From Eretmocerus hayati (lineage: Eukaryota; Arthropoda; Insecta; Hymenoptera; Aphelinidae), in the NCBI GenBank assembly GCA_029851415.1, contig CM056743.1:122046305-122110304 (forward strand): a DNA stretch of 64,000 nucleotides. Reading direction: 5' to 3'. Numbering within the stretch: the stretch's first letter is position 1; the number at the start of each line of letters is the position of its first letter. Shown piece after piece: positions 1 to 64,000 of this stretch. The notes under the pieces were generated by a model that searched no databases, was not told where the DNA came from, and was given only the letters and a program-made list of their open reading frames with translations. A program made the position numbers and the translations under genes.

Positions 1-30
1 TTCAGTGAACGGTTTTTTACTGACACGAAT

Positions 31-345
31 AGCTACTGTAGCTGAATTTCAGCTACATAAGCTGAATTTCAGCTACAATCACTGATTTATAGCTGATTGT
101 TATCAGCTATATAGGACCTCTCGTGACACAAATTGAGTAACTATCAAACCAAAACACCTCATTTCGACGTGATTTGGCCTGGAATTGTCGTTAATATGTT
201 CATGACGATACTGGGACCCGGATTTGTGGAGTTTTTTCGCCAAAGTTATCGATTTGAGCGTGATTTTAGCGTTTGCTGATTTGATCAGCAGTTTGACGAC
301 CCATGGGAGTAATAGCTGATATTTCAGCTATATTTTAGCTGATTG
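31..345. repeat. Cluster of AGCTGA palindromic repeats
   Basis: GCTGAATTTCAGCTACATAA occurs twice in tandem (41-80), followed by TAGCTGATTGTTATCAGCTA (about 93-112) and related palindromes at 312-345. No gene is linked to it. Confidence 0.5.
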
Positions 346-3300
346 ATGCTGAGAGAGTATAATATGTTCGTTTTAGGTCATCAGAATGACTCGCTTATTC
401 GTTTCAAATTCCTCTAGCCAGATGTGATCACGATAAATGGTTCGTACTATATATTTTGAAGTTCCTTCATTCATTTTGAGAGCTGGTGAAAGATATACAA
501 AGAATTCTAATTTAGTCCATGTTCAAAACAGTCGGGCCTCAAAATTTGAATCAGGCAGAACCATTGAGGCATGCGGTGAGATGTACATTAACTGGACATA
601 AATTTTGAGAAAATCTGAAATATCTCTTTGTCCCTTGGCTGCTGTATCAATCCAAACCAGACCGTTTGAGGTGTCTTGATTATTGTGAATTCATCTTCAA
701 CCCTTCAGAATTCGAGTGTAGTTTCAGGATTCCAAGTAGCAGCTCAGGGACGAAAAAGATTTTGTAAATTCGTTCAAAAATCTGAAAAAATCTGGAAGAG
801 CTAATTTTTCCTTGATCTTTTATTTGAAATTTTGAGATTGGATTTCAATTCTGATGGGTGAAGTATACAGTTACAATCACAAAGACACCATAAACAGTCT
901 GATTCTGATTGAAACAGGAGCCAAGGGACCAAAAGTTTTTTCAGATTTGTTCAGATATTATGTCCGGCGAGTGTATGTACATGTCCCAATCAAGGCTTTC
1001 GCTGCTTCAGCGAAAATCGCGATAATTGTTCTGGTCACCTATAAGGTACAACTGAGACTACTTTTTACCATTCGCGATAGTTACAGTTTCTTGTTGAAGA
1101 TGACTTCTATACACTTCTGCGGGACAAATTCAGCCAATTGGCCAAGGAAAAATTTGACGCATACTAGAAGAACCTGACGAACTCGACTGATGAATCCGTC
1201 GGTGGCATGGGTTTCGCCGCAGCGAGGTTTTGCGCGTATTCTACATCTCACGCAAGTTGCAGAAATACTACATTTAAAATAATCGGAATAATTGAAAATG
1301 GCACATGCACTCGTTGAAATTTTTCTTCTTTTGGAAAATCTTCGTACACAAAAAACGCTTCCTCTTGGATTTGTATAAGCCAGATCAAAGTTGGATGTAT
1401 CTGACCTCACTGGGTTAGTAGAGAAAGTATAATCCAGAAGCAGCTGAGGATCGCTGAGGAATATTCGAAATTGCAAAACTGTGAGCTTTGCCAAGAGGAA
1501 TCTCGTTATGTATTCATTGAAATTTCTGTCTCGCGAAACCAGGAAATTTTTTCAATTCTCAGCGCTCTTATCTGGAAAAAGACTAGGAATAAAAGAGCAG
1601 ATGAGTGCTACGAGCTAACGCGCTCGGCACACGATAATTTTGTTCGCGAACCTCGGCCGTAGGTGTAGCGTGAGAACTCGAACATTTCGAAACTGGGTGA
1701 GTTCGGTCTATAGGCCAGATTCCGCGATTAGCATAGCTCGCGAGCGTACAGCACCCCGTTCTCCACTGCTACTTCCACAGACATGTATGCAGCAAAAATA
1801 GCTGTCGTTTGAAATGCTGAGCGTCACCGCGCGCTACCAGGCTACCGTAACTCTGTTGCAAATCTGAATTGGTACCGGCTTCTGCTCGGTAATATAGGTA
1901 AGATACGTACACACACTCAAATATCGATGCATCGCACTAGTTTTTGAAATGTAGTGTAACTGAGCTCTGCGCAACCCGGGGCCAATCTCGTCGTTTTTCT
2001 CTTGATATAAATTATCAGACGCTGCGACGACGATGGCCTCAGCATCGGGCTACGACTCTCGAGCGTTGGATACTTATAATAGAGTCACGCCTCTGTATAT
2101 CCGAAGAAGCGCTGCTCTCTTTTGTCATGTTAATAGTACGTCGACGTATAGTGGTCGCGTCGCATGTTTGGTTTAGACTCCAAGCGCTAGCGCACTCGTC
2201 CAGAAATAACTGGACCGCTGTATCTTCCTGTTCCTGCTTCATTCTCGCGTTCGTCGGTCCACGACCGTCGGAAATGCCCATGCACCACTATTTCGAATGG
2301 CCATTCTATAATAGGGCGATTGACCCTTGGCGATGCATTGCATGCTGTATCGTCATGTTCAATCTTCCCCGAATCACTTTAAGTGATTCCAATAGATTCT
2401 CATTGCCCTATTCGGGAATAATGAGACTAGTTCTTTGTTATTAACCTATGGTGATGATTTTGATCTTCCATGGAGTAGTTCGTGAACGAGTTTACCCGTG
2501 AAAGTCTCTGTTCCAAAAATTTTAATAAACTTTCTCGTTTATCATTTGGAACATGCGTCATTTATCTGTAACGTTTTGCATGGACGCATCGATTGCAGCG
2601 CTATCGTGTACCCCGTCGAAGAGATAGATGAACAGATCAATTTGCCCATTGGTAAGCCAAAACAGATTCTAAAATCAAATGATTTGCAGAATGGGGAAGA
2701 TTTCTTCAAAACCACGACTTGCAAATGACAAGCTCAAACTAAAATAATTCTTAAAAGCAGTCCACAAATTAAAGCTTGTAACATTCTGCACTACTCTTGG
2801 AATTTTCATGAACGCCTCTAAGTTTGTGCCTACTCCGACCTTGATTTGTGGGTCACTTTGACTTGCAGAGCTCAATCATGGTCAACATGATTGAGCTCTG
2901 CAAGTTATAATCGTAGAGGAAAATTTTCCAACTCTCTACAATATTTGAGTTCAATGTTCTAAACTTATGAGCCTAGACAAAAATGGTATATTTCCGAACT
3001 GAGCGCGATAGCTCACTTTGGGCACTAGGACAATTCGTCTGTCGAGCGATGCGAGACAGACATGTCTTCCAGTGTCCGAAGTGAGTTTGCAAGCGGAGTG
3101 CGGATATATTTTTTATTACGAGAGCCCTGAAATAGCGTTTGAACGTGACATTTTCAGGCGAGGCTGATGAAAACTGTACCTTTGATATACTGTACGTAAA
3201 AATTAACTTTGCGCACAGCATACCGACTTTTACTAAAGGTTGATCAAGAAGTGTATTTGATACACGGGAGTTGAACCTATTTTTCGCATCCTCATCCGAT

Positions 3301-4336
3301 CTTCGCCTCTGGTTCGGTCCGGAAATTCACCACTCGGACGCGAGAAAAAGTTCTCACACCCTAGGTAGTATTGAGATGTACTACTTCGGCGCGTCATTCT
3401 AAGACAATGCAATAACGGCTTGAGGATCAGAGGAACAATTTGAAAATGTACTTTCCTCGAAATGTAATGCATTACATGCTGAAGCTTATTCTAAGACAAC
3501 TTATGAGTTTAAATTTTCGAGTATAATACACAAGTAATTTTCACAAAAGCATACAATTGTGTATGAGCTTCGTGATATAAAAGAGGGAGCTCTCATATAG
3601 AGGTTTGACATTGATGTTTCTTTCATCTTTTGGATACTCTAAGCCACGTTCTGCTGTTTGGTACTGATTAGAGATATGATTTCTCTTACCCTTTCCGAGT
3701 GAACCCCCCCCCCCCCCTCGGGCCCGAGTGGAATTTTCATTCCGAAAGAGTGAAATTCACTATTTTCGGAATCGCCACAAAAAAGGGGTAGGGATCTTTT
3801 CGGCAAAAATGTCTCAGAAACAGATCAATATATAATTTCCATTGACCTGTCGGGGTTTGGAACGGAGTTCAAATTTTTTGATGGCGATGGTTATCATATG
3901 TGAGAAAAAGACGGCTTGAACCGAAATCTGGGACATGACTGTTTTTTATACATAGTTCTTTCGTAGAACGACTCTTCTAATTTAAATCTTTGACGCCAAT
4001 ATTTTGTTGTTCCAGACGTGAATCCTTGAGTCATAAAGATAACTGTGATCGAAATCCAATTTTAAAAGAAATATGGGGATTTTGTTGTCAACTCAGTAAT
4101 GAGTCGGAAACATCAGCTTGGGCATCTCAAGCCTACAAATGCAAGTTATGAGTTTGGCTGGGATGTCCAAATAGAACACCAGATAAGTTGAACGCAACAC
4201 ATTGTATAGTAATTTTGAAAGTGATAAAACATGAAAGAGTCCAGTCTGTCTTTCGTATCATAATTGGAACGATCTCTTAACATTACATCATCATCCTGTT
4301 TACGTATAGCTGAGATGCATGTGTCATCTGTGAACG
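346..4336. other. No recognisable gene
   Basis: Apart from the 2861-2905 hairpin and a C14 tract (3704-3717), I see no repeat or exon I can defend. A GC-richer stretch, about 1600-2340, has frames on both strands (for example a minus frame 2039-2281 with MKQEQEDTAVQLFLDECASA) that could be an exon but shows no homology or splice support. Confidence 0.5.
2861..2905. repeat. Perfect hairpin, 20-bp arms
   Basis: ACTTGCAGAGCTCAATCATG (2861-2880) and its exact reverse complement (2886-2905) are separated by 5 nt. Confidence 0.85.
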
Positions 4337-4338
4337 TA

Positions 4339-5175
4339 AGGTAAGTGTACCCAACTTGCCTCTGTACCCAACTTGCCCCCATATACCGATCTCAGATTTG
4401 GGCACTCATGGACCTTCCCGCATATTTTTTTTACGTTTGTTATGTTAAAATATGTGGAAGTACGTAGTTTACATTGACCCCAGATCATTTCTGCGTTCCC
4501 CAGAAAATTCAAAGTGATTTTTCCATTTTTCGTATTTGCGCGGCTAAGAATCACCGATGAGGAAATCGTCTTCACTAAAACCGGTGCCAATTTATTTTTA
4601 TTCGACCAATCTTGACGTACCTTAGCGCATTCGATTCCTTGTCTCAAGACCTTCAAAATCCGCTCTTCGGGGTTGCAGAACTCTGATTTGGAGCGATTTT
4701 ATGTACAAAACACGAAGATTGTTTGAGAATCAAGAAGGCCGACATCGGAGTGTACCCAACATGCCCCCATATGGTTATCTCGGAAAGGCGTACAGTATGG
4801 CTTTTTTTACCATTCACAACGTGTTTAGCGCATCAAAATAGGTCGGAAACAGTGTTTTGGGCCAGCTAAAAGCTACAAATGTCGCTGCACGGTGATGGAA
4901 ACGGATCAAAGCGATTTTATGCACTTTATCGACGATTTACATTGTTTTAAATGATGGGGGCAAGTTGGGTACACACTTTTGCAAACTCTCAAAAATCACC
5001 TTTCGGGAGAATTGGAACAGTTTCACTCCAGTTGGTCCAAATTGGATGTGCTTTAACTCATTTTGAAGGTCTTGAGACAAACTTTGAAATGAGTTGAGGT
5101 ACGTTGGAAAATATTGAGATGGGCCAGAGTTATTAAGAAAATGGCTTAATGGGGGCAAGTTGGGTGCACTTACCT
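4339..5175. mobile_element. AGGTAAGT-ended TIR element, copy 1, uninterrupted
   Basis: TA|AGGTAAGTGTACCCAACTTG on the left and GTTGGGTGCACTTACCT|TA on the right, 837 bp. Internal repeats of TACCCAACTTGCC and ATGCCCCCATAT occur several times near both ends. Non-autonomous; a second copy is at 45379-47125. Confidence 0.78.
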
Positions 5176-5177
5176 TA

Positions 5178-8100
5178 GTACTTTTAAAATTGAAATTCAC
5201 TCAGAAAAAACTTTCACCATTTGCATACGATCTTCACGATCAAACTTCTTTTCAAATTCTGATTGGTACGATGATTCATTCAGGACACTGACAATGACAA
5301 ATTTACTCAGGACTTTTTAAATATACTGTCACGTGATTTCTCCTTCTTAGCCTAATCTTCAAATTCGCTCAAAGTATTCATGCTGATATCGATTTTCAAT
5401 ACAAATCCATCGATCAAGCTTTCTTCAATAACACGCACAATTTGATTGCCACATTCGAAGACCATTTTAATCAAAATCGAGTTCATCCCAATGACTCCTC
5501 AGAGATATAATAGGTCCAGGTCCAGAGTAGTTACAACTTTTGGTTATTTGTGAGTTGAGACGTCCTCAGTCTTATTGGAAGTTTCCGATTTCAGCCATAA
5601 GTTATCAATGCACGCCCATACTCCCCGATTAATCATCCTCCAAATTTACTAACGACATTGCTCAATATGTTGATGCGGTCAATCATCGCAAGTTTCTATA
5701 CACAAAATTTACCTAACGAACTGGATTCGATACAGTTTTTGATATCAGTCGAGCTCGTTGGCGTTTCATCCCACCTAAAGCTTTATAATTTATCGTATTT
5801 CTGAGCGCCATCAGAATCGAAGTAGACCAATTCTGTTTAACGGCTGGGTACAAGAGTTTGAACCCCAATTGGGTTCATTAACGTTTGAAGAACGTAGGAA
5901 TGAAGTCAAGTGTCGGCCATTGCCAAGTGAAGAGCAAACGCGCTGCTGAGACATTTTAGTTATTCTATTCAGCTCAAAAGTAGGTAGTGCTTATTTCTAT
6001 TGGAAATGAGTACACTGAACTGGTCGTCTTGACAAGTATTTTGCATGGTTGGATGAAAGTGAAAATGATCATTTGTGGATATGCGGTTCGTCAATTGTGA
6101 GCCGGGTAAGGAAAATTGTCTTGTTCTTGCTAGCTGATACAAAATAAGCCTCTGAGAATCGCGGTATAAATAGGCTTGCCAAAAGATTCTATGCAAGCAC
6201 AACAATGAGGTAGCTTGAATAAGATAAGATGCGCGGTGCGATTAATTCATGAAGGGGGTTCTCAGAAATCTCGAAACCCTTCAGACGACCGTGTGACTGT
6301 AAGAACATCGGAGAAAGTCTTCAAACTTTGGATGGGATTTGGGGTAACTCATTATTGGTCAATTCCTCATAGTCTGAAACAAAAAGTCCAAAAAAAATTT
6401 TCTCCGTGTTGCTCTTCAGTTTTGCCCACCATAGGTTATAGAGAAAGTACAATCTTGATATTTTCTGAACCATACACGATTTCGGGATAGACCTCCGCTA
6501 TATATTTTGAGTTTTTCAGTAGAACGCGAATGACAGATCCCCCATTCATACCAAATATTTTTCTGAATGAATCTTTCTATATTCCATGTGGTTGAATGAC
6601 GAAATTTGGCTAGACTGCTCCTCGAAAGCACCCATTCTAAACGTGCATTAAATAGGTGGATGGTTCGGGAATCGACAGGAGTATAAACTGAATTTTGGGG
6701 AAATTGAGGAAGTCCGCGGCCTCGCTACTTGAGACGACGTAATCGTAATTGAAGGGTCATCAGCTCAGATGGGGAGATTCATAATTCCAGGGATCACTTC
6801 TTTGCAGCCTGCCGGTGTACCCCGAGCCCGGCTCCACAGTGCAATGTGGATCAAACTCCGTCACATTCTCTGTAAGTCTAGCATCAGAATTCAAATATGA
6901 AAAAATTCATCGACTATACTTCCTGGCAATAACGAAACAACGTGATCTCATGGTTTGTTCTCTTCAATTCCATGTAAAACTATGAATCACTCTGGAATGA
7001 TCACCCTTTATCAAGCAAATCGTCGTGCTGGTGCTACCTCACGGAGTTAATAATGATGAAGAAGTCGGACTCGTAGCATATAGGAGCCCACTAGAATACT
7101 AAAAAAAATGGATCTCGCTTTCGTCGACTGAGGAAGCATGTTTGAGGTCGCTCAAGAGTGACGATAAACCAATCGCTCGACTCTAAGATCGGCACCAATA
7201 TCTGACGCTCGCTCAATGGATACTCACGCTCATGGGGAGGCCGTTGCTCCCGAGCCCGACGTCACGAAACCACTGGTGCACCGACGATGATGACCAAGAT
7301 GGTGATGATTCCGACGACGACGACGACGACGACGCCGACGAGGACGTTGCAGTGGACGCGGGTGTAACTGAAGAGTTCCTGTGGCTCGCGAGCGCGCGTA
7401 CTTCGAGCTTTTCGACCGGGCTATTTCGGGATGATGTATCGCCACCGCAGTCACTATAGTGCGTTCTGCCTGGACTCCTGCCACAGATTTTCTCCCGTCG
7501 ACGTTGAAATCTCTTCCTCGTCCCCGTGAATATATTCGTATTCTATTCGAGGTATCAACCCTGACTACAGCGCCATAACACCACGGATGAACGCGTAAGG
7601 TGGCGGAATATTGAACTGTCGCTCTGACAACTCCTATCTCTTATACATTGTCTGCTAGGCCACGCTTGACACCTCGAATATAGAAGATGTTTTTCTCGTG
7701 CGACGGTAGACACTTGTCTGCCACCAAGTGTTTCTAAACCACCTACAATGTCAAACATCTTATCAACTCAGAGAATGGTTAACTTTTCCAAGCGTGACGA
7801 TAGTTCTTAGACGGAGTGGAAGCGGAAGAGTGTGAAACTGAGTATACTTTATTTGAAGATTCGCCTCATCTTTGAATGATTACATTCCTCAAAAAAGGTA
7901 CAGATCGCTCAAAATGTCTCTATATGTATTCATCAGAATAGGACAGAAATCCGACCAAAAAAAGGGCAAAGTCAGCTGGAATCTCACAGACAGAATATTC
8001 CAAAGACCATCTACCGTGTTGGAAATTTCTCTGTGAAGTGACAAACTTCAACGAAGATATTTGGACTTACGGAATCCAGAATCAATTAGATTGAAAGTGT

Positions 8101-8496
8101 AGAAGAGTTACGTCAAGGTGCAAGAAAGTTCAGATTTGGAAGAAATTTCTTATGGTTTTCAGCATTATCAGGACTTGTTTCGGGAATAGCGGGAACTCTT
8201 AAGATTCCAGCTTTTTGGAATCCAAAAAGTTTCCTCAAATTTCGATTCAGTATACAAGTTTCCAATTAGAAAGACCCGTGGTTGGTCGAATAACCACTCA
8301 ACAATGACAATATTCCACGGATTCCTCGAGCCATTCATTCCCTGACCTATCATCATGGCAATCTAATCAACTTGCCATGTCTACAACTTTTCATGAAAGC
8401 CACAAACTCATTGACCTGCTGACTTGCACAAGATGACGTCCCAGAGATTTATAGTGGCCAATCAATCTGTAAGGAAACTGCTGTATACGCTTGTTG
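5178..8496. other. No recognisable gene; GAC microsatellite
   Basis: Mostly featureless. A (GAC)n tract at about 7312-7334 inside GC-richer DNA (7200-7480) makes an Asp-rich frame on one strand and an Arg-rich frame on the other. This is the usual signature of a repeat, not of a gene, though a short exon cannot be excluded. Confidence 0.5.
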
Positions 8497-8779
8497 ACTT
8501 ATTAAGGGGGGACCACGGGGTCCGGGTTCCCAATCTTTCCCAAGATTTTTGCACAGTTTGGTACTACCTAGAAAATGAAGAATCCAGAGTAACTCCGTCA
8601 AATGACCCTCCTGTTCAGAACTACAAGCAAGAACGTTAGCATTGCTGATATAGGCTCATGTTAAAAAGTGATATTAGATACACTGGCAATGCTAACGCAA
8701 AATGTAGGTGTCGCACCAAATTGTAAAAAAATCTTGAGTACAATTGGCGACCCGGACCCCGTGATCTTCCCTTGTTAGT
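8497..8779. mobile_element. MITE family A, copy 1
   Basis: ACCACGGGGTCCGGGT pairs with ACCCGGACCCCGTGAT. The centre holds TTAGCATTGCTGATATAGG and mirrored GGCAATGCTAACG, shared with copies at 30046, 32356 and 53930. About 283 bp, non-coding. Confidence 0.6.
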
Positions 8780-10029
8780 GACCTCTACCTACCGATCCAC
8801 AGGCTCACCAACATATTAATCTGCTCTTATAGCAACGGACTTTGTAGAAATTAAGATCATTTTCAAGATCGCTTAAAGGCTAGTTCGATTGTTTCAAACG
8901 AAAAACTTACTTTTGACCTCGGGGTTTGGAAAATTCAGATCCAAGGTCAGAACCACGGTCACCAGCACCTGTTCGCTTTAATTACGCTGGATAACAAAAT
9001 TTTGGTTCAGAAATTGTGCATTGACCAGACAGTCATTTTCTTGTGTAATTTTCGACACAGGGGCCGAATCCGTAGTCAGATCTGCTCTTACACATCAAGA
9101 TTTTTTTAAATTGCAAAATACTGATTTCCTAGAAACGGCATTTTAAGCATTTTTTCGAATTTTCTAAATTTATGACTTTGGCGGTCAGTCAATTCACTAT
9201 TCCTTACCCAAAATTTTGTTGTACAATAACGATTATTATCCCGAATACTTTCAAATGTAACAATCACTCTCGAAGCTATCGAGATTTCTGAGCTCAGGTA
9301 TCGATCTCCTTTTACCTCACCAGAGTCGGATCAAGTCACTCAAGCCGGGTCAAAAACAGTTTCTGACAAATATTTCAATATCTCTCAAGTATCTTTAAAA
9401 TCCTAGATTTCAACGGAAGGCCGGAGTACGCCGCCATGTTACATGCCTAGAAGAATAGACCAGGATCTATTCTGGAAATATCTTGAGTTTACCGGAGTAA
9501 ATCACATGGAATTCGGTATGCATCGTTAGAATGTATGTTAGAATTGCGCTATGTAGAGAAGTCCCATGTAAATGGAAATAAATAATTCAAAATGGCGACA
9601 GAATCCGGTCTCGCCTAATGTGTATTGTAGAAGTTGATTTGGGGCCCGAATGACTTTGAAAATAATCTCTTATAGTTCAAAACCAAGGTCACCATCGAGC
9701 GCCATCCTCCAAAACAGGCAGGAGCGTTTTTCAGGTTTTTTCGCGATTCACAACCATTTTCGAAAAACAGGGTGGTACTCACTTTCCATCAAACAACCTA
9801 TATATATGTATATTGTAGTCTGAATTTTAACTCCTTAGAATTCAGGAAAAATTCTCTAATCTTGATTGAAAGCAAAAATCCAAAAGGCCTACATAGGAGT
9901 ATATGGCGAATGAGAGTCAGCTAATACACGATATAAATAGGCTCAAAGCTCATGTAGCAAAGAGAAACATAGTCAGATCGCTTTAGAATCAAAGGTATTA
10001 TCTTGTGGATTAGACAAGCAACGATTTTT
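8780..10029. other. Nothing recognised
   Basis: AT-rich sequence with no long frame, hairpin or repeat that I could identify. Confidence 0.5.
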
Positions 10030-10316
10030 GATCGAATTATATTCAGTCATTATAATGCACGAGTTCCATCGAAATCACATGGAAATTCGTAGGGCATTTT
10101 TTGAAAAGAAAAAGACAGGTAAAAAAATATCTTCCCAGGTGAGGTTTGAACTCACGATCTCTTGCTAGCCGGGCGGTTGCGTTACCAACTACGCTACTGG
10201 GGCGATGCGGAACTCTGCTCATTCTAGGTGTTTTTCTTTCCAAGAAATGATTTGCGAATTTCCATGTTATTTTGATGGAATTCAGATGCATTATAATGAT
10301 TGAATATAATTCGATC
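10030..10316. mobile_element. Short TIR element enclosing a tRNA-like unit
   Basis: GATCGAATTATATTCA..CATTATAATGC at 10030-10057 pairs with the mirror sequence at 10287-10316, and TTCCAT.GAAAT.ACATGG continues the arms inward. The centre holds a tRNA-like sequence on the minus strand. The combination of TIRs with a Pol III unit is unusual. Confidence 0.6.
10131..10203 (-). ncRNA. tRNA-like sequence (pseudo-tRNA or SINE head)
   Basis: On the minus strand, TAGCGTAGTTGG fits box A exactly, GCG..CGC forms a D stem, GTGAG TTCAAAC CTCAC is a perfect T arm, and CCCAG/CTGGG forms five acceptor pairs. The anticodon stem does not pair and two acceptor pairs are lost, so it is not a functional tRNA. 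A run of seven T downstream could end Pol III transcription. Confidence 0.5.
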
Positions 10317-10720
10317 GAAATTCATAGCTCATCCAATCCACAAAATAATATCTTTGATTCTGAATTGGAATCATCACGAGCACAAATAGAATTCAATCAA
10401 GATGGTCAGATCACTGTTCGAGCCACTCTTGAATATCATATCAAATGGATGGAAAGAGGAGCTCGCTTTGAACGATGGACGAATGTATGGCGCTCCTTCC
10501 CTGGTAGAAATTTACTTCGATGTAACACATTAAAAGACATAGAATGGCTATTTTTGGCCAATTTTGGCTGAAAATGGCCATTTTATGGCTAATAAATGTG
10601 TTATATTAGGATGAATTTCTCCCAGGATTAGGTCATCAGGCACCTTCTTCAATCGCAAATGAATACCAAGTTGAATACCCATAGGTAAAAGATGACCAAA
10701 ATGTAAAAATCAACCTAATT

Positions 10721-10882
10721 TGGAGCAACTTTTAAAACTCACTCTGCCCCTCATAGGAATTCCAACGTACTTAATGGAGCATCTTTTAGAACCCACCCTA
10801 TCTCGTATCGAAATTCCAACCCATGTATTGGAGCATCTTTTAGAACCCACCACATCTCCTATAGAAATTTCAACTTACGTAT
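10721..10882 (+). repeat. 54-bp minisatellite, three copies
   Basis: Units starting TGGAGCA fall at 10721, 10775 and 10829. Because 54 is a multiple of three, an open frame reads an 18-residue repeat (EHLLEPT..IEIPTHVL) and runs on to 11199 (159 aa). No known domain and no splice context, so coding is doubtful. Confidence 0.65.
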
Positions 10883-11349
10883 CTTACACTGTGGCTTCGG
10901 TGATCTCAGAATACTGGTCAACAAATACAGAGTACGGTAACTACGGGTATGTTTTGCATGACTTCTCGTTGTTTCCTCTTCAAGACTCAAGTTTTGAGCA
11001 GAACATTGGTGGAATATTTTTGGAGAGTAGCAATATTTTGCCGGTTCTGCTTCTAGAATGGAGTAGTTCGACAACTTGGCAACTTTATCGAATTCAATTT
11101 CTCGTAGCACAACTGAACAAGTACGCATTCTTCGTCTCGAGTGTGGCGGGAAAATTCAAACCTGATGCTTTCAACGGCTCGCATCAGATGACGCTTTAAA
11201 TCTGGCTCGGCCGCAAGCGCCGTTCCAAAACGCCCTATATCATACATACATCACCACAGAATATACCTCGAGCTGCGGTGAGCGCATCGAACGGCGAAAA
11301 ATAGAGAGGCGTGTATAGAGCGTGCGAGCACAACACAGAGAGGGCAAAA

Positions 11350-11410
11350 TAAGAGAGAGAGAGAGAGAGGCCATCAGTCGACAGCGTGGTGGAAATAAGC
11401 TGGGATCCAG
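11350..11410 (+). promoter_or_regulatory. Candidate GAGA + Inr + DPE core promoter
   Basis: An (AG)n tract (about 11350-11370, a potential GAGA-factor site) is followed by the arthropod initiator TCAGTC, whose A is 11376. GGATC lies at 11403-11407, exactly +28 to +32, and matches the downstream promoter element consensus RGWYV. Surrounding DNA is richer in CpG than the rest of the window. No TATA box is seen, as expected for DPE promoters. It would drive + strand transcription; the CMTM-type gene at 31.7 kb is the only recognised + strand gene downstream before 59 kb. The assignment is inference. Confidence 0.42.
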
Positions 11411-11734
11411 ATATAGTGCCGATTTTTGATCTCTGAACCGGATATCGGTGTCTTAAATTTGATTTTTTCAAGTTTTGGTGCTTCGACAGGTGTGTTGTGA
11501 CTGGATAAAGTTAAAATCAGAGTGGGTACCAAAGTTGTGGCAACTATACCAGTGCTTTGATAGCGGCAAAGGCAAAGAGGCGTGTGCGCATCGCTAACGC
11601 CACTCTCGACCTAGAACACGCATAGCATCTACGGCCAAATAACGGGCATCATATCCCGACTGCAACAGAGCATTGCAGAAAGCATCGTGGAGTGAGCAGC
11701 GGCTGGCAGCGGTAACACGAGCCGCGAGCTACAG
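11376..11734 (+). other. Candidate non-coding first exon (5' UTR)
   Basis: From the predicted start at 11376, CpG-rich sequence runs to a strong donor, CTACAG|GTGAGTCG, at 11734/11735. No long open frame starts here. Splicing to the acceptor at 31714, 5 nt before the CMTM ATG, would give a simple 5' UTR and a 20-kb leader intron. It could equally belong to another transcript. It rests only on promoter and donor signals. Confidence 0.3.
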
Positions 11735-14700
11735 GTGAGTCGCTGAATGAATATGTACACACATGGAGCGCCTGGAGGTTGAGGAATTCTTTCACACTGC
11801 ATAGAAACTTGACCGGTACCAGACAGCATGACGCGTCGCTCACGTGGAACCGGTCAACGATATCTCGCTTATCAAACGGCCTGGACTTAGGAAGGTCTAC
11901 ACCAGATGCCGGGGTAATACTAAATCGTAGATAAATGTCTGAAATCAGAAAGTGGGTAACTCGATGACATTTCATGACGCCCATCTGATAGAGCTTTCAT
12001 TATAGATCTGGAACGCAAGCTGCACGTTCGGTTCTAACATAGTTATGAACTTTCTTTGGTATCGTGGTTTACATTCATGAGTTCGCTTATACCCATGTCA
12101 CCTGGTCTACTCTACCTGATATCGACCACCCCTCCGTCCCCGTAGTTTGCGTCGTATCGATTTTCAGATTGAAGATTGCAGGGGTAGAACAAACGCAAGT
12201 GCGATGAGGGGTTTTCACCCCATACATGAGCTAATGTACGTAACAAAAATGTATGACCAACTAGTTCATAGCTTGCGTTTTTGCATCAGCCAATTATACA
12301 TGGAAATTAGCGTCAAGAACTCTCAGATGATTCAAAAACTGGATATTTGTTCAATTCCAATGGCCCTCATTTTCTATGAATACGAATAGATAGTCTGACT
12401 TTTATCATTCAAATTGGGTTTTTTCATGCAATATCGCAAAAAAGAGTTTATAGCGAATACGGCAGTTCTCTGAGATTATTCAACTGTGTCATGAATACAC
12501 ACATGTAACCTTTTTACCTTTTAAAGCACAGGTAAACCCAAATAAGAGGCAGTGGGTTTCTACATCATTACATTGGAAGCATAGTACGCTAATATCGCTG
12601 GAAGACAAGATTCTGTATCTAGAATATCCATCTTTGGATAATATGATTTTTTCCTGTACTTTTCAACGTATGAACCGAGTCCGTGCTCAGTTTTGCTCGT
12701 GCACGTCAGGGTCCTTTTTAAATTTCAAAAAACTTATTTTCCAAAAAAACGCTGTGTTCTGGATTTCTTAAATTAATTTTCGAAGTTGATGATCATTCAG
12801 CGAGGGATCACCATTTGGTCAAAACGCATATCAAATTATGTTTTCCTACGTATTTTGACCCGCTGAACACGATCCCGGTGGTTGTAGAACGCTACAATGT
12901 AACCGAGCTAATAAGTCCACCTAGTATCTGGGAAAAAGTCCAATTTCGCAATAAATTTTCAAACAATCATGGAACGGGCCAGAATGGATCAAGGACCCCG
13001 CCAGGAATGATAGGATTTTGGGCCTTCTGTCTTCCAGCGAATTCGACTATATCGGCAATCAATCGATAGAGCTGAAAATAAGTCTCTATTGCCGTTAAGC
13101 CTGAAAAATTCTTGTTCTCGAGTCATTTGGTCCACCGATTTGACCGAGATAAAATAGTTTTATGGCACCAATCGAACAATAAGATACGTTCGAATTCGCT
13201 CGGCTTGCTAGGTATTTTGCGGCTAAGTAAGACTGATGCAGCAAAAATCTTTGCATTGCACTCAGTTCAATAATCCTTTCAAGAGAATAACAGAATACCG
13301 GACTCCTCAAGATAATAACAGGAAAAGGAAGAATAACAGAGCTCGACGTCAAAATCTGACTTGACTCCTGGAATCGACTCCCAGCAGTCTTTGAGCCATC
13401 ACATTTTTCGTCAGGTCTCGCCTAGTTTTAGAAAGAAGAGTTCGATGCTTTGCGAGTTTTTACCAGAGTGAATGGCTTTTTTCATTTCTGACGTACACCC
13501 ACCAAAACAAATATTTTCTCAAGAATCAATCGACATCTGCTCAAATATCCATACAAGTTTCTATCTGCAAACCCAAAAAGAATCAACAAGTTTCTCGTGA
13601 CCTTGGCGGATATAAAGTTGGGCCTCATTTGATTGTCTCATTCTCGAGCCGGGTGCGATATGATGCGAAATCCAATCGCCATCTAAATATCAAAACAAAT
13701 ATCTCTGGTAGAGGATCGATGCTGATTTGGGAGCCCCCCCCCTCCCCACCACCGCAAACTAAAAAAGTAAGCATTTCGTGTCTGCAAGAATAATAAGTAA
13801 GAGTAAAAAGAATTTTTAAGGAACGCTTTTATGAACTATACCAAGAAACTTTGTCAACCTTGGCATGATAGTGAGGAGATGAAAATTGGTAGAACGATGA
13901 CAATCATCGGGAAAAAAGTACAATGTCAGAGTACGCAGTGCTTGGAGGAGAATGATCTATGGGTGTCGTATAATATCGGCTTTGAATTTCGGCGCCAATG
14001 AGGCGGGTAATGAGCGCTGCTCACTTCATATCAGTCGCATCGATATCGATCTCCCCATATCCTCCCCAGCTCACGGTCTGGCTCACGCGCACCCGAGCCC
14101 CGAGCTTGCACGAACACGTGTTCACAAATATGTGATCGGGTACGAAAATTTGTGGAACAATAGACGAGCTAAGTCCGGAGAAAACTATGTGAGCTCGGTG
14201 AAGCATAATAAATCAGGCACTGACGCAATTGGACGTAAATATAACCTAAGAGAACTGACCATTGTGCCGGTAAAGTCACTCGCGACTGCTGACAAGACCG
14301 GGGGGATTCCTGAGATATCCCCAGGACTTATATATTCATTACTGTGATTGGCTGATTTGAATTGCCGCTCATGATCATGATTGGCTGTTGGCGGTGGGCC
14401 GGATGCTTAAAATCATGCACCACTAGTTATGGTTACAAAGCGCTAGGCCGAAGTGAAGTTAAATAAAAGAGTTTAATGATAAAAAGACATAATGCTTCGT
14501 TTCTGGGTTGCACTGAGAGAATATATTCCACTTCGTCTCGGCCATGGTTCTTTTAAGCCATGGCTCTTTTTCCCCATTTCTGGTAAAATAATTTTGGCTT
14601 CCGGTCACATGCTGGAAACACGTGTTGGGGTAGCCGTGAGTGAGTCATCCGTCGCTCGTGTAGTATGTGATCTAGGGACATTGAGAAGGGCGTATAAAAA

Positions 14701-15555
14701 AGATGAACCGATTTCGACGCGATTGATCAGTGCAGTGCTTGTCCTTGTTTATATACAATGCGATAACTGCATTCGACGATGAGTGTGTGACTCGTGACAT
14801 ACTGGCGCCATATTATTCTAATACGAGACACCCATAATAAGGCTTATATTATGCCGCCCAGTTCACACGTCCTTGCTACTGCATTGTGCAATTCTTTTCC
14901 ACGAAATTTACATCGGTCGCCTGAATTCCATCTCTTTTACACGATGCAAAACTAACGTTTTTCGGTCCAGTGAATGGGAGCGTTTGTTAAATTTCTTTTT
15001 AACCTTTACTTATTATTCAATCTTCCAGCGTCAAAAATCTCTCGGCGCATCCTCGCGTAGAGGCGTGAACTCTGAATATTGTATGTATATCTCGTAGATG
15101 TGAAAAACGTTATGCGCATTTGCCCTGATGATCTACCCAGTGGCCATACTTATTTGGATTATCGAGATCTTCCTAAGCGTTTCGATTTTGTAGGCATTAA
15201 AAGTATCACGCGTGAGTGACAGCAGTGGAAGATTTTAATGAAAAGAATATTGAATGTGGTGTGCAATGCAAAGATTCTTGGTGCATCAGTCTAACTTAGC
15301 CGTGAAATACTGAACAAGCCAAGCGAATTCGAACGTATGTCATTGTTCGATTGATGCCGTACGTGTCCCTAGTTTAACTCGGTAAAATCAGCAACTAAGC
15401 GACCAAATCACTCGAGAACAAGAATTTTCCGGGCTTGACGGCAATAAGACTTATTCTCAGCTCTTCCAGCTCTATCGATGGATTGCCGATTCAACCAAAT
15501 TCGCTGAAAACCAAAATCCTATCGTTTACGGCGGGGATCTTTGAACTTGAAAATG
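11735..15555. other. No recognisable gene; possible leader intron
   Basis: If the first exon at 11376-11734 is right, this is its intron. 12660-12870 holds fragments (GCTCGTGCACGTCAGG, TATTTTGACCCGCTGAA) related to the 36325-39735 and 23600-25927 elements. 13952-14347 has a 131-aa frame without known motifs, in GC-richer DNA. Confidence 0.45.
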
Positions 15556-15617
15556 AGTTTAGAATCAATTTTTGTCTCGATCGATATGAACGATCGAGAC
15601 TTTATCGCTCGCGGGAA

Positions 15618-16686
15618 TTTCAAATCATATTATTACATGACTCGGCTAATGCAAGCTAATTTTAATCAACGGATTTGTTGATTAAGTGACATAGATCGAT
15701 ATTGGATTACTCCAATTCGATCTATGTACCTTCAAGGCTCCTCGCAATTCGAGTGTCGCAACTTGAAGGATTTTGATGGAATTTCAAATACATGAAAAAT
15801 GAGATGAGAAACGAAAAATTCTTGATACTACGCTAGATGTTGGTGCGTTTCGTCTTTCCTCTCCGGATCAGACTCTTCAGGGGGGCTGAAGAGATCCGAG
15901 TAGAGGTTGGCCCCCGACGTCACCTAGCCAAAGTGGCTTGATGGTCATGATTTTGATCGGGCTTATATGTTACACGAGGGCTTTTTGCAGCCACTCGCGA
16001 GAAAGGTTTCCATCTCGGTTGTTCATTCGCCGACAACCGGTGACAATTAGAATCAATTTTTGTCTCGATCGATATGAACGATCGAGACTTTATCGCAGAA
16101 TTGGAGTAATCCAATATCGATCTATGTCACTTAATCAACAAATCCGTTGATTAAAATTAGCTTGCATTAGCCGAGTCATGTAATAATATGATTTGAAATT
16201 CCCGCGAGCGATAAAGTCTCGATCGTTCATATCGATCGAGACAAAAATTGATTCTAATTGTCACCGGTTGTCGGCGAATGAACAACCGAGATGGAAACCT
16301 TTCTCGCGAGTGGCTGCAAAAAGCCCTCGTGTAACATATAAGCCCGATCAAAATCATGACCATCAAGCCACTTTGGCTAGGTGACGTCGGGGGCCAACCT
16401 CTACTCGGATCTCTTCAGCCCCCCTGAAGAGTCTGATCCGGAGAGGAAAGACGAAACGCACCAACATCTAGCGTAGTATCAAGAATTTTTCGTTTCTCAT
16501 CTCATTTTTCATGTATTTGAAATTCCATCAAAATCCTTCAAGTTGCGACACTCGAATTGCGAGGAGCCTTGAAGGTACATAGATCGAATTGGAGTAATCC
16601 AATATCGATCTATGTCACTTAATCAACAAATCCGTTGATTAAAATTAGCTTGCATTAGCCGAGTCATGTAATAATATGATTTGAAA
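15618..16686. repeat. Foldback repeat with a third, internal inverted segment
   Basis: 15618-16096 pairs with 16208-16686 (479-bp arms, almost perfect). The 111-bp spacer 16097-16207 itself contains an inverted copy of the first 100 bp of the arm, so the same segment appears three times. Small hairpins recur: TCTCGATCG..CGATCGAGA, AATCAAC..GTTGATT and CTTCAG..CTGAAG. A fragment of the arm interior also precedes it (15556-15617). It is non-coding. Confidence 0.75.
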
Positions 16687-18248
16687 ATGAGTTGTTCGGT
16701 ACTCGTAGAAAATGTGGTTCGGTGCCACGAATTTTCTCGACCTATGAGCACCGTGTGGTTGAATATCATACATCTATGGCAATAAATCATGCCCCTCAAG
16801 GTTTCATCATCTTGCTTTAGCTCCTGTTTCGGATGGTAATTGAGATGTACTTATATGGTCACCGAGTTTCCAGACCATTTTCAAAACATTTGATGGACAA
16901 ATTTTCAAATTGTCACAAATGACTCGTCACTGTACGAACAATATTTTACGTTTTCTGGTGAGATATTTTTAGCAAAGATGAAGATCCTTACAAATACCAT
17001 ATGACTACATATGTACTTCTTTTTTGAGCCCCCAAACCTTAGAATTAAGAATCCCGGGGAATCGTTGAGAATTTTTAGATTTCATCCTATTGAGATTTCG
17101 ACGAAATAATCGTATTGCCCTACTGAAAATATCCGAGTCAGTCACCAAGTCGGCGAACGGAGTCGGTGACCGGGTCGGTAATCTGAGACAGTCACCGAGT
17201 CTGTGGCATAATCATGATTTTGTGCAATGACCGAGTCGGTGGCAGAGTCGGTGAGTGGTTCAAAGTTCCCGTACTTTTTCAGCGACAGCGTAACCATATC
17301 AATCATCGCTCAAAAATGGATTTTCGAATATTTTGCCCTGGAATGAATCTGCGCAGTACAAAGATTCAAATTTCGTCCATTTCCAGTGTTTGTCTCCAAC
17401 AATAAGTTGAATAAGAACGTTCCCGAATTTCATGTTAGTAATTCACGATTGTTTTCAGCGTGTGACCAGTTTCTATCCTTGTATCAGTTTATTAAAAAAA
17501 ATTTGAGGAGGGCGAACAATGTTCATTCAAGCTTTGGAATGACTCAATATTAGGAGCTCCAAATCTTTCTTCACTCAAATGAACTGCATTTTTCTACATT
17601 ATTTCCAGTAAGCAATTCTCCAAGTTTTGAAGATTTGATGCAAAAATTACTCCTAGATGGAATGTTCAAAAGCGATTTGGACTTGTACATTACTGAAATC
17701 AGAGTCGAAGCGTCCCACAGGGTTGGAGCAAAACTGCTCGTAAGTCGAAATATCTATCATAATGATCAGATCCCTGTTCAGATTAAGAAGAAGGCAAGAA
17801 TGTGATTATTTATCATGGTCAGGCTCAATTTTATTTGTAGTGTGATGATAAATTTGAAGAAAGAGCTAGCGAATATTACCTTATTTCCTCCAGCCTTGGT
17901 CATATTGATGGAGTAAATAATAGGGGGAAAAATCAGTAACATGCGCACAATGGACATTCTTAAGTTGAAAAATAGACATTTTTGGAAGTCAATCAACCCA
18001 CTGTTGAGATACATATCCATGGATCACGCATTTATTTTCTCCACTGAAAATGGGATGCATCACACTAACAGCTTTTGAAAAACAAAATAGGGAATTCATG
18101 CAAGATGGATGAATTCATTACTGCAATATAATCAGAGTTCAGGGTGCGGGATAGATAGAAAGTTAACATCTAAGCGTCTCATGTAGTTTGTTCCACAAAG
18201 AGTCTTGTCCATAACACTCCCGAGTCTTCTTTCAAGGGTGTAGACTAT

Positions 18249-18732
18249 TCATTGTATTGGTGTCAGATTCAAAAGATTGATCCATGAGGCCTGAATCTTT
18301 TGACAAAGCCACTTCAAACTATCAGAAGGTATTTGAACTTGTTGATCATGTTGGTCGATTTGATCTAGGTGTGGCAGGAATGTAGTTGCAGCGTAGATGT
18401 TAGAGAAGTTGATAAAACTAATGCTCATGTTCCAAATATACCACTGCATTTCACAAGGGGCACTGATCAAAAAGCCACATGAATATCCTGCAACTGTAAT
18501 CAACAAGAACCGTCATCTGAGTAAGCATGGTGCAAGATCCAACGAGGAAAACCACTACCAATACTAACCATGCAAGTTGCCAGACAAAGTAGAACATACG
18601 CCTGATAATGGTACTCAAAAATTATATTGATATCTCATCGTCCAAATGAGGATATAAAATGGGTGACTTACATAGCATATGATAGGTGGTGATAGCCAGA
18701 AGACTGTGGGGACTATGGCTTTGCATACTCAT
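18249..18732 (-). CDS. Hypothetical three-exon gene in left palindrome arm, 110 aa
   Basis: On the minus strand, exons 18732-18672, 18601-18569 and 18487-18249 join in frame (61+33+239 = 333 nt) with GT-AG borders and give 110 aa. The ATG has a Kozak-like GCCGCC before it. The protein starts MSMQSHSPHSLLAITTYHML, and the main exon carries CEMQWYIWNMSISFINFSN and ends NLLNLTPIQ. No family was recognised. The equivalent in the right arm carries a stop codon. The model could be chance, since only splice signals and frame support it. Confidence 0.3.
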
Positions 18733-19743
18733 GGCGGCACCAGTCTTCCTGAAACTGAAAATTCATCTAGACACAAAGGGCCAGGCTCTCTGATCAAAAG
18801 CATTCATCAGAAATATTCAATGAGACTACTCATCTGATGCACAAGTCCATACTATACGTTAGCGGTTGGCAGAGGTCATTTGTCCACACCAGTGCGTGTA
18901 AAATTATTCGCACCACGTTCATCAGATTTATTCCTAGTATAGCAAAATCACAGTTCTCCTCCAGAAACCGAGTTATAACTACAAACGCGTCGGAAAATCC
19001 AGGAAAATACACAACGGTTTCTTCGGCGCTGCAGAAATGCACGGGTTGAAGCCACGCGGTCTGAGCCCGACATCGGAGCTGTAACGGCTATTCAGTTAAT
19101 CAGATGGAGTATTCACTGAAAGATCAATCTCATGAAATATTCAGAGAGTGCTTAAATTGCTCTATCTATTCAATTAAAATTATGAATTGTTCCCTCATGT
19201 AATATCCACTCGCGTCGTGTGCGCGTGTGCAGCAACTGCGGCTAGAGATATCTGAAAATTCCGTGTAAGAACAATTGATTATTTTGATAGAATAGAGGGA
19301 ACAAATTCGGGAATATTCAAGTCTATCCTAAAATTGTTAACTTTTGATCGTCCACATCTGAATTCCTAGGCAGCCGTTGGAGCTCCGATCAGTAGTTCAG
19401 ACCAGAATTTCAGACCGCATGGCGAACTGACTTTTGCATTTCTGCAGCGCCGAAGAAACCGTTGTGTATTTTCCTGGATTTTCCGACGCGTTTGTAGTTA
19501 TAACTCGGTTCCTGAAGGAGAACTGTGATTTTGCTATACTAGGAATAAATCTGATGAACGTGGTGCGAATAATTTTACACGCACTGGTGTGGACAAATGA
19601 CCTCTGCCAACCGCTAACGTATAGTATGGACTTGTGCATCAGATGAGTAGTCTCATTGAATATTTCTGATGAATGCTTTTGATCAGAGAGCCTGGCCCTT
19701 TGTGTCTAGATGAATTTTCAGTTTCAGGAAGACTGGTGCCGCC

Positions 19744-20227
19744 ATGAGTATGCAAAGCCATAGTCACCACAGTCTTCTGGCTATCACCACCTATCATATG
19801 CTATGTAAGTCACCCATTTTATATCCTTATTTGGACGATGAGATATCAATATAATTTTTGAGTGCCATTATCAGGCGTATGTTCTACTTTGTCTGGCAAC
19901 TTGCATGGTTAGTATTGGTAGTGGTTTTCCTCGTTGGATCTTGCACCATGCTTACTCAGATGACGGTTCTTGTTGATAACAGTTGCAGGATATTGATGTG
20001 GCTTTTTGATCAGTGCCCCATGTGAAATGCAGTGGTATATTTGGAACATGAGCATTAGTTTTATCAACTTCTCTAACATCTACGCTGCAACTACATTCCT
20101 GCCACGCCTAGATCAAATCGACCAACATGATCAACAAGTTCAAATACCTTCTGATAGTTTGAAGTGGCTTTGTCAAAAGATTCAAGCCTCATGGATCAAT
20201 CTTTTGAATCTGACACCAATACAATGA
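19744..20227 (+). pseudogene. Right-arm copy of the three-exon gene, nonsense mutation
   Basis: Exons 19744-19804, 19875-19907 and 19989-20227 mirror the left-arm gene. At the start of exon 3 the codon TCA of the left copy is TGA here, which would end the protein after about 33 residues. The rest of the exon is almost unchanged. Confidence 0.3.
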
Positions 20228-21364
20228 ATAGTCTACACCCTTGAAAGAAGACTCGGAAGTGTTATGGACAAGACTCTTTGTGGAACTAACTACATGAAAC
20301 GCTTAGATGTTAACTTTCCATCTATCCCGCACCCTGAACTCTGATTATATTGCAGTAATGAATTCATCCATCTTGCATGAATTCCCTATTTTGCTTTCCA
20401 AAAGTTAGTGTGATGCATCCCATTTTCAGTGGAGAAAATAAATGCGTGATCCATGGATATGTATCTCAACAGTGGGTTGATTGACTTCCAAAAATGTCTA
20501 TTTTTCAACTTGAGGATGTCCATTGTGCGCATGTTACTGATTTTTCCCCCTATTATTTACTCCATCCATATGGCCAAGGATGGAGGAAATAAGGTAATAT
20601 TCGCTAGCTCTTTCTTCAAATTTATCATCACACTACAACTAAAATTGAGCCTGACCATGATGAATAATCACATTTTTGCCTTCTTCTCAATCTGAACAAG
20701 GATCTGATCATTATGATAGATATTTCGACTTACGAGCAGTTTTGCTCCAACCCTGTGGGACGCTTCGACTCTGATTTCAGTAATGTACAAGTCCAAATCG
20801 CTTTTGAACATTCCATCCAGGAGTAATTTTTGCATCAAATCTTCAAAACTTGGAGAATTGCTTACTGGAAATAATGTAGAAAAATGCAGTTCATTTCAGT
20901 GAAGAAAGATTTGCAGCTCCTAATATTGAGCCATTCTGAGGCTTGAATAAACATTGTTCGCCCTCCCCGAATTTTTTTAATAAACTAGCACAAGGATGGA
21001 AACTGGTCACACGCTGAGAACAATCGTGAATTACTAATATGAAATTTGGGAACGTTCTCATTGAACTCATTGTTGGAGACAAACACAGGGAACGTACGAA
21101 ATTTAAATCTTTGTACTGCGTAAATTTATTCCAGGGCAAAATATTTGAAAATCTATTTTTGAGCGATGATTGATATGGTGATGCTATCGCTAAAAAGTAC
21201 GGGAATTTTGAAGCACTCACCCACCGACTCTGCCACTGATTCGGTCATTGCACAAAATCATGATTATGCCACAGACTCGGTGACTGTCTCAGATTACCGA
21301 CTCGGTCACCGACTCCGTTCGCCGAAGTGGTGACTGACTCCGATATTTTCAGTAGGGTGTAAAA

Positions 21365-23597
21365 CCACTAAGATATGAACAATAACAAAAATTAGGGAGA
21401 ATGTGTTGCAACTCATGAAAATCCGTTTCAAACTTCAAATCATACAGGACCTTATTTGGGAATTCTCAAGAAACTTCCATGTACATGAACAACAAAAGAA
21501 AAAAAATTTCACAATAACGAACTATTGTGAAATAATTTTCTCTGTCCCATGAATTTTAGAACATCTAAAATTCAAAACGATCTTCGAGAAATTCCAAAAT
21601 ATCACGGTTTCAGAATTCCTGAAAAATCAAATCATTTTCCACCCATTGTAGAAACTCATTCTCTCAATAACATGATCCCCAAGAATAGAACATGTACAGG
21701 AATCATTCATAATATTAACAATATCAATGATTGCGACGAATTACATTTACCAGTTGCAACAAATGTGTATGATGCCTTGGCTCACATAGAGATCGAGAGT
21801 TTCATCTCTGAGTACGGCTGATTACAAATGTATGTTGCCGAGCTACTGTAAATGTACGTTCGTTGTAACTCATAAGGATATTTCATGATACAACATTCTA
21901 CACTAATGAATCTTCACGGAATCAAACCGTTGGATTTCCTTTGATCTGAACATCGTCTCTTGGTCCGGTAAGGTAACCAATACGTGTCAGTTTCATCTGA
22001 TCATGTCTCTTTCGGTCCCTGTGACGCGAAGAAACACCTCCGCGGAGAATACTTCCCAATTATCAAACTACTTACACGATATGCACAACAACATGAATCA
22101 AAGATGAGATGTCTCAACTCATAAAAATTCATTCTATATTTCATCAAAGAAGCTTATATTTGGAAATTCTTCAATGTACTTAAATAACGGAAAGAGAAAT
22201 TTCCCACAACAACAAAAAATTAGAAAAAAAACTCATTTTATCCCATTAATTTTAGTTCTTAAGATTCACAGGTAATTTCCGAGGAATTCCGAAATACCAC
22301 TATTCTAAATTTCCTCAGAAAATCGAATCATCTTCCATCGATCATATGAACTCGTCCCCCGAACACATGTTCCCCAAAAATGGAACATATACAGGAATCA
22401 CTCATAATTCTAACGATATCGATGTCTGCGATCGATTACATTCACGAGTTGCAACATCGTACGATGCCTTAACTGAAAAGGAGGTTGAGTATCTCATCTT
22501 TGAGTGCGGTAGAGTGCGAATAAATGTTGCCGAGCTCCCGTTAATGTAAGTTGATCGTAGATCATAAAGATATCTCATGAAACAACACTTCACACTGACA
22601 TAACTTCGCGGAATCAAATCGTTGGATTTCCTCTGATCTGAACGTCGTCCCTTGGTCCGTGGAGGTAACCAATACGTGTCAGTTTCATCCGATCATGTCT
22701 CCCTCGATCCCTGTGACGTGAAACCACACTTTTACGAGAAACACTTTCCAATAATCGAACTACTGCCATGATGTACACAACAACATAAGTCAAGGATTTT
22801 GTGTCTCAACGAATAAAAATTCATTTCGAATTTCAATCAAAGAAGTTTATATTCGGAAATTCTCGGAAAACTTTCAATCTGCCTGATCGGTTAAGAAAGA
22901 GATTTGCCACAACAACGAAGGATTGGAAAATAGCTCTCCTTTCCATTAATTTTAGTTTTTAAGATTCCCAGGAAATCTTCGAGAAATTCCAAAATCCCAC
23001 AGTTTCAAAACTTCTAAAAAATCAAATCATTTTCCACCCATTGTAGAAACTCATTCTCTCAATAACATGATCCCCAAGAATAGAACATGTACAGGAATCA
23101 CTCATAATATTTAAAATATCAATGATTGTGACGAATTACATTTACCAGTTGCAACAAATTTGTATGATGCCTTGGCTCACATAGAGATCGAGACTTTCAT
23201 CTCTGAGTACGGCTGATTACAAATGTATGTTGCCGAGCTACTGTAAATATACGTTCGTCGTAACTCATAAGGATATTTCATGATACAACATTCTACACTA
23301 ACGAATCTTCACGGAATCAAACCGTTGGATTTCCTTTGATCTGAACATCGTCCCTTGGTCCGGTAAGATAACCAATACGTGTCAGTTTCATCTGATCATG
23401 TATCTTTCGACCCCTGTGACGCGAAGAAACACCTCCTCGGAGAATACTTCCCAATTATCAAACTATCGACACGATATGCACAACAACATGAATCAAAGAT
23501 GAGATGTCTCAACTCATAAAAATTCATTCTATATTTCATCAAAGAAGCTTATATTTGGAAACTTTCGGAGAACTTTTAATGTACTTGAACAACGGCA
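21365..23597. repeat. Tandem repeat, unit about 700 bp, over three copies
   Basis: The landmark CAACTCAT.AAAATTC (or near) recurs at about 21409, 22114, 22805 and 23509, and TTTCATCTGATCATGT occurs in each unit. The units share 85-90% by eye. A 50-67 residue frame (PKN.TCTGI.HN) lies in copies 1 and 2; copy 3 breaks it with a TAA, so coding is unlikely. The array continues after the insertion at 25930. Confidence 0.75.
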
Positions 23598-23599
23598 TA

Positions 23600-25927
23600 G
23601 TCCGGCGGCCGAGCATGGTTCCGTAGCATTTTGGATGTGACCGGACAAAAGTTGTGTATTCCCATGTATTTTGACCCGCTGAATCCGATTTTCGATGGTG
23701 GAAAGTCGGAAAAGTGGGCCAAAAATTGTTATTAACAAATTATTGTTAACAATCGTAAAATTGATTTTTTCGCTCCGGAAAAATTTTTTCTATATTTTTT
23801 GGCACATTTTGAATCAAAAAGGTCTCCACATAAATTTCATGAAAATGCACCGTTTTTCCGTGAAAAAATCGGAAAGTTTCAAAAAACACGATTTTTTCAA
23901 TTTTGCAACAATTGTTGCTCGGCGGTGCAACAGAATTTTTTGATCCACCATGGCGCAAATTGATCCTTGAAGCCTCTCCTACTGATAGAAACCCCAAAGA
24001 AGTCAGTATGCTACCTCCTGTGAGTGTAAAAACGTCGAGAGCGACCCTCTATTTTTGGTGCATTTCTCGCTATACATACACTTACCCATACCCAAGCTCG
24101 CGACATGATTCCCTTCCGTGGGCTTCGTGCACTAGGGTCACATGTAGACAAATAATTCCTCGTATTTTCGCGTACGTGTGTGTGAAAACTTCTTGGGAAA
24201 CTCTTGGAAAATTTCGAAAAATTCATTGTAAAAAATTGCATAAAAAACACGAAATTGACTCTGATAAAACAAGAACGCTGTGACCTCTTTGAGTGGAACG
24301 GTTCAGGAGATTTTGGGAGAATACAACAGTCATCAATGATTTTCACGTTGGATGTATGTCATACGCGTTTATATCAGCGTCGAATCAAACTAAATCTTTT
24401 GATCCGAATACCGAGTCGTGGTGACCTCAATAATATTGATACGTACAGACCTTGATTTCAACAATGATGCAAATTTTCTCAACTTCGATGATTACTCTAC
24501 AAAATGTATGATAACAACAGCGCTATAACAATTATTTGATAAAAGAGAGAAGCATTTCCTCCGATTTCTTCGTTGTCAGCAAGTTCTACCATACTATATT
24601 CCATGTGAGAATTCAAATCTCCCGCCGTGAGAAGTTGTGCTGCACGCGAACTTCTGGCTGGATTGAACTTGCTTGCAGTTCCATCCATCAGTAAAAATTC
24701 TAGTCACCACGAGAAATTGATACTATTAAGTATAAGTTGAAATAACAGATCGCTCAAATGAAGTGTCCAACAGCGCGGAGGACTGGTATCAACACGTATA
24801 GCGCCCAGATGCTATAGTGCTTAATCCGTTGGAATTTGGGTATGTTTTAAAAGATGGCGCGATGGTACCTGCTAGGGTGGAAATTCTCACTCCTCCACCA
24901 TCAGAGTTGATCCCAAGTTGCCAGGGCCATCAGGTTTGCTCTAAATCAACTTGTGTATGTGTAGCACCTTGAGTAAATTGTTGCTCGTTTTGCTTTTGCC
25001 AAAGAGGTCAGAAATGCAAGAATGAAGTAGCATCTTCATGATTTTGTAATCAATTCTTGACATACTAATATTCACCCCAGTACATGAAAGTATTTTTTCC
25101 CTACTATAGTACCCGGTATTCGGATCAAAAGATTTAGTTTGATTCGACGCTGATATAAACGCGTATGTCATTCATCCAACGTGAAAATCATTGATGACTG
25201 TTGTATTCTCCCAAAATCTCCTGAACCGTTCCACTCAAAGAGGTCACAGCGTTCTTGTTTTATCAGAGTCAATTTCGTGTTTTTTATACAATTTTTTACA
25301 ATGAATTTTCCGAAATTTTCCAAGAGTTTCCCAAGAAGTTTTCACACACACGTACGCGAAAATACGAGGAATTATTTGTCTACATGTGACCCTAGCGCAC
25401 GAAGCCCACGGAAGGGAATCATGTCGCGAGCTTGGGTATGGGTAAGTGTATGTATAGCGAGAAATGCACCAAAAATAGAGGGTCGCTCTCGACGTTTTTA
25501 CACTCACAGGAGGTAGCATACTGACTTCTTTGGGGTTTCTATCAGTAGGAGAGGCTTCAAGGATCAATTTGCGCCATGGTGGATCAAAAAATTCTGTTGC
25601 ACCGCCGAGCAACAATTGTTGCAAAATTGAAAAAATCGTGTTTTTCGAAACTTTCCGATTTTTTCACGGGAAAACGGTGCATTTTCATGAAATTTATGTA
25701 GAGACCTTTTTGATTCAAAATGTGCCAAAAAATATAAAAAAAATTTTTCCGGAGCGAAAAAATCAATTTTACGATTGTTAACAATAATTTGTTAATAACA
25801 ATTTTTGGCCCACTTTTCCGACTTTCCACCATCGAAAATCGGATTCAGCGGGTCAAAATACATGGGAATACACAACTTTTGTCCGGTCACATCCAAAATG
25901 CTACGGAACCATGCTCGGCCGCCGGAC
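23600..25927. mobile_element. TA-flanked 2.3-kb inverted-repeat element
   Basis: Ends are TA|GTCCGGCGGCCGAGCATGG and the exact reverse complement. The arms 23600-24414 and 25113-25927 (815 bp) are about 98% identical, with a unique 700-bp centre. All long frames in it are mirrored between the arms; the centre holds a minus-strand frame (24497-24688) that I do not recognise. It interrupts a unit of the 700-bp tandem repeat, which resumes directly after it. Confidence 0.8.
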
Positions 25928-26045
25928 TAGCAAGAGAAATTCCCCACAACAACAAAAAATTGGAAAAAAATTCTCTTTATCCCATCAATTTTAGTTCTTA
26001 AGATTCACAGGTAATCTCCGAAGAATTCCCAAATGCCACCATTTC
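25928..26045. repeat. Remainder of the interrupted 700-bp tandem repeat unit
   Basis: AGAGAAATTCCCCACAACAAC and CAATTTTAGTTCTTAAG match positions 22191-22300 of copy 2 and continue the unit cut at 23597. Confidence 0.7.
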
Positions 26046-26115
26046 AAATCAATTCAATCCCATCCATTCTATTCCTTATTCATTCCACTCCAAAAGTGAT
26101 CTTAATTCTATTCCA

Positions 26116-26336
26116 AACACACACACGAACACAAATACATATCCTCGAGCCGGTGACAGCACACCGTAAAATGTGGATATATTCATTATATTCTTCTAGT
26201 AAGTGTACTGAACTGATTCACAAAAGAGGATTCTACACACATTCTCACAAATACAAGACACAAGAATAGACACACACACACACACACAAACACAAATCCA
26301 TATCCTCGAGCCGGTGACAGCACGCCGTAAAATGTG
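26116..26336. repeat. Direct repeat with CA microsatellites
   Basis: The block CATATCCTCGAGCCGGTGAC...GTAAAATGTG occurs at about 26138-26175 and 26300-26336, each preceded by a (CA)n run; the longer run is at about 26269-26288. Confidence 0.6.
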
Positions 26337-26916
26337 CACTGTTATTTCAGCCTGGACAGTTTACTTAGGCGTTGTAAACAAAGTTTTAATCTTCAGCGAG
26401 GCGATCTTTTTGTAGAAACTTCTGAGCCGATATTTTTCTTCCACTCACGACGTAACTTTTGACTCTATCTTATTATTGGATGGTTATCAGGGTAGAGCGT
26501 GACATAGTCCTTTTATCGTCGGGCTTTTGGACCAATACCTCTCATTACACGACTTGAGAGAAGGTTATTGCGATCAGATTTGCGATCTCCTGTACGTCCT
26601 ATTACTGGATTTCCTGGGAAAAGTCATTTACGGCTCCAAGTAACAGGTCGCATCGATGCGTGATAATTGTACCAACAGCTCTTGGATTACTATTTTTACT
26701 ACGAGGCAGTACTTACTAGTGGGATTTTGAGAGTAGTGGAAATCTAAGAACGACTACAGACAGAGCCCTATTGCGATAACGAACTCCTGGTTTTCTTTAG
26801 CTGAGGCCATGTAAATTACAATCCATGACTGAATTTCATTCGGCAGCAATGAGTGTAGTAAAACTTAAATCACGGTGTAAAAAAATGTTCTATCTTATTT
26901 AGTAGCGATCATAATT

Positions 26917-27310
26917 ATGAGCAGTGCTGTTTCAGTCGGTGTAGTATGGTACTCAGAATCATCATTGTTCGAGGAGTATAAAGTCGTAATTTCGATTCCG
27001 GGGGAGGGGTTTTTAGTCGGAAAAGGTCTCACTACATCCCGTCGGCTTCAGAATGTCGGTTACCCGAAAGATCCTTCAAAGATATCACAAGTTTTCCTGA
27101 ATCCGAAGGAAAAGTCAGTCAAAACCGTTCCCAGGCTACCTTCACTTTCATTCATCTATGAACGTATCTCGACCATATCCGCTGATTCAAAGCCTGACCC
27201 GAGCTCGCATCATTTAAATATTTTCGGGGAACACCCGACCGAAACCACCGTGACCGACGGAGGGCCAAAGAAGGCTACTGGTGGCGGAACCAATCTATGC
27301 CCATTGAATG
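26917..27310 (+). mobile_element. Degraded SINE copy, 5' part
   Basis: CAGTGCTGTTTCAGTCGG and TTTCGATTCCGGGG correspond to the tRNA-type boxes at 35470-35540, and the following AAAAGGTCTCACTACATCCC matches the body. The apparent 148-aa frame here is a by-product. Confidence 0.5.
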
Positions 27311-30045
27311 ATTATCGTTATTGTATATATTCTATGATTTTCAAAATGCCTTCATCATGGTAACAGAATCCAGTCTGGTTTAAATTCGAAACGCATACTA
27401 GATTAGTTCAATCTATCAAATTTACTCCGTTTATTTGTGAACAATTTCTCCGTTTAGATATTCCTCTAGAGTCCCCAAGATTGATCACATATCTAAAATG
27501 GTGAGCTCATCTTTCTCTGAACATCTACAAAAAATGGCTCGAGTGATTGCACCAGTGACTTCGTCGTGCAAATCTGACAATATATGCCCAATAGCCACAA
27601 GGCACTTACTTTCTAAAATCGACATGATGAAAAAAGTTGTTGGTTTCATGTTGACTTACGATAAATTGTTAAGAATTGATTATGTCATTTACAAGCATGT
27701 AATTCTTCAGCAACTGTGAAGATTGAACAAACTTCTCCCGGTGGGATACTAATTGATTAAATTACACACCAACTCTTCGTGAGAAAAAAGTCACGTGCGA
27801 GAAAATCGAATGCGATGACAGTGAGACTCACATAATTCTGATATCATCCAAATCGTTAGCTCAATCACGTGCGACGCTAGGAATACTCACTTGATAGAAT
27901 GATGTATCTTCGAAGGTCGATGCCAAGAAAATCGTTTCAGATTATCATAGTTCAGCGAGGCTTCAGCTCTTATGTAATCATCCGATAATCTCCAAGAACT
28001 GGAGAGTATTTTTGGTTCTCCCACCTCGATCGCCGAGTGAATCCCCTTCGATGGAATTCATTCGACAATTAATTCAATATCATGTCTTCTGTTTGTAGCG
28101 AAGAAAAATCCAAACTTCGTCTTCAGTGGCTTTTTCGCGCTGCATTTAATGCAAAAATCTTGCAAATTGATTTTTTTAGCCCGTAGCCGTTTCGTGTACA
28201 GATGTCCGCAGATATTCGAAGCAAGCAAAACAATTTCTAGATGCAAATTGTAAGAATCACTTAGCCAGAAAGAATTTAATCGAGGAATTCATCAATCATC
28301 AATTGAAAAAAACGGACTACTCGATGCTCATGAATCCCCCGGCCAAGGCCATAGAGTTGCGAGTCTCGGTCTTGGGGATAACTCAGCAGGAAGTAATCGG
28401 TGGTGACTGGGTGGGGGGGGGGGGCCTAGTGGAGCTCAACCATCCGATAATTTTGTGGAAAAACGTTCTAACGATGGATTATAGTTGCGATTCTAATACA
28501 GAATTCAGAGCAACATATGGGATTTTATTGTGAGTATCAAAGGCGCTCGCGCGTGGTGTCCGCGCCGGGAATGCGGAAGGTCATCGCTTGCGAGTTACAT
28601 ACGAATGTTTCGTTTGCTGTGCATGTGATTTGATTCCACGCAGTTGAGAGGAACAAACCCATTAAAAACGAGGTCAAGGTCCCACGATATACTGTCCAAG
28701 TGAACAGAAACTCATCTTGCTTTTTTCCGGCTTGATGACAGGCGTGTGGTAAATTAATCTGATAAAAATTCATCGTGTCCGATCCAGTGGTGGAAATCGC
28801 TGATTTTGGAGTGAAAGAACTCGTAGCTGCATTAAAGTGAGATGTTATATAATTGAGATACGCTGTGCAGTATTTTTCGTGTATGAAACATCCGACCCCA
28901 CTGTGTGTAATTCACCCACGGGATGAGGGAAAACTTTGAAATACAAAAGCTTGCCCGATCAAAGCTTATTTCATTTGTCAAGGAAGCGCAAGGGTGAGAT
29001 GTCAGTTTTGTAAACGCAGAAGTTGCAATTGGGACGTATCATCATACCCACTGGTCTCGAGACTGGTCTACATTGTTAGTTAAATGATCAAACAAAGACC
29101 GTGAATCGAGACGATTGATCCAGAAGGGCGTTCGCCCTTTACTGATGCAGCACCGTACATTGCTCAACTCCGATTGTCACCCACTTTGACTCTTGTGGGA
29201 AACGAAAAGTACTTATGTTTCTGCGTCACATCCGCCAGTTCCTCTGTAATTTTCAGGGAGTCATATCGGCTCATGATGCGACGGTTTGACAGTCAGAGTT
29301 GGTGGGTCCCAGTTTATTCACTCGCCCGGGTCTTGTTCATATTCACTCAGTTCCGGTATGCCTGACACAGATGAACATCCTCAGCTTCTTTCTTCGATTC
29401 TGTCAATGATGGTGAGCACCACCAGCTTTATTATAACCAAATTATTGCAAGCCATCTCTTCATATTCATGTCAGAATGCTCTTCGCTATTACTCATGAAA
29501 GAGAATGAATTGAGCCAGACAAAACAATGATTTTTGTTCAATTCCGTCTGGAATTAAAAAGAGGGGTATACTGTTATGGTGAATCATTCGACGCGTAGAT
29601 GTGGCTACTTTGAGTTTTATTTTGGCTACATATGCGATCGACTCTGAAGTGTTACCGCAGTTCTCAATGTTTACAACGCTTTGATGATTCTTCACAGGTG
29701 CACTCTAGTTTCTTTTAGACTGTACACTTTAAATTATCTTTGTGCTGATTTTCATGGACCGATTACATCTCCTGCTATTTTTGATCAAGAAATATCTATA
29801 TCTACTTTGGTTGTCGTTTCCAACTTCAATCACACGGAGTGTGATTGAAGTTGAAAACTGATGATATTCTGAACGATGATAATATTCTGTATCGCCGTTA
29901 CGTGCTCTCATTATTAGTACGATATCAAAGTTTCATTCAGATGATGTCTGGAAGCGAATAATTACTACAAAGCGGAGGGGAATTGAAACCTCGATTGAAA
30001 CTACCGCGCACTACTCATGTTTTGTACAGATACGCAAAAAATCAT
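27311..30045. other. No recognisable gene
   Basis: Frames of 60-85 aa (27498-27719, 28303-28533, 29174-29365) show no domain. There is a G-run at about 28412-28422 and a small palindrome AAGGGCGTTCGCCCTT near 29126. Confidence 0.45.
29821..29853. repeat. Short hairpin, 14-bp arms
   Basis: CAACTTCAATCACA pairs with TGTGATTGAAGTTG over a 5-nt loop. Too small for a mobile element; isolated. Confidence 0.6.
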
Positions 30046-30365
30046 CTAACAAGGAGAGCACCAGGTCTGATGCGGAACACGGATCTTGATGAGACTTTGG
30101 GAATCATTTTGTTCCAGTGAAAAATGAAGGTATCTCCAAGGGTTTAGTTCAATGAACCTCTTATCCCCAAGATACAGCTATGGGGATTAACATTAAAAAC
30201 GCATATACAGATACACTAACAATGCTAATCTCCATAGCTGTATCTCGGGATAGAAAGTTCATTGGACTTAACCCTTGGAGATACTTTCATTTTTCACCAA
30301 AACAAGATGATTCCCAGAGTTTCATCAAGATCCGTGTTCCGCAGACCTGGTGCTCTCTTTGTAAG
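30046..30365. mobile_element. MITE family A, copy 2
   Basis: CTAACAAGGAGAGCACCAGG and CCTGGTGCTCTCTTTGTAAG are the ends. Arms of about 140 bp; the centre has AATGCTAATCTCC. The arms pair well with each other, yet their inner parts differ from other copies. Confidence 0.72.
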
Positions 30366-31714
30366 TATACGAATGTACAGCGGAACATACGATGAAGATG
30401 TATCTGTACAGAAGATTCTATCAGTTATAAAAAGTATAGAAGTGTGTGTGTGGAATTCAACGTCTAAAATGTTTCTCTTCGACCTTGTATGAATCGTGTT
30501 TAGTCACCGAAATCTCTAAGGCATCATCTGCGCTTTTTTTCGTATAATGATCGTTACTTCCATGCAGATTCTCTGAAATCAAAAATTACAGTCGAGCTCC
30601 TAAGTAGATGGCTTGTTATTGGTGCTCGTGTTATCTAGCAACAACTAATTGAATCCCAGATTGAAAGAAAATTGAATGATAGAGTTAGAAATAAAGCACC
30701 GTATGTTGGTGTGAGATCCATCTACTTTTGACTCAGGGCAAGCAACTTTCCTTGAATTCAATAAAGACAAGAAAACATCCACGGATCTCACGGACAGAAA
30801 ATCCTTGCTAAATTAGCAAGGCCTCTTGTTTTCCTATTATAGGAAGACCATGGGTTGCATTTTTCGAAAAGAGGATATGCCTTTCGAGTAAGGTGCGAAC
30901 GTTGCTTCCAAACAAAACAATTTTGCCAGAATGGCAAAGTAGCGGTGGAACGGAAATCAACACTTCCACGCGCATCTTAATTCGCAAGGCTATAATCAAA
31001 GTCATGATGTATAGCGGTACTCGAGCATTGGATTTCACTATCACGCACGTGAAACTTTCTATGAATTTAATATAGATGAGATATTAGATGAATATATTTT
31101 CCGTGCTCATCTGGTATGATCATCGTTCTTTTCTTTGGTGGTATATCAAACATTATCAATGTGATAAAAGAGTCATCTTCAATATCAGGAGTGACACGTT
31201 AATCGATAGTGTTAAATTCGATTTTCCATTCGATTCGCAGGAGAAAATTATTTGTATATGGGCAATCCTCACAACTTTCGCGAGACACTATCTTCACATA
31301 TTGAGAGTTAGCCAGACCCATCGATCGATTTTGATACAAAAACGTGTCCATAAGCTCAGGAGGTGCCAGCGGTCCAGTCTTGACCATTTTTACACAATGC
31401 TCTTATAATTTAGCTAAACGCCGAGTTGTATAGTGTGCAGTGTGAGTTGTCAATGGCAATAAGTCGCCAACTCATTTCAACCTCCAAATCATCGAAATAT
31501 TCCAACAACATGTAAATAAAACTCCGCGGCCGGGTTGCACGGCTACCGCGTTTGCCTTAAAATTGTACGCATACAAGGGATCATTTTATCGCGGAACAAG
31601 GATCAAAAGTATTGCTCTAAGTAGCAATGTGTTGTCGAATTTAGCTTGTGCGAATATTGCGAAGACTCTTTAGAAATTACAATGACTAAGCAAGATTAAA
31701 ATTTTATGTTCCAG
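30366..31714. other. Sequence before the CMTM ATG exon
   Basis: It holds no long frame with motifs. It ends with the acceptor ATTTTATGTTCCAG used by the first coding exon, so at least its 3' part is probably intron. Confidence 0.5.
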
Positions 31715-31719
31715 CGAAT

Positions 31720-31848
31720 ATGCACTCTTTCCCAGGACAAGTGAACACTGGCACAGCTGTAACGGCCCAGACTTCGAGTACAGTGCACATTCGATACGAT
31801 CCTTCGTATCTGCGAACACTGCCCGGGAGACTCAAATGTGCTGAGATT
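31720..31848 (+). CDS. CMTM-type gene, coding exon 1 (N-terminus)
   Basis: This exon encodes 43 residues starting MHSFPGQ and ending RLKCAEI, followed by the donor GTGAGT at 31849. The ATG lies 5 nt after a good acceptor (ATGTTCCAG ending at 31714), so the leader is probably spliced and the exon really starts at 31715. The conserved pre-helix motif YLRTLPG is at residues 30-36. Confidence 0.82.
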
Positions 31849-34800
31849 GTGAGTTCCAAGAATCTACTAGAATAAATCAAATCAAGAAAGAGTTGTAAGA
31901 AATCTTAGATGCACGCGATTCTAACTTGCTTAGTACACGCCGCCAGCGGTAACAGAGACTTTTGTATTCTAGTATTAAACCAGATTCATTGGGTCTGGGT
32001 ATGAGGGGTAGCGCTGCCCGATCCAAGAATGCATATAGTCTTGCACCAAACCGATTTTCGGCTGTCGTACTGACTCTGCCAACATTTCACGAACAATCGA
32101 ACGGTGCAACAGATGGGAGATCACCAAACTCTTACAAATGGAACGAGTGAGAGATTTCTTCATTTGGACTTGATGACTCTTCACTCGGATGCCAGCTACT
32201 CGCTTATCTGCGGAAATCTCTCTTACTGAATATTTTTGATGGTACAAAGACGGGTCCCAAAAATTTCAAAAGAGATAACGACTTGACACGATTCCAAGAA
32301 TCAATACATATACGAATTGCATTTCCATAGAACATCTTTGGTTTGAATTTATAGTCTAACGAGGAACACCCAGGGGTTGTGGAACACGGATTTTGCTGAA
32401 ACTCTGGGGACAGTCTCCTTTTATCGTCAAAAGATGAAATCCAGAACAGCACTTGCAAATGCCCAACCGTATTCGAGCTGCAGCTTATAACATTAGCATT
32501 ACGAGTATATCTATGAATATCTTTTTTTGGACATGGGCCTATATGGGCAATACTGATATCGTAGGCTGTAGCTTGAAAACTGTTCGGCATTTGCGAGCGC
32601 GGCTCTGGGATTCACCTCTTGGTGGTGAACGAAGACTATTCCCAGAGTTTCAGTCAAATCCGTGCCCCACAACCCCTGGGTGCTCCTTGTAAGTATGTGC
32701 CCACAAATGATGCACATACATATGCATTGCACATTGTGCACATGCACTGCACACATGCACACGTGGAGCTCTTCGGATATGACCAGAGATCGAAAGGCTC
32801 AAATCGGAAAATCCCTGATAGTCTATCAGCCAGCCATATATTCTGTAGCAAAATCCGGCAAAATCGAAAGCGACGAGAAATTCTTTTTGCACTCGATTCC
32901 TTGATCCCTGGTGATGATTTCTATATAATTTTCTGTTGCGAAATAATGGATACATTTTTGTTATTAACAAATTAGTGCAAAAATCACCCTTTCTCGCTTA
33001 TAATTCAAGATTGGTTATAGTTACAACAAGAATTTTCAAATAAAAGTTGCGTGGTTCAAGGTCATCCATACTTTCGTGCGATTAGTTAATCCATCATTAT
33101 GATAGTTAGTGCAAAAATGGCATTTGCTTATAACAAATTCGAATATCAGATGCAAAAATGCTAAATTCAGCAAACCTCACACTACTACGTGTGTAAAATT
33201 TAATTTTAAAGAAGAAAGTATTCTTGTGATTTTCTTGTGAGAGCAATAGTTTTTGACTTAGAGCTCGAAGAGTCTTGCGATCTTGGTTTTTTGCTAGGCA
33301 GCCGTCATAAGGGCCGCGCGGTCGGCCAAGCGTCATAGTTTAAACTTGTCCTGTTGGCCTCAATTAAAGATGATCGGTGGGAAATATTTCATTCATCGAG
33401 TCCTAATGCTCATACTGATTGGATTCGTGCAGTTGCCAGTCCAAAAACAGTGGATACATGTGCAATATAGAGCGGGATAGATATACGAATTACACTGATT
33501 TCTAGCATTTCGCTTTGTTTCACCTGGCTGCCTGTATCACAAATGTATCCACTGTTTTTGCATTCCGAACATTTCTAAACAAGGCTCACACTTAGGAAGA
33601 TGAAGTTTGGTGGCCGGCTTTTTGCTCTCGTTCCTCGATCGGGCTCATACGGCGAAGTCATCTGCTAGGCCTGGTAGCAAGATGGCTGACGTTGGGCTGC
33701 GCAACGCGGACAAAAATTCGTCCTCCAACTGAACACACCTTATCTACTTTCCACCAAGCATTCGGGATACTCAATATTTTTGTTCTCTTTCTGAACTCAG
33801 AACTCCGGTTCTACAGCATCAAAACAAACTTTACCAGTAGTCATTTTGAAGGAAATTTTACGAGCTATCGGTTGCGTGGGGTCTCGATTCTATAAAATTA
33901 CGTACATGCGCAGAAAATTGAAGCGCTCTGTTTGGTCCAGTTATGTTTTAGAATGCACCCGAAACGACCTCAGGCGGCTTGAAGGAGAAAAATCTTATAC
34001 CTCTAGATCAACAGTACCCTCAAACCGCATCAACTTCTCTTTGCCAGATCACGCGTAACTCGGGTGGAAAAAACCCTAGAGTGATGTATAGAAAAACGAT
34101 TTTAAAGGTCTTGTAAAGAGCTACAAGATCCCGCAAGGATTTTTGCGCTATCATAATTTCCCGATAAATGCTCGATGATTGATTGGAATGAGAAATTTCT
34201 CACTTTCCGAAGCCAATTGAAACCATGAATTTTGCGGCAAAAAAAGTTTCAAAGGACATGAGTTGATAGATTTTTTTCTTATCTTTCGTATGCTTCTTTC
34301 ACAATTGCCGTAGACCCAGAGATGTCCGAGTAATCGCTGTTTTAGTGGAGGAATCCGTGTTCCATTCATTCTGGCGGGTACTGTATTAATTCAGAATACT
34401 ACAACCCTTCTCGGGAGGTGCATTACAATGCTCCATTTTGGAACCGTACTCTCACGTGCACAAGCTGCTAGGCCAGAATATTACAACCTTCATTATGATT
34501 GAAAGTCTGCCAGAGTCAGAAATGCATTCCCGGATTCTTTAGCACGTTCAGTAGGTGTTAGTAAATATTTTTGTTCTCATACTTGAGTCGTTGAAAATAT
34601 TTTACTCATGTCCTTGACATGTAAAATATGATCATGACTCCGGAATTGAAAACTATGGAGAACTTCACTTTTGCATCACCATGTCTTCTTTGTGTTATTC
34701 ATTTGGCTTATTACCAGATGAAACAAACGCCTAGGTTATGTCGAGAGTTGCACTCGCGCACGTCACGCCAAAAATAAGTATTCCCGCGCGGTGGTCGCTC

Positions 34801-37800
34801 GCGCAACACCGCGCAAATTACTTCGATAGACCCCTGGTCTTTTCTATTGGAATGGAAGAAGTTTCAAGTAATTTGAAAAATTTATACAACGACCACTATT
34901 AGCCCTGGGACAAATCGCTGAGCTTGCGTGTTTGCAGAGAATGAAAACGATGACGTATCACCAGGTAGGTTCGAAAGTGGATGTTTTCGGGATTTATCGA
35001 TTGTGGATAGCCCCGGAATCTGACGTAAAAACAACCAATCTTAAATGATGTTCCTAGACTAGCTACAGATGGAGTTGATAATGTCAGTCGATTCAAACTC
35101 TAAAAAAGTATATTGACACGAGATTCAGAAAATGTATAAAAATAAATTCATATATGAACTACTCAAAACAGGTCCTGAACATTCTTGGATTCATCTGTGT
35201 ACTGATATCTACCCACAGTCACCACAATCGAAGTGGTTGGTTCAATTTCATTGCGATGACTGGTTTCTGGATGACTGGACTACTTCTTGTCTTCTACTTG
35301 TTCCACTTTGTTGAGAAGTTTGACAGGATACCATGGCTAAAAATCGTAAGTACTTGGGAACGCCTTTTTTCATATCAGAATGGGGTATAAGTCAGATCTT
35401 TCAACATTTACGGAGGGGCTATTTTCTCATTCGAGCTCATGAGACGAAAACTACATGGAGATATAGCAGTGTTGTCTCAGTCGGTAGAGTGCTAGCTTTG
35501 AAATCAACACCGCTCGAGGGCTCGTGGGTTCGATTCCCGGCGAAATCCCTCGCAAATTTTTCTGGGGTTTTTTGGTTGGGAAAAGTTCTCATCATACCCT
35601 GCCGCTTTAGAATTGTATTCTTCCCCGAGATTATTCTTCAGAGAAATCCTGGGTTTCCCCATCCCACAAGGTTCGACTACCGGGCCTCGGGCGAATGCGA
35701 AGCACGGGGAGGGTAGGTAACCTGGGAAGTTTTTAGGCCGACCCGACGTGCCAAACCCAGTACACGACGGAGGTGTAGGGAATGTTGTCCTTACCAGCAT
35801 TGGAGTTTGAGTCTCACCATGTCATGGTCTTACAAATCATGGCGAGGCTCTCTTCAGAAATGCTAAGGGCACAGCTGCCTGATGGCTCACTCACGTGAGA
35901 CAGGGATTGTCGGCTTTACTGGCATTGGAGAGCGGCATCCCATGGCTGATAACCATGGCGTATAGGTCACTCCGGGAAGCTGAGCCCGATCAGAAACTTC
36001 AGTGGCTTCCCCGTGAGGCCCTCGTGACGTTAATTCCGCGAAGATCTTGGGGACCCTGCGGGGCAGATACATGGGGAAATATAATAACGCCTTCTCCCCG
36101 AGGCCCCCGAGGGTCTTCTGCTGAGAAATTTTCCACCATTAATGCGCGTATAGTGGGTCTTTGTACAAGGGAACGTTGGCGATCTTCAGTTGAACGAAAG
36201 AGTTGTGATCGATAATCGTTAATTATGTCATAAAGACTCACGCTCGCTATGGAAATCATCTCATTCAGGATTCTAAAGTGAGCTATACCATCAGTACAAG
36301 CACTTAGATAACATAGCCACACAAAAAAATTTTTCGGATCTGATGGTCTCACTATGTTTACTGGAGATTTTTGGGGTCACTGAATCCGAATACGGGGTCA
36401 GTTTCGCTCGAGCACGTCAGGATTTTGACATAACCTCAAAAAACCATGATTTTCGGTTAATAGTCGGAGAAATGGGATGTGGCAGTTAAAGTATGATACG
36501 TATAGGTTTTTTGGGTCGCTGAATCCGAATTTGGAGTTAGTTTAGCTGCAATATGTCACAATTCTGGCATAGCCTCAAAGAAAACCTTTCTCCCAGATTT
36601 CTCGAAGAATTTGGGTCTAGAAACTTTTCTGAGCCTCTTACAGGTTTTTGGGGGCGCTCAATCCAAATCCGGGATCGACCTTGCTCGCATATGTCACAAT
36701 TATGGCATTACCTTAAGAATTGGAAAAGTGCAAGATCAGATAGATGTAAGAAAGCTGGTTAGAGCATCCAGGTATTTGTGAGTTTGATCACCTTCAGAGG
36801 TTCTCGGATCCATCCAGCCCATAACATAATTTCTGGTTCAAGCATCGAATTCATGTCTAAGTTTTGACACATTATACTGAAACCGATCTTGAATTCGAAT
36901 CCAGCGACTCCATAGGAACCCGCGAGGAGCTCAGAAAGATTTCCAGACTTAAATTCTCCGAGATATCGAGAAGAATCATAGTATCTTGGAGTTATGTGAG
37001 AATTGTGACGTATGCGAGCAAGGCTGATCCCGGACTAGGATTCAGCGCCCAAAAAACCTGTAAGAAGCTTAGAAAAGTTTCTAGACCTAAATTCTTCGAA
37101 TAATCTCGAAGAAAATTTGATGGTCGCCGGGCTACAATAAAAAATCATATGCACCTTGTGTCGCAATCGCGGCTTTCCATGACGAGTGCTGCAAACGGAG
37201 TTTGCAGCACTCGTCATGTAAATTCCGCGATTGCGGCACTCGGGTACATAATCTACTATTTTTGCAGTGATGTCAGAATTGTGATATGAGTAATTCCACG
37301 TCAATTCAGCAAGGTTTTCTCCGACCATTTTTTTATCCCTCCATAGGTGGATTTTGCCATCACAGTGATTAATCAAGTCATAAAAAATGTAGGACAATGT
37401 AAATACTTAGGGTTAGAAATTGATCACCATATGCGTTGGGATAAGGAACTAGAAAGTAGACGTAAGAAAGGGAGAAGACTGATTTACATACTTGCTAAAT
37501 TGTCAAAAATTATGTCACCAAACAACTGGTTCATGATGATGTATGGTCTGTACTACAGTACAATGACATATGGAATAGTATGATGGGGTGGAGCTAGTAA
37601 GTCAAATCTAGGGTTATGCACAAAAATACACAATAAAATAGAAAAAATGTGTCACAAAATAGGCAAACATAAAAAACAACCTCAGAATCTAGAGAAAAAG
37701 TATGTACTAGAAGCAGTGAAACAAAATTATGATGAACTATCCCACGAATACAGAAACAGTGTAGCAAAGACTAGAAATAAATGTATACCTTATCCCAAAT

Positions 37801-40800
37801 ATATGAAAGAAGTGTGGAAAAAAAGTCACAAGTATACAGCCATCAAATATTTCAATAGATTCAAATGTGAACTGAAAACTTTAGATGGAGAGAGAAAGAT
37901 AAAATTGATAGATGAATTTTTGAGGTCTACTCAATGAACAAATTTATATATTATATGTCAAAATGTCTAAACTAGACTCAATCAAAGTCACTAGACCAAT
38001 GTACGCACATATTATTAGGTAATATTTCACTACTTCGTTTTCAATTTGAGAATTTCATGTATTTTTAGGATTAAGTCTTAGAATAATATAAGTCAGCCGC
38101 ACACAGGCGAGATTTCCGCCTCTGCGGAGTATTCTGTACTGTTTCAATGTAAACCTGGCTCAATAAATATCAAATATCAAAGGTCTTTTTCCCGTTTCAT
38201 AGAGTTGAAAAAAGATAGTTCCAACAGTTTATAGGGCCAAAAAAGATATGGCTTTTCTGGAATTTTTTTTGTGCGTAAAAATGTCAAAAAAAAGTAGAGA
38301 ATGATTTCTCGGAACTCCTTGTAGAGCTCTGAATTTATTCTCATCGTATTTGCCGAGTCATTTTACATCGAAAATGTATTTTCTAAGAATCATTTGAGTC
38401 CTTAAAAGTCGTCAAAACACTGAAAAATCATTTCCAAAGCACATTTTTGAACAAAAAATGGCCTCACCAGCATTCTCATTAGGTTTCGGGCTCCTGAAAC
38501 TAATATCAAACAATAGCCCTTGAAATTTCCTTCAAAATGGCCTATTTTAAAAGTCTATTTGATGCACAAGGAGTGGATTTGTAGCCAGTCGAATCAAGAC
38601 AAGAATGTCAAGAATGAAATCTGTGAGCCCTACGTAGCCATCTCATAACTTCAAAGACTCTTTGGCAGCTGTGTACCACATCATTCGACGGAATCGAGTT
38701 CGGCAAGAGGTTTTTTGGAAGAAAATTGACCCAGCTTTCGATTGAAAATGGTATTGAGACCATCGAGTTGGTCCCGTGGGCTGGAGATCCACCATTATGG
38801 AAGAGGAACAGAACTGTTAACTGAATATCGTTCGTTAAACGTGAATCATTTTCTACTTTTTTTTTGACATTTTTACGCACAAAAAAAATTCCAGAGAAGT
38901 CATATCTCAGGAGAAATACTTCAAATTTCTTTTTAGTGTAGTTTGAAACAATATCAATCGAAATAAAAATTAAAAAAAAAATTTTTGGGGGGTCAAAAAA
39001 GATATGGGTTACACCGTGAATGAAGGTTACTTTGAGTCTGGCAAGGGCCAGAACGACTTTTAGAAGGCTTTGCGGATGGGAAATCGATAGGTTTTTGACC
39101 CTTCTTCCGAATGCCGTAAGCCAAATTGCGATTGGTGAGGATGTTCAGAAGTTATATGCAAATACCCGAGGCAATGTTTCAAATCTTGGATTCATGGCAA
39201 AACCGCTTACATGTACCCAGGTGATGCAAAAAAATTTTTTTGGCCCTATAAACTGTTGGAACTACTTTTTTCAACACTATTTAACGGGAAAAAGACCTAT
39301 GAAGGGATAAAAAATGGTCGGAGAAAACCTTGCTGGATTGACGTGGAATTACTCATATATTACAGCTGAACTAAGCTCACATTTGGATTCGGTGACCCCA
39401 AAAACCTATAGGTATCATACTTCAACTGCCACATCCCAATTATCCGAGTATTACCCGAAAATCATGGTTTCTTAAGGTTATGTCAAAATCCTGACACTCT
39501 GGAGCAAAACTGACCCCGGATTCGGATTCAGCGACCCCGAAAACCTATGAGTATCATACTTTAACTGCCACATCTCAATTCTCCGAGTATTACCCGAAAA
39601 TCAGGTTTTTTGAGGTCATTCCAGGGTGTCAAAATCCTGACGTGCTGGAGCAAGAGTGACCCCGGATTCGGATTCAGCGACCCCAAAAACCTATAGTAGA
39701 CATAGTGAGACTATCAGATCGGAAATTTATTTTTCGCCATCGTTGCGTATAATACTATTTCATGTGGCTGTGTAATTGATCAACTCTGAACCAGATTTGA
39801 CATTTCAAAACAGGGAACAAAAGCGGAAATGATTATCAAATTCGAAAAATACATTGCGGATCGCGTTGCATATAGATTTTTGAGTACAAGAGTATTGGAT
39901 CTACAGCTTTTTTGTAGGTAATAAGTCAAAGTCAAGAACTTTTTGACAGGAAATGAATTTTATTCAAGTCAGATCATATTAATCGAATGAGATCCAAGGA
40001 TTCGTTGTATTGCTAACAATTTCCAATAACAACATCTATGAATAATACGTTTCCAGTCTTAATAACTCTACATTCCTCAGTATCATTGGATTTTCTTGCT
40101 CTTTCGGTGTGACCTCCTTCCCAGTCTTCTACACCAAGTCTACAATCAGAGAAACTTCTTCTTAGCACAGTAGTACTTAGATACACTTCAACACGGAAGC
40201 AATCTGTGAGGCGGATAACAAGATATCAATAGAAATTACAGTCAGAATCTCACAGTATAACTTTTACGAAGATGATTCATATCTACCAAACAAGTTTCTC
40301 CCAAAGTTTGTATCTATTAACGCTTTTTTCTCATCAGTTGCTTGTAGTGCAACATAATTTCCCAATAATACCGATTTATTAAATAATGCTTTCAGTATGC
40401 TTCTCATTGAATCCTTGCCATCATTCTTGGAACAAATGATCGATGTGGAATATGTTTGCTGGAAATTTTTCAACAGAGAAATTTAGCAAAACCCGGGGAA
40501 AACGCAATGGGCCGTGACCCCCGGAGGTCACGGTCCTATGATGGGCCGTGGTCCCCGGGGGTCACGGTCCCATGGTGGGCCGTGGTCCCCGGGGGTCACG
40601 GTCCTATGGTGGGCCGTGGTCCCCGGGGGTCACGGTCCACCAGTATACTACAAATTCTCTTTGCTCTATCCGGGTCTTCGACTTGCCGGCATCACCAGAT
40701 TAAACACTAGGATGAATCAAAATTCAATTTAACTCGCTTCAGTAATATTCTACTGTTGCCTGTTAATAAGAAGTGTGTGAGAAGGCTGACGCTGCTTGGC

Positions 40801-43800
40801 TGAAAGGTGGCATAATCAGGTGGAGGTAGAGCCTTAAAATTGTAATGAATTAGTTATGAAAATATGTATATGATGAATTCCTCGCCAAAGCGACCTACGG
40901 AAAGGGGTCATCTCTCAGATTCTTTTTTGACCTTTTTCATTCGATTCTATGGCCCAAAATGGGAACTTCAGACCACCTATGGAGTCAAAAAAAAATTTCT
41001 CCTCTCCATTGCACGCACATACGTAAATAGACCGAAAATCCATCGTGTAAAAATCAATGCTCTTTTATTCACGAAAATGGGAATATTTTGAGTTTTTGGA
41101 TAACTATCAATTTGCGGGTTGCGGCATCTGAAAGGGCATCAGAAAGCCTATTGAAAACGTCATCGGAAATCCTTTCTCTGTGATTTGGGGGCCTTCTGAA
41201 GGCAAACAAGTGTTTTTCACAAAATTGTTAATTCCTCAAAAAGCCATTTTTTTATTTTTCGAAAATCAGATATTTGACGTGAAATTTTGCGTTCTTTAGA
41301 AAATAGTGGGTCTCAGAGAAGTTTAGGGCGGTCCAAGTGACTTATGAGCCATTTTTTGAAAATTTGATTTTTTCGGTTCCAGAAAAAGGCGATTTTCTGC
41401 GCATGCGCACAAACGTAGACTTTGGCACCACTTTCAATGGAAAGCTGACAAAATTTCCTATAAAATGACTACCCGCAAAGTTGAAATTCATCACTGAGAC
41501 GGGATCTGCAACGATTAATTATGTCGAATCAGAATCACATGAAAATTCAATCCATTAACACCTTCGTGGCGCCTGCTGAGATGACACATTTACGAGATCT
41601 TCTCGGGACTTAATTTTGAGTACGAAATTGACCTGAAAAAAATTCGGACCACATGGTTTCAACGTGAAATTGTATGAACTTTCAGAATATGCGATGAAGA
41701 ACCCCGTTTGAGGCAAACCCGAGGTGCTACATTCGATTCTTGCCAGAAAATACTATTTTTCACATTCAAAATTGCATAAATATGCGATGAATTTTCCATC
41801 GCATATTTTGAAAGTTCAGACAATTTCACGTTGAAACCATGTCATCCTCATAATTGAGTCCCGAGAAGATCTCGTAAATGTGTCATCTCAGCAGGCGCGG
41901 CCGCAGGCGCCACAGAGGCGTTAATGGGCTGAATTTTCATGTGATTTTGATTCCATATAATTAATCGTTGCAGATCCTGTTTCAGTGCATGAATTTCAAC
42001 TTGGCGGGTAGTCATTTTATAGGGAATTTTGTCAGATTTCCATTGAACATGGCGCCGAAAGTCTACGTTTGTGCGCATGCGCAGAAAATCGCCTTTTTCG
42101 AAACCGAAAAAATCAAGTTTTCAAAAAATGGCTCGTAAGTCACTTGGATCGCCCCAAACTCCTCTGAAACCCATTTTTTTCGAAAGAACGCAAAGTTTCA
42201 CGTCAAATATCTGATTTTTAAAAAATAAAAAAACGGCTTTTTGAGGAATTAACGTTTCAGTGAAAAACACTTGTTTGCCTTCCGGTGGCCCCCAAATCAC
42301 AGAGAAGGAATTTCCGACGACGTTTTCGATAGGTTTTTTGATGCCCTTTCAGGTGCCGCAACTCGCAAATCGATAACTATCCAAAAACTCGAAATATTCT
42401 CATTTTCGTGAATAAAAATCGATTTTTACACGATGAATTTTCGGTCTGTTTACGTATGTGCGTGCAATGGAGAGGAGAAATTCTTTCTGGACCCCATAGG
42501 TGGTCCGAACTTCCTATTTTGGGCCATAGGATCGAATGAAAAAGGTTAAAAAAGAATCTGAGAGATGACCCCTTTCCGTAGGTCGCTTTGGCGTGGAATT
42601 CATCATATAGCACCCATATCTGCTATCACTAGGGTCTTAGATCCTCTAGCTCAACAGCATCATGAGGAGAACAAAACTCAGCAGGTGTTCGAACGCCATA
42701 ACCTTGGAATATGTAGTTAAGAGATAATCATTCGGGTATATAATGGGATACGGGGCGTTCCTTACTCAGGATGATCAAGGGTTTGTAACGGGATATATTT
42801 CCAATTCCGTTGGATTTTCTTGATTTGAAATAATTATTAGAGTCATATCACATGGAAATATTGATCTTTGGGTGTCGAAAATGTGCCAGCCTTAAATCTC
42901 ACTCCCGAAGATTTTAAGGTGTATTTAGCGACTTTTTGGAATATATATGAACTCGCTCACAAGTATCGATATTCTCGAATATTTTTGGGCTGTGCAAAAA
43001 ATTAGAATCATCAAATACTGCGCGATTTTGCATTTTATCGCATTTTTTGCTCGCGGCTCTTCTGTCTTGATATTTCGATTTTTCTATGTAGCACCATATT
43101 GTAGACAATGAAATTTTCTAAATATTTGAAACAAAGTTCATCTTTTTATCTATTATCTAAGTTACTAAAATTGGCAAAAAAGGCGAAAAAGGACGAAATT
43201 TTCTTTGATTGTTCATTCCGAGAAAAGGCAACCGATAAATGTGTCAATGCCGGGGCATAAAGTCCTCGTTAATCTGAATATGGGCCATTTCGGAGCAAAT
43301 CATCGAATCCCGGCACCAGGGGGGTCTGGAACGAATCCCAAAAAATTTTTTTCCCGTTAATACCATCTTGATATAGTTCAAAAAAAATTTTTTGGGATTT
43401 TTTCTAAGGCCCCTGTTGGCCCTGGGGCGTGTAAAAAGTCCTTCCAGACCCCTCGTACTTTCTTCCTTCCAATACCTACCAATTTCTAGGAGCTATTTGC
43501 TGAGAGAACATTTTAACGATTTTCGGGCTTGCTTCAAAGTGATGTAGCTCCCAATTGACTTTTACCAGTGGTCATTTTGAAGTTCTTGAAGAAAGCTACA
43601 ATTTGACTGCTAGTAAAAGTCAATTATCGAACTTTTCATAGGGGTTACAGTCGTTACAAGTTGACCAGTTTTGTAAAAATGCCAAACTTTGAGCTGAATT
43701 TGAATTAAATCGTTTTTCTTCCTTCGACCACACATCTGTGCGAATATGTTTTTTGATACAAATAATATCAATCAGAACAATAATCTGGGTGGGATATTGA

Positions 43801-46800
43801 ATTCTATTCAGCCAATTTAAAACACTCTCTGAACTAGTGTGCAACAAATGTGTGGGATTACTCTCCAATCAAATGTGTCTGAAACCTCCCGGAGGCGAGC
43901 CTCGAGCTAGATGCGAGCAGGAGGTTCTATTTTACGAGTTGAATATGGGCATTATTCCGTTTATTCGGACGCAGGCGAGAGTGGGATTTCACTCATTCTA
44001 GCTCACGAATGAGATGAGCCGCTAAAACAGTTATCCAAACATGTTCTCCCGACTCCAAATGACCATTTAAACACGTCCTCATGATCAACTTGGTTCTTAT
44101 TCATCATCTGAAGGCACTCCATCGAAAAACATATAACTACAGTGTTTTCTAGTCTGAGAGCAACTATGAATATTTTGGAGCGAAACTGACCCCAAAATCG
44201 TGTTTAGATGATCATTTTGAGTCAGGCAACCATGTTCGTATCCCTCTTTCCGCTGCTCATCTCATTTGTGAGCTGGAATGAATGAAATCCCACTAACTCT
44301 CGCCTGCGTCCAAATAGACGGAATAATGTTCGACGGTTCCATTTTCAACACGTAAAATAGGATCTCCTGCTCGCATCTAGCTCGAGGCTCGCCTCCGGGA
44401 GTTTTCAGACACATTTGATTGGAGAGTAATCCCACACAGGTTGTTGCACACTAGTTCAGATGGAAGCATATGCGAGCCATACCTGTGAGGTCATTTTGAG
44501 CAAAAAATCAAAATAGAGTGTTTTAAATTGGCTGAATAAAATCGAGAATTCAATATCCCACCCAGATTATTGTTCTGATTGATATTATTTGTATCAAAAA
44601 ACATATTCGCACAGATTTGGGGTCGAAGGAATAAAAACGATTTAATTCAAATTCAGCTCAAAGTTTGGCATTTTTACAACACTGGTCAACTTGTAACGAC
44701 TGTAACCCCTATGAAAGTTCGATAATCGAATTTTACTAGTAGTCAAATTGTAGCTCTCTTCAAGACCTTTGAAATGACCACTGGTAATACTCAATTATCA
44801 TATGTCTAGTAAGAGCTACATCACCTTGACGCAAGGCCAAAAATCGTTAAAATGTTCTCTCAGCAAATAGCTCCTAGAAATTGGTAGGTTCGAGTACCGA
44901 CCTTGGGCAATTCTCTTCATCAAAGTACTAGTCTTAAGGAAGAAAATACGCCCAGGTACGTCTAAAAATGTAGAGTCTGGTCGAAGTTATGATTTTCTGG
45001 AAACAGGCTAAAGAGGGGCCTGGAAGGACTTTTTATAGGCCCCAGGGCCCATAGGGGTCTTAGAAAAAATACCAAAAAATTTTTGTACTATATCAACATG
45101 GTATTAACGAAAAAAATGTATCAATCTTTTCGTGCGATATTTCTCTAATAATTATTTCAAATCAAGAAAATCCATCGGATTTGGATAATATATTCCGTTA
45201 CAAACCCTTGATCATCCTGAGCAAGGAACGCCCTGTATCCCGTTATGTACCCGAATGATGATCTCTTAGCAACATATTTCAAGGTTATGGCTTTCGAATA
45301 AGTGCTGAGTTTTGTTCTCCTAATGACGCTGTTGAGCTGGTGGATCAAAGGCCCTAGTGATAGGAGATACGGGTACTAAGGTAAGTATACCCAACTTGCC
45401 TCTGTACCCAACTTGCCCCCATATCCCGATCTTGGGAATGGGCACTCCTTGGCCCCCGGGCAACTCTTTTTCACGTTTGTTATGTTGAAATATGAGAAAG
45501 TAAGTAGTTTGTGTCAACCCCGAATCTTTCCTGCGTTCTTCAGAAAATTTGAACTGATTTTTAAATTTTTCGTGATTGCTTAGCTAAGAAAGTACCGAGG
45601 GAATCGCCTTCAGTAAAATCCGTGCTAAATTCTTTGAGTTCAACCAATCTTAACGTACCTCAGCGCATTCGATTCCTTGTTTCAAGACCTTCAAAATCAA
45701 TTTTTCAAAATTGCAATATTTGGATCTGGAGCTGATTTATGTGCAAAACACGGATACGATTTGTAAACAAGGATGCCAACATCGAAGTGTGCTTAACATG
45801 CCCCCATATATTTATCTCGAAAGGGCGTGCAGTACGACTTTTTTTACCTCTCAGACCGTGTTTATCACGCCAAAATAGGAAGGAAAGAGTGTTTTGGACC
45901 GGTGAGAAGTTCCAAATGTGCGTGTACGGCGATAAAAACACTGTACCGCCGATTTCCATAATTGATTTTTGAAGAATTGAGACAGTTCGGATCCATTTCA
46001 TCAAAACGAGACGTAGCTCAGTGCATTTTAAAGGACCTAAAACAAGCTTCAAAATAAGCTTCAATACGTAGGAAAATATTGACGTAGACTAGAGTTGTTG
46101 GGGAAGTGGCTAAATAAGGGCAAATTGGGTACGTTATTTTGTAAACTCTGAAAAATCACTTTTTGGAAAAGTTAAGACAGCTCGGCTCCATTTGATTGGA
46201 TTTGAACGTACTTAGATTCATTCTAAAGATCTTAGAACAAGCTTTAAAATGAGCTAAAGCACGTTGAAAATTGTTGAGGTAGACCAAAATTATTAAGAAA
46301 ATGGCCTAATGGGGGCAAGTTGGGTACACTTACAGTACCGTTCATAAGTTCTCGATGGTCGATCCCTCGATTACCCCGACTTGGAACAGCAATAAGTCAA
46401 ATTCTATGCGTTGTACGAAAATTTTCAAGAAAGCATCTTACAGAGCAGAAAAAATACTAACTTTTACTGGGTTTTGATGATTTTTATCGAATATTTTTGA
46501 CGGTTCTACACGCTGATGAAAAAATAGAAAATCTAAAAATTTTTTACTTTCATTGAGACACCTGCAGTTTTAATGCAAATAAAGATACGGCAATTCTGAA
46601 AAAAGCATCTTGTAGAGCGGAAAAAATGCTATGTGTAGCCATTTTTTGATTATTTCTCACGTACCGCGCATGAGAACGTACGAGCTGTCTAGATACCCAA
46701 AATGACTGCTTATCATCGGAAACGGCACAGAAAACGGTGAAAAACCATGATTTTGGGGATTTGGACAGCTCGCACGTTCTCACACGCGGTACGTAAAAAA

Positions 46801-49800
46801 TAATCAAAAAATGGCTACACATAGCATTTTTTCCGCTCTACAAGATGCTTTTTTCAGAATTGCCGTATCTTTATTTGCATTAAAACTGCAGGTGTCTCAA
46901 TGAAAGTAAAAAATTTTTAGATTTTCTATTTTTTCATCAGCGTGTAGAACCGTCAAAAATATTCGATAAAAATCATCAAAACCCAGTAAAAGTTAGTATT
47001 TTTTCTGCTCTGTAAGATGCTTTCTTAAAAATTTTCGTACAACGCATAGAATTTGACTTATTGCTGTTCCAAGTCAGGGTAATCGAGGGATCGACCATCG
47101 AGAACTTATGAACGGTACTGTACCTTATACATATTTTTATCACTGATTCATTACAATTTTAAGGCTCTACCTCCACCTGATTATGCCACCTTTCAGCCAA
47201 GCAGCGTCAGCCTTCTCACACACTTCTTATTAACAGGCAACAGTAGAATATTACTGAAGCGAGGTAAATTGAATTTTGATCCATCCTAGTGTTTAATCTG
47301 GTGATGCCGGCAAGTCGAAGACCCGGATAGAGCAAAGAGAATTTGTAGTATAGTGGTGGACCGTGACCCCCGGGGACCACGGGCCATCATAGGACCGTGA
47401 CCTCCGGGGACCACGGCCCACCATAGGACCGTGACCTCCGGGGGCCACGGCCCATTGCGTTTTCCCCGGGAAGTATTGGAGGCGATGCGTTTCATACAAG
47501 ACATTGAGGAGAATTCTCACCAAATCTCGTCTCAAAACTAGACTTCCATTCCTCGAAATCTGACTGAATAAAAATCAAAATCAGTACACTAGACAAGTCA
47601 CCATATGAGTATCTCCGGCATCTGTCTAATTCTCATCCGCACTTGACTAAATGCCAAAACGGGCTCTGGCACTCAATAATACCTTGAAAGTCTTGCTTTT
47701 TAGCAAGCTCGGGCATGTGGAGTGGAGTAACTTCAGTAATAATTGTGGAAGGCTCTGTCGATTCGTTAACATCAGGTAACTGATTAGTCGATGGATCCGA
47801 GGGTACGCCTTGTGGTACAGTGGGCTCAATAGTGATTACTGCATCATCGGGCAAAAATTAACACGTTCGCTGCGGCGGGACCCACGGGTGGGTCCCGCGA
47901 TTTTTCATTTTCCAATCTCATCCAGTCTGTAATGACTCGAAAAATACACCCAGTAAGAACTTTCCAAGGTGATTCACTCTGTCTAGGGCTCGACCAACGA
48001 ACCAAAAAAAGTTTGCTCCGATCCAAGCATTTTTACCAGGATACGGGGGTCCAGTTCATGAGAGAAATGAAATCACGAAAACCCGGCTTCGCAGCGAACG
48101 TGTTGATTTTGTTCAGTCGAATCAGAAGCATCCTCCTGACTGAAAATAATTCTGTGGGACCCCATGGGATCCCATGTAGTCCCATGGGACTTCGTGGGAC
48201 CTGGTCCTGGGAAAATTTTTGATCACGACACTTGGGCAATTTGGCATCCAAGAAGTGTAGCATACAAATTTTGACCATTTCTCTTCCAAAAATGGTTGAA
48301 TTTGGTCGATTATGGTCAAAATTAGTAAATTACTCGTCTCCAATGCCAAATTTTGTAAAACACAAGATTGGAAATTCTCCCAGGGCCAGGTCTCACCAGG
48401 TCCCGCGAGGTCCCATGGGATCCCTGTGATCTGATAATCTAGCAGCCAGGTTCTCGACAGATGCAACAGGTTCTCGACTGGCAAGAGAGTATTGTCACGT
48501 AATAATCTTGATTTTGTGTTATCATTGCGAATAACTGAACTTCCACAACAAATATTATCTATAAGTAGTAATTATAGTGAGTCATCTTGTAGTACATGTA
48601 TGATGTTATATAAATACCATCTTGATTCTTCCGAAGAAGGGTTTGATTAGACTCAACAGTTGCCTGACTGTTTTTCGATTTTTTGGAGACCGATGAATCT
48701 TTATTCACATTTCAAGTGTTTGGAGGTTGTCTAGTCCTCAATTTTTCCATCTTAGGTTCTGCAAGCCAAAATAGACATACAGTGAGCCATCACTCTTCTT
48801 CTGGATATGAAAAACTGCGTTCGGCTTCAAAAAAGTTTCCAGAAATAATGGTAGAGATAATACCAGCGATTTTAGTCATTTGAGTAAAGGATCAACCCAA
48901 ATTCTTGCTACAGTGGATTCTATTATCCAATTCTTCAAATCTGACTTGAATTCCCTGTGACTGTAGAATAAATCTTTCACATCCATTTGAGTGACAGATG
49001 ATGAATGTTTCGATGCCAAAATGTCATATTTGATATCACATTCTATAGGAATTCCTACAGCACCAACTGCTACGGAATGAGATTCAGTATCTTCTACAAA
49101 TTATGCACTGACAGTTTCATAGTCTTGATCCACACTCACATTAGGTCGTTTTTGAAATTTATTCTGCCCGTTCAATCAACGTCCTTTCGTTAGCTGCGTG
49201 GTGGCGACTAGATCTAAAACGTGGCACTCGCTCTTTGACAACACCTCTTGCTTCATTAATTTTGTTCATGTTTATTTCTCTGAATAAACGGACTACAAAA
49301 TAAAAATTCAGATAGAGAGGCTCATCTTTCCATCCGCGCGCTGTAGGTTATGACTCAAATGTGTTTACATAGCGTCTGCTGACGAATTAGAGCAAATGCA
49401 GTACTTATTGCCCCGAGAATGCCATCCAGGTGCCTCGAGGGGAAGGCGTTACACCTCCAATGCTCTCCAATACATTTGCCTCTCGGGGCCACCGCAAAGA
49501 AAGGGGTCTTAACCCCGTGGAGGCTCGGCCGGAAAGCGGCATTTTCTGATCGGGAGGTTCCATTGGTAGAGGAAAAATTCGGGCGTTACCCTTCACAACA
49601 AGGTGGGGCCCCCATGGTAAGCCGTGAAAGCTGCACGGGGAATTCGAAAAAAAACTAAATGGAGATATTTTGAGGCAGGGGGAGTAATTTGTGAATCATC
49701 TATAATTTTGCCAAACTCTGTAAATTTCTCTTTGATTTTTCACTACTCAAAGATAACTTCGTTTTGAGGTCAAGATCTGTGAGAAATAAACGTGATATTT

Positions 49801-51539
49801 TCTTAGGTAGTTTTGAGTTGGACCATTAGAAAAATTCGAGGGTTGAGTCTGGACGAATAATATCGCGTTTTGCACCTGATATGGGGTTTGTGTGACTACT
49901 CTTGAACAATCGATACAAGAGATCATTCGAAAAAAGCATATATCATCGCATTACTCTTTCAAAATTGCCAGCAAATGAGCAAGCTTTCTGCATTCACCCC
50001 AACATACAAATATGCCCTTTTTCATTTGTGTGTCAGAAATACTACAATTGAAAACTTCCTTCTGTTTTTCTTCATTCCAGGAATTTTTCTTCTGTGCCTT
50101 TGAGACAGTCGGATACCTTGTAACTTCTGCATTGGTGGCAAATCTAACTTTCGCAAGTGCAAGCCTAGGCGTAGCTGCTGTGAGTATATTTCTGCCGGTC
50201 TCATGGACCCCGATTAGATTAACAAACTTCTAGCATGTACATGGTGGGTAGTATGAAAACGGATTTCTTTAACGTCAAAGTTTCCAGGATGCAGAGCGAA
50301 AAATAGCGAGAAGTCTCGTTTTCAAACTCTTCTATAACATGTGAACTCCTATTATCACCGAATTTATCAAGCCAAAAATGTCTGAATTTCTCCCCGAATG
50401 AGATGATTTCAGCATATTAAAGAATGCTTTATCCACACAGATCATGAATTTTCAGAGTAATCGTCGGGTTGTCATCAAGCTCAAACGCTATTTGTTACGA
50501 TAATATGTAAATATCTCAATCTGATGTATCGCTCATATGATGACCAATTTATTCGCATTTTATTCAGTCTTGATATACAGATACATGCAAACCTCGGTAT
50601 TTGTGATCATCATCTATTCGCGTTTACCCAGTTGATAATCATGCCTCGTGTTCGTGGCAATCTGCCTGGGTACTTTCGGTCTGACTCGTCAAATTCTGAG
50701 ATTTAGTTGACTGAGAAGGATTTCGATAATCTTTCGTGTACGTTGAGTGATCGACTCTGGTCGCAGTTCGTTCTCTCTAGTAAAAAAACGGAAAGTGCCA
50801 ACCTCCATTTCGTCAACACGATAACAAACAAAACAGTCTGCTAGTTCTACGATGGTCAACATTCAGACTATCGCTGTTCTAAGAATTCGTTCTCATTTAC
50901 CCATTGAGGTTTGGTGGATCAAATTATTCAAGCACTCTGATTCGAAGTATATTGATTACTCCATCAAAGGAAAGTCAGCTTTCTGGGAGAAATGTAATCA
51001 TGAACCTAATCATTCGTGCTTATATAGCAGGCGTCTGAGCCAGAAATGAACAGCTTAAAACTCCTAGAATCGCCTAAAATTAAGATGTTAATGAATTGAT
51101 TCTTGACGTTGAGTAAAACTTGAAACGGAAATCCCTATTTTCTATGAGTACTCTCATCCTATAGGTAAGTTGATGAGCTTTACAGCAGTAACTTACAGTC
51201 AACCATGTAATTTTTTATGACAAATGTGAATTACATCTGTGAGCTTCATCAGATTTCTGACAGGCCAGTACTTTTTAGGAACCAATGAAATCGCGAATAC
51301 CGGAGTTTACCCCTAGTCGGCGAAATTATATGAGCTGAGCCAGGTATCCCCTGATTGCAGAATAATCACTCAAATTACATAACTAAAATATTTTGCAGCT
51401 GTTTGGATTCATCGCCATGAGCGTGTATGGTTTCGACTGTTGGGACAAGTTCAAAGCCATGAAGAATGGTGACTACCCTCAAGGCCAGCGGCCATCATCA
51501 AAGCCTGTTTCAGCTGTAGGCAGCCCTGTAGGATACTAG
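31720..51539 (+). CDS. CKLF-like MARVEL transmembrane (CMTM4-type) protein, four coding exons
   Basis: Joining 31720-31848, 35172-35345, 50081-50179 and 51399-51539 gives 180 aa. Every junction is phase 0 with GT donors and AG acceptors. The product has a short Thr/Ser-rich cytoplasmic N-terminus (1-40) with the RYDPSYLRTLPG motif just before the first membrane helix. Hydrophobic segments lie at about 41-58, 65-90, 103-134 and 135-146, and a polar tail (147-180) ends SPVGY. Order, length and helix spacing fit the MARVEL tetraspan fold of CMTM proteins, which act in membrane apposition and vesicle trafficking; the exact function in insects is not shown here. Intron 1 is 3.3 kb, intron 2 14.7 kb and packed with transposons, intron 3 1.2 kb. 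All frames are open with no internal stops, so the gene looks functional. CMTM4-like is my family call; other CMTM paralogues are possible. Confidence 0.88.
32356..32693. mobile_element. MITE family A, copy 3
   Basis: CTAACGAGGAACACCCAGGG and CCCTGGGTGCTCCTTGTAAG are the ends; GCTGAAACTCTGGG and CCCAGAGTTTCAG lie further in; the centre contains CATTAGCATTACGAGTATA. In intron 1 of the CMTM-type gene. A TG/CA-rich stretch (32700-32762) follows. Confidence 0.72.
33429..33566. repeat. Short inverted-repeat element (about 140 bp)
   Basis: CCAAAAACAGTGGATACATGTG pairs with CACAAATGTATCCACTGTTTTTGC over a 90-bp centre. It looks like a small MITE in intron 1 of the CMTM-type gene. Confidence 0.6.
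34085..34383. mobile_element. Single-arm, degraded relative of the 54793-55884 element
   Basis: Blocks such as AAAGAGCTACAAGATCCCG, GGATTTTTGCG and the end GGCGGGTACTG|TA match the right half of the 1.1-kb palindrome, but the left half is absent. It is an old, partly deleted copy in intron 1 of the CMTM-type gene. Confidence 0.5.
35172..35345 (+). CDS. CMTM-type gene, coding exon 2 (TM1-TM2)
   Basis: It encodes 58 residues, from VLNILGF to IPWLKI, with acceptor AAAACAG and donor GTAAGT. It holds most of the first membrane helix, a short loop (HSHHNRSGW) and the second helix (IAMTGFWMTGLLLVFYLF). This is the most characteristic MARVEL stretch in the gene. Confidence 0.87.
35467..36130 (+). 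mobile_element. tRNA-derived SINE, fullest copy
   Basis: A box A-like TGTCTCAGTCGGTAGAG is followed about 50 nt on by a perfect box B GGTTCGATTCC (35527-35537). These are Pol III promoter elements of a tRNA-type head. A GC-rich body without ORF continues for about 600 bp (GGGGAGGGTAGGTAACC, CTCCCCGAGGCCCCCGAGG). It lies in the sense direction of the CMTM-type gene intron. Other copies are at 26917-27310 and 49405-49640. Confidence 0.6.
37163..37234. repeat. Strong hairpin (cruciform) inside the left arm
   Basis: CATGACGAGTGCTGCAAAC (37178-37196) pairs perfectly with 37200-37218 over a 3-nt loop. An outer stem GCAATCGCGG pairs with CCGCGATTGC. It looks like a structured insertion. Confidence 0.75.
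37347..38182 (+). pseudogene. 5'-truncated non-LTR retrotransposon, end of reverse transcriptase ORF
   Basis: The frame encodes QCKYLGLEIDHHMRWDKELE, then LIYILAKLSKIMSP and YGLYYSTMTYGIV, the typical C-terminal thumb region of LINE reverse transcriptases (YLG motif and ILYYS..YGI). A TGA at 37581-37583 replaces a Trp codon before WGGASKSNLG; the frame then runs on to 37937. The 3' end is AATAAATATCAAATATCAAA, a short repeat tail. It splits the left arm of the 36325-39735 element exactly, so it inserted later. Enzymatically dead. Confidence 0.8.
40509..40638. repeat. 34-bp GC-rich tandem repeat, four copies
   Basis: Units starting GGGCCGTG fall at 40509, 40543, 40577 and 40611. Each contains GGTCCCCGGGGGTCACGG, itself near-palindromic (CCGTG...CACGG). 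A three-copy version lies inverted at about 47360-47455. The base composition is very different from the AT-rich surroundings. Confidence 0.8.
40871..42605. mobile_element. TA-flanked palindromic element nested in 40492-47470
   Basis: It begins TGATGAATTCCTCGCCAAAG and ends with GGCGTGGAATTCATCA, flanked by TA on both sides. Arms of about 830 bp meet near 41738 around ATATGCGATG. Identity of the arms is about 90-95% by eye. No intact gene; the apparent frames are mirrored between the arms. Confidence 0.75.
42610..45376. mobile_element. TA-flanked 2.8-kb inverted-repeat element
   Basis: The left end is TA|GCACCCATATCTGC and the right end is ATACGGGTAC|TA. Matching segments run inward on both sides (ATCACTAGGG, GATCATCCTGAG..AAGGAACG, CTAGGAGCTATTTGCTGAG, CGGAGGCGAGCCTCGAGC) and meet near 44100-44180. 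The left side carries about 380 bp more than the right. No coding gene was recognised. Confidence 0.68.
45379..47125. mobile_element. AGGTAAGT-ended TIR element, copy 2, interrupted by a younger insert
   Basis: It starts AGGTAAGTATACCCAACTTG right after TA. The right end is split: GGGTACACTTA at 46332, then the insert 46333-47120, then TA CCT at 47121-47125, followed by the flanking TA. It is the second copy of the 4339-5175 element: both contain TGCCCCCATAT, GATTCCTTG.TTCAAGACC (or CTC) and ATGGGGGCAAGTTGGGT blocks. Confidence 0.78.
46333..47120. mobile_element. 788-bp near-perfect palindromic MITE inserted in an older element
   Basis: Ends are CAGTACCGTTCATAAGTTC and its reverse complement, flanked by TA. 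The arms of about 375 bp look nearly identical, so it is the youngest insertion of the nest. CAGT..ACTG ends with a TA target resemble Tc1/mariner-type MITEs. No coding capacity is visible. Confidence 0.8.
47360..47455. repeat. 34-bp GC-rich tandem repeat, three inverted copies
   Basis: Reverse-complement units (CCGTGACC..CCGGGGACCACGG) match those at 40509-40638 in the right arm of the same element. The copy number differs by one between the arms, so the array has expanded or contracted after the element formed. Confidence 0.78.
47856..48425. repeat. Two overlapping short inverted repeats
   Basis: AACACGTTCGCTGCG (about 47860) pairs with CGCAGCGAACGTGTT (about 48090), and CGGGACCCACGGGTGGGTCCCG is a hairpin at 47876-47898. 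Next to it GGGACCTGGTCCTGGGAAAAT and its mirror CTCCCAGGGCCAGGTC flank 48195-48400. They may be degraded MITEs in intron 2. Confidence 0.5.
49405..49640 (-). mobile_element. SINE copy, 3' part, antisense
   Basis: Read on the minus strand, CCCGATCAGAAA, then GTAACGCCTTCCCCTCGAGG follow the same order as the 3' part of the SINE at 35980-36110. The 5' tRNA head is missing. Confidence 0.45.
50081..50179 (+). CDS. CMTM-type gene, coding exon 3 (TM3)
   Basis: It encodes 33 residues, EFFFCAFETVGYL to ASLGVAA, after a pyrimidine-rich acceptor (CTTCATTCCAG) and before donor GTGAGT. The EFFFCA start and the hydrophobic helix match the third MARVEL segment. It lies 14.7 kb from exon 2, beyond the transposon nest. 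Confidence 0.85.
51399..51539 (+). CDS. CMTM-type gene, terminal coding exon (TM4 and tail)
   Basis: It encodes 46 residues and the TAG stop after acceptor ATTTTGCAG. LFGFIAMSVYGFDCW completes the fourth hydrophobic segment, followed by the polar tail with DKFKAMKNGDYPQGQ and the end SPVGY. No AATAAA is visible in the first 500 nt downstream; the closest are an AATAAT near 51697 and an AATAAA at 52147, so the polyadenylation site is uncertain. Confidence 0.85.
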   Translation: MFGFIAMSVYGFDCWDKFKAMKNGDYPQGQRPSSKPVSAVGSPVGY

Positions 51540-51849
51540 AAGCCTAATTAGAACAAATATATCTCATCAACTGAAATGCAGATGGGTTGGCATACTTCTT
51601 TTTGTACACCGCTTTGCAATACTATTTATTTACACAACACCATTTAACACCACTTTCAAATCTGAAGGTCCATAGAATAGAGGCAGATCAGAGTGAATAA
51701 TTCTCTGATAGATATGTTAACTTATTATAATACCTTATAGTTCCGCTAGGAAACTGGTTCATCTATTTGCTACCATACACGAGTATACACTATCGTATAT
51801 TCCATGAAGTTGTATGCACTTGACTCACAAGGGAAATCCCCCAGTCTCA

Positions 51850-52125
51850 ATGGTCACGAAGTTGACTCAAACTCTAGGAATCTTCGAGTTTTTGGGGAAA
51901 ATGAAGGAATCTCAGTAGACTTTGTTCAGTGGGCGTCCTGTCCCAAGACCCAACTACACAAATTAGAATTACCATATATCTGTTGCGTGATTGGCGGTTT
52001 AATGCGAGTTTATGCCAATAATTCTATTTTGGGTGGTTTGGAATAGCAGACCCCAGATTGAACAAAACCCTTCGAGATACCTTCATTTCTTACTGAGTTG
52101 ATGCTCTCCTCGTCAGTTATCTTGT
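51850..52125. mobile_element. MITE family A, probable diverged copy 5
   Basis: AAAATGAAGGAATCTC..ACTTTGTTCAGTGG pairs with AACAAAACCCTTCGAGATACC..TTCATTT and resembles the middle of copy 2. It lies just after the CMTM stop codon, in a region that may be 3' UTR. Ends not resolved. Confidence 0.4.
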
Positions 52126-53929
52126 ATCGTTTGTTGTTGAGTCTATCAATAAAGAGAGTAAACCACCTTTCCCAGGTGATACTATTATTTGTAAGAAACT
52201 CCACTGCAGCTACGATACTGTTCAAACCGTACAAGATCATTGTTTGTATAAAGGAAATAACAATTAGAAAATGGCAACACGTTCTCTACGATGAGGGCTT
52301 CATCGGTGAAGTCCACAATTCTTTAGGTCAAATGAATTGATGCTCCAAGAGAAAATCTACCTCTATCTAATTGTTTTATCAGGATGTGAAGATCTACAAT
52401 CATCTAAAAACTACAAAAAAGTTGCTTTTGTACCGAAGGTGTTGAGTGTCAGGAACACTTTCGAGGCGTAGACGATAAGATGTACAGTATTTCAGATCGC
52501 CGTAAGATAGAACAGAGAGTTTTATAGTATGTATAACTTCTTGTTACGCAAGTTGAAATATGTAAACAGACTATATCAAATATGTTATAGACAGAAGTAA
52601 TCTTGTCATGACTCTAAGAAATGAAGATTGAAGTGATTAACTGTCTCTTTGTTATTGCAAACTCTTTGAACATCCGGCAAGGAGTGACAAGCTGAGAAGA
52701 TACGTACAGAAGAATCTACTCAAATCTATCACATGAAGAGCCTTTGAAGTCATTGTAATTGCGGAAGAACTCTATTCAGACGATGTGAGAATATCCGTCG
52801 GATACGGACAGTAATAAGAGTTTCACAAACAATGGTGAACACAACCATCGATGGATTTGGGGATTTAATAGCACCAGTTATGAAAATGAATCAAATCCAT
52901 CAATGTTCACCGGAATGAATTACGTGTGGGGTGGTGGCGTGGCGTGTTGTGGCGTGACAATCGTGTCGTAGAGCTTTGTCTGTCATCACCTTTACGAAAT
53001 GAGACGAGGAAGGGGCCACCTCGTCCTCGTTTCGGCAAATTCTCTTATCCCCTAGAAATCTCACCAAGATTACTCCGGAAACGCCAACGATAATTTACAA
53101 TACGATTAAACCTAAATTCCTGTATTATTTATTTGTATAATTGCACTCCAATGCGCGTATTTGGCATACTCTACCTTGATCGTTAATACACAAATATCTC
53201 ATCTATTTTCCTATTCATCAGTTTCCCTCACAAGCTTTTGAAACATAAAGTACTTCTAGTAAGTGGAATTGCGTCTGGTGAGAACAGAGCAAATTTTTTT
53301 CATAAGAAAAAAAAACAGAGCAAATTTGACAGAGACCGTGATCTATTTTAATAACAATTACGGAGATATGGGCAAATATCAGGAACTATGCGATTTCGAC
53401 TTTGAAATTTCGAGAATTTCCAGAATGGCAACACATCTCCCATGAGCTTTTGTTTGGTCCAAGTAATGCTCAAACAATGATGAAATACTTGCGTGAATCA
53501 TTTTGGAGCTCCGCCGTGGATTTGTGAGGGAGTAGAAGATTTTACGATGTATTTGGATGGGACCCTCATATTTCCGTAATTCTAATTGGCTCGTGTGTAT
53601 GTGAATACATGGCATCCTTGGTGTAGGAATAGAAGAAAGGAGATGAGTTTAATGGTTTACAGTGTCTTTTGAAGGTCTGCGGTACAAAATGAAGATGTGC
53701 CACAGCCGCCATAACGCTCATTTTCGTAATTTGTCGATCCTCACAAGCCTCGCATCACGACCGAGATGAGTCTGTAGTAGGGGAGATCCTCGTAGTCATT
53801 TCTTGAGGTACAAATATCAGTTTACATGTGGTTTCAATCCTAACGGAATCGAAATTTTCGTGTGCTTCACGAAAAACGATTTTTTTGACCCCATTTACGC
53901 AAAAATAACTTTCCTCATTCTAACTAAGA
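52126..53929. other. Downstream of the CMTM gene, nothing recognised
   Basis: Possible distal 3' UTR at first (AATAAA at 52147). A small GC-rich inverted stretch lies near 52925-53035 (GACGAGGAAGGGGCCACC). No gene seen. Confidence 0.4.
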
Positions 53930-54254
53930 GAGTGTTTCAGATCCGGATCACGGATTCGGCTGAAACTCTGGGAATAGTCTTCTTTTTGCACCAAAAAATG
54001 AAACCCAAAATTATAAACCCTAACGCTCAAGCGTTTCCTGGCTGCAGCCAAGGACATTAGCATTGCACATATAGGACATGTTGAAAATCGTACATATAGG
54101 TATACCTGCAATGCTATTGTCTTTGGCTGTAGCTCGGAAACGCTTGAGCGTTAGGGTCTATGATTTTGAGTCCCATCTTTTGGTACTGAAAGAAGACTAT
54201 TTCCAAAGTTTCAGCCAAATCCATGACTCGGATCTGAAACACTCTCCTGGTAAG
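53930..54254. mobile_element. MITE family A, copy 4
   Basis: CTAACTAAGAGAGTGTTTC and GAAACACTCTCCTGGTAAG are the ends, with GGCTGAAACTCTGGGAATAG mirrored on the right. Long, well-matched inner stem AACGCTCAAGCGTTTCC; centre CATTAGCATTGCACATATAG. Confidence 0.72.
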
Positions 54255-54792
54255 CCGCATCGTCGTGCGGAATCGAGCACACTATCGTTCTTGGGCTAGA
54301 TTTGTAGGTTTTTGGATGTAGAATAAGATGTTGTTTCTACCGATACGAAATATTGACCGCCCCGAGTGCTGCATCCATTAGAAGGGCGATACAGGAAAAA
54401 ATGTAAAATCGGAGTTCGCTCCAACGAATCATCGCCACTCTGACGCATTGATAGGCACAGCCTCGAGCGAAGATTATATGTTTCTATGCATTATAATTCA
54501 TCACATACCCAATTTTCAGACCGATCGGTGAATCGCCCCGCCTGTGGCGAGCTAAGGCGTGAGAGAATTACGGCCCTGTTCGGTCGAAAATTGCGATTTT
54601 GTCACAAAGAAGCTTCTCCCAGTGACTTTCTATAGCAAGTAATAGGCTTCTGAATGATGCAGAACTGTTATATATGAGTGGATCTTCAAGATGATCCAAT
54701 GCGAGCGGCGGAAAAAACGCGACTGTTCTTCTGACAACGTGAAAATAGGCCTGTTCGGCCAAACCGCATACTTCGTGAGATTTGCCCATATA

Positions 54793-55884
54793 CAGCACCG
54801 GTCAAAATTAATCATGCTCAGTCTCAGTCAATCAGCGATAACTCTGGCCCATTTGGTCGTAGAAAAATTTTGAAAAGAGAAAATTGAAGATCAGGAATAA
54901 ACCTATCAATTTAGAGGTTCAAAAAATTTTTTCATTTTTTCATGGGGTTGTAAGTGGCGACGAAAAAACGGTTTTTTTTTCTCTTCAATCAAACACCTGT
55001 AATTTTGACGCGCATCATCCGATCGTAAAAATCTCAACGGGATTTTGTAGTTCTTTTCAAAACCTTTGAATCCCTTCTTTCAAAGTTTTCCCTACGATTT
55101 TTCCCATCACACTGGCGAGCTTTAGAAGCATACTTTTCTAAGCATGTGTTCTCACGGAGGCATGGAAGCTCGCGCCGACTTGATTTCTCAATGCTCGTGG
55201 TATATGCAGAAAGTCTCTTAAAAAATTTTCGTCAGGCATGATTTCGACGTAAAATTTTTTGATCTTTCAGACTATGCTATCAGATTGTCAGTTTAACGAG
55301 TCCCAAACGTCTTCTTTCGTCTTGAGCAGATATTTGATTTTTGTCTTGTTAAAGACAAAAAAGACATGTGGGGCTCATTAAACTGTCAATCTGATAGCAT
55401 AGTCTGAAAGATCAGAAAATTTTACGTCGAAATCATGCCTGACGAAAATTTTTTAGATCACTTTCTGCATTGAACACGAGCATTGAGAAATCAAGTCGGC
55501 GCGAGCTTCCATGCCTCCGTAAGAACACATGCTTAGGAAAGTATGCTTCTAAAGCTCGCCAGTGTGATGGGAAAAATCGTAGGGAAAACTTTGAAAGAAG
55601 GAATTCAAAGGTTTTGAAAAGAACTACAAAATCCCGTTGAGATTTTTACGATCGGATGATGCGCGTCAAAATTACAGGTGTTTGATTGAAGAGAAAAAAA
55701 ACCATTTTTCGTCGCCACTTACGACCCCATAAAAGAGAGGAAAAATTTTTTTGGACCTCTAGATTGATAGGTTTTTTCCTGATCTTCAATTTTCTTTTTT
55801 CAAAATTCTTCTTCGACCAAATGGGCCAGAGTTATCGCTGATTCACTGAGGCTGAGCATGATAGATTAATTTTGACGGGTACTG
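54793..55884. mobile_element. 1.1-kb palindromic CAGT-type element
   Basis: TA|CAGCACCGGTCAAAATTAAT on the left, ATTAATTTTGACGGGTACTG|TA on the right. Arms of about 540 bp fold at about 55340 around TGTCTTGTTAAAGACA. End sequence and TA flank resemble the 46333-47120 element, suggesting the same mobilising transposase. Both arms show frames that are mirror images, not genes. Confidence 0.8.
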
Positions 55885-55886
55885 TA

Positions 55887-57130
55887 TGTCAAAGAGAATG
55901 TTCGATGTAGATGACAAAGAGAATAGAATTAATAGAAATAGGGCACTTATTAGTATTTTTCAAACAGCATGGATAAACCATGAATGAAAAGTTGTAACAT
56001 AAAGTTTCGACATTTGATCTGAGCAAATAGGGGAATAATCTCGAAACAGAAACTTGTGAGGAATTCGATTTCATCTTCAGGACCAAATATTTCAATGTCT
56101 TACAGGTTAATAAGTCCGGAATAGCCTCTCACAAAACTTCTCATTCGAGTAATCGATTGAGTCTTTCAGAAATTTTCCATGAGAAAAATCGTAGTGTCAC
56201 TTGGAGGTCAGAGTTGGATGCGTAATTCAATGTCCCTAGAGCGGAATCAGATACTGATGTGTTGCAATGGTTGAAATTGCATGTAGATTTTTACACATTA
56301 TTGTCTAAAATGAACAGGGATATTTTGTGCATTATGCCGAGCTCTATAACATCTGAGCGGTTATCTTCAAGAGCAGTTTTAGTTGCCAGAGATAACGAAT
56401 TATGCATGAAAAACCTCTTTATCGGTTTGTGGGTGAAGACTCCATCATTGGAAGGGATTCGTCGAATAAAATTTGGACTATGATCATTCTCATTTGCATC
56501 GTTCTATGTAAAGCACGAATTTTATAATAAGTCCAGTGTTCTTGATGCAAACTATGGTTCGTGATGATTGATCTCATGATTTTGATGTTAACAATCGTCC
56601 GTTCTAGCCTTACTTGCTACCGATCGTTCGGCTTGTAAATGCTCTTGATAAGTCATAGGCACCAGAATAGTACATTTCGATACAAGGGTGGAAAAATAAG
56701 TTTTACACCCGTGTATCGAATACTATTTTTTGACAAACTGTGAGAGAAAGTGGGAAATCAGTGCGGAAAAGGTACTTTCTCGTACAGTGTGTCAAAAATA
56801 CTTTTATAGTTCAATAATAATAGTTATGAAATAATGGTTGCTGATCAATTCAAGGTGTCTAAAAAAAGTTTTTAAAATAGTCCGCAAAATTGGTATTGTG
56901 TAAATTATACTGACTAATGATGGAGATATAACTTCGAGTAAGCAACAATCACGTCTGGCAACAATGAATATCGAGGAATTGTATTATAGTTTCTTTTCAA
57001 TTAGCTGAGCTGGTATATCTTCGTTCAATCCATTAGGCTGAAAAACTTTCGTTAAATGGCATATGTCTAAAAGGTTAATCAAAGCGAGGTCAATTTAAGT
57101 CATTGTGCAGTGTGCATAAGTTGACCTTTG
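55887..57130. other. Nothing recognised besides hairpins
   Basis: Featureless AT-rich DNA apart from the two hairpins at 56668-56813. A 74-aa frame at 56259-56483 has no recognisable motif. Confidence 0.45.
56668..56813. repeat. Two adjacent hairpins
   Basis: TTCGATACAAGGGTG pairs with CACCCGTGTATCGAA (56668-56720), and TTTTTGACAAACTGTGAGAGAAAGT pairs imperfectly with ACTTTCTCGTACAGTGTGTCAAAAA (about 56728-56812). Non-coding. Confidence 0.55.
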
Positions 57131-57580
57131 ATTCGGTCTAGTTCAGTCTAGTATGGTCTAATACGGTCTAGTTCGGTTTGGTTTGTTCTCATTCGGTCTA
57201 GTTCGATCTACTTTGGCCTACTTTGGTCTAGACCAGATTGGACCGAACTAGACCGTATTAGACCATACTAGACTGAAGTAGACCCAATTAGCCCGAATTA
57301 GACCGAACTGGATCAAATTAGAACGAATTAACCGGATCTAGACCCAACTACACCGAGTTAGACAGAAGTAGACCGAACCAGACCGATCTAGATTGAAGTG
57401 GATCGAATTGGACCAGTCTAGACCGTATTTGACAATACTAGACTGAACTAGACCGAATTAGATCGACCTAGGCCTAATTCAATAGAACTAGACCTACCGA
57501 GACCTTATTACCCCGAACCAGACCGATGTAGATCGAGCTAAACTCATTTAGATCGAAGTCGACTTAAGTAGGCTAAACCT
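57131..57580. repeat. Decamer satellite with strand switch
   Basis: About ten units like TCGGTCTAGT (57131-57229) turn at GGTCTAGACC (about 57226) into about 30 units of the reverse complement (ACTAGACCGA), diverging towards 57580. The two halves could fold as one long hairpin. Confidence 0.75.
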
Positions 57581-57638
57581 AACCTAATCAAAAGGATCAA
57601 AAAGATCCATCAAATTCTTTGCGACTAGATATATTTTT

Positions 57639-58143
57639 TCGCAACTGTGTGCGCGAAGTTGTAAAAAAATGAGACTTCTCTTCATTATTTACAGTGCGAG
57701 AAGTAATGCGTGAATGACTTCTCGCACAGTTTTACATTTACGCACTGGTGGAGTGTGCGTAAATGTAACTTCTCGCTCTAATGCATTCTCATTCACGCAC
57801 AGTCTCAAAATATGACGTCACGTCATCCCTCTGAATTTGGCCTTTCTTGAAAACTTTGTTTTTGCAACTGTGTGCGCGAAGTTGTAAAAAAATGAGACTT
57901 CTCTGCATTATTTACAGTGCGAGAAGTAATGCGTGAATGACTTCTCGCACAGTTTTACATTTACGCACTGATGGAGTGTGCGTGAATGTAACTTCTCGCT
58001 CTAATGCATTTTCATTCACGCACAGTTCCAAAATATGATGTCACGTCATCCCTCTGAATTTGGCCTTTCTTGAAAACTTTGTTTCCAAGATAATCTTGCT
58101 CGGACAGTGGTGCATTTAATTACAACTTCGCGCACAGTTGCCA
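57639..58143. repeat. Inverted-repeat element with a 223-bp internal duplication
   Basis: GCAACTGTGTGCGCGAAGTTG recurs at 57641 and 57864, and its reverse complement occurs at about 58122-58141. Both duplicate units contain GCGAGAAGT and GTGCGTGAATG-type motifs (CG-rich) and TGACGTCACGTCA or similar. Confidence 0.65.
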
Positions 58144-58204
58144 AAAATAGTATACGCAACACGTGCGAGAAGTTTCCGCACACGTTGCCAACTCGCGCGA
58201 GAAG

Positions 58205-58335
58205 TAACATTCACGCACACTTCGAAACTTCTCGCACACCTAGAAGTACATATTTACGCACGCTCACGAAGCGAGCGTGCGTAAATGTGTTCTTCTGGCT
58301 GTGCGAGAAGTTCCAAAGTGTGCGTGAATATTAAC
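58205..58335. repeat. Inverted repeat of GCGAGAAGT motifs
   Basis: ATTCACGCACACTTCGAAAC pairs with TTCCAAAGTGTGCGTGAAT, with an inner perfect stem TTTACGCACGCTC/GAGCGTGCGTAAA. It ends 70 bp before the BEN element. Confidence 0.6.
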
Positions 58336-58412
58336 TTCTCACACTCGTTTGGCAACTTGTGCGGAAATTGACCTTCTCGCACTTGTTGCGTAATATACTA
58401 CCCGTGAAAAAG

Positions 58413-58548
58413 TGTTTGGTACATGATCACGCATGACCGTGTACCGCTCGTGGTACATGATCACGCATGACGGCGTACCGAAAATGGCGGTACGTCGTCA
58501 TGCATGAATTATGCATGACCATGCATGAACTATGCATGACCATGCATT
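58413..58548. promoter_or_regulatory. Subterminal repeat cluster in BEN-element TIR
   Basis: Direct repeats of TACATGATCACGCATGAC occur twice about 36 bp apart, followed by four ATGCATGA/ATGCATGAC units and mirrored GTACCG/CGGTAC steps. The same cluster lies inverted at about 62879-63013. Subterminal arrays like this commonly bind the mobilising protein; binding by BEN is inference. Confidence 0.5.
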
Positions 58549-58549
58549 G

Positions 58550-58580
58550 TATAAACTAGTGAACATACCGTCAATTATTT
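58550..58580 (+). promoter_or_regulatory. Candidate TATA box of the BEN gene in the left TIR
   Basis: GTATAAACTAG gives a TATAAA at 58550-58555, with GTCAATTA about 20-25 nt downstream as a weak initiator. The same box exists inverted in the right TIR. Position upstream of the first ATG is compatible with a BEN gene leader of about 450 nt. Confidence 0.25.
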
Positions 58581-59033
58581 GCTACTTCGGTGATCACAAA
58601 AAGATCTTGGGTTGTGAATCAATCCAAAAATTTCTTCACTCTCTTTCTTTTATTATGTCTTAACATAACTTCAGCTAGACAGTCATAATGGAAATGAGTT
58701 TGTCAATACTTTGAAAATGAGATATACATAGGAATGTCACAACAAGAACGATAACATTAATAGGAAATCAATAACGTGATAGGAATTTGGGTTTAGTTTC
58801 ACCCGAGAAACTAAATCAACATAATAATTTGTGAAAAAAAGACATACAGCTTTCATAATATGATACATTCTTCACTATGAAATCCATAGTGTGGTCGAAA
58901 TTCATAAATCTCAAAATTTTCTTACTATGGCGTAAGGAAGCAGAGTGCGTTGCGAAGCGATCAGTTCATTCCCGTTAACCTTGCAAATTTGTTCATGCGT
59001 TTGGCACATCGTGTGATTCTCAATTGAATTATC

Positions 59034-59184
59034 ATGTACATCATTAAATGTATCGAGGACGGTGATATTTGTGAAATACGGAACGATAATGTATTTTGCG
59101 ACCACAAAACTGTGAAACCTGGAAGCATCGTCAAATTTCGTTACCTGAATTCGATGTACACTGGCAAAGTTTTGACCTATTCTG
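59034..59184 (+). CDS. BEN gene exon 1 (Tudor/SH3-like domain)
   Basis: 50 codons plus one nucleotide, ending TATTCTG before donor GTGAGC. It encodes the whole predicted N-terminal beta-barrel, a tidy one-exon domain. Confidence 0.75.
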
Positions 59185-62100
59185 GTGAGCATGACATACG
59201 AAATATATTGACCTCATAATTTTTTCGTTCCTGTGAAGACGATTTTTTTTTAAAGATTAACTAGTAGAACGCGAAATAGTCATGAGTGCAATTTTTATAG
59301 ATGATCTGGAATTAATACAAGAGACCTATCTATTGCTGACTCAAAGAAAAGTGTCTCAAAATACTCCAGAGGAGAAGGGTTTGAAGGGAAAATTGATTAA
59401 ACCATCAAAAGTACCTAGACAAGTATGTAATCGAGGTAAAGATGTACAATACAGTGCCATTGAACAGGTAAGATATTTTCAAAGATGAACTTTCAGATTG
59501 ATGTAAAACCTCCTGCACGCTTAAAGGGGAATGAACTTTTAAAAATTTGTAGCAATCAATTCTAGAAGTCGAGTAGCCCAATATCAAATTATGTCCGATG
59601 GTAATCTAAATGACTTTTTGAGGAATTGTGGTGTTCTTTCTCGTGCGTTTTTCAATCGAATTATTCACCTCCCAAGTGAAATTTATGGTATTCTACAAGT
59701 AGTGTCATATTTTTCTCTTGATTTCTTGTAGATTGAGCTAGAAACACAGAGAGCTGAACAAGCTATCCAGCGGCAAATAGCGTCATTGCAGGACACCCGT
59801 CATGCAGAAGAAGATTCTTATGATAATGATGAGCTTGATAGCTATTCCACCAATGTGATGAATTTTGAATGTGATTCTGACTCTGATCAACCCAGTCCTG
59901 CCAAGAATAAGAACCAAGCTAATTTGAAACGTAAAGGCTATAATTCTTCTGCCAAGAGAAATGATAGTCCTGCTTCGAAAAGAATCAGAAATGAGGCAAA
60001 CACTTCATCTTGTCACAGTCAGGATAACGTCGAGAAAAATCAATCAGGTAAGATTCAAAGAAGCTCTATAACGGTTTGATGTATAAGCTCGAAAATCACT
60101 CACTTCGATCGAATTGAGAGAAGTGATGAGGTCATGAGATAATAAAGCACAGGCTCAACTTGTGAACTTTTTCTGACATACTGAAATCTTCAGAAAATTC
60201 TGCTTTTAAACTAAAACTGATGTGGATTGACTGGGTAGGTTGATCTTTTTCATGTACTCGTGGCATACATCATCTCATTACCAGCTATTGATTTGAAAGA
60301 TATTTAAATACAAAGATACCAAGTTTAATCCTTCAATTTCTAAGATTAACAGAAGATCGGAAATGAGTTTAAATGTCCGACAATATGTCGATCTGTGGTT
60401 AGTCAAAATTTGCTGGGATAATGCTTATAATACTTTGATGACTTTCAGGCTCATCAGTTATCCTGAGAAGGTCAAGCAGAATCAACAATAATACTAAACC
60501 TGATGAGAGGGTCCGAAAGAGGAATTCATTTCATGAGAATAGTATATCCTCAGACCCCGATGAAGATGAATTAATGACTCGGGAGCTAAATTATCAAGGT
60601 GAGCTTCATTCAACAAATCTTTGCTCAAGCAATATGATTTCATATGTCTCTGCGGAGTAACGACCGGACTATTCCCCATGAAATTATTTAGAAACAGTGC
60701 ATAAGAAATGACCATAGTGATGGATTCCTCTGACAACTCTCGAGTCTGATTTGTATTAGTTTTTGAGCTGTGGCGACGTGAGGTAGATGGAAGTTTTCAA
60801 CTTGCAAACTTCCATTAAGTTGGTAGTTATGTTCAAAACATTCAAAGCGTTAGGAGAACATTGTGAATCTACAGTGCTCAGATCTCTGAAGGAAATCCAA
60901 ATATTGTTCAGGGACGAATTTCAATAATACAAATTTTTGCAACGATCTCCATCCTCTTTCACAAATTAATGCTCGTTTTAATATTCATTTATGAGCTATA
61001 AGCCCGAATCAGTTCAAAGGTAATCTCGCCCCACGAGGACACTAAAAATTTCGTCTTCGTATTGCTTCCTCTCAACTTTCTGAGATTTATCACAAGTTAT
61101 TATATCCATCAATTCAATCGGACGATTTTCTCATTGCAGAATCTCCAGGAGTCTTAAGAAACGAAGATGATGGAATTAGAACTAGAAACAGATCTACAAG
61201 AACTCAAACTCAGGAAGTTTCAAATAATCAAAATAGATCTCAGCTTGAAACCCAACTCCCAACTGGTTATGCTCCAATTGTGCACGAGCAGCTGTTTGGA
61301 GAAAATTGCGAAGGATCAAAGGTAAATCTGTCTGACACGGTCAGTGCGAAATTCCCTGAGGCGTGTTTTAATGTGTCACTCAAATTTTTGAGCTGACAAA
61401 ACGACAGTTCACTTAGGGTCATGGCTCAGGGATTATGAGCCAACAAAATCGAAATAGTTTATACGAGTTGATTCTGAAATTTCTCATCATAATTTCCCTT
61501 AAGCATCATATCCGTGTAGCCACACTCCGGTTTAATTTTTACGCCACTTTTGTTGGAATGTGGTAATTTTATGCAATCGATCATTTTCGAGAGGAACCAG
61601 AGGATCTGAAGATTTGAAAAGTTTTCAAATCTGTATTTTTTTGCTATTGTATCCGAAGTCTCTCATTCAAGTGAATGTTTCATGGTGAAAAATTTGGCAT
61701 ATTTAGGAGTTTATCCCGAATGTTTCATATTTTCAGATGAGCGAACTTGGAAATGGAATTTTCTGCAAAGAAAGTACAGTCGATTACGCTTTGAGCTCGA
61801 CTAACCCTCGTCAGTGCTGCAGGAAGCTGATGAGAGGTGTCTTTACACTAGACGCAATTTTGCACTGTAACTTTTCACAAAAAAATGCCAGGAGACCTCA
61901 TCAATGCGAAGTACCAAGCTTGTGCGAACAATGCCAATTGAGACAGACTAGACAGATTGAAGCTCCAGATAGTTTCAAGGCAGGAGTTTTGTATGGTCCA
62001 GCGGTGCAAGAAATTATAGGTATGTACAGAGTCATCTGTTTATGACTCAAAATTTTGATGGAGTAACTCGTTTGATTTCAACTATTCTATTGATACTACT

Positions 62101-62269
62101 TTTATTGATAACAGCGTTTACAAAGAGAAAGGCAGAGGAAATCAAGAACTGGCCAAAAATGAGTCACTCAAACATAAGAAGAGGGATGTCACAAAATGTG
62201 ACGGATATCAGAGTTGCCTACTACGCAGAGCAAAAGTGGGGCAAACCTTTCAAGTACGAAATTCCTTGA
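59034..62269 (+). CDS. BEN-domain protein, seven exons, carried by TIR element
   Basis: Exons are 59034-59184, 59301-59467, 59732-60047, 60449-60598, 61140-61321, 61737-62019 and 62115-62269, total 1404 nt, so 467 aa plus stop. All introns are GT-AG and phases match. An in-frame TGA 9 nt before the ATG fixes the start. Residues 2-50 (KPGSIVKFRYLNSMYTGKVL) look like a small Tudor/SH3-like barrel. Residues about 107-135 are Glu/Gln-rich and may form a coiled coil, followed by an acidic stretch and a basic patch (LKRKGYN, SKRIRN) that could be a nuclear signal. From about 323 to 455 lies a BEN domain: ELGNG, NPRQCCRKLMRGVFT, then VQEIIAFTKRKAEEIKNWPK and IRRGMSQNVTDIR. BEN domains bind DNA or chromatin. 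The intact reading frame argues for recent or continuing function. Confidence 0.82.
59301..59467 (+). CDS. BEN gene exon 2
   Basis: Acceptor TTTTTATAG at 59300; the exon completes a split GAT codon and ends GAACAG before GTAAGA. It encodes a leucine-rich start (DDLELIQETYLLLTQ) and a basic KGLKGKLIKPSKVPRQ stretch. Confidence 0.75.
59732..60047 (+). CDS. BEN gene exon 3 (coiled coil, acidic and basic linker)
   Basis: Acceptor TTTCTTGTAG, phase 0 start ATT GAG CTA, donor GTAAGA. The sequence runs from a Gln/Glu/Ala-rich probable coiled coil through an Asp/Ser-rich acidic segment to Lys/Arg clusters. Confidence 0.78.
60449..60598 (+). CDS. BEN gene exon 4
   Basis: Acceptor ACTTTCAG, donor GTGAGC, both junctions phase 1. 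It contains LRRSSRINNN and an acidic SSDPDEDEL patch, low-complexity linker with possible phosphorylation sites. Confidence 0.75.
61140..61321 (+). CDS. BEN gene exon 5
   Basis: Acceptor CTCATTGCAG, donor GTAAAT. It encodes an Arg/Thr/Gln-rich linker (RTRNRSTRTQTQ) leading to YAPIVHEQLFGENCEG just before the BEN domain. Confidence 0.75.
61737..62019 (+). CDS. BEN gene exon 6 (first part of BEN domain)
   Basis: Acceptor CATATTTTCAG, donor GTATGT. It begins ELGNG after two residues and contains the BEN core NPRQCCRKLMRGVFTLDAIL. Four Cys in CEVPSLCEQC plus HCNF could hint at a metal site between the BEN helices, which is not usual for BEN domains. Confidence 0.8.
62115..62269 (+). CDS. BEN gene exon 7 (end of BEN domain, stop)
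   Basis: Acceptor GATAACAG; the exon completes a split codon and carries the last BEN helices (RKAEEIKNWPKMS, NIRRGMSQNVTDIR) and a short tail, YYAEQKWGKPFKYEIP, then TGA. Confidence 0.8.
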
Positions 62270-62773
62270 ATCTACTCAAATGATCAATTTTAATTCACCA
62301 GTAAGACGGCTTTTATTCTAAATCATTCAAAAAAATGTCTGAAATAGTATTTTCTTCATTCTGAAGAATGGATATTACTTTGACTACTCTGACAAACAAG
62401 GCCTCATTACTTAGGTGATAATTTGTTACTGTATGTACACCAATGTTTACTCAGTGCTTATCGGACTCTGCTTCCTTACGCCATAGTAAAGAAAATTTGA
62501 TATCAATGAAGGCAAAGTGTTGTGTATAATCACAGTATCATCACGCCATGTATTTCATAGTGATGATTGTATCACAAATTTTCTTTCACAAATTATCAAG
62601 TTAATTTTTTATCACGGGTGGAGCTCTACCCAAATTCCTATCACGTTATTGATTTCCTATTAATATTATCGTTCTTGTTGTATCATTCATATGTATATCT
62701 TATTCTCTAAGTATTGACAATTCATTATAATAGTCTAGCTGAAGCTCGAGCTGAAGTTATATTAAGACATAAA

Positions 62774-62779
62774 ATAAAG
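62774..62779 (+). terminator. Candidate poly(A) signal of the BEN gene in the right TIR
   Basis: AATAAA occurs within ACATAAAATAAAGG, about 500 nt after the stop and inside the right inverted repeat. The left repeat lacks the same hexamer in the opposite direction because of a small difference between the arms. Confidence 0.3.
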
Positions 62780-63028
62780 GAAAGAGAGTGAAGAAATTTT
62801 TGGATTGATTCACAACCCAAGATCTTTTTGTGATCACCGAAGTAGCAAATAATTGACGGTATGTTCACTAGTTTATACAATGCATGGTCATGCATAGTTC
62901 ATGCATGGTCATGCATAATTCATGCATGACGACGTACCGCCATTTTCGGTACGCCGTCATGCGTGATCATGTACCACGAGCGGTACACGGTCATGCGTGA
63001 TCATGTACCAAACACTTTTTCACGGGTA

Positions 63029-63405
63029 TTTCGGATCAAAAGTCTGAATTTTCTTGCTAAAATGCCTCAGAACTCGAAAAATATCAATAATTTCGAAAAA
63101 TCATATACTTCTCACTTACTTAAGATAATATTTACAGAATACTTTATTGTTCAGATTGAAAAACTACATCGGATCAGTGAAGAAAAAAATCAGAAGTCGA
63201 AAATTTTTATTTGAAAAATTAGACATATATATAATTATATAAATTTCTGGTGATATTTTTTCTTGATTCTTGAAATACTGTGTTGACTAATCCAATGTAA
63301 TTTTTCCATCTGAACAAGAAAGTATTCTTGTGATTTTTTGATTATCAATATTTTTCGAGTTCCGAGGCATTTTGGCAAGAAAGTCCGATTTTTGACCCGA
63401 AAAAA
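63029..63405. repeat. Inverted repeat next to the BEN element
   Basis: The left arm begins TTTCGGATCAAAAGTC and the right arm ends GACCCGAAAAAAT. Arms of about 170 bp are diverged but share CTCGAAAAATAT and TTTCTTG..AAAATGCCTC. The BEN element sits exactly at or inside its left edge, since the flanking TAATATACTA before 58401 resembles the mirrored right flank. Confidence 0.55.
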
Positions 63406-64000
63406 TGTATCTAGTCGCACAAAATTTGATGGATCGGTCTGTGAATTTTTTTTGGGGGTACTTTTTATGATTTTGAACAAAATGTCGTATGGGTTTGGCG
63501 ATCGAGCGAAGGGGGCGCAAACCGGTGGACAAAAATGATCGACAAATTTTTTTCTAAATAAATGACTACGCCATCGTTTTTAGATCGAAAAAATACACAG
63601 AAATCCGGATCTTCATATTCCATTATTTTTCAGGCCAGGCTTCAAAATTAGGGTGGGACCCCTCCTTAATCGACCAATCATCGTACTGCTTTCAGTTTTA
63701 GCGGGGCAAATCCATTAATATATTTTGTAGACGAGAAGGGGGGTTAGTTGTCAGTTTACGACGTAGTTTGGGGGGGGGGGATTCACTCGACGGTCACGAC
63801 CAAGAGATAGTACCAACAGAGGGGGCATGCTTGCCTTTTCAGCGTGACCGCGCAACTTAAGAGAGACGAACGGTCTCAATGGTCACGACCCATCACGAGG
63901 GGGGAGGGTAAAAAGGGCCAATTTTGGGTCACTTAGTATGTGTACGCTCCCTTATTGAAGTCGAATACTCTTGACATCGTCGTACTTTCTGACATGGAAA
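63406..64000. other. No gene; G-rich tracts
   Basis: Several G-runs (about 63769-63780, 63899-63908) and two related blocks with GGTCACGACC (about 63794 and 63880). No coding signal. Confidence 0.45.

Follow-up and report, generated by a model that had tools for sequence, protein, structure and literature searches.

The BEN domain is a known feature of host repressors and insulators, and it also occurs in some virus genomes. Among the plant En/Spm transposons internally deleted copies occur, as at the locus described here; the Spm protein TNPA binds subterminal repeats, and TNPA and the transposase derive from one transcription unit by alternative splicing. TNPA is not known to be a BEN protein. 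In the accessible parts of the report on the animal CACTA (TRC) element SmTRC1, En/Spm is described as having TNPA and TNPD, and the terminal inverted repeats (TIRs) are given as 54 nt for SmTRC1 and as 27 and 10 nt for beetle and mosquito elements (PMC1636069). In the bacterial Tn3 family, the end-binding domain DBD1 of TnpA has a BEN fold, according to the available part of its description (PMC9579193). Within titles and abstract openings of the literature joining BEN domains with transposons or transposases, no BEN gene aboard a eukaryotic transposon is described; papers on bracoviruses mention both sets of terms.

The element described here, from the tiny parasitoid wasp Eretmocerus hayati, occupies positions 58401-63026 (4,626 bp) of the window, the whole 64,000-nucleotide stretch that was analysed. 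The left TIR (58401..58949, plus strand, 549 nt) starts with CCCGTG and the right TIR (62462..63026, minus strand, 565 nt) ends with CACGGG; they are identical at 493 of 575 aligned columns, including the whole of the outer 252 nt, and are flanked by the unstranded target-site duplication TA at 58399..58400 and 63027..63028, in keeping with the 2-bp duplications at other copies. Two 30-nt imperfect-palindrome units on the plus strand (58417-58446 and 58451-58480) are 93% alike and are candidate binding sites, with a best 28-nt dyad score of 0.79, compared with 0.60 for the average best score over 200 shuffles; since the top shuffle matched that score and a 28-mer in the inner TIR scores equally, the dyad symmetry is suggestive only.

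Between the TIRs lies a single gene, BEN1, with seven exons on the plus strand joined at GT/AG junctions and coding for 467 aa. Exon 1 (59034..59184) codes for an N-terminal domain (residues 1-50, beginning MYIIKCIEDGD), and a similar exon is present in the BEN1 genes at C1:9.02 and C1:22.90 Mb; exon 2 (59301..59467) starts at the annotated acceptor, and exons 3 (59732..60047), 4 (60449..60598) and 5 (61140..61321) follow the gene model. The gene model and homologue comparison together place the first part of a BEN-like domain in exon 6 (61737..62019), and its end and the stop codon in exon 7 (62115..62269). Every stop-to-stop frame of at least 110 aa within the 4.6-kb element overlaps BEN1 exons. 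The product is identical to the annotated QAD02_004000, and this copy of the window's own protein is the only match in protein searches at E limits of 1 and 10. A sequence-only reading of this DNA had described TIRs of about 550 bp with CCCGTG/CACGGG ends and TA flanks around one spliced gene of 467 codons, and both descriptions hold.

The element has six short-form copies, at least 98.4% identical and all with an open BEN1, and is mobile because these near-identical copies occupy different sites with 2-bp duplications. The short form has, by this sequence evidence, spread recently. A seventh copy of about 20 kb (C2:157473925-157493900) has TIRs as in the short form and TA/TA flanks, and its BEN1 is intact and 98% identical over its DNA. 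It also contains an 819-aa stop-to-stop frame matching Transposase_21 (E 6.4e-7; 29.2 bits against a cut-off of 28.6) and a second gene, BEN2, paralogous to BEN1 and in five open exons. BEN1 lies upstream of the transposase gene and is divergent from it, and BEN2 is downstream on the same strand. The two forms have common ends and part at a single position just inside the left TIR, where four junction letters in the window (58950..58953, plus strand), identified by comparison with the 20-kb copy (L015:849, L016:6223 on), join the TIR to the sequence upstream of BEN1; these letters, TTGC, are either filler or native TTGG carrying one change. The 4.6-kb form most plausibly arose from a CACTA-type element by internal deletion, a point that the sequence-only reading missed, although its prediction of multiple copies at different sites is borne out by the six short copies and the 20-kb one. 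It had also reasoned that finding the BEN gene replaced by a DDE transposase in other copies would refute a mobile BEN system, whereas the larger copy has its transposase in addition to BEN.

The 20-kb copy belongs with the CACTA (TRC) elements in having a Transposase_21 gene; the 4.6-kb form lacks one and is therefore filed as a non-autonomous derivative. The TIRs start with CCC (CCCGTG in the window and its copies and at C1:22.90 Mb, CCCGAG at C1:9.02 Mb). An exact 2-bp target duplication is present in 15 of the 17 retrieved elements for which both ends were read, a set that leaves out L018 (right end decayed), L023, L024 and L027 (one end read) and the 40.5-kb element of the window (AA/AA); the exceptions are L022, where a 3-bp TAA fits, and L025. 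The duplications read at the window copy and its relatives are TA, AT, CA, AA, TC and TT, which together with the Transposase_21 match sets the family apart from Tc1/mariner elements, which insert at TA only. MULE elements make a 9-bp duplication and not the 2 bp seen here, and the Polinton/Maverick genes (PolB, integrase, ATPase and capsid) are absent from the ten of 33 listed ORFs of the 20-kb copy that were scanned, the 819-aa one included. Searches of viral contigs and phages found no relatives; a 19-mer of the TIR occurs once in the viral contigs (L001), with no further similarity, and is considered a chance match.

The assignment of BEN1 to the BEN proteins rests on its relatives. The sequence-only reading had named a BEN domain outright, and here that claim finds no direct confirmation, with no PF10523 match for BEN1 in Pfam and no BEN match in a PDB sequence search, while the assignment itself is supported through the relatives. 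Among five transposon BEN proteins only BEN2 matches PF10523 (profile positions 4-75 of 76, E 0.0057), and its 17.3 bits fall below the cut-off of 23.2. BEN2c and BEN2 nevertheless have alignments, at E 1e-9 and 5e-8 respectively, to a locus above that cut-off (L058, 44.8 bits), in a small search of five queries against eight short loci with composition correction off, and are thereby homologous to proteins above the Pfam BEN cut-off; BEN1 and BEN1b have no match to the same eight loci. BEN1 and BEN2 are in turn homologous to each other (E 4e-19). A profile of the five transposon BEN regions, compared with 177,635 PDB sequences, has as its best match 4IX7 (listed name RE55538p), which we take to be Drosophila Insensitive, collinear over positions 1-113 at an E of 0.28 that is by itself not significant. 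A longer BEN profile found nothing in the PDB, BEN2 as query found unrelated chains only (E 1.5), hhalign gave a probability of 0.1% for the transposon BEN profile against a two-sequence profile of solved BEN segments, and a single-sequence AlphaFold2 model for the BEN fold was unusable (mean pLDDT 38).

Elsewhere in the genome, BEN genes recur beside diverged transposases. At the 20-kb copy and nine further TRC transposase loci (45-62% identity) there is a BEN1-like gene upstream and divergent, a BEN2-like gene downstream and codirectional, or, at four of them, both. The element at C1:9.02 Mb, whose transposase is 58-60% identical, has 289-nt TIRs that are 98% identical, a CA duplication, a five-exon BEN2 and a seven-exon BEN1 with the same phases as in the window, the exon ends having been chosen by hand with homologues as a guide; that at C1:22.90 Mb (transposase 54% identical) has 581-nt TIRs, an AA duplication and both BEN genes. 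With the seven near-identical copies' own BEN1 exons set aside, searching with BEN1 gave 27 matches, and 20 of these, at ten loci including the 20-kb copy, have a listed transposase within 15 kb (12 upstream and divergent, 8 downstream and codirectional), a proximity that a random genomic point has with a chance of 0.24%; the 20 are exons and should not be counted as independent, and one element seems to be present twice, at C1:25.25 and C4:18.12. The remaining seven have no transposase within 15 kb among those listed, which are the best 55 of 740 candidates. Seven of 30 PF10523 matches are likewise 15 kb or less from one of the listed transposases, four and three of them in the same two positions; judging by equal scores, they may represent about three types of element. 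Conversely, 19 of the 55 scored transposase matches have a BEN match within 15 kb, fragments being counted apart. One exception is at C3:17.29 Mb, where an N-terminal exon resembling that of BEN1 (38 residues, E 6e-5 to 1e-4) lies upstream of the transposase and shares its strand.

These arrangements bear on whether BEN1 could be a host gene captured between the TIRs of an unrelated transposon (transduplication), with no role in the element, as the sequence-only reading had allowed. Twenty-three of the 30 above-cut-off PF10523 matches have no transposase from the list of the best 55 of 740 within 15 kb, and three of these loci, followed for 9.4-9.5 kb to one side, yielded none, which speaks for capture. 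Capture is nonetheless disfavoured because, next to diverged TRC transposases, the BEN genes keep to two set positions: two paralogous genes keep their places and orientations at ten transposase loci, exon phases match in elements whose transposases are 54-60% identical, and Pfam-BEN matches take the same two positions beside transposases of no more than 28-30% identity. The genome yielded no close host donor, the best BEN1 match outside the seven copies being 59% identical and within another such element. Capture thus appears very unlikely, and the BEN genes seem to belong natively to the transposon family. It is likewise very unlikely that the 4.6-kb element is the original and the 20-kb copy the same element with a nested insertion of another transposon of about 15 kb. 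The single point at which the two forms part would suit such an insertion, but the extra segment has no inverted repeat at its two ends (best match 8 nt in 400 nt on each side) and no evident target duplication, the sequence adjoining the left TIR of the 20-kb copy is homologous (81%) to the right inner arm, and the gene order of this copy recurs in other TRC elements within their own TIRs.

The remaining alternatives concern what BEN1 does. Its open frame may merely be recent, a passive cargo in copies whose spread left too little time for decay. Among the six short copies, five do differ from one another by just 0-0.34% over 3.5 kb; the sixth, L014, is 1.4-1.5% apart from the rest, and in BEN1 its changes are in synonymous excess, with 8-9 synonymous and 8-9 non-synonymous changes against each of the other five (dN/dS 0.23-0.29, binomial P 0.003-0.013), a result resting on 16-17 changes between two lineages, with five non-independent comparisons, that gene conversion could mimic. 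BEN1 in the short form is apparently under selection, in line with the predicted dN/dS below 1 and on few changes, and we regard passive cargo as rather unlikely. It is possible, though not our preferred reading, that BEN1 is a chromatin protein, protecting or silencing the element as an insulator or repressor, the short form persisting as a repressor-encoding copy. BEN proteins are known as transcriptional repressors and boundary factors, and selection on BEN1 appears to go on after loss of the transposase, but the repeats in the TIRs fit end-binding and silencing alike.

The window element is probably a non-autonomous, internally deleted copy of a TRC-type CACTA transposon of about 20 kb with the order BEN1-transposase-BEN2, in which the BEN proteins would be end-binding or regulatory. 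Most likely they are partners of the transposase in these functions, as TnpA is in plant Spm. The short form would be mobilised in trans by the transposase of a longer relative, and the BEN proteins may bind the repeats in the long TIRs and there help end assembly, control the element's promoters, or both, as with Spm TnpA; a retained BEN1 could aid the short form's own mobilisation or serve as a trans regulator. More tentatively, we speculate that a metazoan CACTA-type transposon uses a paralogous BEN pair for end recognition and regulation, that its BEN-only derivative is a selected, spreading trans-regulator of the parent family, and that host BEN factors may descend in part from transposon BEN proteins of this kind. 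The fixed order would give BEN domains a home in one class of DNA transposons and a testable role at transposon ends, and transposon BENs are a possible source of the scattered multi-copy BEN genes of animals. The short copy, with its transposase lost and BEN1 kept, makes the purpose of such an accessory protein directly testable.

Among known systems, BEN-solo factors such as Drosophila Insensitive provide the best PDB match for the transposon BEN profile, but as host factors that are not mobile. Like SmTRC1, the family has Transposase_21 (here in the long copy), a CCC start to the TIRs and 2-bp direct repeats; unlike it, the wasp elements have TIRs of 289-581 nt and two BEN genes, and the available parts of the SmTRC1 report mention no BEN gene (PMC1636069). 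Tn3-family TnpA DBD1 is a precedent for recognition of transposon ends by a BEN fold, but that system is bacterial and its BEN-fold domain is part of the transposase and not a separate gene, as far as its available description goes (PMC9579193). The plant En/Spm elements resemble the wasp element in pairing a transposase with a second DNA-binding protein, as the same parts of the SmTRC1 report have it (PMC1636069), although the BEN and transposase genes of the wasp element are separate; it would be an animal two-component case for comparison with plant Spm.

The 64-kb window lies at G000:C3:122046305-122110304 in the 692-Mb assembly of the parasitoid wasp Eretmocerus hayati, and the short element at 58401-63026 is bounded by terminal inverted repeats (TIRs) of 549 and 565 nt, whose outer 252 nt match perfectly and whose inner parts diverge, with TA at both ends. 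It contains a single gene, BEN1, with seven exons and GT/AG junctions, coding for a 467-residue protein identical to QAD02_004000. Immediately to its left (57131-58084) are 10-bp and 223-bp tandem repeats.

The element belongs to a mobile family, since six copies with different flanks are found on three chromosomes. These copies, including that in the window, were recovered in a genome search with the left TIR (40 of 213 candidates scored); they are 4626–4629 bp long, share at least 98.4% pairwise identity across the element, and are flanked by TA in five cases and AT in one. Across 3.5 kb of the interior, five of them are 0–0.34% apart from one another, and the outlier, L014 (C1:64139899-64145127), departs from them by 1.4–1.5%; L014 also has two outer-TIR changes, each carried by both arms, as if homogenised by conversion. 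BEN1 is open with canonical splice sites in all six. Between L014 and each other copy, BEN1 has 8–9 synonymous and 8–9 non-synonymous changes (dN 0.0072–0.0081, dS 0.028–0.032; 287 synonymous and 1114 non-synonymous sites), a synonymous excess with a one-sided binomial P of 0.003–0.013, and non-synonymous against intron change gives P 0.02 with counts from the comparison with the short copy L012; all of these comparisons share the L014 lineage, and gene conversion may contribute.

A longer relative at C2:157473925-157493900, read as separate, unjoined pieces, has the same TIRs and TA/TA flanks enclosing about 20 kb. From about position 550 of the 4.6-kb element onward, its right part matches at 98% and includes an intact BEN1. 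The additional segment of about 15 kb contains a minus-strand stop-to-stop frame of 819 aa, with a Transposase_21 match barely over the cut-off, and a BEN-like gene of five exons, BEN2, which codes for 267 or 298 aa depending on the choice of splice site.

The order of BEN and transposase genes is conserved among relatives. A genome search with the transposase, in which the best 55 of 740 candidates were scored, yielded relatives in a graded series. At C1:9.02 Mb (transposase identity 58–60%), within TIRs of 289 nt that start CCCGAG and are flanked by CA, BEN1 is upstream and divergent, with seven exons and phases as in the window, and a five-exon BEN2 is downstream, the exon ends of both having been picked manually with homologues as guide; the C1:22.90 Mb element (54%; TIRs of 581 nt, 99.5% identical; AA flanks) also has both. 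A BEN1 search (91 of 98 candidates scored) gave 76 exon matches, from which 49, the seven exons of seven near-identical copies, were excluded. Twenty of the remaining 27 lie within 15 kb of a scored transposase match and are spread over ten loci, which comprise the 20-kb copy and nine more with 45–62% transposase identity; twelve are upstream-divergent, eight downstream-codirectional, and none is in another arrangement. Both BEN genes are present at four of the ten, and C1:25.25 and C4:18.12 seem to represent a single element in two copies. Of the seven leftover matches, five are remote from every scored transposase, and the other two, both upstream-divergent, lie at distances of 23 and 34 kb from one. 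The exception is at C3:17.29 Mb (L037:4105-4233), where a BEN1-like N-terminal first exon is upstream of a transposase of the TRC type (animal CACTA-superfamily elements) on the same strand and is possibly fused to it.

In the short form the left TIR is followed by TTGC and then by BEN1 upstream sequence, TTGC being either filler or native TTGG carrying one change. Because gene order is conserved and the compared ends of the extra segment contain no inverted repeat, the short form is best read as a deletion derivative of a longer element. The joint is identical across the six short copies, and the deletion is therefore taken to predate the split of L014 from the others. Nine other elements of about 3.4–4.6 kb (L019–L022, L025–L029) share only the outer 144–154 bp of the TIR, at about 80%, and gave no credible BEN match; they are possibly further deletion derivatives. 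Window 40492-47470 contains another element, similar in style to the short one: its TIRs start CCCGGGGAAAACGC and are flanked by AA on either side, 34-bp repeats lie close to its ends, and its interior has more inverted repeats. Long inverted repeats also occupy 15559-21357 and 23598-25929 (arms reaching 970 nt, with 97–100% identity between the longest ones), and a weak Rfam tRNA match (10134-10201; 32.2 bits), for which ARAGORN makes no call, is perhaps a pseudogene or SINE.

The transposon proteins are very likely BEN proteins. BEN1 has no Pfam match, and the best family for BEN2, the only one of five transposon BEN proteins to match it, is PF10523, over the full profile length and below cut-off (E 0.0057). 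With a profile of the five BEN regions, 4IX7 (Drosophila Insensitive) ranks first among 177,635 PDB sequences (E 0.28); a longer profile found nothing there, an hhalign comparison to two solved BEN segments did not support the assignment, and single-sequence structure prediction gave no usable model. A genome search with PF10523 gave 30 matches, the strongest of which (L058) aligns in a small search with BEN2 (E 5e-8) and its relative BEN2c (E 1e-9), and not with BEN1 or its relative BEN1b. Seven of the 30 adjoin transposases of 28–30% identity, in the two positions already described, four upstream-divergent and three downstream-codirectional, and their equal scores suggest about three element types. 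Three of the 23 other loci were followed to one side for 9.4–9.5 kb, and no transposase appeared there; some BEN genes thus probably occur apart from such transposases. Six near-equal matches on C1, C2, and C3 (L060–L065; frames of 85 aa, 31.8–33 bits) are a multi-copy BEN family, without a transposase in about 9.4–9.5 kb on one side at the two loci inspected.

In titles and abstract openings of mostly open-access literature, we found no description of BEN genes carried by a eukaryotic transposon, and the partial text of one E. hayati genome paper (PMC13116730) does not contain 'BEN domain'. On the simplest interpretation, BEN1 and BEN2 would recognise repeats within the long TIRs and would assist or regulate the transposase. 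The end-binding DBD1 of Tn3 transposase has a BEN fold (PMC9579193), DUF4806 is described as a BEN subtype (PMC11075544), and plant Spm requires two proteins: TNPA, which acts on the promoter, and TNPD, which stabilises the binding of TNPA to DNA (PMC1636069). Two-base direct repeats flank 15 of the 17 wasp elements with both ends read. According to the same paper (PMC1636069), animal TRC elements encode Transposase_21, have CCC ends, and show 2-bp repeats, and all three features recur in the wasp family.
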